Below are positions 1 through 48,513 of a DNA stretch of 48,513 nt, one piece after another; position 1 is the stretch's first letter, and each line of letters begins with the position of its first letter. The position numbers and the translations under genes are program-made. The stretch comes from Fibrobacterota bacterium. Its GTDB lineage: Bacteria > Fibrobacterota > Chitinivibrionia > Chitinivibrionales > FEN-1185. The stretch is taken from positions 1 through 48,513 of the forward strand of contig PLWQ01000017.1 in the NCBI GenBank assembly GCA_003165595.1, written 5' to 3'. The notes below the pieces were generated by a model. It was not told the origin of the DNA. It saw only the letters and a program-made list of their open reading frames with translations, and searched no databases.

Positions 1-33
1 AAAAAAGAGCTCGAAAAGATGAACAAAGAGTAG
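1..33 (+). CDS. C-terminal tail of an upstream gene (partial)
   Basis: The first 33 bases read as ten codons and a TAG stop with no interruption (KKELEKMNKE). The Lys/Glu-rich ending resembles the coiled end of the TPR protein that follows, so this could be the end of a related periplasmic protein. Too little is present to assign a family, and the frame could be open by chance. Confidence 0.35.
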   Translation, partial: KKELEKMNKE

Positions 34-95
34 AAGGTTCCTGAGCGAATTGCCGATTCACCAGTGGGGAATTGGAGAAAGAGGAGAATACTTTC

Positions 96-3000
96 ATGAG
101 AACAAGCAAAATGAAGCTGGTGCTGTGTGTAGCGGCGCTTTTTGCGGCCAGCGTTGTGGGGCAGGGCGTTCGTGTGTACGCGGCGGATGATACGGACGCA
201 AAGAAGAAAGAAATACTTGAGCAAATCAAGAAGCTTGAGGAACAAAAAGCTCATCTGGCCGGCGAGAAGAAGCCGGCGGGCAAGCAGAACCTGGATGAGA
301 TTGTCGCCAGGTACGAGAACCTGCTTTCGGGATGCACCAAGAAGAGCGACCGGTGCGCCGACGTGCTCTCAACGCTTGCGCAGCTCTACTATCAGCAGGC
401 ACAGGATTCCTACATCAAGGCGCGTGAAGACTACGGCCACCAGATGGACGAATACGACAAGAACCCGAAGGGCATGAGGGAGCCGGTGAACCCGGTTCCG
501 AACTATTCAAAAGCGATGAAAATGTACGGGCGCCTGGCCCATGAGTATTCCGATTTCCGGACCATCGACGAAGCCTATTACCAGATGGGAAATATCTATC
601 TGGTAATGGGGGAACTCGACAGTTCCGCCTGGGCCATGGAACAATTGCTCAGGGTTTCTCCGAACGGCGGCCGCGCATCGGGCGCCCATTTCAGGCTCGC
701 CGATTTTGCTTACATGCAGCACGACTATCCGCGGGCGCTCAAGCACCTCGAATTGTGCAAGCCCGAAGGACTTTCCCCGGACAACCAGGGCATGGTGCAG
801 TACCGCAAGGGCGACATCTACTACAACATGGGCGAATTCGACAAGGCGGTCCAATGTTTCCAGGACTACATTCAAAAATGCGACGCCGGCGAGTATCCGA
901 AACAGGAATTCCGGGGAGAAGCCCTGGAAATGATGGCCGTTGCCTTTTCGGATATGCCCAAAGGCTCCGAGGAAGCGGAGAAGTTTTTCAGGAAAACCGG
1001 CGCCCGGCCGTACGAAGACTATGTGGTTTACACCATCGGAATGAAGAACCGGGTTCACGGCCAAACCGACGACGCGATCGTCTCGCTGCAATACGCGCTC
1101 AAGAGGTTTCCTTACTATAAAGATGCGCCCATAGCCCAGCAGATGCTTGTGGAATGCTTTATCATCAAGAAAGATTACGAGAAGGCCAATGCGGCCCGGG
1201 AAAAGCTCGTCGATTTCTACGGTCCCTCGGGTGAATGGGCTTCCAAAAACGGATCACAAAAGGCCGTTATGGACCAGGCGCGAGACCAGGTGCGCAAAGC
1301 CCTGGCCGCAATCCCGCTGTACTATCACGGCCTGGCACAGAAGTCCAAAGACAAGGCTCTGTACGAGAAGGCCCTCAAACGGTACAACGAATTTTCCCAG
1401 AAGTTCCCGGAAGACAAGTGGCACAACTACGAGTTCAAGTACTACATGGCCGAGATCTACAACACCCTTGGCGATTACCAGAAATCAGCCGAGAACTTCG
1501 ACTATGTCGCCATGGCCGACCTCGCGAGTTTCGGCGCGTACAAAGAAGATGTCGACACTCTGGGCATGGATCAGACCGAGATCGAGAAGCAGAAGAAAGA
1601 AGAAAAGACCGGCCCAATTTCCATTTCCCAGGAAGATGCCGCGTACAACGCGGTGGTCGCGCTCATGAATGCGCGCAAGAAGGCGATGGCCGGCGACGGC
1701 GTAAGCGACGAACAGTCGTTCAATCTGCCGGAAACCAAGCAGCTTCTCGATTACATTCACCGGTATCAGACCAAGTTCGTCAAGAGCGCCAATGCCGCGG
1801 AAATCACCTTTATCGGCGCGGATGTCTATTATTCCGCCAAGATGTACGACAATGCCAGCAAAGACTACAAATTCATCATCGACACCTACCCCGAGTCGAA
1901 ATTTGCCCTCAAGTCGATGCGCATGATCGCCAACTGCTACGTGAGCACCGGTGAATTCGACCTGGCCATGGCAAAGTACAAGGACCTTCTCAAGAAGACG
2001 CAGGCGAACACGCCCGAATATAACGAACTGATCGAGCTCGCGGCGGGCGCCATGTTCAAGAAGGCCGAGTCGATGAAGAAGGCCAACAACGTCATGGGCG
2101 CGGCCGATGCGTTCAAAGCCATCGCCGCCGATTATCCCAAAAGTAAAGTAGCGGCGCGCGGGTGGCTCGAAGCGGCAATCTGCTACGAGAACACCAATAA
2201 CTTTGAGCTGGCCGCTTCCACCTTGGAGGATCTGGCGCAGAAATTCCCCGCTTCCGAGCTTCGCGAGAAAGCCTTTATTCAGGCCGCCGAGGATTTCAAG
2301 AAAGTTGAAAAATGGGCCAATGCGGCTAACGTGTACCAGACCGCCGCCCTCACTATCACCAAGCCGGACTATGCTATTCCCTGTTTGTCGTACGCTGCCG
2401 AAGCGTATTCCAAGGTGAACGACTACGACAATGCCGGAAAAATGTACGAGCTGGCCTACGAGCGCTATCCGAAAGACGCGAAGACCCCGCTTGCCCTGTA
2501 CAATGCCGGTCTCATTTACGAAAAGGGAAAGCTTTACGATCGGGCCATTCGCTCGTACACGGTCCTCACGCAGAACTTCCCCGCTTCCGAATATTCCGCG
2601 GAAGCCTTCTTCTCCATCGGGCTGTGCTACGAAAAAATGGGCCGCAACGTGGACATGGCCGCGGTCTTTACCGATTTCGCGAGAAAATATGAAGGGGACA
2701 AGTACAAGCAGGTTGAGGCGCTCGTAAAAGCCGGAGACGCGTATTTCAACCTCGGGGATTTCAAGGAAGCGCAGAAGGACTATCAGCTGGCGGTCGAGGT
2801 CTACGAGAAGTTCAAGGGCAAGGCCGACATGAATGTCGAAGCGGTTGCCAAGTCGTACTACAAACAAGGTGAAATCCTGTACAAAGCGTTTTCGGACATA
2901 AGTCTTAAGGGGAACAAGAGCCAGGTGGCCGCTAACCTGAGAGCAAAGGAAGAAGCGCTCAGGAACGCGGCCGGTCCCTATGCAAAGTCGATTGAAATCG

Positions 3001-3818
3001 GCGTGGAAGAGTGGACCCTGCGCTCCACATTCAAGATCGGGCAAAGCTTTGTCGATTTCGCGGATGCCATCGAGGACCAGTCCCTCGAAGGGGCAGCCGA
3101 CCAGAAGATGGCCGCCAAGATCAAGATTCTTTCGAGTCTCGACAAATACTACGTGAGCGCTCTCAAATATTTCCAAAAGAATATCGAGTGGGCCTACGAT
3201 CAGAACATTTCAGGCGAATATGTAACAAAGTCCATGGACATGTTCATGAAGGTCCTGTTCCTGCGCGCCAATGCGCTTGAAAAAGTGGGCATCATTCTCA
3301 AAACTTCGCCCATTCCGAAGGACCTTTCCAAAGAGGAAAAACAGGCATATCAGGAACTTCTTGAAGAGAAATCCCTCGAAGCCATGGACAAGGCCCTCCC
3401 GCTGTACGAAGAGGCAATCAAGGCCGCTGCCGACATGGGAATCGCCCAAAGCCCGTGGCTCACGAAAATCAAGGAGCGAATCCAGGAGATCAATCCGTCT
3501 TCGCAGGCCCTCACTATCGTGATAAATCCCCGCACGCCAAAGGCCGCGCCGCCCGAGGCCGCGGTTCCGGCTCCGGCTGAGCCGAGCAAGGTGCAAAAGG
3601 AACAAAAGGGCGCCGTCGTCAAACCGGCGGTCGCAACCGCCGCCACTACGCCGCAGTTTCATGACGACACCTATCTGCGGAACATGAAGCGCATCCAGAA
3701 TATTGTTCAGATGGAAATTCCTCTTGACGACAAGATCAAGCAGTTGAACCGGATCGAAACAGAGGCTCAGCGAGCTGTCAGCGAGGAGGAGGAAAAAATT
3801 CAGGAGCTCAAGAAATAA
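96..3818 (+). CDS. Large secreted TPR-repeat protein, first gene of the Exb/TonB operon
   Basis: About 1240 residues. I prefer ATG 96 because GAGGAG at 81-86 lies nine bases upstream; the in-frame TTG at 72 would add eight residues and has no such site. The N-terminus (MRTSKMKLVLCVAALFAAS...) is a Sec signal peptide, so the protein should act in the periplasm or at the outer membrane. Nearly the whole length is tetratricopeptide repeats with the usual A/Y/F spacing, resembling the YbgF/BamD-type repeats that scaffold envelope complexes. The C-terminus is a Pro/Ala-rich linker (about residues 1150-1195) followed by a charged helical tail. Immediately downstream are exbB, two exbD and tonB, so a scaffold role for that energised system is inferred. 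Far longer than YbgF or CpoB (about 260 residues). No enzymatic motif seen. Confidence 0.9.
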   Translation: MRTSKMKLVLCVAALFAASVVGQGVRVYAADDTDAKKKEILEQIKKLEEQKAHLAGEKKPAGKQNLDEIVARYENLLSGCTKKSDRCADVLSTLAQLYYQQAQDSYIKAREDYGHQMDEYDKNPKGMREPVNPVPNYSKAMKMYGRLAHEYSDFRTIDEAYYQMGNIYLVMGELDSSAWAMEQLLRVSPNGGRASGAHFRLADFAYMQHDYPRALKHLELCKPEGLSPDNQGMVQYRKGDIYYNMGEFDKAVQCFQDYIQKCDAGEYPKQEFRGEALEMMAVAFSDMPKGSEEAEKFFRKTGARPYEDYVVYTIGMKNRVHGQTDDAIVSLQYALKRFPYYKDAPIAQQMLVECFIIKKDYEKANAAREKLVDFYGPSGEWASKNGSQKAVMDQARDQVRKALAAIPLYYHGLAQKSKDKALYEKALKRYNEFSQKFPEDKWHNYEFKYYMAEIYNTLGDYQKSAENFDYVAMADLASFGAYKEDVDTLGMDQTEIEKQKKEEKTGPISISQEDAAYNAVVALMNARKKAMAGDGVSDEQSFNLPETKQLLDYIHRYQTKFVKSANAAEITFIGADVYYSAKMYDNASKDYKFIIDTYPESKFALKSMRMIANCYVSTGEFDLAMAKYKDLLKKTQANTPEYNELIELAAGAMFKKAESMKKANNVMGAADAFKAIAADYPKSKVAARGWLEAAICYENTNNFELAASTLEDLAQKFPASELREKAFIQAAEDFKKVEKWANAANVYQTAALTITKPDYAIPCLSYAAEAYSKVNDYDNAGKMYELAYERYPKDAKTPLALYNAGLIYEKGKLYDRAIRSYTVLTQNFPASEYSAEAFFSIGLCYEKMGRNVDMAAVFTDFARKYEGDKYKQVEALVKAGDAYFNLGDFKEAQKDYQLAVEVYEKFKGKADMNVEAVAKSYYKQGEILYKAFSDISLKGNKSQVAANLRAKEEALRNAAGPYAKSIEIGVEEWTLRSTFKIGQSFVDFADAIEDQSLEGAADQKMAAKIKILSSLDKYYVSALKYFQKNIEWAYDQNISGEYVTKSMDMFMKVLFLRANALEKVGIILKTSPIPKDLSKEEKQAYQELLEEKSLEAMDKALPLYEEAIKAAADMGIAQSPWLTKIKERIQEINPSSQALTIVINPRTPKAAPPEAAVPAPAEPSKVQKEQKGAVVKPAVATAATTPQFHDDTYLRNMKRIQNIVQMEIPLDDKIKQLNRIETEAQRAVSEEEEKIQELKK

Positions 3819-3878
3819 TCATGCAGGGTCATTGCCAGGAGAAAGGAGTAAAAAATCGTATTCTTTTCGTGATACCCT

Positions 3879-3906
3879 TTGATTATCATAATTCCAACAT
3901 TATTTT
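3879..3906 (+). promoter_or_regulatory. Candidate sigma70-type promoter before exbB
   Basis: TTGATT at 3879-3884 and TATTTT at 3901-3906 are 16 bp apart, in the AT-rich 120-bp gap between the TPR gene and exbB. exbB has a good ribosome binding site (GGAAGGGG) about eight bases before ATG 3940. This would let the motor genes be expressed separately from the TPR gene. AT-rich DNA yields such matches by chance. Confidence 0.35.
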
Positions 3907-3939
3907 ACTTATATCACTTTAATGGAAGGGGTTTAACCT

Positions 3940-4566
3940 ATGCAAATGCTCAATTTCCTTTTGCTCGGTTTTCAGTCTGCGGCCAGCTTCATCATGTGGA
4001 TCATCCTGTTGTTGTTCTTTGCCGGACTCGGATTGTTTGTCGAGCGTTTCTGGTATCTGTTCATTAAGTGCGACATGGGAAGCGCCGCCTTTATGAAGGG
4101 AATTTCCAACTACCTCAAAGCCGGTGACTACGATCGCGCCATCAAGTACGCGCTCACGATGAAGTCCCCTCTTGCAAGGGGCGTTCTCACCGTTCTGCAG
4201 AATCGCACAAAAGGCCCCAAGGCTATCAGAAAAGCGGTTGACGAAGTCTTTCTTACCGAAGGTCCGAAAATCAAGCGCAATGTCTTCCTGTTGAACACGC
4301 TTGCCAACCTGGCAACGCTCACGGGACTCACCGGCACGATTTACGGAACAATGGAATGTTTTGACGCAATCGCGAATGCTCCTGCAGCGCAGAGAGCCCA
4401 GCAGCTGGCATCCGGTATTTCAATCACGATGTCCGCAACGCTCATGGGACTTCTTGTTGCCATACCGTGCATTCTCGCGCATGGTGTCCTCAGCGGCAAA
4501 GCAGACAAGATTATCGAAGACATGGACGAAAAGGTCACGAAGCTGAGCAACGCTGTTGAAGAATAA
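3940..4566 (+). CDS. exbB: ExbB/TolQ/MotA-family proton channel subunit
   Basis: 208 residues with three membrane segments: about residues 10-35, and two after the cytoplasmic loop (near residues 115-135 and 150-175). The diagnostic segments are TLTGLTGTIYGTMECF and GISITMSATLMGLLVAIP, which match the conserved TM2 and TM3 of ExbB/TolQ including the small-residue/Thr helix faces that form the proton path. In the family, a pentamer of ExbB surrounds a dimer of ExbD and uses proton flow to work a TonB or TolA partner. The two exbD genes and the tonB gene follow. ATG 3940 has a strong Shine-Dalgarno. The gene cannot be assigned more narrowly to ExbB, TolQ or a gliding-motor type from sequence alone. 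Confidence 0.92.
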   Translation: MQMLNFLLLGFQSAASFIMWIILLLFFAGLGLFVERFWYLFIKCDMGSAAFMKGISNYLKAGDYDRAIKYALTMKSPLARGVLTVLQNRTKGPKAIRKAVDEVFLTEGPKIKRNVFLLNTLANLATLTGLTGTIYGTMECFDAIANAPAAQRAQQLASGISITMSATLMGLLVAIPCILAHGVLSGKADKIIEDMDEKVTKLSNAVEE

Positions 4567-4600
4567 GTTTCCCTGGAGGTTTTTTCGCCGTCGAGTGTAA

Positions 4601-4642
4601 CATTTTCCCTTGCTGAAGCGTTATAGTAGTGAAGGGAAAATG
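4601..4642 (+). other. Stem-loop between exbB and exbD1
   Basis: CATTTTCCCTT (4601-4611) is the perfect reverse complement of AAGGGAAAATG (4632-4642), giving an 11-bp stem with a 20-nt loop in the 189-bp gap. No T-run follows, so it is not a classic terminator. It could be a processing or stability element that sets ExbB above ExbD, matching the 5:2 subunit ratio of the family; that role is inferred. Confidence 0.5.
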
Positions 4643-4755
4643 CGAGCAAACGGTCGGGCCGCGATAGAGGCCCGGTGAGACGTTGATTCGTTACGGTGTC
4701 GGCGGAGACGGGAACATATTCATAATGTTATTAAACTTAAAACAGGACAAGCACA

Positions 4756-5574
4756 ATGGCAAAAAGACCAGCTAAAATGACCGATGAGGCGGGCGGCGGT
4801 CACGACCTGACCATAGACCTGAAGCCGTTCATCAACTTCCTGGTGGTGCTCATCCCGGTGCTCATGCTTTCTGCGGAATTTGCCAAGATTTCGATTATCA
4901 ATCTCAAACTTCCGGAGAACCGCGGATCCAGCCCGTCAATAAAGCAGACCAAGGCGCCAGAACAAAACGATGACAACAAGCTTCTTTTAACAATGATTGT
5001 TACCGACTCGGTTGTCACCCTTGGCGCCAAAGGCGGATTTCTCCCCAGCCTTTTCTACAGGGAATTCCACAAGTACGTTTCCCGTGAAGACCGGGCAGTG
5101 GAGGTCACCGTCGAATACGATCCGTCAAACCCCAAGAAACAGTTCAAGAATCCAAAATCGGGAAAACCATTCCTCGTTACCGAACGACAGGAAATCCTGT
5201 TGTATGTAACCGACGAGAACCGCAACATCATCAACTGCCTGTATACCAAGACCGGCGAGATGCTCACCGATGGAGCCGGCAATCCTCTCAAGGCTGCCGC
5301 CAAAGCGGGTGACACCGTTTACATACTCACCAATCCCCGTCGTGAGGTTGTTGTAACCGATCCGGGCCAGTATTCGCTGCACCCCTTGTCCGCGTACGAC
5401 GAAATGAAGAACAGGCTCATGAAGATCAAGCAGCGGTACGCCGATGTCCCGGACGCAAACGATATCATTCTCGCTGCCGAGAATCAGGTTGCTTACGACA
5501 AAATCGTCCAGCTCATGGATGTGGCGAGAGCGGCCGAGTTTCCAAACATCGCGATTTCAAAACTAAGGAGTTAA
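4756..5574 (+). CDS. exbD: ExbD-family protein 1, enlarged, with Asn at the proton-site Asp
   Basis: 272 residues, about twice the usual ExbD length. The N-terminal membrane anchor (residues 17-40, DLTIDLKPFINFLVVLIP...) aligns directly with E. coli ExbD (DINVTPFIDVMLVLLII). The essential Asp25 of E. coli corresponds to Asn27 here (AAC at 4834-4836). The periplasmic part carries an insertion (about residues 100-200) before a typical ExbD end (ENQVAYDKIVQLMDVARAAE). It sits between exbB and a second exbD, whose start is two bases after this stop. The protein may be a structural, non-protonating half of a heterodimer, or use another residue; both are inference. Family assignment is firm. Confidence 0.88.
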   Translation: MAKRPAKMTDEAGGGHDLTIDLKPFINFLVVLIPVLMLSAEFAKISIINLKLPENRGSSPSIKQTKAPEQNDDNKLLLTMIVTDSVVTLGAKGGFLPSLFYREFHKYVSREDRAVEVTVEYDPSNPKKQFKNPKSGKPFLVTERQEILLYVTDENRNIINCLYTKTGEMLTDGAGNPLKAAAKAGDTVYILTNPRREVVVTDPGQYSLHPLSAYDEMKNRLMKIKQRYADVPDANDIILAAENQVAYDKIVQLMDVARAAEFPNIAISKLRS

Positions 5575-5575
5575 T

Positions 5576-6082
5576 ATGGCTATTCAACGGGGAAGGAACA
5601 AATACACCACGCCCAAGTCGGCTGGTTTGATTATTACTTCCTTGATTGACTTTTTCTCAATTGTCGTCATATATCTCATGAAGAGCTACTCTTCGGAGGG
5701 AAGCATTCTCACCAACGCGGATAACCTGGTGCTTCCCAACTCCGTGGCAATCACCAAACCCAAGGATATTTATCTCCAGGTTGCCGCCACAAACGATATG
5801 GTGCTGGTCGACAACATACCCATTGTGCCGACCGACGACATTCGAAGAATTCCACAGGATGTTCCGGATCCGATCGTTGCCAAGCTGGAGGAAAAGCTGA
5901 ATGCTACCTATGCTCAGGAACAGCAAATGGTGAAGCTGGGTGCGCTCAACAAGATCCAGGGAAATGTGATTATCCAAATGGACAAGAACGTGGAATTCGA
6001 CGTTCTATTCAAGATCATGAATACCTGCGGGAAAGTTGGCTACAATAATATGAATTTCGCGGTCATGGAAAGGGAGCAATAA
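5576..6082 (+). CDS. exbD: ExbD-family protein 2, with the proton-site Asp
   Basis: 168 residues. The single membrane helix (residues 17-36, GLIITSLIDFFSIVVIYLM) keeps the Asp (Asp25, GAC 5648-5650) in the SLID context expected for the proton-carrying residue. The periplasmic domain ends in the usual pattern (IIQMDKNVEFDVLFKIMNTCGKVGYNNMNF), where the D-K-x-V-x-F/Y-x-x-L element of ExbD is visible. AAGGAG lies five bases before the ATG and the spacing to exbD1 is one base, so the two are translationally linked. With exbD1 it probably makes a heterodimer in the ExbB pore. Confidence 0.88.
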   Translation: MAIQRGRNKYTTPKSAGLIITSLIDFFSIVVIYLMKSYSSEGSILTNADNLVLPNSVAITKPKDIYLQVAATNDMVLVDNIPIVPTDDIRRIPQDVPDPIVAKLEEKLNATYAQEQQMVKLGALNKIQGNVIIQMDKNVEFDVLFKIMNTCGKVGYNNMNFAVMEREQ

Positions 6083-6084
6083 CT

Positions 6085-7386
6085 GTGAAGTACAAAGTAC
6101 TGATAAAGAAATGCACAGATCCCGGACGTGCCGACACAATAGCCGACGAGATTGCCCGGTGGTCCGGTACGACAGCGGATGTAGTACGAGGCGTTATTAC
6201 GCAGAAACCGGTATGCATCCGAAAAGAAGCCGACGAAAACGAGGCTTTGCGTCTCAAGCAGCAGTTCGAAGCAATTGGCGCGGAAATCGAATTGGTGGCT
6301 CTGGAAAAGGCCCCTGTTGCCGCAGCGGACGAGGACGAAGTCGATGAAGACGCCGAAGACAACGTCCGAACCCTGTCCGACAGCGAGTACACCCAGGTCC
6401 TTAACAAGCGCAACGATATTTTTCATATCGAGAAGGACGCCAAGCTGAGAAATCTGGTTGTTATTGCGATGATACTCGGACTCTGCGTGGGCTTCTGGAT
6501 GAGCACCATCAAAGTGGTGCAGGTTGCCACAGACTTCTTTGAAAAGATCCCCGAAGAAAGGGTCGCCAAGTTTGTCAAGGGCGAAGTCGACGCCACCCTC
6601 GACGACCAGAAGAAGAAGAAGGAAGACGAGGCCAAGAAGAAGGAAGAAGAGCTCAAGACCGACAAGAAGACCCTCAAGAAAGAAACGGACAAGAAGGGCG
6701 CGGGTGGAAAGTTCGGCGGCGGCGGAGACCCGCGCGCGCGCGTCACGCAGAAGGGCGTTCTTGGAATCATTTCCGGAAAGATCACCGGCAAGGCGGTTGC
6801 CAGCGCCGACATTTTCGGAAAAGGCGGCTTTGCTACCGGCATTGACGGAATCCTTCAGGGTATTGGCGGACTCAAGGCCGGCGGCTCCGGCGGCGTCGGA
6901 AGAAAAGGCGCTGCAGGTATCGGTTTCGGGGCCGGCTATGGAAGCGGATTCGGCGGCGGAAGCGGTTTTTCCGGCGTGGACGATCTTATCGGCGGACTTC
7001 TGGGCGGCGAAGGCGAAAGCAGCCTCTCGCTCAAGAAGCGCGGAAATCTTACCGTGTCGGAGCCCAAGTTCGTAAAGGGCGGCGCCCTCACGGGAGGCAG
7101 AAGCAGGGCGAGTATCATGCGCGTTGTGATGCAGAACATCGCCGCACTCCGCTACGCCTACAACAAACGCCTGCGCGAGAAGCCCGGCCTCAAAGGCAAG
7201 ATCACCTGCAAATTTGCAATTGACGAATTCGGAAAGGTTATCTTTTGTGAAGTCCTCGAATCAACCATGAGCGATCCGCAGCTCGAGGAGGAAGTCGTTG
7301 ACAAAATCAAAAGATGGGTCTTTGAGAAGATCGACAAGCCCGGTGATGTCACCGAGGTTGTGTACCCATTCGTATTCTCGCAGTAG
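6085..7386 (+). CDS. TonB-like energy transducer with an L7/L12-like N-terminal domain
   Basis: 433 residues from GTG 6085, two bases after exbD2. Four parts are visible. Residues 1-72 form a small alpha/beta domain whose pattern resembles the ribosomal L7/L12 C-terminal domain. A membrane helix lies at about 122-143 (LVVIAMILGLCVGFWMS). A Lys/Glu-rich segment (about 174-210) is followed by a Gly-rich segment (about 210-320). The C-terminal domain, about 340-433 (LRYAYNKRLREKPGLKGKIT, then KFAIDEFGKVIFCEV), is of the TonB/AgmX type that binds outer-membrane partners. The Pro-rich spacer of classic TonB is missing. The helix lacks an obvious TonB SHLS-type His motif. Position after exbB-exbD-exbD makes it the force-transmitting partner of that motor. 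Confidence 0.85.
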   Translation: MKYKVLIKKCTDPGRADTIADEIARWSGTTADVVRGVITQKPVCIRKEADENEALRLKQQFEAIGAEIELVALEKAPVAAADEDEVDEDAEDNVRTLSDSEYTQVLNKRNDIFHIEKDAKLRNLVVIAMILGLCVGFWMSTIKVVQVATDFFEKIPEERVAKFVKGEVDATLDDQKKKKEDEAKKKEEELKTDKKTLKKETDKKGAGGKFGGGGDPRARVTQKGVLGIISGKITGKAVASADIFGKGGFATGIDGILQGIGGLKAGGSGGVGRKGAAGIGFGAGYGSGFGGGSGFSGVDDLIGGLLGGEGESSLSLKKRGNLTVSEPKFVKGGALTGGRSRASIMRVVMQNIAALRYAYNKRLREKPGLKGKITCKFAIDEFGKVIFCEVLESTMSDPQLEEEVVDKIKRWVFEKIDKPGDVTEVVYPFVFSQ

Positions 7387-7390
7387 GGGC

Positions 7391-7419
7391 TTGACACCGA
7401 CTTTCCGGGAGAATATAAT
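7391..7419 (+). promoter_or_regulatory. Consensus sigma70 promoter for the barrel-protein gene
   Basis: TTGACA (7391-7396), exactly 17 bp, then TATAAT (7414-7419): both hexamers match consensus fully. It begins five bases after the tonB-like stop codon. A start near 7426 would give a leader of about 30 nt with GGAGG before ATG 7455. AGGGGCT (7385-7391) and AGCCCCT (7428-7434, followed by a T-run) enclose the promoter and might also act as a weak terminator for the upstream operon. Confidence 0.8.
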
Positions 7420-7454
7420 AGAGCCGTAGCCCCTTTTTCTATGGAGGATGTGAT

Positions 7455-8771
7455 ATGAAGAAAATTGCGTTTGTGGTGCTTTGTGCAGGATGGTTCTTCA
7501 GCAGTAATGCTACGGATGCCCGGGTGCTCACCATGGGAGGGAACGATAACTTCTTCATGGACGACATAAGCATTTTCCGCAACCCGGCGAATATCAACTA
7601 CTATCCGAACATGTTACTGGGCTCTCTTGGAATCTATGTTCCGAGTTCGAGCGATACCGGCAAATACTCGGCACTGCAGCGCAACAATACGGATCCCATT
7701 CGGCCGTACGGCGGCACTATTCTATCGTATTCTCTCAATCAATCCTCCGAGTCGGGCAACCAGTATCCCCTGCTTTCCGTGGGATTGGTGCTCAACAGGT
7801 GGGATCCTTATCTCGATTACTTCGACCCCGGCAGCGATAATTTCACCTCGGCGTTCGGCTCGGCCGCAACGCGCTACGTGCTGTCGCCGGTCGGCAAGCT
7901 CGACATTATGCTCGGCTATGCGATGTCCAACGGCGCCATGATCGGGGCGGGTACATACCTTGCTTTTCAGAAACAGTCGATTATGACGCCGGACGGCCAG
8001 TCGTTCAGCCTTGAATCCAGTATTTACAAGGGCGACATCGGCATCAACTGGCCCATTGCAAAGTCAATGAATCTCGAAGCGTCTCTCGGCATATCCTCGA
8101 TGAAAGAGAATGCAATGGTTGTGGATACGCTTACCCTCAAGGCCAACCAGACCTACGATACCACCTATAAGGCCGATCCTGAGATTATCGCGAACAACAA
8201 TTTGTCCTTTAAGGCCGATCTGAGACTCTTTTCCGCGCTCACGGCGCTCAATGGAGATTTTGTTCCGCATCTGTCGGCCGAGTTTATCAATCTCAATGGA
8301 TATGCCGCTCAGGACTATTCGCTCGGCATCGGAGTCAACATCAATATCGATAAAGGATTTTTCTGGACCGGGCTCGAGGGACTTGTAGAACAGAAGGATT
8401 TCTCCAAGTTCAATTCGACATTCTCGGCAAATGCTCCGCAGGATTCAATCACCACCACCGGCATCGGCGCGCGTCTGAGCGCCGGCCTCGAAAGAAATGT
8501 CGTGTGGGACTGGCTCGTCCTTCGCATCGGCGTTTCCAAGAAGCTGCTGTATGTTTCGAACGGCGACGGCGGCAACGGCCATTGGGAGCAGAATCCCGAG
8601 TCGGGTTCTTCGAACGACGATTTCGCCTCGGTGGGCGTCGGCGTGAACATCGAAAACCGCTTCCGTATCGACGGTGTTGTGGCGAAGAACGTTTTTTACA
8701 CATTTACGAATCTCATAAGCGGTCCGCAGCAGGACCTCATGAACAGGATAACGCTCACCTACAGCTTCTAG
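7455..8771 (+). CDS. Outer-membrane beta-barrel protein
   Basis: 438 residues with a clear signal peptide (MKKIAFVVLCAGWFFSSNATDA). The mature part has many alternating hydrophobic/polar strands rich in Gly, Tyr and Asn, and it ends in an aromatic-terminated strand (NRITLTYSF), the recognition signal for BamA. The early segment with GGNDNFFMDD and FRNPANINYYPNML resembles FadL/PorV-like barrels, where an N-terminal FRNPA-type motif is common. Exact family not established. It has its own strong promoter and a strong terminator follows, so it is a high-level single-gene unit. Adjacency to the Exb/TonB operon suggests it may be a partner of that system (inferred). Confidence 0.8.
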   Translation: MKKIAFVVLCAGWFFSSNATDARVLTMGGNDNFFMDDISIFRNPANINYYPNMLLGSLGIYVPSSSDTGKYSALQRNNTDPIRPYGGTILSYSLNQSSESGNQYPLLSVGLVLNRWDPYLDYFDPGSDNFTSAFGSAATRYVLSPVGKLDIMLGYAMSNGAMIGAGTYLAFQKQSIMTPDGQSFSLESSIYKGDIGINWPIAKSMNLEASLGISSMKENAMVVDTLTLKANQTYDTTYKADPEIIANNNLSFKADLRLFSALTALNGDFVPHLSAEFINLNGYAAQDYSLGIGVNINIDKGFFWTGLEGLVEQKDFSKFNSTFSANAPQDSITTTGIGARLSAGLERNVVWDWLVLRIGVSKKLLYVSNGDGGNGHWEQNPESGSSNDDFASVGVGVNIENRFRIDGVVAKNVFYTFTNLISGPQQDLMNRITLTYSF

Positions 8772-8800
8772 CGTTTCCTTCGGTAAGCGAAAGTTTTTCC

Positions 8801-8849
8801 ACAAAGGCGGATGATTGTAAAGCGACAACATCCGCCTTTGTAATTTTTC
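8801..8849 (+). terminator. Rho-independent terminator after the barrel-protein gene
   Basis: ACAAAGGCGGATG (8801-8813) pairs perfectly with CATCCGCCTTTGT (8829-8841), a 13-bp stem with a 15-nt loop, followed by AATTTTT. The next gene starts at 8853, directly after it, so its own promoter must lie within or before this hairpin. Confidence 0.85.
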
Positions 8850-8852
8850 CCT

Positions 8853-11800
8853 ATGGCCCAACGCGATCTTCGTTTCCGTCTCCTTTCTTTCTTGCTTCTT
8901 TTCCTTTTCGGCGGCGCAATTGTCGGCGAAACGGTAAGCCTTTCCATGGTTGTTACCGTATCCGGATCGGCTGTGCTGGGAAAGCTATTCTTTGTCAATG
9001 GTGCTCTGCTTTTTCTCCTGCCTCCGCTTTTCTTCAGCAACATAGACCGGATCAACCGCGGAAAATTGTTTTCGGTCCAGCTGCTGGCGGTATCATGCAT
9101 TCTGGTGTGCTATCTTGCTCTGTTTCTGGTGGTAGGGAAGGACAACATCGCCGCCGTATCGTTCTGGCTGCTCTTTATTTACCCGATATCGTATTTGTCA
9201 AAGACAACGCTGTTTCTTTCCTTCTGGACGCTGGCCAACGACATCTACACCACCGACGAGGCAAAAAAGGGATTTCCCAAAATCGCCTCCTGGGGCTTTG
9301 TCGGCGGCCTCAGCGGCGCCTGCGGCGCCCGCTTGCTTTTGGAGGTGGTTGACGCGCAGATGATAATCGGGCTCTGGGCCGCGGCCTACCTCGTGGCATT
9401 CGTCGTCTCAAGAAAGATCACAGCCGTCTATTGGATTAAATTTGCAAAAAGAGAAATTCCGGACCGGCAACAGGCCGCCTCCATAGGGATGGTTGCCGGA
9501 CTCAAACTGGTATGGTCAAACAATCTCATCCGCTTGATGGCCGCACTCTACTTCCTCGTTTTCGTCGCGATATTCCTTCAGGATTACCTGTTCTGGAAGA
9601 AAAGCGCCGCATGGTTTCCTTCTTCCAATGCGTTGGCCTCGTTTCAATTCAGCTTCTATCTCGCCTATTCGATCGTGATAATCGGCGGGTTGCGTTTTGT
9701 GATGCCGGGGATGATCACGCGGTGGGGTTTTACCAGAATCTTTTCCCTGCTTCCTCTTACCCTCCTGACCGGTTCCGGCGCCATGATTATCATGATCGCC
9801 GCGGGCGCCGGTCCCACGGTCGCGTTCGCGGGATTTCTCGGGTTCCAGTTTCTCCGGTACGTGGTGTTCGAAAACGCGTTTTCCCCTATTTACCAGATGT
9901 TCTTTGCGGTGATCCCAAGGGATAAAAGGGGCAGGGCAAAAACGTTTCTCGACGGCATTGTGAAACCGTCCGCGATCATGCTTACAGGCCTGTTTCTCAT
10001 GTTTGTGGAAAGCAACGCCCTGGTGCTTCTTGGTGTCGTGGCGTTTGCGTCGGCGGTAATGGTGTACGTTGTCGTGCGCATCCGGCGAACCTATACGGAG
10101 GCGCTTATCCCCGTGTCGTCGGTCCACTCTGCCACGGATGATATCATCGCCGAAATCGGCAGCCGCCACGATCAGGAACTTTTTGTGATAGTCAAGGACT
10201 ATTCCACGTCCCGCGAAAGCGACATCCGGAGGCTCGCGGTGAGAATTCTCGCCCACGAGGGCTCGAAGGAGGCATATAAGGCGGTCCGGGCGATCTACGA
10301 AAAGGAAACGGACCAGTCGGCGCGGGAAGCCATCGCCCAATCTTTGTCCCGCTTTTCCGGGGCCGACGCCGCCGAATTTTTTGAAGAGATGCTCCGGGAC
10401 GAAAATCCCCGCGTCCGGGCAAATGCCCTCTTTTCGCTCAATGCAACCGACCGTTCCTGGAAAGGCCGGTTTTACGATACTGTCAAGATGATGTTCTTCG
10501 AGAACAACCCCCGGGTTCAGATCGAGGCGGCCCGGTTCCTCTGGCAGGTGGGAGACAGCCGTGACCAAAGCGACGTGCAGGCGTTTCTCAAATATCTCCT
10601 CTCTGTCAAGAACGCAAACAGGCGTTCCGGCGGGCTCTACCTTGTCGGCGCGCTCAGGCCCGAAGGCTGGGAGAACACACTGCTCGCAAATCTTGATGCA
10701 TCCTCGTTGCAGGTGTTTACCAAGAGCGTGGAAATCATCCTTGCTTCGGCCTCCAGGCAAACGCAGCTCGAGGCTCTGAGGATTGCCGACGGGCTCACGC
10801 GCCGGCATATCGCCATTGTCGGAACCGCGGCGGCGAAGCAGGGCGATTCGGCAATGGACGTGGTGTGCGAATTTCTCCGAACCAACCCCACGAAACGAAT
10901 GACCGTCGAGCTAATCCGCGCCTTGCGCGGGATTGTCGAATCGAGCGCGGGCGGACTCACAAAGCACCCGCTGGATGCCGAGACGTCCGCACTTCTATCG
11001 GCTTGGATCATACGGGAGCTTCAAGACGTCTACCGGGACTGTACCGTGTGGCGGAACATCGGGTTGCATGCGGACAAGAAACAGGACGGCGCGTGGATGT
11101 TCTTTCTGGAGGATGCGTTGCGCGAGCACCTTGGCAGAGTGTGCGAATGGGCCCTGGATGTCGCGGCGCTGCTCGACCCCCGCGGCGTGATGGTGGCGGG
11201 AAGGCGCGATCTTGACGTAAAGGAATACACCCAGCGATTCAACCTGATAGAGCTGCTCGACAACTTCGGGCCGCACCACATTACCATGCTCATCACGCCG
11301 ATCCTGCGGCGGGATTCATGGGACCTCCTGGCGAAAACGGGCAGGGGCTTTTTCTCCTTTGACGACGGTTCGGGAGCCGGAGGCATCAGGTATTTTATCT
11401 CTTCGTCCAACCGCTGGATATGTCTCTGCGCGCTCTATTCCTTGTGGAAAACCTCGGGCACGCGAGGGCTTCTTTCGGAAGAAAGGGAGGCTCTTGAAAA
11501 ACTGGTGCACGATGCCCATTCCCCTGTGGCCACGGCCGCCGCACAATTGCTTTCTGCGGGCAAGGACGCAGACCCTATGAAAATCGATGCTTTTGACCTG
11601 CTGGAACGTGTGATGTCGCTCAAGAAGACGCCGCTTTTCGGCACAATTTCCGCCGAAAAACTCATGGAGCTTGCCGAAGCTACCCAGCGGTTTTCATACA
11701 AAGCCGGCACCCTTATTTCGCGGGAGGGCGAGCTGAGCGATCATCTGTACATCGTTGCAGGCGGCAGCCTAAAAATTGTTAAGGCAAAGAACGGCGTAAA

Positions 11801-12077
11801 AACTATTTTATCAATAGTAGGCAAGGGTGAGACCTATGGCGAAATCGGCCTGTTTAATCAGGCTCCGAGATCGGCATCTGCAATTGCCAACGAGGATTGC
11901 GAGTTATGGGTCATCCAGCGGAGCGCGCTCAAGAAGATTCTGCTGGACATGCCGGAAATCGCCTATAATCTTCTGGAAGTTTTTAGTGAGAAGCTGCGCC
12001 GGAGCGGGGAAGAAGTTGCCTTGCTCAACACGACGCTGTCGAGCAGTATCAAGGAACTCACCGTTGATGAGAAGTGA
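8853..12077 (+). CDS. Transporter-like membrane domain fused to HEAT repeats and a cyclic-nucleotide-binding domain
   Basis: 1074 residues. Residues 1-420 contain about ten to twelve membrane helices in an MFS-like layout resembling Npt1/Npt2-type ADP/ATP translocase relatives. Residues about 430-880 are a soluble helical repeat region of HEAT type (for example REAIAQSLSRFSGADAAEFF and ENPRVRANALFSLNATDRS). Residues about 935-1055 are a cNMP-binding domain: the phosphate-binding cassette is seen in GETYGEIGLFNQAPRSASAI, with the expected G-E and P-R-S-A residues. The layout implies transport or scaffolding controlled by a cyclic nucleotide. The substrate is not known, and the membrane part could be a sensor and not a carrier. 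ATG 8853 has no clear Shine-Dalgarno. A sugar ABC operon follows 30 bases later. Confidence 0.8.
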   Translation: MAQRDLRFRLLSFLLLFLFGGAIVGETVSLSMVVTVSGSAVLGKLFFVNGALLFLLPPLFFSNIDRINRGKLFSVQLLAVSCILVCYLALFLVVGKDNIAAVSFWLLFIYPISYLSKTTLFLSFWTLANDIYTTDEAKKGFPKIASWGFVGGLSGACGARLLLEVVDAQMIIGLWAAAYLVAFVVSRKITAVYWIKFAKREIPDRQQAASIGMVAGLKLVWSNNLIRLMAALYFLVFVAIFLQDYLFWKKSAAWFPSSNALASFQFSFYLAYSIVIIGGLRFVMPGMITRWGFTRIFSLLPLTLLTGSGAMIIMIAAGAGPTVAFAGFLGFQFLRYVVFENAFSPIYQMFFAVIPRDKRGRAKTFLDGIVKPSAIMLTGLFLMFVESNALVLLGVVAFASAVMVYVVVRIRRTYTEALIPVSSVHSATDDIIAEIGSRHDQELFVIVKDYSTSRESDIRRLAVRILAHEGSKEAYKAVRAIYEKETDQSAREAIAQSLSRFSGADAAEFFEEMLRDENPRVRANALFSLNATDRSWKGRFYDTVKMMFFENNPRVQIEAARFLWQVGDSRDQSDVQAFLKYLLSVKNANRRSGGLYLVGALRPEGWENTLLANLDASSLQVFTKSVEIILASASRQTQLEALRIADGLTRRHIAIVGTAAAKQGDSAMDVVCEFLRTNPTKRMTVELIRALRGIVESSAGGLTKHPLDAETSALLSAWIIRELQDVYRDCTVWRNIGLHADKKQDGAWMFFLEDALREHLGRVCEWALDVAALLDPRGVMVAGRRDLDVKEYTQRFNLIELLDNFGPHHITMLITPILRRDSWDLLAKTGRGFFSFDDGSGAGGIRYFISSSNRWICLCALYSLWKTSGTRGLLSEEREALEKLVHDAHSPVATAAAQLLSAGKDADPMKIDAFDLLERVMSLKKTPLFGTISAEKLMELAEATQRFSYKAGTLISREGELSDHLYIVAGGSLKIVKAKNGVKTILSIVGKGETYGEIGLFNQAPRSASAIANEDCELWVIQRSALKKILLDMPEIAYNLLEVFSEKLRRSGEEVALLNTTLSSSIKELTVDEK

Positions 12078-12107
12078 TACACACAATTTACAAGAGCAGG
12101 AGGGTAT

Positions 12108-13598
12108 ATGATGAAACTGCGGATCGCGCTTGCCGGCGCGCTTGTCGCCGTCGTTGCGCTGGGCCTGGCAGGATGCACGGGCATGAAGAAGCAAAAGCAG
12201 GAGTTTACCGTCCTCATCAGAATGATGCCGGCTCAACAGCGTTTCTTTGAGCAGGAGATCGTTGCAAAATTCAACAAGGAACACAATTGCAAGATTTCCG
12301 TCGCGCCGTTTACGAACCAGCTTGACATCGAGCGGTTTCTCAAACTTGACGCCGGCAAGGCGCAGCCGGAAATCGGCCTTGTCAAGACGCCGTTTGAGGT
12401 GACTCGCGTGCTGGTGTACAAAGGGTACATGCAACCGCTTACCGCGGTCGTCGATTCGGCGCAGGTGATGCAGGATCTCGCGGAATACCATCAGCTTGCC
12501 ACTGGTTTGGGATATGTAGACGGTTTGCCGTACTACATCCCCCGAAAGCTTGAGACCCGTGTTTTGTTCTACAGGAAGTCCATGGTGGCCGACGCCGTCT
12601 CCAAATTCGACAAGTACAAAAAGCAGATAAACGAGGACCTCAAGAAGCAGAACAAGTACGGTCTTCCCAAAGATTACGCTCTGGAAAGCGATCCGTCGCA
12701 ATGGGACTTCTATGACCTGTTCGTGGTGGGCTACATCTGGGCCAAGGAAGAGTATAACGGCGTCAAGATGCCGCGGCTTGCGCATCGCGGTGCGAAATAC
12801 GAAGGAACGGCGCTCGATCTCGTCGACCGCGCATTGCAATTGGGCGCCACCCACCAGGATATCCTGTCCCTGGGGGACAAGACGGCCCAGACGTTCTTGT
12901 GGGAGAACGTGTTTATTCGCAACGGCCTCTACAACCCTTCGATGTGGCAAGATCCCTGGCGCGGTTCCGATATTTACAACGGCATCAAGGACGGCAAAGT
13001 GTTTTGCACATATCTTCAGCAGATCGACTGCTTCAACGTGCACGGTTGGGCCGACGACCCGGGCATGCCGAGCTATTTACCGGATGTTAAGGATATGGGC
13101 CTCTGCGCCGTGCCCAAGGCCGTGTCGTTCGATCTCACCGCCCAGGGACAGCCGGTTGTCGACGGCACCCGTATGATTTCTACCGGCGGCTGGTGGTGGG
13201 GAATACCCAAGACGAGTCCCAACGCGAAGCTTGCCTACGAGTTCGCCCGGTTCGTCACCAACCACGACAACCAGGCCAAGGAATGCTCGAAGTTCGGCAT
13301 GATTCCTGTGCGCAAAGATATTCTTCTCAACCTGCCCAACGTGTTCGACGAAGGATGGGTTGGCGACATCTTCAAGACCTCGGTTGATCAGGTGAACACC
13401 AACCAGCTCACAACGGTTCCGCTTGTAAAGGGGTATCCGTTGGTGGCGCAGAATCTCATAGATGCCTGGTACAAACTGTGCGTCGGCTACGACGAGAAGA
13501 AAGACGGCAAAATTGACGCCGAAATCATGAAGCAGAATCTCGTCAAGGATTTTGGCCCAAAAGAGAAAGAAATTCTGGGTGCCGATTATCCCAAATAG
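12108..13598 (+). CDS. ABC transporter substrate-binding lipoprotein (carbohydrate type)
   Basis: 496 residues. The N-terminus is a lipoprotein signal with lipobox LAGC (Cys near residue 23), so the protein is tethered to a membrane. The fold signature is that of family 1 extracellular solute-binding proteins: the opening strand FTVLIRMMPAQQRFFEQEIV with KFNKEHNCKISV, a central GLPYYIPRKLETRVLFYRKS hinge segment, and TGGWWWGIPKTSPNAKLAYE near residue 363. AGGAGG precedes the start by about eight bases (ATG 12108 and 12111 both possible). Two permeases and an ATPase follow in order, giving a full importer. The ligand is probably a mono- or oligosaccharide by family, not determined. Confidence 0.9.
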   Translation: MMKLRIALAGALVAVVALGLAGCTGMKKQKQEFTVLIRMMPAQQRFFEQEIVAKFNKEHNCKISVAPFTNQLDIERFLKLDAGKAQPEIGLVKTPFEVTRVLVYKGYMQPLTAVVDSAQVMQDLAEYHQLATGLGYVDGLPYYIPRKLETRVLFYRKSMVADAVSKFDKYKKQINEDLKKQNKYGLPKDYALESDPSQWDFYDLFVVGYIWAKEEYNGVKMPRLAHRGAKYEGTALDLVDRALQLGATHQDILSLGDKTAQTFLWENVFIRNGLYNPSMWQDPWRGSDIYNGIKDGKVFCTYLQQIDCFNVHGWADDPGMPSYLPDVKDMGLCAVPKAVSFDLTAQGQPVVDGTRMISTGGWWWGIPKTSPNAKLAYEFARFVTNHDNQAKECSKFGMIPVRKDILLNLPNVFDEGWVGDIFKTSVDQVNTNQLTTVPLVKGYPLVAQNLIDAWYKLCVGYDEKKDGKIDAEIMKQNLVKDFGPKEKEILGADYPK

Positions 13599-13610
13599 CC
13601 ACATGAGCGA

Positions 13611-14510
13611 ATGAGCGAGGCGTGGCAAAAAGTAAAACGTTTCAAGATCCACGAGGTATGGCCGCTGCTGCCGGCGGCGGTCTATCTCGTGGGTTTTTTG
13701 GTTATTGTTGGAGCGTACCTCGTTGGACTGAGCCTCTCATTTGAAAAGAACGGTGTCACTGTTTTCCCTACCCTGCGAACCGTCGCGGCGGTAGTCTCGA
13801 ACACGGAATTCCGCCACGCCCTGCTCGACACTGCGTTGTTCGTGATCGTGGGCACACCGCTTGAGCTTGCCGTCGGTCTTTTCCTCGCCCTTGTCCTGTA
13901 TCAGCAATTCAGGTTTCGGAACTTTGTTCGCAGCCTGTTTCTTGTTCCGCTTGCCGTCCCCGCACTCGTCACGGCGACCCTGCTCTTTATTCTGTTCGAT
14001 TATCCGGGCGGACATGTCAACTTTCTTCTCACCGGTAAATATGCCTTTTTCCCGGCGATTCTCCACGCTCCCGTCAATTGGCGGGGCTCGGAGGTGTTCG
14101 CCCTGGGGATCTCCATGATCGGCAAGGTGTGGCGGGACATGCCTATTTCCATGTTGATCCTCCTGTCGGGCCTCAACGCCATCGATCCGGAGTTATTCGA
14201 CGCGGCTCGCACGATGGGCGCGGGGCTGCGGACGCGGATCTGGCGTGTGGTGCTTCCGCTCATGATTCCCTCGATGTCGGCGGTTATCCTGCTCCGGTCA
14301 ATCGAAATGTGGAAGGAATTCATTTTCCCCTTTATCCTTGCCGGAAAGTACCCCTTGCTCGGCACGCTCATCGAATCCATGTATAACGACTGGGGGAATT
14401 CAAACGGCGCGTCGGCGGTTGCCGCAATTCTGGTCCTGTGCATCGTGGTAACAACGCTCCTGTTTCTTTCCATAATGGAATTTCTCAGAAGGAAGCTGGT
14501 GAGAACGTGA
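13611..14510 (+). CDS. Sugar-type ABC transporter permease 1 (MalF/UgpA-like)
   Basis: 299 residues with six membrane helices. The EAA loop that docks on the ATPase reads DAARTMGAGLRTRIWRVVLP (near residue 200), matching the family pattern with the invariant Gly. The first helix follows a short basic N-terminus, as in MalF/UgpA-type proteins. It begins 13 bases after the binding-protein gene and overlaps the next permease by four bases, so the three are co-translated. Confidence 0.92.
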   Translation: MSEAWQKVKRFKIHEVWPLLPAAVYLVGFLVIVGAYLVGLSLSFEKNGVTVFPTLRTVAAVVSNTEFRHALLDTALFVIVGTPLELAVGLFLALVLYQQFRFRNFVRSLFLVPLAVPALVTATLLFILFDYPGGHVNFLLTGKYAFFPAILHAPVNWRGSEVFALGISMIGKVWRDMPISMLILLSGLNAIDPELFDAARTMGAGLRTRIWRVVLPLMIPSMSAVILLRSIEMWKEFIFPFILAGKYPLLGTLIESMYNDWGNSNGASAVAAILVLCIVVTTLLFLSIMEFLRRKLVRT

Positions 14511-15364
14511 GCACAATCGCGCGAGTCAAATCCTTGCCTGTCGAAGGACTCAAGAAGGCCCTCTGGGTTGCGAGTATCGCGGCCGCGGTGCTGCTTGTTG
14601 CCGGGCCGGTGTACATGCTTTTTAAATACTCCATCAGCGATAGCACGAGCATAAACACGGGAGGCGCACCCATACCTCTGTGGCCCTATCACCCCACGTT
14701 CAGGTGCTTTACCTACCTGTTTTCGGATTCGCAATTCTTCGGTGTCATCACCAACAGCTTTGTCATCGCCGCTTGCACGGTAGGAATGTCGATGCTCCTG
14801 GGCGTTCCGGCCGCCTACGTTCTCGGCCGGTTTCGGGTACCGGGAAGACGATTGCTTCTGCTGGGACTCATTTCGGTCCGGCTTTTTCCCGATATCGCCT
14901 CGGTTATTCCCATCACCGAGTTCTTCATACGTTTCAAGCTGCAAAATACCTACACCGGCGTTATCCTTGCCCATACCCTGCTCGCATTGCCCTATGTCAT
15001 CTTCATCGGCATGAGCGCTTTCGAGGCCATACCGGACGATCTTGAACAACAGGCCCGCGTGATGGGCGCAAACGGCTTTTCGGTTTTCTTCAGGATTCTG
15101 CTCCCGCTTTCCATTCCCGGTCTCGTGGCCGCGGCCATCTATACGTTTCTCCTCTCGTGGGACGAATTCATCTTTGCCTATTTCATCCTGGGGCTTGGGA
15201 AGATCTCAACGCTTACCTTGTTTCTCAAGCAGAAGCTTGCCTTTTCTCCGCCGCAGAACCTGCTGGCGGCGATATCGGTTCTCCTGAGCCTGCCGGTTAT
15301 CGTATTTTCCCTGATGCTGCAGAAGTACATGACCGCGGGCATCACCACCGGAAGCGTCAAATAG
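14507..15364 (+). CDS. Sugar-type ABC transporter permease 2 (MalG/UgpE-like)
   Basis: About 285 residues. The frame is open from 14438, but GTG 14507 is the likely start: it overlaps the preceding TGA by four bases (GTGA) and yields a normal MalG-like N-terminus before the first helix. Six membrane segments are visible. The EAA loop is EQQARVMGANGFSVFFRILL, with the conserved Gly, near residue 180. The segment LSWDEFIFAYFIL near residue 215 is typical of MalG/UgpE permeases. It would pair with the upstream permease to form the channel. Confidence 0.9.
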   Translation: MSTIARVKSLPVEGLKKALWVASIAAAVLLVAGPVYMLFKYSISDSTSINTGGAPIPLWPYHPTFRCFTYLFSDSQFFGVITNSFVIAACTVGMSMLLGVPAAYVLGRFRVPGRRLLLLGLISVRLFPDIASVIPITEFFIRFKLQNTYTGVILAHTLLALPYVIFIGMSAFEAIPDDLEQQARVMGANGFSVFFRILLPLSIPGLVAAAIYTFLLSWDEFIFAYFILGLGKISTLTLFLKQKLAFSPPQNLLAAISVLLSLPVIVFSLMLQKYMTAGITTGSVK

Positions 15365-15371
15365 AGGGTCC

Positions 15372-16484
15372 ATGGCGGATGTAGTCTTAAAGAACGTCTC
15401 GAAACGCATGGGATCAAGTCAGGTCATCGACGGGTTCAGCCTCGACGTCGCAAACGGCGAATTCGTCACCCTGCTCGGGCCGTCCGGGTGCGGCAAGACC
15501 ACGCTGCTGCGAATGATAGCGGGCCTCGAAACAGTTGACAAAGGAGATGTCCTTGTCGGCGGGAAGCGGTATAACAACCTTCCGGTGCAGCAACGGAATC
15601 TTGCCATGGTGTTCCAGAGTTACGCGCTGTTCCCGCACATGACCGTTGCGCAGAACATCCGTTTCGGGCTTTCCATCCACAAGGCGCCTGCCGAGACGAT
15701 CCGCCGGAAACTTGCCTGGTCTCTGGACATGTTCGGGCTTTCCGGTCTGGAAGACAGGCTGCCGAGGCAAATTTCCGGCGGCCAGCGGCAGCGCGTTGCG
15801 CTCGCCCGGGCGCTGGTGCTCGACCCCGACGTGCTGCTCCTTGATGAGCCGCTGAGCAACCTCGACGCGGCTTTGCGAGACACCGCCATGGAAGAGCTCA
15901 AGAGGATCCACCACCAGGTCGGCACAACAATCATTTACGTGACGCACAATCAGGTCGAGGCGATGACCATGAGCCAGCGCATAGCGGTACTTTCGGCCGG
16001 CCGGCTGGAACAGTACGACACGCCCCGCGCGGTGTACGATTCGCCGGCAACGCGGTTCGCTGCGTCGTTTATCGGCAGCCCGGCCATGAATTTTCTCAAC
16101 GGCGCGGTAGAGGTGCATGGAGAAGATGCTGGCGTAATGACGCCGGTAGGATTTGTCAAACTGGATAAGGAACGGTTCACGAGCGCGAAGGCCATGGCGG
16201 GACGCTCGGTAACGGTGGGCATCAGGCCGCAGAACATCGCCTATGCCGAGCACCACGAATCGAAACGGTATTCCGATACCACGCTCAGCGTTTCGGTGGA
16301 GCTTGTGGAAACCCTCGGCGATCGGAGCCTGGTGGTGTCACGCGGAGAAAACGGCACGGCGCTGCGATTCCTCATCACGCGCGATATCGACATAGAACCG
16401 CAGGAAATGGTTGAGGTGTTTCTCGACGGCAGGCGCGTACACCTGTTTGATCCCCAAACCAACGCCAACGTGTTTTCTTTTTGA
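15372..16484 (+). CDS. ABC transporter ATP-binding protein (MalK/UgpC/MsmX family)
   Basis: 370 residues. Motifs in order: Walker A GPSGCGKTT (residues about 37-45), Q-loop in MVFQSYALFPHMTV, signature SGGQRQRVALARAL, Walker B VLLLDEPLSNLDAALR, and the switch His in YVTHNQVEAMT. The C-terminal third (about 240-370) is the TOBE/regulatory domain of MalK-type ATPases. It completes the importer with the binding protein and two permeases. Such ATPases sometimes serve several sugar importers, so it may not be exclusive to this one. Confidence 0.93.
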   Translation: MADVVLKNVSKRMGSSQVIDGFSLDVANGEFVTLLGPSGCGKTTLLRMIAGLETVDKGDVLVGGKRYNNLPVQQRNLAMVFQSYALFPHMTVAQNIRFGLSIHKAPAETIRRKLAWSLDMFGLSGLEDRLPRQISGGQRQRVALARALVLDPDVLLLDEPLSNLDAALRDTAMEELKRIHHQVGTTIIYVTHNQVEAMTMSQRIAVLSAGRLEQYDTPRAVYDSPATRFAASFIGSPAMNFLNGAVEVHGEDAGVMTPVGFVKLDKERFTSAKAMAGRSVTVGIRPQNIAYAEHHESKRYSDTTLSVSVELVETLGDRSLVVSRGENGTALRFLITRDIDIEPQEMVEVFLDGRRVHLFDPQTNANVFSF

Positions 16485-16498
16485 CAAGGACTTGGTTC

Positions 16499-16882
16499 AT
16501 GACAGAGGCGAAAAAAGGGAGAGGGCGTCCGCTTTTTCCGCTTGTTGTCGCGGCAGGCGCCGTGCTCCTGTGCATCGGATGCCGGGTCGGAGAACCCGAC
16601 AACCTCGTGAGAAAAAAACTTGACGTGATCGTGGCGGCCGATCTGAAGGCCCTTGTCGACGGTTTGCCCGCAACGAGCCTCCGCGATTCCATCTATTCCG
16701 TCGTCGTGGGATATACGACCTACAAGGAAGGCATGTACAGCGTTCGCGCAGTGATCGACTTCTACTACCTGCGCGGCGTTGCGGTGAAAAGAACGGTAAA
16801 GTACCGGTATCTCACAAGGGCTCGAAAATGGGAACGCTACGACAATGAGTTCAGATTTTACTCCGACAGCGCTGCGCAATAG
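16499..16882 (+). CDS. Small predicted lipoprotein
   Basis: 127 residues from ATG 16499; an in-frame TTG at 16481 would add six residues. The N-terminus has a charged start (MTEAKKGRGRPLFPL), a hydrophobic stretch and a lipobox-like LCIGC, so it should be lipid-anchored. The remainder is mixed alpha/beta with many Tyr and Arg residues (VKYRYLTRARKWERYDNEF). I do not recognise the family. The gene starts 14 bases after the ATPase and overlaps the TPR gene by 38 bases, so it belongs to this operon and may be an accessory of the importer. Confidence 0.75.
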   Translation: MTEAKKGRGRPLFPLVVAAGAVLLCIGCRVGEPDNLVRKKLDVIVAADLKALVDGLPATSLRDSIYSVVVGYTTYKEGMYSVRAVIDFYYLRGVAVKRTVKYRYLTRARKWERYDNEFRFYSDSAAQ

Positions 16883-17933
16883 TCTTGCCGTAATGTGGGC
16901 GGCCGTGCTTCTGGCTGTCTTCGCGGTGCCGTCCCGCGCGGGCCAGGAACTTCCCCCCGACATGCGCGAGCTGATACTCAACAGCATCGATCTCGTTTAC
17001 AAAGAAAAATTCAAGTCCGCCGAAGACGAGGCGAGGCTGGTCGTCAAGAAATACCCGGACCACCCGGCCGGGTATTTCTTTTGCGCCGCGGCCCTGGAAT
17101 CGTGGATGAGTTTCTACGAGTCCGACAAGCGGGAAGAGGAATTCTACGAATACTGTGACCAGGCCATCGACAAGGCCGAGAAGCTGTTGGCCCGAGAGCC
17201 CGACAACGATTGGGCGACGTTTTTTCTGGGAGGCGCGGATGGGTTCAAGGGCACCTACGAATCGCGCTACGAAAAGTGGATCACCTCGTTTCGCCACGGA
17301 TGGAAAGGCGTTTCCACGCTGCTGACGTTGCACAAGAAGAACTCCGACATCAAGGACGTGTACTACGGGCTTGGCATGTATGACTACTGGCGCAGCGCAA
17401 TGACCAAGGTTCTGTGGTGGATGCCCGGCATCGAAAACAAGAGCCAGGCGGGAATTCAGGAGCTGGAGATCGCCCGCAAAGAGGGCGTGTATACGAGCCT
17501 GTCGGCCGCCGCCAACCTCGTGATCGTCTACAACACCGAGGGACGCTTCAAGGATGCCTTGACAATTGCAGAAGAGATGCTTGCCAGATATCCCGCGTCG
17601 CTCAAATTTTCCTGGGGCAAGGCGGCCGCTTTGTACGGCCTGGGGCGCTTCGACGAGGACGAATCGGTGTACCGGTATATTCTGGAACGCGTCGAGGCGG
17701 AGCCGCTGGACAACCACTACAATGCGGTTTTGTGCCATTTCTGGCTCGCCAGGATCTACCTCAAGATTAAACGGTACACGCAGAGCATTGCCGAATGCAA
17801 CAGGATGGGGTATTACAACCTTGACGAAGGCATAAGGAAGCGGCTCGACAAATTCTATACCGAGGCCGGCAAGATCAAGGAGCAGGCAAAGGCGTCGAAT
17901 GTCAAGAATCCCGAAGCGGAGATGGTGCCGTAG
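16845..17933 (+). CDS. Secreted TPR-repeat protein
   Basis: 362 residues. A hydrophobic segment at about 16-30 (MWAAVLLAVFAVPSRAG) is a signal peptide. ATG 16893, just before it, is an alternative start giving a conventional signal length; neither start has a strong ribosome site. The body holds several TPR-like helical pairs (for example KFKSAEDEARLVVKKYPDHP, GRFKDALTIAEEMLARYP and RYTQSIAECNRMGYYNLDEG), plus a Trp/Tyr-rich middle (KWITSFRHGWKGV and GLGMYDYWRSAM). Such proteins usually act as docking surfaces in the periplasm. Overlap with the preceding lipoprotein gene suggests shared function; what that is cannot be read here. Confidence 0.82.
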   Translation: MSSDFTPTALRNSLAVMWAAVLLAVFAVPSRAGQELPPDMRELILNSIDLVYKEKFKSAEDEARLVVKKYPDHPAGYFFCAAALESWMSFYESDKREEEFYEYCDQAIDKAEKLLAREPDNDWATFFLGGADGFKGTYESRYEKWITSFRHGWKGVSTLLTLHKKNSDIKDVYYGLGMYDYWRSAMTKVLWWMPGIENKSQAGIQELEIARKEGVYTSLSAAANLVIVYNTEGRFKDALTIAEEMLARYPASLKFSWGKAAALYGLGRFDEDESVYRYILERVEAEPLDNHYNAVLCHFWLARIYLKIKRYTQSIAECNRMGYYNLDEGIRKRLDKFYTEAGKIKEQAKASNVKNPEAEMVP

Positions 17934-17944
17934 AAGACAAGGGC

Positions 17945-17961
17945 GAAGGCGGAAGGATGAA
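17945..17961 (+). repeat. 17-bp intergenic repeat, copy 1
   Basis: GAAGGCGGAAGGATGAA also occurs, identical, at 35185-35201. Both copies lie just after a stop codon in a spacer. Function unknown; it may belong to a dispersed repeat family. Confidence 0.6.
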
Positions 17962-18052
17962 TAAGGACTTGGATGGCCGTGCCGCCTCCCAAAAGTTCTC
18001 CCCCCAATAGTTGTTACAAACTATTTTTGATTGCTGCAAATGCACTCGTCAT

Positions 18053-18125
<73 letters not shown>

Positions 18126-18273
18126 CTCTTTCCCGCCGGTGGCGTGCTTTGTCAAGATCACATCAGTCAACATTCGGCAGTTTCCTTTCTTTTCGCTGTC
18201 TTCCGCATCTTCGAGGTTGCCCTTCTCACTTGATTCTCCTCTTTGCGTCCTTTGCGGTGAATCTGTTTTAAGG

Positions 18274-18302
18274 TTGAAAACTCTCGACGACAGATATATT
18301 TT
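18274..18302 (+). promoter_or_regulatory. Candidate nrdR promoter
   Basis: TTGAAA (18274-18279), 17 bp, then TATTTT (18297-18302). Transcription would start at about 18308, inside the first NrdR-like box. The 180 bp between the tRNA and this site hold nothing I can assign apart from CTTTGCGTCCTTTGCGGTGA, a phrase that looks like a dispersed repeat remnant. Confidence 0.5.
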
Positions 18303-18305
18303 ACT

Positions 18306-18353
18306 CTACAATATGTTGTAGCGGAGACGCTGCACTTATACTATATGCGGACA
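18306..18353 (+). promoter_or_regulatory. Putative tandem NrdR boxes
   Basis: Box 1, CTACAATATGTTGTAG (18306-18321), is a near-perfect palindrome matching the core of the NrdR consensus ACACWATATWTWGTGT. Box 2 (18338-18353, ATACTATATGCGGACA) matches the left half well and the right half poorly. They start 32 bp apart with a 16-bp spacer, the three-helical-turn arrangement known for NrdR operators. They lie just downstream of the promoter and before nrdR, implying autoregulation. Confidence 0.55.
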
Positions 18354-18403
18354 AGCCGCCGTTTAACCGGTGAAGGACCTCTAGCCAGCCAAGGAGACAG
18401 GCA

Positions 18404-18889
18404 ATGAAATGCCCCTACTGCGGACATGAAGAGGACAAGGTTGTCGATTCTCGTTCGAGCAAAGAGGGACAGGCGGTGAGGCGTCGCAGGGAATGCCTGA
18501 AGTGCGAAAAAAGGTTTACAACATACGAATACGTCGAGACGGTGCCGCTCACCATCATCAAGAACGACCAGCGGCGGGAGCCGTACGACCGCCAGAAGCT
18601 GATGAACGGGATTCTGTCGGCATGCAAAAAGCGGCCCATAAGCATGGACAAGATCGAGGCGGTTATCGACAGGATAGAGAACCAGATCCAGAAGCTCTCA
18701 AAGACGGAAGTTCCCAGCAAGGAAATAGGCGGCCTGGTGATGACCGAACTGTACCAGCTGGATGACGTTGCCTACGTCCGGTTTGCGTCGGTGTACAGGA
18801 AGTTTAAGGACAAGGGTGAATTCATCACCGAAGTGAAAGAGCTGGCTGCAAAGACCGACACGCAACACTCACGGGAGAGAAGCAGGTAG
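18404..18889 (+). CDS. nrdR: Transcriptional repressor NrdR of ribonucleotide reductase genes
   Basis: 161 residues, the usual NrdR size. Residues 1-45 form the zinc ribbon with Cys3, Cys6, Cys31 and Cys34 and the basic RRRREC segment. Residues about 49-139 are the ATP-cone that senses ATP/dATP. The signature starts MKCPYCGHEEDKVVDSR, which is family-diagnostic. In the family, dATP-bound NrdR binds NrdR boxes and represses ribonucleotide reductase. AAGGAGA lies about nine bases before the ATG. No nrd structural gene is in the window. Confidence 0.96.
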   Translation: MKCPYCGHEEDKVVDSRSSKEGQAVRRRRECLKCEKRFTTYEYVETVPLTIIKNDQRREPYDRQKLMNGILSACKKRPISMDKIEAVIDRIENQIQKLSKTEVPSKEIGGLVMTELYQLDDVAYVRFASVYRKFKDKGEFITEVKELAAKTDTQHSRERSR

Positions 18890-18920
18890 CCTCGCCTGCG
18901 AGGCCGTACCGCGGCGAGAT

Positions 18921-19136
18921 TTAATCGAGCCGGATCACGCTTCCCGACGCATTTGTTTCGTCGAAGAAGTCTTCTTTGAAGTAGAAGAACCCCTGATCGT
19001 CGTCCGAATAGAACTCGGACGCCTCTTCGGAGAAAAACGTTTTCAGCGCAGAATCCTGGTCCTGACTTTCGACAATGCGATGCCGGAGCAGATTGGACTT
19101 TGCCGGCGCGATAAATGCGATTGAGAATTTCGGCAT
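18921..19136 (-). CDS. Small acidic protein of unknown function
   Basis: 71 residues on the minus strand, convergent with nrdR. The sequence starts MPKFSIAFIAPAKSNLLRHR and has an acidic/aromatic C-terminal half (DDDQGFFYFKEDFFDETN). The opening resembles a beta strand followed by a helix. A GGAGG element about eleven bases before the ATG supports translation, as does protein-like composition. I recall similar short proteins with a YFKEDFFD-type end in other genomes but cannot name a family. Its stop is 32 bases beyond the nrdR stop. Confidence 0.6.
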   Translation of the reverse strand: MPKFSIAFIAPAKSNLLRHRIVESQDQDSALKTFFSEEASEFYSDDDQGFFYFKEDFFDETNASGSVIRLD

Positions 19137-19216
19137 ACGAGCGATGACCTCCAGACCTTTCGAAAAATTGGCACACAGTGAAAAACTAACTTCCTTTAAA
19201 AATAGGTTGTGAAATC

Positions 19217-20809
19217 ATGCAAGAAAATAAAAATTGCATAATTATTTGTTTGCCCCCCCCTGCCATTGCTAAACACGAGGTCTCCGGTACGAGCCTTATC
19301 CGTGGCGACGGCGCGGTTACCGGCAGACTATTCTTCGGTATGATTCTAGCCGCGTTTCTGTGCGCGAGCGCCCAGGAACAGGCCGCTCCTGCGCCGAAGC
19401 AGGCATCGGATTCGGCGCGCGCATCCTCCGGCAACAGAGTCATCTCGAAACTGGAGGCGTTGCTTGCGCACGGCAAGTATTCGTTGCAGAACGTGGGCGT
19501 GGTGGTAAAGGATCTCGACAGAGATTCGGTGATTGTAGCGCTCAACGCGGATTCTCTGTACAACCCGGCATCCGTGTCAAAACTGCTCACTACGGCCATG
19601 GCATTTGAAAGACTTGGAACGAACTATGCCTTCGAGACGTCGGTCTACTGCGAAGAACCCATTGCTGCCGATACCGGCATATGCCACGGGAATCTGTATG
19701 TCCGGGGAGGCGCAGATCCGTATTTTGTAATAGAGCGGATGTGGCTGTTTGTCCAGCACCTCATATGCATCGGGCTCAAGTCGATTGAAGGCGACGTCGT
19801 GCTCGATGATTCGTTCTTCGATTCAAACTCGGTGGGTCCGGGCTTTGACGAAGACGACTCAAGCCATCCGTATGTCGCGCCCGTGGATGCGGTAAGCGCC
19901 AATTTCAATTGCGAGAGCATCTGGATTCGGCCGGGCCGGACCGTGGGTTCTCCAGTGCTCGTAGACATACTTCCCAAGGCGTCCATCGTTAAACTTGTTG
20001 TTTCGGCGCAGACGACCGCGGCCGGAAAGCCGTTTTCCGTTGCCGCAGGCACCCAAAGAGACGGCGACAAAACGCTGGTAACGGTGTCCGGCGGCATGCC
20101 CATCGATGCGAGCCCGGTTGTGCAATACAAGAAAGTCTGGCAAACATGGGAGTATTTCGGCAACGTGTTCGAGAAGCTTCTTGAGGATAACAAAATCAAG
20201 TTCAAGGGAAAAATAAGGCGGAGCGTTGTCCCGGATTCGGTAAAGGCCCGGGGTCCGTTGTACGTGTTCCCGTCCGTGCCGCTGTACGAGGCCGTGAATT
20301 CCATGAACAAGGTTTCCAACAATTACATGGCCGAAATGCTGTTCAAGACCCTCAGCGCCGGGACGGACTCGGCGAAAGGTTCTTGGGAAAAGTCGGCGGC
20401 GCTCGCGCTCGCATGGTGGAAGGAGAAAAAGCTTCCGGGAGTCCCAAGAATCAAGAATGGCTCGGGAATGGGCGACAGCAATCGCATGAGCGCCCGGCAG
20501 ATTACGGAACTGTTACGGTTCGTCTGGACCCAGAAATCATTCTTTCCCGAATACGTGTATTCGCTTCCCTCCGCGGGAATAGACGGCACGCTCAAGTCCA
20601 GGTTCAAGGAATCGCGTCTCAAGGGTATTGTGCGCGCCAAGACCGGCACCCTTAACGACTACGGCGTGAGCACGATTGCCGGGTACGCGTTTGTCCAGAA
20701 GAAGACATACGCGTTTTCGGTGATGTTCTGCAACTGCACCAACGTGAGACTGCATAACAACTGGGAAACGCAGGAGAAAATACTGGAGCTCGTGATCCCG
20801 GAGAAATAA
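19217..20809 (+). CDS. dacB: D-alanyl-D-alanine carboxypeptidase/endopeptidase (PBP4, DacB family, S13)
   Basis: 530 residues as read from ATG 19217. Active-site motifs of the penicillin-binding family: S-V-S-K (Ser119, Lys122) in NPASVSKLLTT, SNN near residue 366 in KVSNNYMAEM, and KTG near 475 in VRAKTGTLNDYG. It should trim peptidoglycan peptides in the periplasm. The N-terminus is odd. A hydrophobic signal-like segment (LFFGMILAAFLCASAQ) lies at residues 38-53, preceded by an unlikely leader encoded across a run of eight C (19253-19260). A later start (for example ATG 19340), or a length change in the C-run, may be the real arrangement. Family assignment is firm; start is uncertain. Confidence 0.88.
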   Translation: MQENKNCIIICLPPPAIAKHEVSGTSLIRGDGAVTGRLFFGMILAAFLCASAQEQAAPAPKQASDSARASSGNRVISKLEALLAHGKYSLQNVGVVVKDLDRDSVIVALNADSLYNPASVSKLLTTAMAFERLGTNYAFETSVYCEEPIAADTGICHGNLYVRGGADPYFVIERMWLFVQHLICIGLKSIEGDVVLDDSFFDSNSVGPGFDEDDSSHPYVAPVDAVSANFNCESIWIRPGRTVGSPVLVDILPKASIVKLVVSAQTTAAGKPFSVAAGTQRDGDKTLVTVSGGMPIDASPVVQYKKVWQTWEYFGNVFEKLLEDNKIKFKGKIRRSVVPDSVKARGPLYVFPSVPLYEAVNSMNKVSNNYMAEMLFKTLSAGTDSAKGSWEKSAALALAWWKEKKLPGVPRIKNGSGMGDSNRMSARQITELLRFVWTQKSFFPEYVYSLPSAGIDGTLKSRFKESRLKGIVRAKTGTLNDYGVSTIAGYAFVQKKTYAFSVMFCNCTNVRLHNNWETQEKILELVIPEK

Positions 20810-20830
20810 TGGGTGGGAAAGGGACACTCG

Positions 20831-20950
20831 TTTGACCTCAGCCCTGGCCCCTCTCCCATGAGGAGAGGGGGAGAGCTTTCGATAGGCGCTTTCCCCCTTC
20901 TCCTTGTGGGAGAAGGGGGTGGGAGAAGGGGGAAGGGGGATGAGGTCAAA
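20831..20950 (+). repeat. Palindromic GC-rich repeat element bounded by a 10-bp inverted repeat
   Basis: TTTGACCTCA (20831-20840) and its exact complement TGAGGTCAAA (20941-20950) bound 120 bp that hold two hairpins: CCCTCTCC..GGAGAGGG, and CCCCCTTCTCC..GGGAGAAGGGGG. This is the layout of a small non-autonomous repeat (REP/MITE-like). It lies between dacB and the DUF559 gene. No transposase is present. Confidence 0.65.
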
Positions 20951-20968
20951 CGGAAAAAGCGAGAAAAC

Positions 20969-21364
20969 ATGAACCTCTCCACCGGTTTGATCCGGTTGCA
21001 GCGGATCAAAAACGCAATACTTGCCGCCGCCCGTTTATTGCGCAGGAAAATGACGCCATCGGAATCACTACTTTGGGAACAATTACGAAACAGAAGATGC
21101 GGCGGATTCAAGTTCAGACGGCAACAGATCGCAGAAGGGTTCATTGCCGACTTTTTCTGCGAGAAGGCAAAACTGGCGGTGGAAGTGGACGGCAATGTGC
21201 ATTCCGAGAAGGCGCAAATAAAAATCGACGAGCATCGTGAAAAAGTATTCAAGGCCCGCGGCATCCTCACGTATCGGATCAAGAATAATGAGATTGAGGA
21301 GAACCTTTCTGTCGTTCTCCTGGGATTAAGAAATGTCTGCGAGTTACGATCTACAATTCCATAA
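20969..21364 (+). CDS. DUF559-family endonuclease-like protein
   Basis: 131 residues from ATG 20969. The same frame is open from 20813, but that extension only translates the palindromic repeat (low-complexity Gly/Arg/Pro), so the internal start is preferred. The domain is diagnostic of DUF559 (Vsr-like, PD-(D/E)xK superfamily): LLRRKMTPSESLLWEQLRNR, then FKFRRQQ, then FIADFFCEKAKLAVEVDG with the catalytic-type Asp and E-x-D residues. Members are presumed DNA endonucleases; the cellular role is not established. It converges on the thaumatin-like genes and has no partner methylase. Confidence 0.85.
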   Translation: MNLSTGLIRLQRIKNAILAAARLLRRKMTPSESLLWEQLRNRRCGGFKFRRQQIAEGFIADFFCEKAKLAVEVDGNVHSEKAQIKIDEHREKVFKARGILTYRIKNNEIEENLSVVLLGLRNVCELRSTIP

Positions 21365-21384
21365 CCGGACATTCCGCAGGGATG

Positions 21385-21418
21385 GAAGAGGCCTCGCAGC
21401 TTGCTGCGAGGCCTCTTC
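21385..21418 (+). terminator. Perfect 15-bp hairpin between convergent genes
   Basis: GAAGAGGCCTCGCAG (21385-21399) and CTGCGAGGCCTCTTC (21404-21418) pair completely around a 4-nt loop, between the DUF559 gene and the convergent thaumatin-like gene. It is placed like a bidirectional terminator, but no T-run follows on either strand, so it could equally be a repeat or a transcript-stabilising stem. Confidence 0.5.
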
Positions 21419-21460
21419 ACCATCTTGAACCCCTACTGCAAATTGGTCCGTTCGCCCCAT

Positions 21461-22561
21461 TTACCTGGCAATCATCATTTCCTTTGTCGCTAACACGTGG
21501 TCCGACTTGAGGGCGACAATGTACACGCCTCCGTTCAGGTTCGGCACAGGAATACTTCCGGATTCACCAATTGCAGTTCGAAGCATTAGTCTTCCGGAAC
21601 AGGAATAGATCTCCAAGAATGCGGGTTCGTTTCCGCCATAGAGATACTTTAACTCTTTGTTTCTTGTTATTGAAACCGACGCGTTTCCAAGAAACGTGTA
21701 ATTCATAGTCGGCTTGTTATTGCTGATGACGGGAGACACGGGCGGCAAGCCAAAGTCAAGAATATAGTCGGGTCCATTCCCGCTATAGCCGGGTAAATTC
21801 GGCGATGGACAGGTAAACAGGCTATGAGGATCATCGTAAGGAAAACTGTACGAAGTTGGACAAGCAGCCTTTTTTATAGCAGCGCAGGGTGAACCAACAT
21901 CACCACTGCAATAAAAACCGTTGGTATCGAGTACCCCATTAATGGTATCCAATTTCAGCATAGACGCCGGCGCGGTTAAATACAAGTCTTTTTCGCAATC
22001 ATCCTGCCCGCCGCAAGTCCATCCTTCTCGGTTTTGGGTCGAGTCCCAGTGAGGATTATCAGGGGGGAACGTTCCCGGCTCAGGATAATACAACATGGGA
22101 AGGTTGTAGCCATCGACCAGGCTAACATCGTACCAATCGCACCCCCAGCCTGCATGTGACGTGATCTCCGCAAGCGTAAACGGTCCGTTTGCGTATTTGG
22201 GGTCCCAAAGGCCCCAGATTCTGGCAGATGCCCAGCCGTTCGGAATTTCGATTATTGTGTCGTGTCCAATCTTTAGGGTAAAAGTAAGGTTTGTCCAGCC
22301 CGCTCCACCATTGCCATTAACATGGACTGTGAGGTCCTTGTGCCAATAATTGTGCATGTAGTAGTGCCTCGTGCCAACGCCATATTTGCCGTTGGGATGA
22401 GGGAAAGTGTCTGCAAGAGCCGGGGCAAATTCTGGACCTCTCAGGATCGTATCAGCAACTGCCATAGTGCACTTCGAAAATGGCACGATTGATGTCGTCA
22501 TAGAAACGAATGCCGGAACCAGCAAACCAAATAGAATCGCACCAAATAAGAATCGCCTCAT
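21461..22561 (-). CDS. Secreted thaumatin-like protein with C-terminal T9SS-type sorting module, copy 1
   Basis: 366 residues. I choose ATG 22561 (MRRFLFGAILFG) because GGGGG (22568-22572) sits six bases upstream; the open frame extends to 22603. After the signal peptide, the body matches thaumatin-like proteins: WASARIWG, TLAEI, CDWYDVSLVDGYNLPM, DCEKDLYL, AACPTSYSFPYDD and a final DYILDFG strand. The Arg, Glu and Asp residues of the acidic-cleft REDDD set can be traced. The loop between RIWG and LAEI is shorter than in plant members. The last 75 residues (FLEIYSCSGRLMLRT, then GGVYIVALKS) form a T9SS type A-like module, implying export across the outer membrane. Plant relatives bind or cut beta-1,3-glucans; here the ligand is unknown. 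Confidence 0.85.
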   Translation of the reverse strand: MRRFLFGAILFGLLVPAFVSMTTSIVPFSKCTMAVADTILRGPEFAPALADTFPHPNGKYGVGTRHYYMHNYWHKDLTVHVNGNGGAGWTNLTFTLKIGHDTIIEIPNGWASARIWGLWDPKYANGPFTLAEITSHAGWGCDWYDVSLVDGYNLPMLYYPEPGTFPPDNPHWDSTQNREGWTCGGQDDCEKDLYLTAPASMLKLDTINGVLDTNGFYCSGDVGSPCAAIKKAACPTSYSFPYDDPHSLFTCPSPNLPGYSGNGPDYILDFGLPPVSPVISNNKPTMNYTFLGNASVSITRNKELKYLYGGNEPAFLEIYSCSGRLMLRTAIGESGSIPVPNLNGGVYIVALKSDHVLATKEMMIAR

Positions 22562-22737
22562 ACACATCCCCCTTTTTTGTTGATGATTCTTCAATGGGCC
22601 CATGCAAGCCCATCATTTTTTTTCTTTGCAATAGTCAATACGGCTTCTCTTCGCTGCAATCTTATTCCGTGACCATTCTTCTTACCGATTTCCGGCAGGG
22701 GCTCAAGATCTTGAACCCCTACTACAAATTCACCCCA

Positions 22738-23796
22738 TCACCTGGCAATCATCATTTCCTTTGTCGCTAACACATGGTCCGACTTGAGAGCGACAATGTA
22801 CACGCCTCCGTTCAGGTTCGGCACAGGAATGCATCCGGATTCATTTACTGCAGTTCGTAGCATTAGTCTTCCGGAACAGGAATAGATTTCCAGGAACGCG
22901 GGGGCCTTCCCGCCATAGAGATACTTCAATTCCTTATTCTTGGTTATCGTGACCGACGCATTTCCAAGAAACGTGTAATTCATCGTCGGCTTATTGTTGC
23001 CGATGACGGGAGAGACGGGCGGAAATCCAAAATCAAGAATATAGTCGGGTCCATATTTGGCATAGTTACCAAATGAGGCCGGAAGATTAGGCGATGGACA
23101 AGTATACAAGCTCGCGGCATCGTCATAGTCATAACTGTATGCGTAGGGACAAGCGGTTTTTTTTATGCTACGGCATTGAGCGTTATCCTGGCAATAGAAC
23201 CCATTGGTATCGAGAACTCCGTTGATGGTATTCGTTTTCAACATCGACGCCGGTGCCGACAAATACAAGTCTGTCGCGCAACCGGACGGGTTGCAAGAAT
23301 ATTGTGAAGATCGGCCCACGGACGCATCCAAAGCGGCGCTATCATGGTAGAACGTTCCCGTTATGGGCTTGAAAATCATGGGCATGTTGTAGCCGTCAAC
23401 AAGACTCACATCGTACCAATCCATGTGCCAATTCGCCCCCGTCCTTGAGTCCATGTTGATCTCGGCAAGCGAAAATGGTCCGTTTTGATATGAAGGGTCC
23501 CAATAACCCCAGATTCTTGCGGACGCCCAATTGTTCGGTTCTTGAATTATTGTGTCACGTCCCATCTTCAGCGTAAAAGAAAGGCTCATGCCGCTGCCTG
23601 TTGCGCGGACAGTGAGGTCCTTGTGCCAATAATTGTGAAGATAGAAATAACGCGTGCCTGCGCCATACTGGCCGGTGTGAGGCCATGTATCCGCAACTGC
23701 AGGATAACATTCTGGACACGTAAAGGTTGTATCGGCCGAAACTGAGAGCGGAAGGAGCAAACCAAACAACACAAAACCAAACAAGAACCCTTTCAT
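22738..23796 (-). CDS. Secreted thaumatin-like protein with C-terminal T9SS-type sorting module, copy 2
   Basis: 352 residues from ATG 23796 (MKGFLFGFVLFG), with GGGGG seven bases upstream; an ATG at 23802 is too close to that site. It is the tandem paralogue of the gene at 21461 and has the same order of motifs: HNYWHKDLTV, WASARIWGYWDP, LAEI, DWYDVSLVDGYNMPM, TACPYAYSYDYDD and DYILDFG. The C-terminal 75 residues are almost identical between the copies, while the thaumatin body differs more, especially in the loop after the NMPM motif (KPITGTFYHDSAALDAS). About 30 bp downstream of each stop are also similar, so the duplication included flanking DNA. Multiple Cys residues fit the disulfide-rich fold. 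It is transcribed towards copy 1 with a 176-bp gap. Confidence 0.85.
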   Translation of the reverse strand: MKGFLFGFVLFGLLLPLSVSADTTFTCPECYPAVADTWPHTGQYGAGTRYFYLHNYWHKDLTVRATGSGMSLSFTLKMGRDTIIQEPNNWASARIWGYWDPSYQNGPFSLAEINMDSRTGANWHMDWYDVSLVDGYNMPMIFKPITGTFYHDSAALDASVGRSSQYSCNPSGCATDLYLSAPASMLKTNTINGVLDTNGFYCQDNAQCRSIKKTACPYAYSYDYDDAASLYTCPSPNLPASFGNYAKYGPDYILDFGFPPVSPVIGNNKPTMNYTFLGNASVTITKNKELKYLYGGKAPAFLEIYSCSGRLMLRTAVNESGCIPVPNLNGGVYIVALKSDHVLATKEMMIAR

Positions 23797-24167
23797 GCAC
23801 ATCCCCCTTTATAATGAACGGTTCCCTACAGGACTATAATCGTTGCAATTCTGATTTTCATTTTCAACGTCAATAGCTGTGCCGCTGCAGTTGTGGAACG
23901 GGATCGGGTTATGAAGGATAATATACAGCAATTTCTTTGAACAAACGTCCAAAATACCGTTACCTGGCCATACAGCGACGATTGCTCATGAACAGCTTGA
24001 AAGGAATCAAAGCTCGTGGCGCGATAGACAATGCATAGCTCCTCTATTCTTGCCAATCAACGAAACGAAGAATGGGACAACGCTCGATTTCACAGATGCT
24101 GGTATGGTATTTGCAAATAAATGAACTGGGGTATCACTCTTGGCAGACTAACAAGATCGGAGGCCGT
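23797..24167. other. Divergent spacer between the thaumatin-like gene and the SRPBCC remnant
   Basis: About 370 bp with no convincing gene. A 76-codon minus-strand frame here has non-protein-like composition. The spacer must hold the promoter of the thaumatin-like pair; I see AT-rich DNA near 23845-23875 but no clear hexamer pair. Confidence 0.5.
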
Positions 24168-24428
24168 ATGACCAAGATCGTTGCTGCAATTGTCGCTGTT
24201 CTCGCCATTGTCGTCTCCTTTGTACTCATTTTTGCCGCGACCCAGCCGCCAACATTTCGAATTGAGCGCTCCGTGGCCATAAAGGCTTCGCCCGACAAGA
24301 TTTATCCCATCGTCGCCGACTTCCGCAGATGGGCCGACTGGTCGCCGGCCGCCGGCCCGTTCCCTACGTCTTCTCCCCGCGCGTCTGTCGCGCGCGGTGA
24401 GGCTGTGCTATCGACACTGCTCTGCTGA
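24168..24428 (+). pseudogene. Truncated SRPBCC/polyketide-cyclase-like membrane protein
   Basis: ATG 24168 has GGAGG just upstream. The first 60 codons read as a normal start of a family of membrane-anchored SRPBCC proteins: a hydrophobic anchor (VAAIVAVLAIVVSFVLIFAA), then FRIERSVAIKASPDKIYPIV and FRRWADWSP. From about 24348 the similarity stops and the frame ends within 27 codons in GC-rich, hairpin-forming DNA (CCGCGCG..CGCGCGG). Full relatives have about 170-180 residues. None of the other frames downstream restores the domain, so most of it is lost. The 200 bp before clpC hold no gene. Confidence 0.65.
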
Positions 24429-24629
24429 AAATCGATGACGCTCGACTCCTTTGAGGTCATGCGGCGAGGTCTTTTGGAGTTTTTGCCCGATCCTGGCGTC
24501 CAGGCCCCTGCCAAATAAAAACTATCCCGGTACGAAATCACTGGAATGGCCCAAATTATTTTCTAGGATTGGAACAAAGGGCCTCCTAACACGGTCAAAC
24601 CCAGAGAGCTATAAAGGGAAATAAACACC

Positions 24630-27071
24630 ATGGTCAACGGAATGTTCACCGACAGGGTAAAGAAAGTCATGCAGATAGCGCGCGAGGAAGCCGTGCGCCT
24701 GGGCAACGATTACGTGGGCACCGAGCACCTGCTGCTGGGCCTCATCAAGGAAGGCGACGGCGTTGCCGTTGCCGTGCTGCGGAGCATGGGCGTGGACCTC
24801 GACGAACTCGCTGCGAACATCGAAAAAGCGATCACCTCCACGGGCGGCATGATGACCATCGGACAGATGCTGCCGTTTACGCCCCGCGCCAAGAAGGTGC
24901 TGGAAATCGCGGCAAATGAGGCGCGTTCCATGTCGCACAAGTATATCGGCACCGAGCACCTGCTCCTGGCGCTCATGAAAGACACCGAGTCGACGGCCTC
25001 CAACGCGCTGGCCTCCGCCGGGCTCGAATACGACCGCGTCAAGGAAGAGATCAGCAGGGTGCTGCGCGGCGGCGAGAGCGTGGGAACTCCCAAGGAGAAG
25101 AGCAAGACGCCGTTCCTCGACCATTTCGGCAGGGACCTCACCAGTCTTGCGCGTGAAGGAAAGCTGGATCCCGTCATCGGCAGGGAAAAGGAGATTGAGC
25201 GCGTGGTCCAGATTCTCTCCCGTCGCAAGAAGAACAATCCGGTGCTCATCGGTGAGCCCGGTATAGGCAAGACGGCCATTGTCGAGGGATTGGCGCAGAA
25301 GATCTTCGACAAGAGCATACCGCAGGTGCTCGAAAACAAGCGCGTTGTCAATCTCGACATGGCTTCCATCGTCGCGGGCACCAAATACCGCGGTCAGTTC
25401 GAGGAGCGGCTCAAGGCGCTCATGGTTGAACTGCAGAAGAACGATAATATTATTATCTTCATCGACGAATTACATACCATCGTCGGCGCGGGCGGCTCCG
25501 AAGGGAGCCTCGACGCGTCCAACATTTTCAAGCCGGCTCTGTCGCGCGGCGAAATCCAGTGCGTCGGAGCGACCACGCTCGACGAATACCGGAAGTATAT
25601 CGAGAAGGACGGCGCGCTCGCCCGGCGCTTCCAGACCATCATGGTCAATCCGCCCAGCACGGCCGAAACCGTACAGATCCTCATGGGCCTTCGCCACCGG
25701 TACGAGGATCATCACAAGGTAACATATTCCGACAAAGCAATAGAGGCCGCGGTGAAGCTTTCCGAACGCTACATATCGGACCGGTTCCATCCCGACAAGG
25801 CGATCGACGTGATCGATGAGGCCGGCGCGCGCAAACGGCTCTCCAGCATGGAGATCCCTCCCGAGATACGCCAAATGGAGCTTGAGATCAACGAGGTGAT
25901 AAAGGAAAAGGAAAAGGCCGTTGAGCACCAGGAATTCGAGAAGGCGGCCAAGCTTCGCGACAAACAGGAAAAGCTCAAGGAAACGCTTCTCGAAAAGAAA
26001 GCGTTGTGGCGCAAGTCGAAATCCGAGGAGCGGCTCCTGGTCGACGAGCCTACCATCATCGAGGTGATCGCCACCATGACCGGCATTCCGCTGTCGCGGC
26101 TCGAACAGGAAGAATCGAAGAAACTCCTGCACCTCGAAGACGAGCTGCGCAAACGCGTGATAGGCCAGGACAAGGCGCTGGAGGCCGTGGCAAAGAGCAT
26201 CCGGCGCTCGCGCGCGGGCCTTCACAATGCGAAGCGGCCCATTGCCTCGTTTATCTTCCTGGGGCCCACGGGCGTTGGCAAGACCGAGCTTGCCAAGGCG
26301 CTTGCCGAGAACCTGTTCAGCTCCGAAGACGCGCTTGTGCGCATCGACATGTCGGAATATATGGAGAAGTTCGCCGTGTCGAGGCTGGTGGGCGCGCCCC
26401 CCGGATACGTGGGATACGAGGAAGGCGGGCAGCTCTCCGAGAAGATCCGCAAGAAACCGTATTCGGTCATTTTGCTTGACGAAATAGAAAAGGCGCATCC
26501 CGACGTTTTCAATATCCTTTTGCAGATCCTCGACGACGGCCTGCTCACCGACTCCTACGGCCGGCATGTCAACTTCAAGAATACTATCATCATTATGACG
26601 TCCAACGCGGGCACGCGGGACGTACGCAAGACCGGCAGCCTGGGGTTCGGCAAGTCCACCGACGTGTCCGACTACGAATCCATGAAATCGAAAGTGCTCG
26701 ACGAGCTCAAGCGGATTTTCAATCCGGAGTTTCTCAATCGCGTCGACGACACCATCGTGTTCAATCCTCTTGGCAAAGAGGAAATCGCCAAGATCGTGGA
26801 ACTCCAGCTCGCCGAGGTGCAGGAGAAGCTCACCGATCGGTCGGTTGTGCTGCGCGTGAGCGACGCAGCCAAGGCCTTCATCCTCGAACACGGTTTCGAT
26901 CCCATTCTGGGCGCCCGTCCCATGCGGCGTTCCATCCAGAAACTGGTGGAAGACCGGCTTGCAGAAGAATTCCTCAACAACAGGTTTACAGACGGCGATA
27001 CGATCCTCATTGAGGCCGGCAACGACCAATTGGAGTTCGCCAAGGCCCCTGTAGACCATGAAACCACGTAA
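24630..27071 (+). CDS. clpC: ATP-dependent Clp protease ATP-binding subunit ClpC
   Basis: 813 residues, normal for ClpC. N-terminal double Clp-N repeat (residues 1-150, [20 protein letters not shown], then [17 protein letters not shown] and its second copy). First AAA+ module has Walker A GEPGIGKT near residue 208. A UVR motif lies in the middle ([19 protein letters not shown], about 430-450), which separates ClpC from ClpA/ClpB. Second AAA+ module has GPTGVGKT near 545 and the C-terminal D2-small domain. It unfolds substrates for ClpP; no clpP is in the window. ATG 24630 and 24642 are both possible starts. Its last 14 bases overlap the start of the next gene. Confidence 0.96.
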
Positions 27072-30000
27072 GTGGGTTGTTGTCGTTTTTGCCTGTCTTC
27101 TCGCGGCGGCGGCGGGGATCGTGCTGGGAGTGCAGCGCCTGGAGAGAAACAGGGACATCGAACGTGTGCTGGTGCAGCGCCTTTCGGCGGCGACGGGCGG
27201 TGAATTCTCGGTGGGCCGCGTGCGACTCGGATTTTTCTCCGTCTACCTCAAAGACGTATCCGTCTCCCTGTCCATCCATTCCTTTGATGCAAGAGTCCGG
27301 GACATCCAGGTTGCATTTTCCCTGTGGAAACTTATGATGACCCGCGGCGACTTTTCCAGAAGCATCTCAAAAATCATTCTAATCTCCCCGGCGCTCGACA
27401 TCAGGCTTGCTCAGCTGGCTTCCACCGGGCGGCAGCCTTCGGCTTCCGGCGGCGGAACCGCGACGTTGCTGTCGGTGTTCAAGAACTTTCCGGTGCGATA
27501 TCTTCTTGTTCGGCGCGGGACCGTTACCCTGTGGACGGGCAAGGGCGCAAGCATGGTGCTGGGTGAAGAGCTTTCCGGAAAAGTCTGGGATGAAGACCGG
27601 GCTGTGATGATGGATTTGCGGGGCACCCTGGCGTCAAACCGGAAGAACCTTTTTCTGTCGGCCGCCTTTTCCAAGACCGGGGAACGCAACCGGGTATCGC
27701 TGCGGCTCGACAAGGCGCGCATACAGCGCAGTCTCGGCTTCCAAGCCGTCGATATAACTTCGGGAATGTGCGACGGCGTGTTTGAATTCTCTTTTCCCGA
27801 TTCGGTTACGGCCGCAACGTTCGAATCGAACGGCTGGCTCCACGTTTCGCACGGGACCTGCGCGATTGCCGGGTACGGCGCTCCCATTACGTCAATCGGC
27901 CTTTCTTTGGTCCTTTCCAATACCGTGATGCGGATCGATTCGCTTTCGTGCGAAACAAAGGGCTGCGCACTTTCGGCCAGGGGCACCTGGGATCTTATGG
28001 ATGTAGACAGCGGCGGGAGCAGTATAGTTGTGAGGGCCGGGGGAATTCGACCGGAAGCGCTTCCCGGGCTTCCGGCGTCGATTGCAAAGAACCTGTCCGG
28101 AACAGCGTGGGCCGAGGCGAAAGTGAGCAAGCGAAGGGGCGAATCTGCAACGAAGTTTCTGGTCACTTCGGGAGGCCTTAATCTTTACTCATTCCCCGTT
28201 ACGTCGGTGGAGTGCTCGGGCAGCTTCGATTCCACGCAGGTGACCGTTGATACGCTTGCGGTGCGCGGCCCTGCGCTGCGATGCGCGGCATCGGGAATTG
28301 CAACGTACGAGAAGAAGCCGGTGGCCTATTCGGTCTCGTTCAAGGCCGCATTGGATTCGGTCAAGAGCGTTCCGGCGATGCACGGCCAGGTCGCACTCGC
28401 CGGCACGGTGCGCGGCCTGGGCACCACCTACTACGTTGACGCAGTGGCAAGCAGCGGCTCGCTTCGTTTTAACGGGCTTCAGCTTGGCGCACCGGAAATT
28501 CATGTCACCACGGCAAACGGAAAGGGCCTCTCGTTTGCGACCCTGCCGGGGAACAATGCCTATTTTACCGCAACCGGCATTGTGGACAGCCTTGCGTCCG
28601 CATCCCCCCTCATAGCGTGCAATGCTGCCGTCGGTCCGCGATTTCTCACCGAGTGCATCGCTTTTGCAAATCCCGGCTTTGCGCGCTGCGTCGATTCTGC
28701 CTGGGCCGCCGTATCGTTCAAGGGCACGGCACGGGCATTCGGCGCCCGCGGACAAGCGGGACTCGTGCTCCGATCGGCCGGCGGCCTGCCCGCCATACGC
28801 GGCGGCGTCGACATCCAACTAGACAAAACGGAATCGGACAAGGCGGTTCGTTGGCAAATCGCGCAGAAAGGCCTCACAATTTCCGACAGCCTGGTGCCGG
28901 TCCGCGGCCAGGGATACCTGTGGCAGGATTCGCTCCGCATCGACTCGCTTGTCGCGCTTACCGCTTTCCGGGGTGCGGGCATGATTCGCTTGAACGGTTC
29001 GTCGGCGGGCGCGGACCTCACCGTGCGGTGTGTCGCCATGCCGGTGGCCGCTCTCAACAGGCTCTTCCTTAAAGGCAAGCTGCCGCTTTCGGATGGAACG
29101 CTGTCCGGTGCCACGCGTATTGTTGGCGGTCCCGAGAGGGTGCGCACCGATTCGGACCTTCATCTGCGGGGTGGTACGCTGGGCGCTTTCACGGCGGTGG
29201 AAACGGACGCGATCATTCAGACGCGCGACTCGATCTTCACGGTCCTCCCCCTTGTCATCCGGCACAAAGGACTCGCGCTTATCTCCGTCGACACGGTAAC
29301 GAACAGAAACGGGCTCCACTTCTCCGGATCCCTCAAAGAGGTGGAAGCGTCGACCTTGCTTGCGCCCCTGCTCCCCGAAGAATTTCGCGCCGATCACGAG
29401 ATCCGCGGCACCGTGTCCTGCGAGTTCTCGTCCGCTCCGTCGGGGGCCGCCAGCGTGACGCTGTATTCCGACATGCTGGCCATCGACTCATGGCAAATCG
29501 ACCGCATCCGGGCGAATGGAATAATTGACGGGAAAGGAATCCGTGTCCGGTCGTTTTCTGCCGAAGACTCGGTTCGGGCAAAGGTGACCGCCTCGGGTTT
29601 CGTGCCCTGGTCCATGATGACGGAATCGGAAAACGAGGGCGACACCCTTGATGCGCAGGCCCTGGTGAGCGGCGACCTTCTGGCCTCGCTGGAGCACAAC
29701 GCCGGGGTTCCGCTGTATCTGCCGGTGGCCGGGAGCGGCGCCGGAACAATAGAGGTTGCGCTCAGGGGAACGCGGGACAACATGCGCCTCACCAAGGCCG
29801 CAATTCAGATTCCGCGCGGCGTGCTGCGGGCAAAGCCCTATGTGCCCGAAGAAATACGGGATTTGTCGCTGCGCATGACTCTCGAGAACGCCACCGCCCC
29901 GGCCGATTCCGAAGAAGACAACGGGTTCGGAGTCGCGAGCATCAATACCGTCCTAACCGGGACCATCGGCCGCAGGCCGGTTCGCATTCACTCCACGCAT

Positions 30001-31239
30001 GCCGTTCCAACCGGCTTTGAGCCCCTCACGCTCGGGTTCCTCGATTTCGGCGTCCTGCTCATCAGCACGCCCAAACACGGCGTCGACGTTCACGTGCCGG
30101 GCATCATGGAAATCGGGGCTGCGGGCGACGTCGAGCTCCTTGCCAAACAGCCGTTCCCCGAATTCGCCTTGTCGGGTCCTCTCGACCACCTCTGCATCAC
30201 GGGAACCTGGGTGATGCGCTCCACCGACATTACTTTTCCGCCGCTGGACAACGTCGAAACGCACGTCAAGTTCGATCCTTTCCCTTATATCAATTGGAAC
30301 CTCGACCTGCGCGCCGGCAACCGTAAGGTGACGTACTACTATGACATAGGAAAAAACAGGAACCTCATACGCTTTATCCAGTGCGACGTTGACCCGGCGT
30401 CGGTGCTGTCCTTGCGGGGCCGTGTGCTCGACAATTCGTTTAAGGTCCTCGGGTCGTTGCGGTCGAATACCGGCTCGGTGTTCTTCGCGCGGACCTTCGA
30501 CAGAAACGTGGACGTGGGGCTCGACTTTGTGCCCCAGCCACTCGGGCCCGGCAAAGGGTTCGACAACACGCCCATTATTTGGGGGAGCGCGGAAGCGATG
30601 TCCGACACCAGCAGGTTCGACCGCATCAAACTCACCCTGCTCGTGGGCGATTCGGGAACGGGCGGTTTGTCGGAGCGCGGCAGATTTTACGATGCGCATT
30701 TGAAGATCGGGAACAACATCGAGAATTTTCCCGGACAATCGCAGCAGCAATTCGTGAACGATCAGGGGAGCAAATACGGCTCTGTGGGCGGTGCCGGCCA
30801 GTTGGTGTCGTCGATGGGCGAGCAGTACCTGCACCGTATGCTGCTTCAGAACCTTGAACGCCGCCTCGCCAAGACACTGGGACTCGACGTAATTAACGTT
30901 GAAACCTCAATTGCGTCGAATTATTTTAGTAAGCTCTACATGCACCAATTCGATTGGAACAAATGGGATTACCTCACATTTGCAAACGTCGGCGTTACGG
31001 TAGGGCGGTACATACTATACGACAAGGTTTTCCTCAAATGGCGAACGGAACTGGTGCCCATCGATACGGTTCTGCGGCCGCAGTACGATGTCGGGTTTGA
31101 ATTCCAACCCCTGCAACCGATTCTCCTTGACGTCAATTACGGAATTTACAAGGGAGACAAGTCGCTGGAGGCCACCCCCACGGTGAATCTGTGGCTGCAA
31201 TTACCCATAAAAGACCTACGGAAACTTTTTGATTTCTAG
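27058..31239 (+). CDS. tamB: TamB-like translocation and assembly module protein (DUF490)
   Basis: 1393 residues. A single N-terminal membrane anchor (residues 5-25, VVVVFACLLAAAAGIVLG) is followed by a very long beta-rich periplasmic region of AsmA/TamB type (for example VLVQRLSAATGGEFSVGRVR at the start). The C-terminal part (about 1000-1393) corresponds to the DUF490 domain and ends IKDLRKLFDF. Family members span the periplasm and work with an Omp85 protein (TamA or BamA) in outer-membrane protein or lipid transport. No tamA is nearby, and bamA follows at once, an arrangement common where TamB works with BamA. ATG 27058 overlaps the clpC end, indicating translational coupling. Confidence 0.88.
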   Translation: MKPRKWVVVVFACLLAAAAGIVLGVQRLERNRDIERVLVQRLSAATGGEFSVGRVRLGFFSVYLKDVSVSLSIHSFDARVRDIQVAFSLWKLMMTRGDFSRSISKIILISPALDIRLAQLASTGRQPSASGGGTATLLSVFKNFPVRYLLVRRGTVTLWTGKGASMVLGEELSGKVWDEDRAVMMDLRGTLASNRKNLFLSAAFSKTGERNRVSLRLDKARIQRSLGFQAVDITSGMCDGVFEFSFPDSVTAATFESNGWLHVSHGTCAIAGYGAPITSIGLSLVLSNTVMRIDSLSCETKGCALSARGTWDLMDVDSGGSSIVVRAGGIRPEALPGLPASIAKNLSGTAWAEAKVSKRRGESATKFLVTSGGLNLYSFPVTSVECSGSFDSTQVTVDTLAVRGPALRCAASGIATYEKKPVAYSVSFKAALDSVKSVPAMHGQVALAGTVRGLGTTYYVDAVASSGSLRFNGLQLGAPEIHVTTANGKGLSFATLPGNNAYFTATGIVDSLASASPLIACNAAVGPRFLTECIAFANPGFARCVDSAWAAVSFKGTARAFGARGQAGLVLRSAGGLPAIRGGVDIQLDKTESDKAVRWQIAQKGLTISDSLVPVRGQGYLWQDSLRIDSLVALTAFRGAGMIRLNGSSAGADLTVRCVAMPVAALNRLFLKGKLPLSDGTLSGATRIVGGPERVRTDSDLHLRGGTLGAFTAVETDAIIQTRDSIFTVLPLVIRHKGLALISVDTVTNRNGLHFSGSLKEVEASTLLAPLLPEEFRADHEIRGTVSCEFSSAPSGAASVTLYSDMLAIDSWQIDRIRANGIIDGKGIRVRSFSAEDSVRAKVTASGFVPWSMMTESENEGDTLDAQALVSGDLLASLEHNAGVPLYLPVAGSGAGTIEVALRGTRDNMRLTKAAIQIPRGVLRAKPYVPEEIRDLSLRMTLENATAPADSEEDNGFGVASINTVLTGTIGRRPVRIHSTHAVPTGFEPLTLGFLDFGVLLISTPKHGVDVHVPGIMEIGAAGDVELLAKQPFPEFALSGPLDHLCITGTWVMRSTDITFPPLDNVETHVKFDPFPYINWNLDLRAGNRKVTYYYDIGKNRNLIRFIQCDVDPASVLSLRGRVLDNSFKVLGSLRSNTGSVFFARTFDRNVDVGLDFVPQPLGPGKGFDNTPIIWGSAEAMSDTSRFDRIKLTLLVGDSGTGGLSERGRFYDAHLKIGNNIENFPGQSQQQFVNDQGSKYGSVGGAGQLVSSMGEQYLHRMLLQNLERRLAKTLGLDVINVETSIASNYFSKLYMHQFDWNKWDYLTFANVGVTVGRYILYDKVFLKWRTELVPIDTVLRPQYDVGFEFQPLQPILLDVNYGIYKGDKSLEATPTVNLWLQLPIKDLRKLFDF

Positions 31240-31246
31240 GATGCCA

Positions 31247-33520
31247 ATGAAAAACGTCCATGCCGCCCTCCTCGCGCTCCTGACGGTTGCCTCGCTGGCC
31301 GGCGCAAAGCTGCTCGACACCCTCGTCATTCAGGGGCTCTCCGTGCAGCAGCCGTCGCTCGTGAGGAACAGCATCGGCCTAAGGGAACACGCCGAGTTCA
31401 CCGCCCAGGACATCCAGCAGGCGGTCAAGAATCTGTACCGGCTCGGGTATTTCAAGTCGGTGGATTTCTTCGTGACCAGGGAGGGCGATTCTTCCGCGTC
31501 GCTCTCGCTCGTGCTCGGCGAATTTCCCATGGTAGAGGCGATCGAGCTTGCGGGGAACAAGAAAATCGGCAAGAAGGACCTCGAGGAAAAGATGACCATG
31601 AAGAAGGGGTCGGTGTGCAGCGACGCCCTCGTGTTTGAGAACGTGGTGATTCTCAAAAAGCTCTACGCGCAGAAAGGCTTCCTCCTCGCCGACATCAAGA
31701 CCGAAACGATTCCCACCAAGATTCCGGGCAACGTTCTTGTCAAATACAAATTCGCCGACGGGCCCAAGGTCGTTATCAAGAAGATCATGTTCAAGGGCAA
31801 TACCGCCTTCAAGGAAGGCAAGCTCAAGTGGACCTTCAAAACCAAAGAGCGCCAGTTCTTCTGGGGGGGCGATTTCGACGAGGAGCAATACAAGAACAAC
31901 CTCGACTCGCTTATCATGTTCTACAACGACCAGGGTTATATGGATGCACGAGTGGTGCGCGACAGCATGTGGTACGGGCCCAACAAGAAAGACCTGTACC
32001 TGTCCATAGAGCTTTCGGAGGGTAAGCGGTTCCTCGCGGGCGACTTCTTCTTTTCGGGAAACAAGGTAATCGAAACAAGCACCCTCAACAGCGTGATTCT
32101 CATGAAGAAAGGTAAGCCGTTCCAGAAAAGCAAGTTTGACGCCACCAAGGAATTCGTCACCAACGCCTACCGCGAGGAAGGGTATCTCTGGGTCCAGGTG
32201 CGCGACCGCCAGTCGTTCCGGGGCGACACTGTCGACGTCACGTTCGATATCACCGAGGGAACGCCCGCCATTGTGCGGAAAATCGACATCACCGGCAACC
32301 TCAAGACCAAGGAAAAGGTGATCCGGCGCGAGCTCGCGATCATGCCCGGCCAGAAATACAAGCAGTCGCTGATGATGCGCAGCGTCCGCGACGTCAATCA
32401 GCTCAACTTTTTCAGCAATGTCAAGCCCGATCTGCATCCCAACGACGATGGTACGGTGGACCTGGAATTCAGCATCACCGAAAAAGACAACATCGGCCAA
32501 TTGTCGCTGGGCGCGTCGTATTCCCAGGTGAGCGGCATCATGGGCACCTTCACCACGTCCATTCCCAACTTCCGCGGCTCAGGCCAGCAACTCGACCTGA
32601 ACCTGGAATACGGCCAGTACCAGAAGGACGTTTCGGTGGGATTTACGGAGCCCTGGGCGTTTAATACTCCGACAACTCTCAGCGGCAGCATATTCCTTGT
32701 TCAGAACAACTATTACAATTACACCTACGGCGAGCAGACCCGGTACGGGTTCTCGGGAACGGCTTCTCGCCGGCTCAAATGGCCCGACGACTATTTTTCC
32801 GCTTCGGTCGGCTACGACTTCGAGTGGAAGCAGGACCAGGACACCGCACGTACCCTGTATGCCAACGGCGTCCACCTGGTCCCCCAGGGCTTCCAGAGCA
32901 AGCTGTCCCTGACGCTCCGGCGTGACGACACCGACATGCCGCAGTTCCCCAGCCAGGGGTCGCGGCTCATGATATCGCCCGAGATTACCGGCCTGGGCGG
33001 CGACTACAAGTTTCTCAAAACGCAACTAACCTACGACTGGTATTTCCCGCTGTTCTGGAAGTTCGTGCTGTGCACGAAATCGAAATTCGCGGTCATGAAT
33101 TCCATTGACGGCACCGGTCAAATACACATGTCCCGCTGGGACGCGATGTCGGCCGGAGGTTCGTGGCTCGTGGACGGCATCATCCGAGGGTACAAGCAGT
33201 ACACGTTCGGCTACGTGAACGATCCGCAGGACGGCACGACGCTGCTCACCCTGTCCAGCGAATTACGGTTCCCGATATTGGAACAAACGCTGTACCTGTC
33301 GCTGTTCGGGGATGCCGGAAACACCTGGCCGAGCGTTTCGCAGGTTTCTCTGGCCGATCTGTATCCCGGCGTGGGGCTCGGACTCAGGATCCAGGTGCCC
33401 ATGCTCGGTCTGCTCGGGTTTGATTTCGGCTGGGGACTGCGCGATCCCGGACAGTACAGGCATTTCGGCTCGGAGATGCACGGGTTCGAATTCGGTTTTC
33501 AAATGGGAAAAGGATTCTAG
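31247..33520 (+). CDS. bamA: Outer-membrane protein assembly factor BamA
   Basis: 757 residues from ATG 31247, which has AGGA five bases upstream; ATG 31241 and TTG 31229 are alternatives. A signal peptide (MKNVHAALLALLTVASLAGA) is followed by POTRA domains over about residues 22-420 (for example VVIKKIMFKGNTAFKEGKLK and GTPAIVRKIDITGNLKTKEK). The C-terminal Omp85 barrel contains the conserved VDGIIRGYKQYTFG loop motif (VRGF/Y type) near residue 645 and ends in an aromatic strand (FEFGFQMGKGF). It inserts outer-membrane barrels such as those encoded elsewhere in this window. It starts eight bases after the tamB stop. Confidence 0.95.
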   Translation: MKNVHAALLALLTVASLAGAKLLDTLVIQGLSVQQPSLVRNSIGLREHAEFTAQDIQQAVKNLYRLGYFKSVDFFVTREGDSSASLSLVLGEFPMVEAIELAGNKKIGKKDLEEKMTMKKGSVCSDALVFENVVILKKLYAQKGFLLADIKTETIPTKIPGNVLVKYKFADGPKVVIKKIMFKGNTAFKEGKLKWTFKTKERQFFWGGDFDEEQYKNNLDSLIMFYNDQGYMDARVVRDSMWYGPNKKDLYLSIELSEGKRFLAGDFFFSGNKVIETSTLNSVILMKKGKPFQKSKFDATKEFVTNAYREEGYLWVQVRDRQSFRGDTVDVTFDITEGTPAIVRKIDITGNLKTKEKVIRRELAIMPGQKYKQSLMMRSVRDVNQLNFFSNVKPDLHPNDDGTVDLEFSITEKDNIGQLSLGASYSQVSGIMGTFTTSIPNFRGSGQQLDLNLEYGQYQKDVSVGFTEPWAFNTPTTLSGSIFLVQNNYYNYTYGEQTRYGFSGTASRRLKWPDDYFSASVGYDFEWKQDQDTARTLYANGVHLVPQGFQSKLSLTLRRDDTDMPQFPSQGSRLMISPEITGLGGDYKFLKTQLTYDWYFPLFWKFVLCTKSKFAVMNSIDGTGQIHMSRWDAMSAGGSWLVDGIIRGYKQYTFGYVNDPQDGTTLLTLSSELRFPILEQTLYLSLFGDAGNTWPSVSQVSLADLYPGVGLGLRIQVPMLGLLGFDFGWGLRDPGQYRHFGSEMHGFEFGFQMGKGF

Positions 33521-33596
33521 GGACGGAGACCGGCCGTTGTCCGGTGCAAAAAAGTTGATAGATACGATGTCACTAAAAAATATTCCGGAGGTCTTT

Positions 33597-34118
33597 ATGA
33601 GTTCACGGTTCGCGATGTTCGGTACGCTGGTGTGCCTGGTCGGTCTGCTTTCCGTCACCAATGCCCAGATGAAAGTCGGGTACATCAATTCCGAGGAAAT
33701 CTTCCGCAATTACGCCGGAACCAAGGAGGCGCAGGACAAGTTCGACAAGGAAGTTGCCAAATGGGAACAGGACGCTTCTACCCGCCAGAAGGAGATCAAA
33801 GACCTCAAGGACCAGCTCGACAAGCAAAGCCTTCTCCTGAGCGCCGAGCGCAGGGGCGAGATTGAGGCAAAGCTCAAGACCAAGATGCAGGAATACCAGG
33901 ATTTCCTGCAGACGAAATTCGGCCAGAAGGGCGAGGCGCTTTCGAAGAACGAGGAGCTCACCAAGCCGATCATCGAAAAAATCCAGAAGATTATCGACAA
34001 GATCGCCAAGGACGATAACTACGACTTCATCTTCGACGCGCGGGCCGGCGGCGTTATTTTCGCGCAGAAGAAATTCGACCTCACCGAACGGGTGCTTAAC
34101 ATTCTTAACAAGGAATGA
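33597..34118 (+). CDS. ompH: OmpH/Skp-family periplasmic chaperone
   Basis: 173 residues from ATG 33597 (MSSRFAMFGTL), with GGAGG at 33587-33591. The frame is open from 33312, inside bamA, but that part is out of register with any protein-like sequence. After a signal peptide (cleavage near TNA-Q) come IGY/VGYINSEEIFRNYAG, the diagnostic strand-turn of Skp, and then a long charged coiled coil (KFDKEVAKWEQDASTRQKEI and following). The C-terminus ends with the usual YDFIFDARAGGVIFA strand. It holds unfolded barrel proteins on the way to BamA; it follows bamA and precedes lpxD, the common order. Confidence 0.92.
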   Translation: MSSRFAMFGTLVCLVGLLSVTNAQMKVGYINSEEIFRNYAGTKEAQDKFDKEVAKWEQDASTRQKEIKDLKDQLDKQSLLLSAERRGEIEAKLKTKMQEYQDFLQTKFGQKGEALSKNEELTKPIIEKIQKIIDKIAKDDNYDFIFDARAGGVIFAQKKFDLTERVLNILNKE

Positions 34119-34124
34119 TGCCGC

Positions 34125-35180
34125 GTGAAGCTCTCGCGAATCGCCGGCGAACTGGGGTGCCCTCTTGACCCGACGTTCGGCGACATCGACATCCGCTGCG
34201 TAGCCGATCCCAGGGAAGCCGACGAAGGCGTCGTCACCTTTGTGTCCAACCCCAAATACCAGGCGCTCGCCGAACAAAGCGGGGCGCGTTTTGTTATTGT
34301 CAAGAAGGGCAAGCCCGTATCGGGGAAAACCTGCCTTGAGGTTGACGATCCCTACGCCGCGTTCGCAAAGGTCGCCCAGCTTTTCGAAGACACCGCTCCG
34401 CTGTTCGACGGCCCGGTGCATCCTACCGCAGCAATTGATCCCTCCGCACAGATTCACCTGACCGCCTTTGTGGGGCCGTTTTCGGTGATCGGAAGGGATT
34501 GCGCCATCGGCGCTCGAACGGTTCTGGGCGCGCATTGCGTGATCGAAAACGGCTCCGTCGTGGGCGAGGATTGCCGCATCGATTCCGGGGTCGTCGTGCG
34601 CAGGAACTGCCGCATCGGCAACAGGGTGATCATCCAATCGGGCGCGATAATCGGCAGTGAAGGGTTCGGCAACGCGCGGGAGGGCGGGCAGTGGATCCGC
34701 ATTCCGTCATTTGGAAAGGTTATTATCGAAGACGGCGCCGAGATCGGGGCCTGCACCACCATAGACCGGGGCACGCTTGAGGATACGGTGATCGGCAAGG
34801 GCGTCAAGCTCGACAATCTCATCCAGGTGGCGCATAACGTGCGTATCGGCGAGCATTCCGCCGTGGCGGCGCTCACCGGGATTGCGGGCAGCACGCATAT
34901 CGGGAAGCGGGTGATTGTGGGTGGCCAGGCAGGGTTTGCCGGCCACAACGAGGTAGGTGACGATTCCTTTGTCAATGCGCAGTCGGGGGTTGGAAAAGAC
35001 GTTCCCGCCGGAGCCAAGGTGAGCGGCTCTCCGTGCCGCGATTTCATGACATTGCGCAGGATCGAGGCGGCGCAGCTGCACCTGCCCGAGGCGCTCAAAG
35101 AAATAAAGCGCCTGGGGCAGGAGCTTGCGGATCTCCAAGCGGCAGCGGAAAAGGGAAAAGAGACCGCGCCGGAATTGTAA
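34125..35180 (+). CDS. lpxD: UDP-3-O-(acyl)glucosamine N-acyltransferase LpxD
   Basis: 351 residues from GTG 34125, six bases after ompH. N-terminal substrate-binding domain (residues 1-105) is followed by left-handed beta-helix hexapeptide repeats (about 106-310, for example [25 protein letters not shown] kept in register with I/V every six residues). The catalytic His is expected in the [20 protein letters not shown] segment (near residue 238). It adds the N-linked acyl chain in lipid A synthesis, using acyl-ACP supplied by fatty acid synthesis. The tail is Gln/Glu/Lys-rich helix. It forms one unit with lpxC/fabZ and lpxA. Confidence 0.95.
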
Positions 35181-35184
35181 GGAT

Positions 35185-35201
35185 GAAGGCGGAAGGATGA
35201 A
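35185..35201 (+). repeat. 17-bp intergenic repeat, copy 2
   Basis: Identical to 17945-17961, placed four bases after the lpxD stop. See copy 1. Confidence 0.6.
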
Positions 35202-35239
35202 AACAGAAAGGAAAAATTCTGCGGATTGTCAGGTTGATT

Positions 35240-35264
35240 CCGCGCAAGCGCGGGGAACGTTTTT
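35240..35264 (+). terminator. Weak hairpin between lpxD and lpxC/fabZ
   Basis: CCGCGC (35240-35245) pairs with GCGCGG (35248-35253); flanking TT/AA may extend it. A five-T run begins at 35260. The stem is short and its loop is only two bases, so termination is uncertain; partial read-through would still supply lpxC/fabZ. Confidence 0.35.
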
Positions 35265-35308
35265 GAAATAGCATCGCCAGAAACCAGTTATTGAGAAGGA
35301 TCAACGCA

Positions 35309-36694
35309 ATGCCTCTTCAGCACACCATTCAGAAGGCTGTTTCTCTCACGGGAACCGGGCTGCACACCGGCGAAACCACGAAGGTGACGCTGCATCCCGC
35401 GCCGGAGAACTACGGCATCCGCTTCGTTCGAACAGACGTAAAGGATTCGCAGGAAGTCGAAGCCGATATCGACAACGTGGTGGACTTGTCCCGCGGCACC
35501 TCCATCGGGAAGAACGGGATCAAGATTCATTCGGTTGAGCATCTCATGAGCGCGTTTGCCGGGCTCGAAGTCGACAACTGCAGGGTGGAGATGGACGCGC
35601 AGGAAGTGCCGCTTATGGACGGAAGCGCGCTCCCTTTTGTGGAGCTCATCCAGAAGGCGGGCATGGTCGAACAGGCCGCGCAGCGGGAATTCCTCACCAT
35701 CGACGATTTCATGCTGGTGGAAATGAAGGACAACATCACGTTCGGCATCCTCCCGTCCGCCACGTTTCGCGCAACCATCATGATAGACTACAATCATCCC
35801 GCACTGGGCGCCCAGCACACAACCCTTTTCTCACTCAAAGACTACGTGGGCGATTTCGCGCCTGCGCGCACATTCTGCTTTCTTTCCGAGATAGAAAAAC
35901 TGCGCGAGGCGGGCCTCATCAAAGGCGGACGTCTCGACAACGCCGTGGTGGTGCAGGATGTGGAACTTACCGCAGACCATATCGCGTACATCCGGAAACT
36001 GTTCGATTGGAAAGGCCCTGTTGAAAAAGGCAGCAATGGATTTGTCAACGATACCGAACTGCGTTACCCCAACGAGCTGGCGCGTCACAAGATGGTGGAC
36101 ATGCTCGGCGATTTCTATCTCCTGGGAAAACCGCTGTTGTGCCACATCCAGGCGGCGCGCACGGGCCATGCCGCGAACATCGAAATGGCAAAAAAGATTC
36201 GCGATCATCTCAAGAAGAAGAAAAAAAAGAGAGAAGAGGGCGCCCCGCCGCCCGTGAGCCTTGAGGAAATCATGGAGATTCTTCCGCACCGCTACCCGTT
36301 CCTTCTCATAGACCGGGTGCTCGAACTGGAGGAGCGGAAGAAGATCGTGGCTATCAAGAACGTCACCTGCAACGAGCCGTTCTTTCAGGGGCATTTTCCG
36401 GGTGATCCGATCATGCCGGGCGTCCTGCAGATTGAAGCCATGGCGCAGGCGGGCGGGATCATGGGGCTTTTCGGCAAGAAATTCGACAAGGGAAACGCCA
36501 TCGCGTTTCTTGGTATCGACAAGGCGCGGTTCCGCGGCTGGGTGCGGCCCGGCGATGTGCTCCGCATCGAGGTGGAAACCCTGCAGGACAGGCGCAACAC
36601 TATGCGGTTCGCGGGCAAGTGCTACGTCGACAACAAGGTGGTGTGCGAAGCGGAATTGTTTGCCATGCTCGGGAAAAAGGGAGACAATCTGTAG
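35309..36694 (+). CDS. lpxC/fabZ: Bifunctional LpxC deacetylase / FabZ dehydratase fusion
   Basis: 461 residues from ATG 35309 with AGAAGGA about nine bases upstream; the open frame starts at TTG 35291. Residues 1-295 are LpxC (UDP-3-O-acyl-GlcNAc deacetylase), with the zinc-binding segment KIHSVEHLMSAFAGLEVDN near residue 75 and the second His group in ARHKMVDMLGDFYLLG. A Lys-rich linker (KKKKKKREE, about 305-312) leads to FabZ (about 313-461), with the catalytic His in GHFPGDPIMPG and Glu in QIEAMAQAGG. LpxC commits to lipid A and FabZ dehydrates hydroxyacyl-ACP, so both draw on the same pool. The fusion is known from Bacteroidota and relatives. Confidence 0.96.
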   Translation: MPLQHTIQKAVSLTGTGLHTGETTKVTLHPAPENYGIRFVRTDVKDSQEVEADIDNVVDLSRGTSIGKNGIKIHSVEHLMSAFAGLEVDNCRVEMDAQEVPLMDGSALPFVELIQKAGMVEQAAQREFLTIDDFMLVEMKDNITFGILPSATFRATIMIDYNHPALGAQHTTLFSLKDYVGDFAPARTFCFLSEIEKLREAGLIKGGRLDNAVVVQDVELTADHIAYIRKLFDWKGPVEKGSNGFVNDTELRYPNELARHKMVDMLGDFYLLGKPLLCHIQAARTGHAANIEMAKKIRDHLKKKKKKREEGAPPPVSLEEIMEILPHRYPFLLIDRVLELEERKKIVAIKNVTCNEPFFQGHFPGDPIMPGVLQIEAMAQAGGIMGLFGKKFDKGNAIAFLGIDKARFRGWVRPGDVLRIEVETLQDRRNTMRFAGKCYVDNKVVCEAELFAMLGKKGDNL

Positions 36695-37509
36695 TGGCAA
36701 CCGTCATTCACGAGACCGCAATAATTAACAAAGGCGCCTCCATCGGCGCCGACGCCGTGATAGGGCCATACACGGTTGTCCAGGACGACGTGGTCATCGG
36801 CGACCGGTGCGAAATAGGGTCGCATGTCTCCCTCTGCAGCGGCACCAGGATGGGCGCCGGATGCCGGGTATACAAAGGCGCCAACATCGGCGAGACGCCC
36901 CAGGATCTCAAGTTCGGCGGAGAAAAAACCCTTCTGCGCATCGGCGAGAACTGCACCATACGGGAATTTTGCACGCTCAACCGCGGCACCAAGGCAACGG
37001 GTGAGACCGTCATCGGCAGCAACTGCCTGCTCATGGCCTACTGCCATGTTGCGCATGACTGCCGCATCGGCGATTACCTTGTCGCGGCAAACACCCTCAA
37101 TCTTGCCGGGCACGTGGAACTCGGCCACCATGTGAACATCGGCGGCACGTGCGCCGTCACGCAGTTCCGCAAAATCGGGGATTATTGTCACCTTGCGGCC
37201 TACTCGCTTATAGTCAAGGACGTGGTCCCTTTTTCAATTGCGTCTCCAGCCCCAATCCGGATCGTGGGCATAAACCGCATCGGCCTGGCGCGGGCCGGAT
37301 TTTCCGAGGAGCGGCGGCGCAATATCAAGCGGGCATACAAAGTCCTGTTTCGAAGCGGCCTTACCGTCACCGAAGCATGCGCGCGCCTCGCCGCCGATTT
37401 CACCGGCGACGCCGACGTGGAGAATGTTATTGCGTTTGTGAAGAGTTCCACCCGCGGCCTCCTCAGGATGAGAGACCAGGCCGGCGCCGGGGAAGACGAC
37501 GGCGAGTAG
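36694..37509 (+). CDS. lpxA: UDP-N-acetylglucosamine O-acyltransferase LpxA
   Basis: 271 residues from GTG 36694, which overlaps the preceding stop by one base (TAGTG). The frame is open from 36619, inside lpxC/fabZ. Left-handed beta-helix hexapeptides fill residues 5-190, followed by the helical C-terminal domain (RAGFSEERRRNIKRAYKVLF). The catalytic His125 equivalent lies in CHVAHDCRIGD. Two positions differ from E. coli: the His160 equivalent is Thr (AVTQF, not AVHQF) and the acyl-ruler Gly173 equivalent is Ala. It adds the first O-linked acyl chain in lipid A synthesis. Confidence 0.94.
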   Translation: MATVIHETAIINKGASIGADAVIGPYTVVQDDVVIGDRCEIGSHVSLCSGTRMGAGCRVYKGANIGETPQDLKFGGEKTLLRIGENCTIREFCTLNRGTKATGETVIGSNCLLMAYCHVAHDCRIGDYLVAANTLNLAGHVELGHHVNIGGTCAVTQFRKIGDYCHLAAYSLIVKDVVPFSIASPAPIRIVGINRIGLARAGFSEERRRNIKRAYKVLFRSGLTVTEACARLAADFTGDADVENVIAFVKSSTRGLLRMRDQAGAGEDDGE

Positions 37510-37527
37510 GTCTGTTTTCCCGTCGCA

Positions 37528-40041
37528 TCACTGCGTAAACCGCGCTTCGATCCTTACCCTCACCCAATCATTTTCATGTTCGAACGCAAATGATTCCCTC
37601 ACAAATTCCGCCGGATCGAATTTGTCAAGTACCGTCATGCTGATGTCCGTTCCGCCCGCCGGATTCTTTGCATATGCGAGTGAGCGAATGATCTTCTTCT
37701 TCGCTGCCTTGGGGCCAAAATCACATGCATACGCGCTTTCCCCGGTCTTTCGCAGCGTGTACGGCAGTCCGTTTCCGGCGCAATAGGCCCTGGGGTCGAA
37801 TGCGAAGGGCGATCGGGCTACAATCGTTCGCCGGGCCGGCGGTCGGCCGGCCGGTCCCGCGACCGTCCCCCACGTGCCGAGAGCAGCGTTGATTTTCGCG
37901 AGGCACGACAAATCGGACATTGCTGTTTCGACCAACGCTCCGCCCTGCGCCCGCCAGGCAAGCACGACAATGTCGTGACCGGTGATCCAGCACGGCTGGC
38001 GGCTGGCAGCCCACAACGAACGGCAATAGCCGGCATACGATGCGACGGCGCCCGGCACGGCGAGCATTATCGCCCGCGCCAGCGCCACGCCGAAGCTTTC
38101 CCTGGGCAGCCCCCGGCATGAGTCGCTTACGTCAACAACAAATCCGGTTTCCGCCGGCGCGGCCGGCCGCAGTGCGGCAAACAGCCGGGCAGGGTACTCC
38201 GGGTTCGGCCGCGGTTCGCACAGTGCGGCTTTGCCTTGTTGGTCGCAGGCGCCGCACGCTGTGCACGATCCCGCGCTTGCGGGATTCCCCAGGCAAAAAC
38301 CGTTGTCGATGAACGCCCGGGCATCGTCGTGCCGTCTCTTGAGAAATTCCCGGTCGATGCCCGTTTGCACGCGCAGCCAGGGCTTGGATTCGTCGTCGTG
38401 CGCATGCCCGGACAAGAGCGCGAGGTGAGAGAGGCCCCGTTCCTCGCAGCTCGTGACAAAGGCATCGACGAAGGATGATGGAACGGACCGGTAGTACACG
38501 TAGCCGGTGGAGCGAAACGCGGCCGTCAGGCCGGCGTATACCCTCGGGTCTGAGGCGCGCGCAAGAATCTGCGACAGGTGGTAGTAAGAGAGATTACTTG
38601 ACATACGGAATTCGAAGCCGTGTTTGGCCACCGCGCCCCGGATCGAAGCGACAATGGGCCGCAGCGTTTCGGGAAGCGGCGCGTCCTCGAACTCCAGCGG
38701 CGTCCAGGGAAAGCGCACCAGCGGCGTGACGGAAAATATCACACGCGGGCCGTGCAAGGATTCGGCCGCACGCTCCTTGATAAAGCGGACCAAGCCGTCG
38801 AATTCGCTCACGTCGCGGCCCTCCTCGAGGCCGGTGACAATAAGGAACACCTTGAGCTCGCGCAGGGGCGACGACACGATACGCGAAATGCTTGCGCGCA
38901 CGTCGTCTTCCGAAAGGCTTTTGTGCAGGTATCGCCGCAGGCGCGACGAAATCCCTTCCAGGCCGCAGGTAAGGCTCGACTTGCCCACGGCGCGCAGGAG
39001 GTCGAGCAGGTGAGGATCCCGGGCGAGCATGTCGAATCGCTGGCTCTTGAGGCCGGGCGTCAGGCCCAAATCGGCAAGGGTCGCGCACAGGCTGCCGAGC
39101 TGGGAGTACATGTTGAAGTTGAAGCTGTACAGTTCCATCCTGCTAAGGCCCATTGCGGCTTTCATGCGCCGCGCGCAGGCTGCGGCTTCGCCGGCCGCAA
39201 CTTCGCGGTACGGCTTGCGGCAAAAGCTCTCGCTGCAAAAGCCGCAGAAGCATGCGCACCCTTCGGAAATCTGAAGGTTGCCCCGGCCATACTGCTCGTC
39301 GATATTAAAAACGGGCGCGTCTTCGAGCAGTGCGTTGAGCGCGGGCGCGACCTCAACGATGCGCCGGGTCGCGCGCTTGCCGTCCGGCTGGACGAACCCG
39401 GGGACGTCCTCGAGTAGCGCAAGCGTTTCCCTTTTCGAAACGTGCGCTTGCTTTGCCTCGGCGCAGATGGCGAATATCCTCGAAATGCATTCGACGGACT
39501 CGCCCGCGAAAATGCCGTCAACGGGCGGATCGGGAACAAAGAATGCCGTGGCTGCGTGCGCGTTGGATCCGCCCATGATAACCAGCGGCAGCGAATCGTC
39601 GTCCATGCGCGCGCTCTTTTCAAGCGGAATGCCGCTGCGCGCCAGCATCGCCAGGACATTGACAAGCTCAACAACCAGGGCGTTCGAAAAGGCGACACAA
39701 TCAAAGGCCTTCGGTCCGCACTTGGACGACGTACCCAGGAGCCACGGCACGCCGTCGGCCGCGAGGATCGGACCATCGTTGACAGGTGGAAGATAGGCGA
39801 AATCGGGAAACGTGTCACCGCGTCTGCGGGCAATCTGGTACAATACTTTGTGCGAAAACGATTCTGCGGTGTCGTAGTAGGTGGAAAGCCGGGCAATAAG
39901 AATGCGAAACGGCCGCAGCCCGTATTCCGCGGCAGGGAGCGTGTTGATCTCGTTGCCGTGCAGCCATAGGCCGTGCCCGGTGAGGCCGGGATAGGCGCGT
40001 TCGTACCAGTCGGAATAAGAGGAGTGCGGAGGCACTGACAT
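37528..40041 (-). CDS. B12-binding-type radical SAM protein with C-terminal accessory domain
   Basis: 837 residues, minus strand, ending 18 bases from the lpxA stop. Residues 45-250 resemble the N-terminal B12-binding-like domain of TIGR03960-type proteins (RPFRILIARLSTYYDTAES and PLVIMGGSNAHAA). The radical SAM cluster motif is C-x3-C-x2-C at Cys262, Cys266, Cys269 (EGCACFCGFC). A second Cys group lies near residue 608 (SCTACGACDQQGKAALC), perhaps an extra Fe-S or zinc site. The last 200 residues resemble the radical SAM-linked DUF2344-type region. Relatives are linked with RNase G-type gene neighbourhoods; the reaction is not known here. No strong ribosome site is seen. Confidence 0.8.
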   Translation of the reverse strand: MSVPPHSSYSDWYERAYPGLTGHGLWLHGNEINTLPAAEYGLRPFRILIARLSTYYDTAESFSHKVLYQIARRRGDTFPDFAYLPPVNDGPILAADGVPWLLGTSSKCGPKAFDCVAFSNALVVELVNVLAMLARSGIPLEKSARMDDDSLPLVIMGGSNAHAATAFFVPDPPVDGIFAGESVECISRIFAICAEAKQAHVSKRETLALLEDVPGFVQPDGKRATRRIVEVAPALNALLEDAPVFNIDEQYGRGNLQISEGCACFCGFCSESFCRKPYREVAAGEAAACARRMKAAMGLSRMELYSFNFNMYSQLGSLCATLADLGLTPGLKSQRFDMLARDPHLLDLLRAVGKSSLTCGLEGISSRLRRYLHKSLSEDDVRASISRIVSSPLRELKVFLIVTGLEEGRDVSEFDGLVRFIKERAAESLHGPRVIFSVTPLVRFPWTPLEFEDAPLPETLRPIVASIRGAVAKHGFEFRMSSNLSYYHLSQILARASDPRVYAGLTAAFRSTGYVYYRSVPSSFVDAFVTSCEERGLSHLALLSGHAHDDESKPWLRVQTGIDREFLKRRHDDARAFIDNGFCLGNPASAGSCTACGACDQQGKAALCEPRPNPEYPARLFAALRPAAPAETGFVVDVSDSCRGLPRESFGVALARAIMLAVPGAVASYAGYCRSLWAASRQPCWITGHDIVVLAWRAQGGALVETAMSDLSCLAKINAALGTWGTVAGPAGRPPARRTIVARSPFAFDPRAYCAGNGLPYTLRKTGESAYACDFGPKAAKKKIIRSLAYAKNPAGGTDISMTVLDKFDPAEFVRESFAFEHENDWVRVRIEARFTQ

Positions 40042-40613
40042 AGGTGGTGAAAATACTACGTGGTGCTTGATAATTCTGCGTTTGGTGTTGCCAATTGACG
40101 AGGAGTGTCAACGGCCTTAGATTACTTATGAAGACTCTTCTTGACCCAATCTTCGTGCGAAGACGTTATTGAGGGCAAGAACGCTCATCGGGGTTGTCAC
40201 TGCGAATCCGAGAACTTCCCGCGAGATCCTTTCGCGCTACTCCAGGCAACGACGTGAACGCTCCCGGGTCTGGCGACGGCCGATTTTGACAATTGTGGAA
40301 TTTGTCCTCTGCCCAGCGCCAGGCCGGACTGGAACGTGCGCAGAGCGCAGTACCGCCTGACCACGGCCCGCAGGGCCCTCGTGGCAGGCGGTACCGAGGC
40401 CGAATGGCCGAGCGTGTAAGGAGGGCCGCCGCTGCGCAGCAGCGGGGCGCCCATATCCTCATTCCGCTCTGAAGGAACCTTCTCCGCCTTGCCCGCGGAT
40501 TCTCTTCTCCCGCAAAACTTCCCATTCCCCCGGCCCGCGGAAAAACATATTTTAGGAAGATTGTATTTTATCCTCGCACGCACGCCATTTTTCGGACTGG
40601 GAAAGGTCGGGTT
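40042..40613. other. Structured 570-bp spacer with a long hairpin
   Basis: No convincing gene. A strong hairpin occupies 40350-40394: GTACCGCCTG/CAGGCGGTAC, a one-base bulge, CCACG/CGTGG, then an inner GCCC/GGGC stem. Shorter palindromes follow (CCGCTGC..GCAGCGG, and GAAGG-AA-CCTTC near 40470). It may be a non-coding RNA, a dispersed repeat or a regulatory element. I tested RNase P, 6S and SRP signatures by eye and found none. No T-run follows the hairpin. Confidence 0.5.
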
Positions 40614-43412
40614 ATGTTCACTCACAAAAACGTCAACGTCGCTCTCGCGATTTTCGTATTTCTCGCCTCGTCAATTGTGTACATCCTAACGGCCGGCCCG
40701 ACGGTGGCGCTGTGGGATTGCGGCGAGTATCTTGCGGCCGCCGGGTGTCTCGGCATCCCGCATCCGCCGGGGACGCCGCTGCTCATTCCCATCGGCAGGT
40801 TCTTTCTGATGGCACTGTCGTTTCTCAAGGACCCCGGGTTCCGCCTCAACCTTCTCGCGGTGTTCGGCAGCGCCGCTACGGTGATGTTCGTGTATCTCAT
40901 CATCGTACGAGCAATGCGGTACGTGGTGGGCGAGCCCGACACCCTGTGGAAACGGCTTTCGATGTACTGCGCCGGCGTCACCGGCTCTCTCCTCTGCGCG
41001 TACAGCAACACGTTCTGGTTCTGCTCCCTCGAAGCGTCGGAGCAATGCAATGTGTGCCTGCTTCCCGTGGTGATTACCATCTGGCTGGCGCTGGTGTGGG
41101 CCCAGTCGAAAGATCCGAAACGCGACCGCCTGCTGCTCCTGCTTTCTTACATCGGGTTCATGGGAATCGGCATGCACATGATATCGGGCATCACCCTTCC
41201 CGCAATTTTCCTTTTTGTCATGATGGTCGATGAGTCGAAGCGCAAGGACTGGCGGCTCTGGCTCGTTGGTGTGTGCATGTCGACGTTCATGTACAACCTT
41301 TCGTGGTTTATAGCGGTGGCCCTCGTGAGTGTGCTTATCACGCTTATCATGATGTTCGCGGAGGGGAGAAACAGGACAAGATGGCAGTTCTGTTTCTGGT
41401 TCTCGTTCATGGCCGTCATCGGCTTCTCCAACCACCTCTACATGCCGATCCGCTCCGCGCTCAATCCCATTATCGACGAAGATCATCCGGTAACGTGGAA
41501 GGCCTTTGCGGCGACACTTGACAGAAAACAATACGGTTCGGAAAGCATGATATCCCGTTCGCTCTGGCGCCGCGGCGAGATCACCCGCCAGTTCGGCATA
41601 GAGGGCAACATGGGGTACGGCGGGTTTCATATCACCCAGTTCTTCCATTTCAGCCCCAAAGACACGCAGAAAAATTTCATGGAAGGGAACCCGCTCCTGG
41701 GATTTCTGGAACTCCTCGTGTATCTGCTGCCGACGGTCCTCATGCTGTTCGCATGGTACTATTTCTACCGGAAGAACAGGAACGTTGCCATCATGCTGAT
41801 TCTGGTGACGCTGATGACGACGGTAGTCTTGACGTGGTACATGAATTTTGCCGACGGCTCCAAGCCGGAGCACCAGGATTATCTCGCCTGGGTGCACGCG
41901 GGCCGGGAAGGGCCGGTTCCCAATGTTCATCGCGAAGTGCGCGTCCGCGACTACTTCTGGAACGCCGGCTTCATGTTCTTCAGCATGTGGCTGGGCCTGG
42001 GAGCCGGCTGCCTGCTCACCTATCTCTTCACTAACAAGAACAAGCTGCTGCGGTCTACCGTGGCGCCGTTGGCCGTGATCGCCCTGTTCGTGTCTCCCGC
42101 GCTGCCGCTCACGCAGAACTACGGTCCCCGCGACCGCCACATGAACTGGATTCCGTACGACGCCGCCTACAATTTCCTCATGTCGTGCGACAAGGACGCG
42201 GTGCTCATCACCAACGGCGACAACGACACATTCCCGCTGTGGGCGCTGCAGGAGGCCTACGGGATCCGCAAGGATATCCGCATTGTCAATTTGAGCCTGC
42301 TCAACACCGATTGGTACATCAAACAGCTCAAAGACGTCGAACCGCGGGTGCCGGTGTCGTTTTCCTACGGCCAGATAGACGCGCTCAACGCCGAACTCAA
42401 CCCGTTCACCGAGCAGACGCCCTACACGCTGCCCAACGCAGGCATTCAAGTGGATATTCCGGGCCGCAAGCAACAGAATGTGATGCGCGTGCAGGACAAG
42501 ATGGTGCTCAACATCGTTGATTCCAACCGCTGGCGCAAGCCGGTGTACTTTGCTGTTACCGTTTCGGAAGACAACTTCATGGGGCTCGACCCGTACCTGC
42601 AGATGGAGGGCCTTGTATACCGCGTCAATCCGACGCCCGTGCCGCAGGACAAGCACATGAACATCGAAAAAACGGCGTATCTGCTCGACAAAGTGTACCG
42701 GTTCGGCACGGGCAAGATAACCGACGACCCGGTGGACGAAGCGGCGCGCGGGCTTGAGGCCAACTACACGGCTTGCTATGTGGAAATGGCGCTCACGCTT
42801 CGCAAGCCGCTGCTCGATCAGAAAACCGAGCTCGACAGCCTGCAAAGCCAGATTGTCGCCGCGTCCGCGAAAAAGGCGCCGGCCATCGACGACAAGAAAG
42901 CCGAGTTTGCCGCGAAACAGAAAGATTACGACTACAAGCTCAACCTCGTTACCACCGAACTTCAGAAATGCATCGAGCATATTCCCTGGGATTGGCGGCC
43001 GCGCGCTCTGTTGCAGGAATTCTACCTCAACCACGGAAGATACCCAGAAGCCGAGAAGGCTGCCCGCGACGCAATTGCGTCGGACCCGACCAACCCCGAG
43101 TATATGCGCATGCTGTCGCAGGCGCTCGAGATGCAGGGCAAGAGCAAGGATGCGATACCCGCGCTCAAGCAGCTCATCAAGAACGACCCCAACTACTACG
43201 CGGGCTTCGAAAGCCTTGCCAAGAACTTTGCCGCAATGCGCCAATTCGACAGCGCCATAGCGGTGATATCCACCTTTGTGGAATCGCACCCCGGCGACAG
43301 GCGCGCAGAACAGTTCAGGCAGCAGCTTATGGCCTATGCTGCGCAGCAGCAGGCACAGCAGCCGGTATCTCCAAAACCAGGACTTGCGCTGCCGGTGGTT
43401 CCCAAGAAGTAA
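40614..43412 (+). CDS. DUF2723 membrane protein with C-terminal TPR repeats
   Basis: 932 residues. The N-terminal half has about ten to twelve membrane helices. The opening FVFLASSIVYILTAGPTVALWDCGEY followed by HPPGTPLLIPIGR is the DUF2723 signature, with an Asp/Glu pair positioned as in the GT-C-type protein-O-mannosyltransferase-like enzymes. A soluble region (about 500-740) follows and contains NGDNDTFPLWALQE. The C-terminus (about 790-900) has TPR-like pairs (RYPEAEKAARDAIASDPTNP). A lipid-linked-sugar glycosyltransferase role is inferred from the family; the substrate is unknown. The protein is abundant in FCB genomes. Confidence 0.88.
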   Translation: MFTHKNVNVALAIFVFLASSIVYILTAGPTVALWDCGEYLAAAGCLGIPHPPGTPLLIPIGRFFLMALSFLKDPGFRLNLLAVFGSAATVMFVYLIIVRAMRYVVGEPDTLWKRLSMYCAGVTGSLLCAYSNTFWFCSLEASEQCNVCLLPVVITIWLALVWAQSKDPKRDRLLLLLSYIGFMGIGMHMISGITLPAIFLFVMMVDESKRKDWRLWLVGVCMSTFMYNLSWFIAVALVSVLITLIMMFAEGRNRTRWQFCFWFSFMAVIGFSNHLYMPIRSALNPIIDEDHPVTWKAFAATLDRKQYGSESMISRSLWRRGEITRQFGIEGNMGYGGFHITQFFHFSPKDTQKNFMEGNPLLGFLELLVYLLPTVLMLFAWYYFYRKNRNVAIMLILVTLMTTVVLTWYMNFADGSKPEHQDYLAWVHAGREGPVPNVHREVRVRDYFWNAGFMFFSMWLGLGAGCLLTYLFTNKNKLLRSTVAPLAVIALFVSPALPLTQNYGPRDRHMNWIPYDAAYNFLMSCDKDAVLITNGDNDTFPLWALQEAYGIRKDIRIVNLSLLNTDWYIKQLKDVEPRVPVSFSYGQIDALNAELNPFTEQTPYTLPNAGIQVDIPGRKQQNVMRVQDKMVLNIVDSNRWRKPVYFAVTVSEDNFMGLDPYLQMEGLVYRVNPTPVPQDKHMNIEKTAYLLDKVYRFGTGKITDDPVDEAARGLEANYTACYVEMALTLRKPLLDQKTELDSLQSQIVAASAKKAPAIDDKKAEFAAKQKDYDYKLNLVTTELQKCIEHIPWDWRPRALLQEFYLNHGRYPEAEKAARDAIASDPTNPEYMRMLSQALEMQGKSKDAIPALKQLIKNDPNYYAGFESLAKNFAAMRQFDSAIAVISTFVESHPGDRRAEQFRQQLMAYAAQQQAQQPVSPKPGLALPVVPKK

Positions 43413-43439
43413 CGCAGGTCGAAGGAACAAAACGGAAAA

Positions 43440-43486
43440 GGCACGACGCCGGAGCGAGGAGATCGCTTCGGCGTCGTGCCTTTTTT
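43440..43486 (+). terminator. Strong Rho-independent terminator
   Basis: GGCACGACGCCGGAGCGA and TCGCTTCGGCGTCGTGCC form an 18-bp stem with a single G-T pair and a short loop, followed by TTTTTT (43481-43486). It ends the DUF2723 transcript about 30 bases after the stop. Confidence 0.93.
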
Positions 43487-43530
43487 ATTGCGGGTGTGAG
43501 GCTGGGCAGGGTTGCGAACCTGCGGCCGTA

Positions 43531-43866
43531 TTATCGCTTTTTCTTCCTGCGCCCGGGATTGAGGTCGGCCATGCGGGACAAGTATTCTTTCTTCTCAAAG
43601 CCGGTCTTGGACTGCACATAAGCTACCATATACTCAAAGTAAAGTGTTTCTTTTCTGGTAAGACCGAGGTGCCTGGTAAGCCGCAGCGACACGTCGCTGG
43701 GCAGATTCCGCTTTCCCTCCATGATCGATAGGAAGTAATTCGACGTGGTGAGTCCCACTTTGCTCACAAGCCACCGGTGGGAGAACTCAGGATTTGCTTT
43801 CTTCTGCTCCCGGTAGTAGTCCTTGAGGTATTTCCTGAAATTTGTATATGTAAAGACACTGCGCAT
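43531..43866 (-). CDS. Short TIGR02147/DUF4423-type protein
   Basis: 111 residues from ATG 43866 (MRSVFTYTNFRKYLKDYY); GGAG lies nine bases upstream, and ATG 43881 is an alternative. The sequence matches the N-terminal part of the TIGR02147 family: FRKYLKDYYREQKKANPEFS, SNYFLSIMEGKRNLP, ETLYFEYMVAYVQSKT and a basic end. Full-length family members have about 270 residues, so this one lacks the C-terminal half, either as a natural short form or as a truncation; its end is clean and basic (RRKKKR). The helix-turn-helix-like middle (HRWLVSKVGLTTSNYFLSIM) suggests DNA binding. It is divergent from the pentein-fold gene and may regulate it (inferred). Confidence 0.72.
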   Translation of the reverse strand: MRSVFTYTNFRKYLKDYYREQKKANPEFSHRWLVSKVGLTTSNYFLSIMEGKRNLPSDVSLRLTRHLGLTRKETLYFEYMVAYVQSKTGFEKKEYLSRMADLNPGRRKKKR

Positions 43867-44056
43867 GGCTCGGTTCTCCATTTGTGACCTAACATCGATG
43901 GCAGGCGGCAGGGAGAATCCTGGCATTTCCAAGAAAACATTCCCTGCATCCGGCCATGACAATAAAATAATAGAATGAGGGGAAGCGCGATGAAGTAAAA
44001 GATTCCGTGACGGGCGGATACCTATTTATTTTTTGGTCGTACAACTACAACAGAGG

Positions 44057-45796
44057 ATGCGTGCCCCCGTGGGTGAAACAATAACCATAGCCGACCGAGC
44101 CGGCATCGACAAGCTTGTTCCCGTCGTGACGTCGGTGTACGGCATTGCACGCCCCAAGGCAATGGGCGCGTGGCTCTCGTATTTGTCTATTTGCCGGAGA
44201 GACTGCGCCGCCGACGTGCGGCTGGAGACAATGCTTTCCCCGGAGATAGAATCCCGCTGCGAATCGCATCTGGACCGGGCAATAGAGCAGTATGTAAAGA
44301 TCGAAAGTATGCCGCAGCCGGTGCTTGGAGAAATGGCCCGGACAATAGTCTCCGTTTTGAAAAGCCTGTCCTCCCGATCACGCGCTTTTCTCAGAGGCCG
44401 CTGCGCGGAAATATGCGGAGCGGGGGCGCTTGCGGGCTATTGGGACGTGGCTGAGCGGGCCGGAACGAGCGAGGAACTGTCGAACCAACTGCACGCCGGT
44501 CGAGGCGCCATGGAACTCAGGAAGCTGGGAGATTTTTACGAATTCGTGTTCGCGCTGGCCATGCTGTACGGCAGTACGGAGCGCTTCCGCAGCCGCCTCG
44601 TGTTTCTCTCGGACCAATTGAAGAACAAGTACGCCGCCGATTTCCCTTTCGGCCGCCTGGGCCTGTACCTGTGGCCCATTGATTTTTCATTTGTGGAGAA
44701 CGAGGAAGACTCGGGCGCGGCACCCGACGAGAATTTGGCAATTCTCTCGGCTGTTAGTTCCATAAATCCCGGCGTCCGAGTGCAGGTGTGCGCGGAATCA
44801 CAACTGTGGGCGCGAGACATCCTTGCCTGGCTCGACGACGACTTCAGCTGTTTTGTGAAGCCCGACGAGGCCGGACCGCAGGCCCGCTACGGAAGAGGCG
44901 CGCTAAGCGAGGGCGGGAACATCATCACGGGAAAGGCGCGCGACAGGTTCGTGCTCGTCGCCCAGGGGCCGCTGTCGAGCATATCGGCCGAGATTGATTT
45001 CTACAACGATCTTTTCTTCCGCGACATCCGGCCGTACACGCTGCCCGACGGCTTCCTGTGGGCGCGCCACCCCGCCACGGGCGAGGACATGGCGCTTGAT
45101 TCGGTGCATATCGACACGGTGATCAACGTGGTGCCGGCCGCCTGTACGCTAGACAACCTGCCAAAAGTTCTCGTTGATCCATTCTACCTAACCGCCGTGC
45201 GCGAAAACCCGGAATTCGTGCGTTTTCTTAACGAACAGGACATCCGAAGCGATGACGTAATTGAAGTTGATAAAAGCGAGCTGTTCCTCAACCTGCCCAA
45301 TTTTTCGGTTCTGCTCATGCCCGCGGGCGAGCCCCGGCTGCTCTTCAACAAAGACCGCGGCCTCACCCTGCCGCGGCTCAACTTGCGGCCGGGGACCCTT
45401 GTTCAACCCGGCATCGAAATAACCGCGATGGCGGCCATGTTCGGCTGCATCCGCTGCGCCACCAACATGCTGCCGCAATCGTATTTCAAGGACGGCTCCG
45501 AGGTATCCTCGGTCGTTGCGCACGAATGTTCGCCGGAAGCCGGCACCGCAGTGCGTGGTTTTCTGAAACCGGGTGCGCCGCTGACATTGGCGCTGTCGAA
45601 GCAGTTTGTGAAGCGCGTGGAAGTGAGGACTGCCGCTACGGCGCGGGAGTGGGAGTTCGACGACTTTTCGCGCACCGCGTACGTTTATGTCCGGCCCGAT
45701 GAGGCAGGCAGTGCCGAAAAGTGCATGCAAGCGGTGAGGGACCATGGGTTTGACATTGCAAAAGCGTTAAGCGAGCGGCAGGGGATAGGAATGTAA
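44057..45796 (+). CDS. Pentein-fold (guanidino-group modifying) enzyme-like protein with large N-terminal extension
   Basis: 579 residues from ATG 44057; the frame opens at TTG 44033 and GTG 44069 is also possible. Residues 1-225 are a helical region I do not recognise. Residues 230-480 carry four pentein elements in the right order: W251-A-R253-D254 (ESQLWARD), E285-G-G-N288 (SEGGNI), H351-I-D353 (SVHIDTVINV), and a Cys in FGCIRCATN (Cys467) aligning with the nucleophile of arginine and agmatine deiminases (PRCMS/IHCIT types). Residues 480-579 form a further C-terminal region. It therefore probably hydrolyses or transfers from an arginine- or agmatine-like guanidino group. The substrate is unknown and no named subfamily fits the whole length. 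Confidence 0.7.
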   Translation: MRAPVGETITIADRAGIDKLVPVVTSVYGIARPKAMGAWLSYLSICRRDCAADVRLETMLSPEIESRCESHLDRAIEQYVKIESMPQPVLGEMARTIVSVLKSLSSRSRAFLRGRCAEICGAGALAGYWDVAERAGTSEELSNQLHAGRGAMELRKLGDFYEFVFALAMLYGSTERFRSRLVFLSDQLKNKYAADFPFGRLGLYLWPIDFSFVENEEDSGAAPDENLAILSAVSSINPGVRVQVCAESQLWARDILAWLDDDFSCFVKPDEAGPQARYGRGALSEGGNIITGKARDRFVLVAQGPLSSISAEIDFYNDLFFRDIRPYTLPDGFLWARHPATGEDMALDSVHIDTVINVVPAACTLDNLPKVLVDPFYLTAVRENPEFVRFLNEQDIRSDDVIEVDKSELFLNLPNFSVLLMPAGEPRLLFNKDRGLTLPRLNLRPGTLVQPGIEITAMAAMFGCIRCATNMLPQSYFKDGSEVSSVVAHECSPEAGTAVRGFLKPGAPLTLALSKQFVKRVEVRTAATAREWEFDDFSRTAYVYVRPDEAGSAEKCMQAVRDHGFDIAKALSERQGIGM

Positions 45797-45867
45797 GAGA
45801 TTTGCCGGCGCTTGACTCCTTCTCACGCTCACCAAAGCTCAGAAACGCCGCAACGCATCGAGCACGG

Positions 45868-46263
45868 CTAAAGCTCCGGAAGCATTGAAAGCGTGACTTT
45901 CGCATAACCGGCCTTCTTTTTGTCTTCAGGGTGCGGCTCAAGACCGACGACGGTGATTTCGCCTTTGCCCGGCCCATACACCCAGAACAATCGACCGGCC
46001 GCGGGCGTATTGTTCTCAAGGTACGATTGCCAAATCTTGCACGGTCTTCGGACAATTCTTCCATACCTCCGGCTCAAGTCGTCGATCTCATGGGTCTGAA
46101 GGCCGGTGTGGCGGGGGTTTGAGGATAGATACAGCACGGCCTTGGCGAGCTTCTTCCACAATTTCTTTTCTTCTTTGTCTAGCCTATCCTCCTGCGCTCT
46201 CCGACGCATGTCGTTCCAGTATTCCTGCATGTCCGGCACGCCCATGCGGACGATGAAACTCAT
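45868..46263 (-). CDS. RelE/ParE-type toxin-like protein
   Basis: 131 residues, second gene of a minus-strand pair, starting three bases after the stop of the gene at 46267. The pattern is that of RelE-superfamily toxins: an N-terminal helical pair (RRAQEDRLDKEEKKLWKKLAKAVLYLSS), an Arg/Lys-rich sheet core (RPCKIWQSYLENNTP and GRLFWVYGPGKGEITVVGLE) and a final short strand (AKVTLSML). The catalytic-type basic residues are present but cannot be fixed. Such proteins cut mRNA on the ribosome or target gyrase. The partner antitoxin is upstream. Confidence 0.72.
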   Translation of the reverse strand: MSFIVRMGVPDMQEYWNDMRRRAQEDRLDKEEKKLWKKLAKAVLYLSSNPRHTGLQTHEIDDLSRRYGRIVRRPCKIWQSYLENNTPAAGRLFWVYGPGKGEITVVGLEPHPEDKKKAGYAKVTLSMLPEL

Positions 46264-46266
46264 TGG

Positions 46267-46551
46267 TCACTCCTCGGCGTCTGCGTACCGCTTTAGCTCT
46301 TCGAGGTCAACGGGTTTGCCGGCAATGCCTTTTGCGAAATTTTTCATGGATTTATCCATCATATGCAGTGTGTTCGCCGAAAGCTGGTCGAGTTTGGCCA
46401 AAACCTGGGGCTCCATTTTAAGAGTAATTGCCCCTTTCCCATCGGCATAAACTCGAACGTGATAGTGTTTAAAGGGCGGAACCCCTTTCACAACGAACCG
46501 TCGCTTCGTATCGAGCGTAGCGTCGTACTCTGTGAGTAATTCTGTTGACAT
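46267..46551 (-). CDS. Antitoxin partner of the RelE-type toxin
   Basis: 94 residues, first gene of the pair. The N-terminus (ATLDTKRRFVVKGVPPFKHY and then VRVYADGKGAITLKMEP) is a small beta-sheet domain of the kind seen in short antitoxins with a KRR-type strand and a GxxxLxP end. The C-terminal half is a helical tail (LAKLDQLSANTLHMMDKSMK, then LEELKRYADAEE), the part that usually wraps the toxin. GGGGGC precedes the ATG. It would neutralise the toxin and repress the shared promoter, which carries a palindrome. Confidence 0.7.
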   Translation of the reverse strand: MSTELLTEYDATLDTKRRFVVKGVPPFKHYHVRVYADGKGAITLKMEPQVLAKLDQLSANTLHMMDKSMKNFAKGIAGKPVDLEELKRYADAEE

Positions 46552-46595
46552 AATACTGCCCCCTGAATCTTCGTATTTAATCTGAATAGAAGACT

Positions 46596-46645
46596 TGTGG
46601 GATTTCCCACATGCTTAATATACCCCCATTAAAATGAAAAATCAA
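46596..46645 (-). promoter_or_regulatory. Promoter and palindromic operator of the toxin-antitoxin pair
   Basis: On the minus strand TTGATT (46645-46640), 17 bp and TATATT (46622-46617) form a good promoter. The start would fall near 46610, inside the palindrome TGTGGGA-TT-TCCCACA (46596-46611). A repressor bound there would block transcription, as in antitoxin autoregulation. Confidence 0.7.
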
Positions 46646-46662
46646 TAGGAAAATAGAAACGC

Positions 46663-47020
46663 CCCGGCCTCGGCCCGGGCCAAACGGCCGGGTCGCGGAG
46701 GCTCACGCAGAAACACAGGATCGTATATCTGGTGAGGGGGGGAAGGGTGGATTTCTTGCAGGGACGGTATCATTATTGAGGCAAGGAATTTTTGAGAGGG
46801 AGTGACTTGCTTCAGTCAACGTTTTGTAACCACGACAAAATTCATGCTTCTTTGCCGACACCAGGTTTTCGCCCTTTCATGCTTGCGGATGGTGTCGGGA
46901 TTGTCAAGAAACTGTGTGCCTTTTACTTCGTGCAGCTCTTTTTTGCCGTCCACTTTCTCCACGAGAAAATCCGGTCGGTAGCCTCGCTTGTTGCCCGCTT
47001 CGCTTATGTACTCCATGACA
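46663..47020. repeat. Direct repeat around HigBA, copy 1
   Basis: About 350 bp matching 47759-48099 in the same orientation. It starts at CCCCGGCCTCGGCCCGG, runs through the 3' end of a nuclease gene, and stops at ATGACA. The coding part has about 22 differences in 201 bases. Between 46795 and 46815 the copies diverge. Copy 1 also has an extra 14-nt GC-rich insert near 46680. The rest of the 264-bp gap before it holds only the promoter above. Confidence 0.85.
46816..47016 (-). pseudogene. Fragment of the TnsA-like nuclease gene
   Basis: 66 codons identical, apart from the start Met/Ile and one Val/Thr, to the last 66 codons of the gene at 47895-48245. It contains the catalytic core (GYRPDFLVEK, LHEVKG) but lacks the N-terminal half, which is cut off at 47020 by DNA leading to HigBA. 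The ATG at 47016 has no evident ribosome site. Most base changes from copy 2 are synonymous, so it is an old copy preserved by selection until truncated, or acquired from a related strain. Confidence 0.75.
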
Positions 47021-47058
47021 TCCTTTCGCAGGCCGAGGCTAGAGAAACAAAATTTTTA

Positions 47059-47087
47059 TTGACTTCGCGTACCATTTTTGGTACATT
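47059..47087 (+). promoter_or_regulatory. HigBA promoter with built-in palindromic operator
   Basis: TTGACT (47059-47064), 17 bp and TACATT (47082-47087). The spacer and -10 contain the palindrome GTACCA-TTTT-TGGTAC (47069-47084). The ATG of the toxin is at 47096, nine bases after the -10, so the transcript would begin at or next to the start codon. Confidence 0.68.
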
Positions 47088-47095
47088 TATACGTA

Positions 47096-47449
47096 ATGAT
47101 AATAACAGGCGAGCCGGATTTCATTCTTACGGTACGGTTTTATAGAACCGAAAGTGGCGCGGAACCCGTGCGGGATTGGCTTAAGGAACTGCCGCGGGAT
47201 TACAGGAAAGTGATCGGCGAGGACATCAAAACCGTACAGTATGGGTGGCCGCTCGGAATGCCGGTAGTACGAAAGCTGGATCCAGGATTGTGGGAAGTCC
47301 GTTCGCATGTGAAAGACGGCATTGCACGCGTGCTTTTCACGGTCCACGGCGACAGTATGGTATTGCTGCACGGGTTCATTAAAAAGTCACGGGAAACGCC
47401 GCCCGAGGACTTGGAGTCAGCAAGAAAAAGAAAGAAAAATCTGTTATAA
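47096..47449 (+). CDS. higB: HigB-type toxin (phage-derived Gp49-like, RelE superfamily)
   Basis: 117 residues from ATG 47096; the same frame opens at TTG 47078, but that codon lies in the operator and before the likely transcript start. Family features: VRFYRTESGAEPVRDWLKEL, then GMPVVRKLDPGLWEVRSHV and GIARVLFTVHGDSMVLLHGF, with the Arg and Lys residues typical of this ribosome-dependent mRNA interferase. The toxin-first order with an XRE antitoxin 14 bases downstream is that of HigBA. The end is basic (RKRKKNLL). Confidence 0.88.
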   Translation: MIITGEPDFILTVRFYRTESGAEPVRDWLKELPRDYRKVIGEDIKTVQYGWPLGMPVVRKLDPGLWEVRSHVKDGIARVLFTVHGDSMVLLHGFIKKSRETPPEDLESARKRKKNLL

Positions 47450-47463
47450 CCAGGGAGCTTTTA

Positions 47464-47751
47464 ATGAGCGACAAACATAAGCATATCGGTTCTGATTTTG
47501 ACGATTTTTTAAAGGAAGACGGCCTTCTTGAAAAAGTCGAAGCGGCCGCCATAAAACGCGTAATAACGCATGAGATAGAAAAGGCCATGAAGCGTCTGCA
47601 CTTGACAAAAACGATGATGGCAAAACGAATGCATACCAGCCGTTCCGCCGTCGAACGTCTGTTCGACCCTGAAAACGAGTCGCTGACGCTTAATACGTTG
47701 AACAGAGCTGCAACCGTGCTCGGTAGAAAGCTAAAGGTCGAACTCGTTTAA
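47464..47751 (+). CDS. higA: HigA-type XRE-family antitoxin
   Basis: 95 residues. The C-terminal half is an XRE helix-turn-helix (MAKRMHTSRSAVERLFDPEN, then TLNTLNRAATVLGRKLKVEL); the N-terminal half is an acidic helical region with EKVEAAAIKRVITHEIEKAM that probably contacts the toxin. GGGAG precedes the ATG by six to seven bases. Together with the palindrome in the promoter, it probably represses the operon. Confidence 0.9.
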   Translation: MSDKHKHIGSDFDDFLKEDGLLEKVEAAAIKRVITHEIEKAMKRLHLTKTMMAKRMHTSRSAVERLFDPENESLTLNTLNRAATVLGRKLKVELV

Positions 47752-47758
47752 TTCCGGC

Positions 47759-48099
47759 CCCGGCCTCGGCCCGGTCGCGGAGGCTTACGCAGGAACACAG
47801 GATTGTGTATCTGGTGAGCGGGGGAAGGGTGGATTTTTTACGGGGAAGGTACCATTATTGAGGAGGGCATCTGCGGGGAATCGTTTGGATTTAGTCAACG
47901 TTTCGTAACCACAACAAAATTCATGCTTCTTTGCCGACACCAGGTTTTCGCTCTTTCATGCTTGCGGATGGTGTCGGGGTTGTCGAGAAATTGCGTGCCT
48001 TTCACTTCGTGCAGCTCTTTCTTACCGTCGGTCTTTTCCACCAGAAAATCCGGGCGATAGCCGCGCTTATTGCCCGCCTCGCTTATGTACTCTATGACA
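47759..48099. repeat. Direct repeat around HigBA, copy 2
   Basis: Matches 46663-47020. Here the repeat is the intact 3' flank and 3' end of the nuclease gene, so copy 2 is the parental arrangement. It lies eight bases after the higA stop. HigBA thus sits between the two copies. Confidence 0.85.
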
Positions 48100-48245
48100 A
48101 TGCCGTGATTCTTTGTCCATTTTGCAACGGTCTTGTCGAGCTCCAACTTCTTCATGTACTGAAGTTCCCAACCTGATTCATACCGCTCTACCGAATAGGC
48201 GGATTTCTTCGGATCTTCAAAATCACCATGTTCACTTGCCGGCAT
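47895..48245 (-). CDS. TnsA-like PD-(D/E)xK endonuclease-type protein
   Basis: 116 residues from ATG 48245, with GGCAGG five to seven bases upstream; the frame is open from 48281. The pattern is that of the TnsA catalytic domain and related PD-(D/E)xK nucleases: RYESGWELQYMKKLELDK (N-terminal Glu), then KRGYRPDFLVEK (catalytic-type Asp) and LHEVKGTQFLDN (E-x-K), ending TWCRQRSMNFVVVTKR. It is only the nuclease half; the C-terminal part of true TnsA is missing. It overlaps the upstream gene by 14 bases, so it is part of an operon continuing beyond the window. A restriction or transposition function is possible; neither is shown. Confidence 0.78.
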   Translation of the reverse strand: MPASEHGDFEDPKKSAYSVERYESGWELQYMKKLELDKTVAKWTKNHGIVIEYISEAGNKRGYRPDFLVEKTDGKKELHEVKGTQFLDNPDTIRKHERAKTWCRQRSMNFVVVTKR

Positions 48246-48513
48246 TTGTACCTGCCTTTTTGTACTTGACCATACTTGCAATCAAACCCGGTTTGTCTTT
48301 GATATTCTGGGGAAGAGCGTTCCTGCAATGCCATAAAGCGCGCTTCAAAGAATCCATTGGAGCTTCACCGGCGCTTTTCCCGCTGAGGAGTTTACTTCTC
48401 ACGTGGTCCATCAAAATGCCATAAATATACCCAAGCTCGTGTGATCCGATTCCCTCTTCAGCAAGCAAATCCGCAGCAATATCTCGCACGCTATGTTTGA
48501 GTGTTTCGATCAG
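48232..48513 (-). CDS. C-terminal part of an unidentified protein (partial)
   Basis: At least 93 codons, ending at 48232; the frame is open to the window edge (LIETLKHSVRDIAADLLAEE), so the GTG at 48489 is probably not a true start. The visible part is helical and mixed charge, with SHELGYIYGILMDHVRSKLL and a basic end (KYKKAGTNAGK). I do not recognise it. It lies upstream of, and overlaps, the TnsA-like gene and so is likely a functional partner, perhaps the C-terminus of a larger helicase or recognition protein. Confidence 0.6.
   Translation of the reverse strand: MIETLKHSVRDIAADLLAEEGIGSHELGYIYGILMDHVRSKLLSGKSAGEAPMDSLKRALWHCRNALPQNIKDKPGLIASMVKYKKAGTNAGK

Follow-up and report, generated by a model that had tools for sequence, protein, structure and literature searches.

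Two adjacent thaumatin-like genes with predicted type IX sorting tails in a Fibrobacterota genome, and evidence for gene conversion of the tails

The window analyzed here, a 48,513-nucleotide stretch of contig PLWQ01000017.1 from a Fibrobacterota bacterium, harbors two adjacent minus-strand genes of matching architecture. Gene 1 (22738–23796, minus strand; 352 aa) encodes a signal peptide (residues ~1–21), a thaumatin domain (~47–260), and a C-terminal domain resembling type A domains of the type IX secretion system (T9SS; ~267–352). Its paralog, gene 2 (21461–22561, minus strand; 366 aa), is unlike gene 1 in its N-terminal region, where a 15-residue insertion follows the hydrophobic core of the signal peptide. 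In both genes, the start codon was taken as the ATG with an AAGGGGG ribosome-binding site upstream, and both proteins carry at the N-terminus a hydrophobic stretch resembling a signal peptide. The Pfam thaumatin profile (PF00314) scores 61.4 bits on gene 1 and 59.6 bits on gene 2, with E ~1e-16; these scores are about twice the cut-off of 27.4, so the match is far beyond chance and bears out a sequence-only reading that had placed two adjacent thaumatin-like genes at 21461–23796. In gene 1, the fold match over residues 47–261 and the Pfam stretch together delimit the thaumatin domain at 23014–23658 (minus strand). The C-terminal sorting modules lie at 22741–22998 (gene 1) and 21464–21721 (gene 2), both on the minus strand and 86 aa long, and are 92% identical, the gene 1 module being homogenized with that of gene 2; across the proteins, the bodies share 61% identity and the tails ~91–92%. 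The same early reading had described a common C-terminal module of 75 residues, and was right about the sharing, but short on the length, which is ~86–104 residues. Scans for promoters and terminators gave no signal clearly exceeding the shuffled expectation.

To our knowledge, thaumatin-like proteins have been studied nearly always as plant or fungal proteins, and our literature search found no paper describing thaumatins in Fibrobacter. The gene pair is an uncharacterized variant; the thaumatin family in bacteria and T9SS tails are each already known.

The thaumatin assignment is supported by predicted structure. An AlphaFold2 model of gene 1, computed from an alignment of both window proteins with twelve relatives, is of moderate confidence (mean pLDDT 66), rising to ~80 in the core strands. 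Its top Foldseek matches among solved structures are all thaumatin-like proteins. In VIA-align comparisons, residues 49–260 of the model superpose on osmotin (4l2j) with Z 18.1 and an rmsd of 2.1 over 167 residues; zeamatin and thaumatin give Z ~18, and the solved bacterial relative from Amycolatopsis (7p22) gives Z 17.5, after which the score drops to 12.3 for the GH64 beta-1,3-glucanase 3gd0. The three-domain thaumatin fold proposed from the sequence is thus found in the predicted model. The Arg/Glu/Asp cleft set proposed at the same time is likewise present in the sequence. By alignment, the REDDD residues of gene 1 (all on the minus strand) are Arg94 in ARIWG (23515–23517), Glu112 in LAE (23461–23463), Asp126 in DWYD (23419–23421), Asp134 in LVDG (23395–23397), and Asp225 in YDD (23122–23124), for which Asp226 is an alternative. 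These residues are named in the plant literature (PMC3048497; also PMC13148976), and among small plant thaumatin-like proteins their retention is no guarantee of an acidic cleft (PMC3048497).

The pair resembles plant PR-5 and thaumatin-like proteins (PF00314; osmotin 4l2j, zeamatin 1du5, PR-5d 1aun) in fold (Z ~18), motif order, and REDDD set, but it is not plant-type PR-5 in detail, because each body holds eight cysteines rather than the 16 (eight disulfides) of the plant-type criterion, and because the disulfide-rich loop is absent: between the Arg and Glu of the cleft, this subfamily lacks ~25 residues, four of them cysteines, leaving a shorter loop there. Unlike their plant counterparts, the window proteins are bacterial, and add an N-terminal PH..YG.GTR segment and the C-terminal sorting module. 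Thaumatin domains are known from other bacteria as well. The solved chain of the Amycolatopsis rifamycinica protein (7p22) has no sorting tail, and among the Legionella thaumatin proteins, LegT is named as a Dot/Icm effector (PMC4256840). A protein of Chitinophaga sp. YR573 (L023) likewise joins a thaumatin domain to a sorting tail (PF18962, 46.6 bits; TIGR04183, 40.4 bits), but it retains the full disulfide-rich loop, carries an extra CBM6, and falls outside the Fibrobacterota clade.

Thaumatins are rare in the phylum, occurring in five of the 168 Fibrobacterota genomes surveyed, with five copies in the window genome and three in its sister species. The closest named relatives are Fibrobacteres MAGs, and Fibrobacterota genomes encode the same proteins as those MAGs, which places the window in this phylum. 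In a tree that included Myxococcota, Actinomycetota, Spirochaetota, Bacteroidota, and two plant rows, the eight thaumatins of the genus and three from other Fibrobacterota form one clade (100/100). Recent transfer from plants is rejected by the separation of this clade from the two plant rows (100/100), and a phage origin was rejected on a tblastn search of gene 1 that matched no phage record. Within the Fibrobacterota clade, the window pair and the paralog on contig C20 make up the most divergent branch (length 0.98). This divergence is consistent with proteins that inhibit or decoy foreign glycanases, as does the wheat xylanase inhibitor TLXI, or with proteins whose ligand is not beta-1,3-glucan; TLXI itself is among the fold matches (Z 12.1). 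We consider such a role very improbable, as the REDDD residues are retained, relatives adjoin beta-1,3-glucan modules, and proteins of the TLXI type are far smaller. Directly upstream of the C20 thaumatin, at 13326–14726 (minus strand; L047), lies a 466-aa secreted-looking protein with no Pfam match.

The sorting tails score on either side of family thresholds. Against TIGR04183 (Por_Secre_tail; cut-off 23), genes 1 and 2 are borderline, at 22.7 and 20.1 bits by hmmscan and 26.2 and 23.5 bits by six-frame search, and, judging by the control genomes, weak hits to this model lack specificity; against PF18962, the tails score 17, below the cut-off of 27. In the gene 1 model, the tail resembles the C-terminal domain of a T9SS cargo bound to its translocon (8glk_D; Foldseek probability 1.00, TM 0.64 by target). 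Family searches of the genome, which the sequence-only reading had suggested checking for T9SS genes, recovered a SprA/Sov translocon (515 bits, confirmed on the protein), two PorU-type sortases above the cut-off (508 and 474 bits), a PorV-like protein below it (106 bits), and at least 78 ORFs whose sorting tails exceed the TIGR04183 cut-off in a six-frame search. An FGE-domain protein directly before sprA weakly matches PorK/GldK. The GldL and GldM motor models found no match in the genome, but they found none in the control genomes either. Given the SprA/Sov and PorU-like proteins and the many tailed ORFs, T9SS export is well supported, and the tail probably directs both proteins to the cell surface by this route. 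The same TIGR04183 surface-sorting route has been proposed, from proteomics, for polysaccharide enzymes of Fibrobacter succinogenes, a member of the same phylum whose T9SS/BTD-tailed cargo differs in consisting of cellulases and hemicellulases, with no thaumatins (PMC6851124). Sorting tails of one species can be incompatible with the system of another (PMC11285876). The tail superfamily is itself widespread in the window genome; a wider family for the exact module is rejected, since its close versions are confined to thaumatins, at 92% identity within the pair and 45% in the C20 copy.

Bodies and tails have different histories. The same pair occurs in the sister species (G031), but there the gene order is swapped and the neighboring genes are others. 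The bodies pair as orthologs: gene 1 is 79% identical at the nucleotide level to sister B and gene 2 is 82% identical to sister A, compared with 67% within the window genome, and body trees reject the alternatives to ortholog pairing (AU p 3e-5). The window tails, in contrast, are 89% identical to each other at the nucleotide level and 72–77% identical to the sister tails, and tail trees, based on 94 codons and two species, reject both ortholog-type topologies (AU p 0.017 and 0.016). Synonymous divergence follows this pattern. Within the window pair, dS is 0.44 for the tails and 1.33 for the bodies, while window and sister tails differ by 0.8–1.35. A sorting signal needs to retain its fold, and strong purifying selection on that signal could by itself keep two tails nearly identical, with no gene conversion involved; we give this explanation hardly any credence, as tail dS amounts to one third of body dS and falls below the values to the sister tails, and as the trees reject ortholog pairing for tails (AU p 0.017) but require it for bodies. 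The low synonymous divergence points to copying of tail DNA rather than merely to selection on protein. The evidence therefore supports gene conversion that homogenized the tail between the two window genes once the two species had separated, and the conflict between body and tail phylogenies supports what had been a guess from the letters. The companion idea, that binding is still diversifying, is not supported: as whole-domain averages, dN/dS of the bodies is 0.23 within the pair and 0.07–0.14 between orthologs, well below 1, and ongoing positive selection is thus rejected in favor of purifying selection. The bodies are two old, conserved paralogs. Conversion limited to the tail shows that the sorting module is able to evolve separately from its cargo, as a unit of its own.

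Gene neighborhoods and domain fusions suggest the likely ligand. On contig C13, three tandem GH64-family genes (10537–15401; L048) come directly after a more typical thaumatin, and in the sister species (L045) two such genes follow its thaumatin; for one of these GH64-family proteins, the best PDB match is a beta-1,3-glucanase. The three C13 proteins were also observed to carry N-terminal carboxypeptidase-regulatory and sorting-tail-like domains in place of a C-terminal tail. On contig C37, a thaumatin is preceded by a thaumatin/GH64 hybrid, with more glycan-active genes within 20 kb. This hybrid (18579–19910, minus strand; L046), directly upstream of the thaumatin, combines weak matches to both families with a sorting-tail-like end, and may represent a link between them. 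Beyond the phylum, a Spirochaetales protein (L022, 17–2650) fuses a thaumatin domain to three CBM6 and a GH16, and the Chitinophaga protein fuses one to CBM6 and a clear T9SS tail. GH64 beta-1,3-glucanases (3gd0, 5h9x) share a fold region with thaumatins (Z 12.3 between the gene 1 model and 3gd0) and adjoin other thaumatins of the window genome, but the window proteins themselves have no match to PF16483, the GH64 Pfam profile. GH64 occurs in eight of 168 Fibrobacterota genomes and in four of the five with thaumatin; the hypergeometric p of 1e-5 overstates this link, because no more than two lineages of the phylum contribute to it independently. The link comes from the more typical paralogs. 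A Pfam search of the window found no GH64 or other CAZyme adjoining the pair. Because other copies adjoin GH64-type glucanases, and thaumatin domains elsewhere occur in fusion with CBM6 and GH16, the two proteins likely have beta-1,3-glucan as their ligand.

Alternatively, the proteins could be surface endo-beta-1,3-glucanases of the thaumatin type (CAZy GH152-like), with the acidic cleft as the putative catalytic site. Fungal thaumatin-like proteins hydrolyze beta-1,3-glucan (PMC13148976), the fold adjoins that of GH64, the acidic residues are retained, and domain fusions with glucan modules occur. We nonetheless regard an enzymatic role as unlikely, in that the window genome already encodes about ten GH64-type proteins, beside which a binding helper role would be enough. 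It also counts against catalysis that many plant thaumatin-like proteins are described as glucan binders more than as strong hydrolases. A defensive or competitive role appears less probable again. Antifungal PR-5 proteins have the same fold and cleft and are thought to bind wall glucan and disturb membranes, so the window proteins might act as weapons or adhesins against fungi or competitors, and the differing location of the segment in the two species is of a kind often seen with accessory genes. But no toxin, immunity, or defense gene adjoins the pair, and paralogs in the same genome, together with the domain fusions, suggest polysaccharide use. Fungal targeting by this pair is speculation.

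We favor, as the probable explanation of the whole, surface thaumatin proteins with a glucan-binding cleft that are exported by T9SS and combine old bodies with a converted tail. Judging from their signal peptides, both proteins would pass the inner membrane through the Sec pathway. By analogy with established T9SS biology, the type IX translocon, SprA/Sov, would then recognize the C-terminal beta-sandwich in the periplasm, and a PorU-like enzyme would remove the tail, leaving the proteins released or anchored at the surface. There, the putative acidic cleft, which lies between the subdomains of the thaumatin fold, may grip beta-1,3-glucan chains, helping the cell to hold or loosen polysaccharide that the many GH64-type glucanases could then digest. 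The two bodies, kept by purifying selection, presumably differ in ligand preference, and the sorting tail of one gene was probably copied over that of the other once the sister species had diverged. A bacterial clade with predicted T9SS-displayed thaumatins and GH64 in the same genome may offer a simple setting in which to consider the role of the conserved acidic cleft, which is debated in plants.

The pair sits in a ~3.8 kb segment (20810–24610), between dacB and clpC, along with two further ORFs, one of the DUF559 family and one short and SRPBCC-like. The sister species has its thaumatin pair elsewhere, and a gap of just ~0.17 kb separates its dacB from its clpC; the segment has therefore been inserted in the window genome, lost in the sister, or moved. 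Mobile-element ends were rejected, as the flanks share no direct repeat of at least 11 bases, and no terminal inverted repeats that would be persuasive were seen. It is conceivable, though unlikely, that Fibrobacterota possess a class of surface thaumatins that act as beta-1,3-glucan receptors, with distinct bodies and a T9SS tail kept uniform by conversion, and that move between genomic sites like cassettes. The DUF559 ORF (20813–21364, plus strand), which is Vsr/restriction-endonuclease-like and convergent with the pair, belongs to the segment missing from the sister and may bear on its movement. The short ORF (24072–24428, plus strand) appears truncated, its match to Polyketide_cyc2 (SRPBCC) covering no more than positions 1–33 of the profile. 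Beyond the segment, after clpC, a 1393-aa ORF (27058–31239, plus strand) has no Pfam match; to judge from its length and surroundings, it may encode a TamB/AsmA-like protein.
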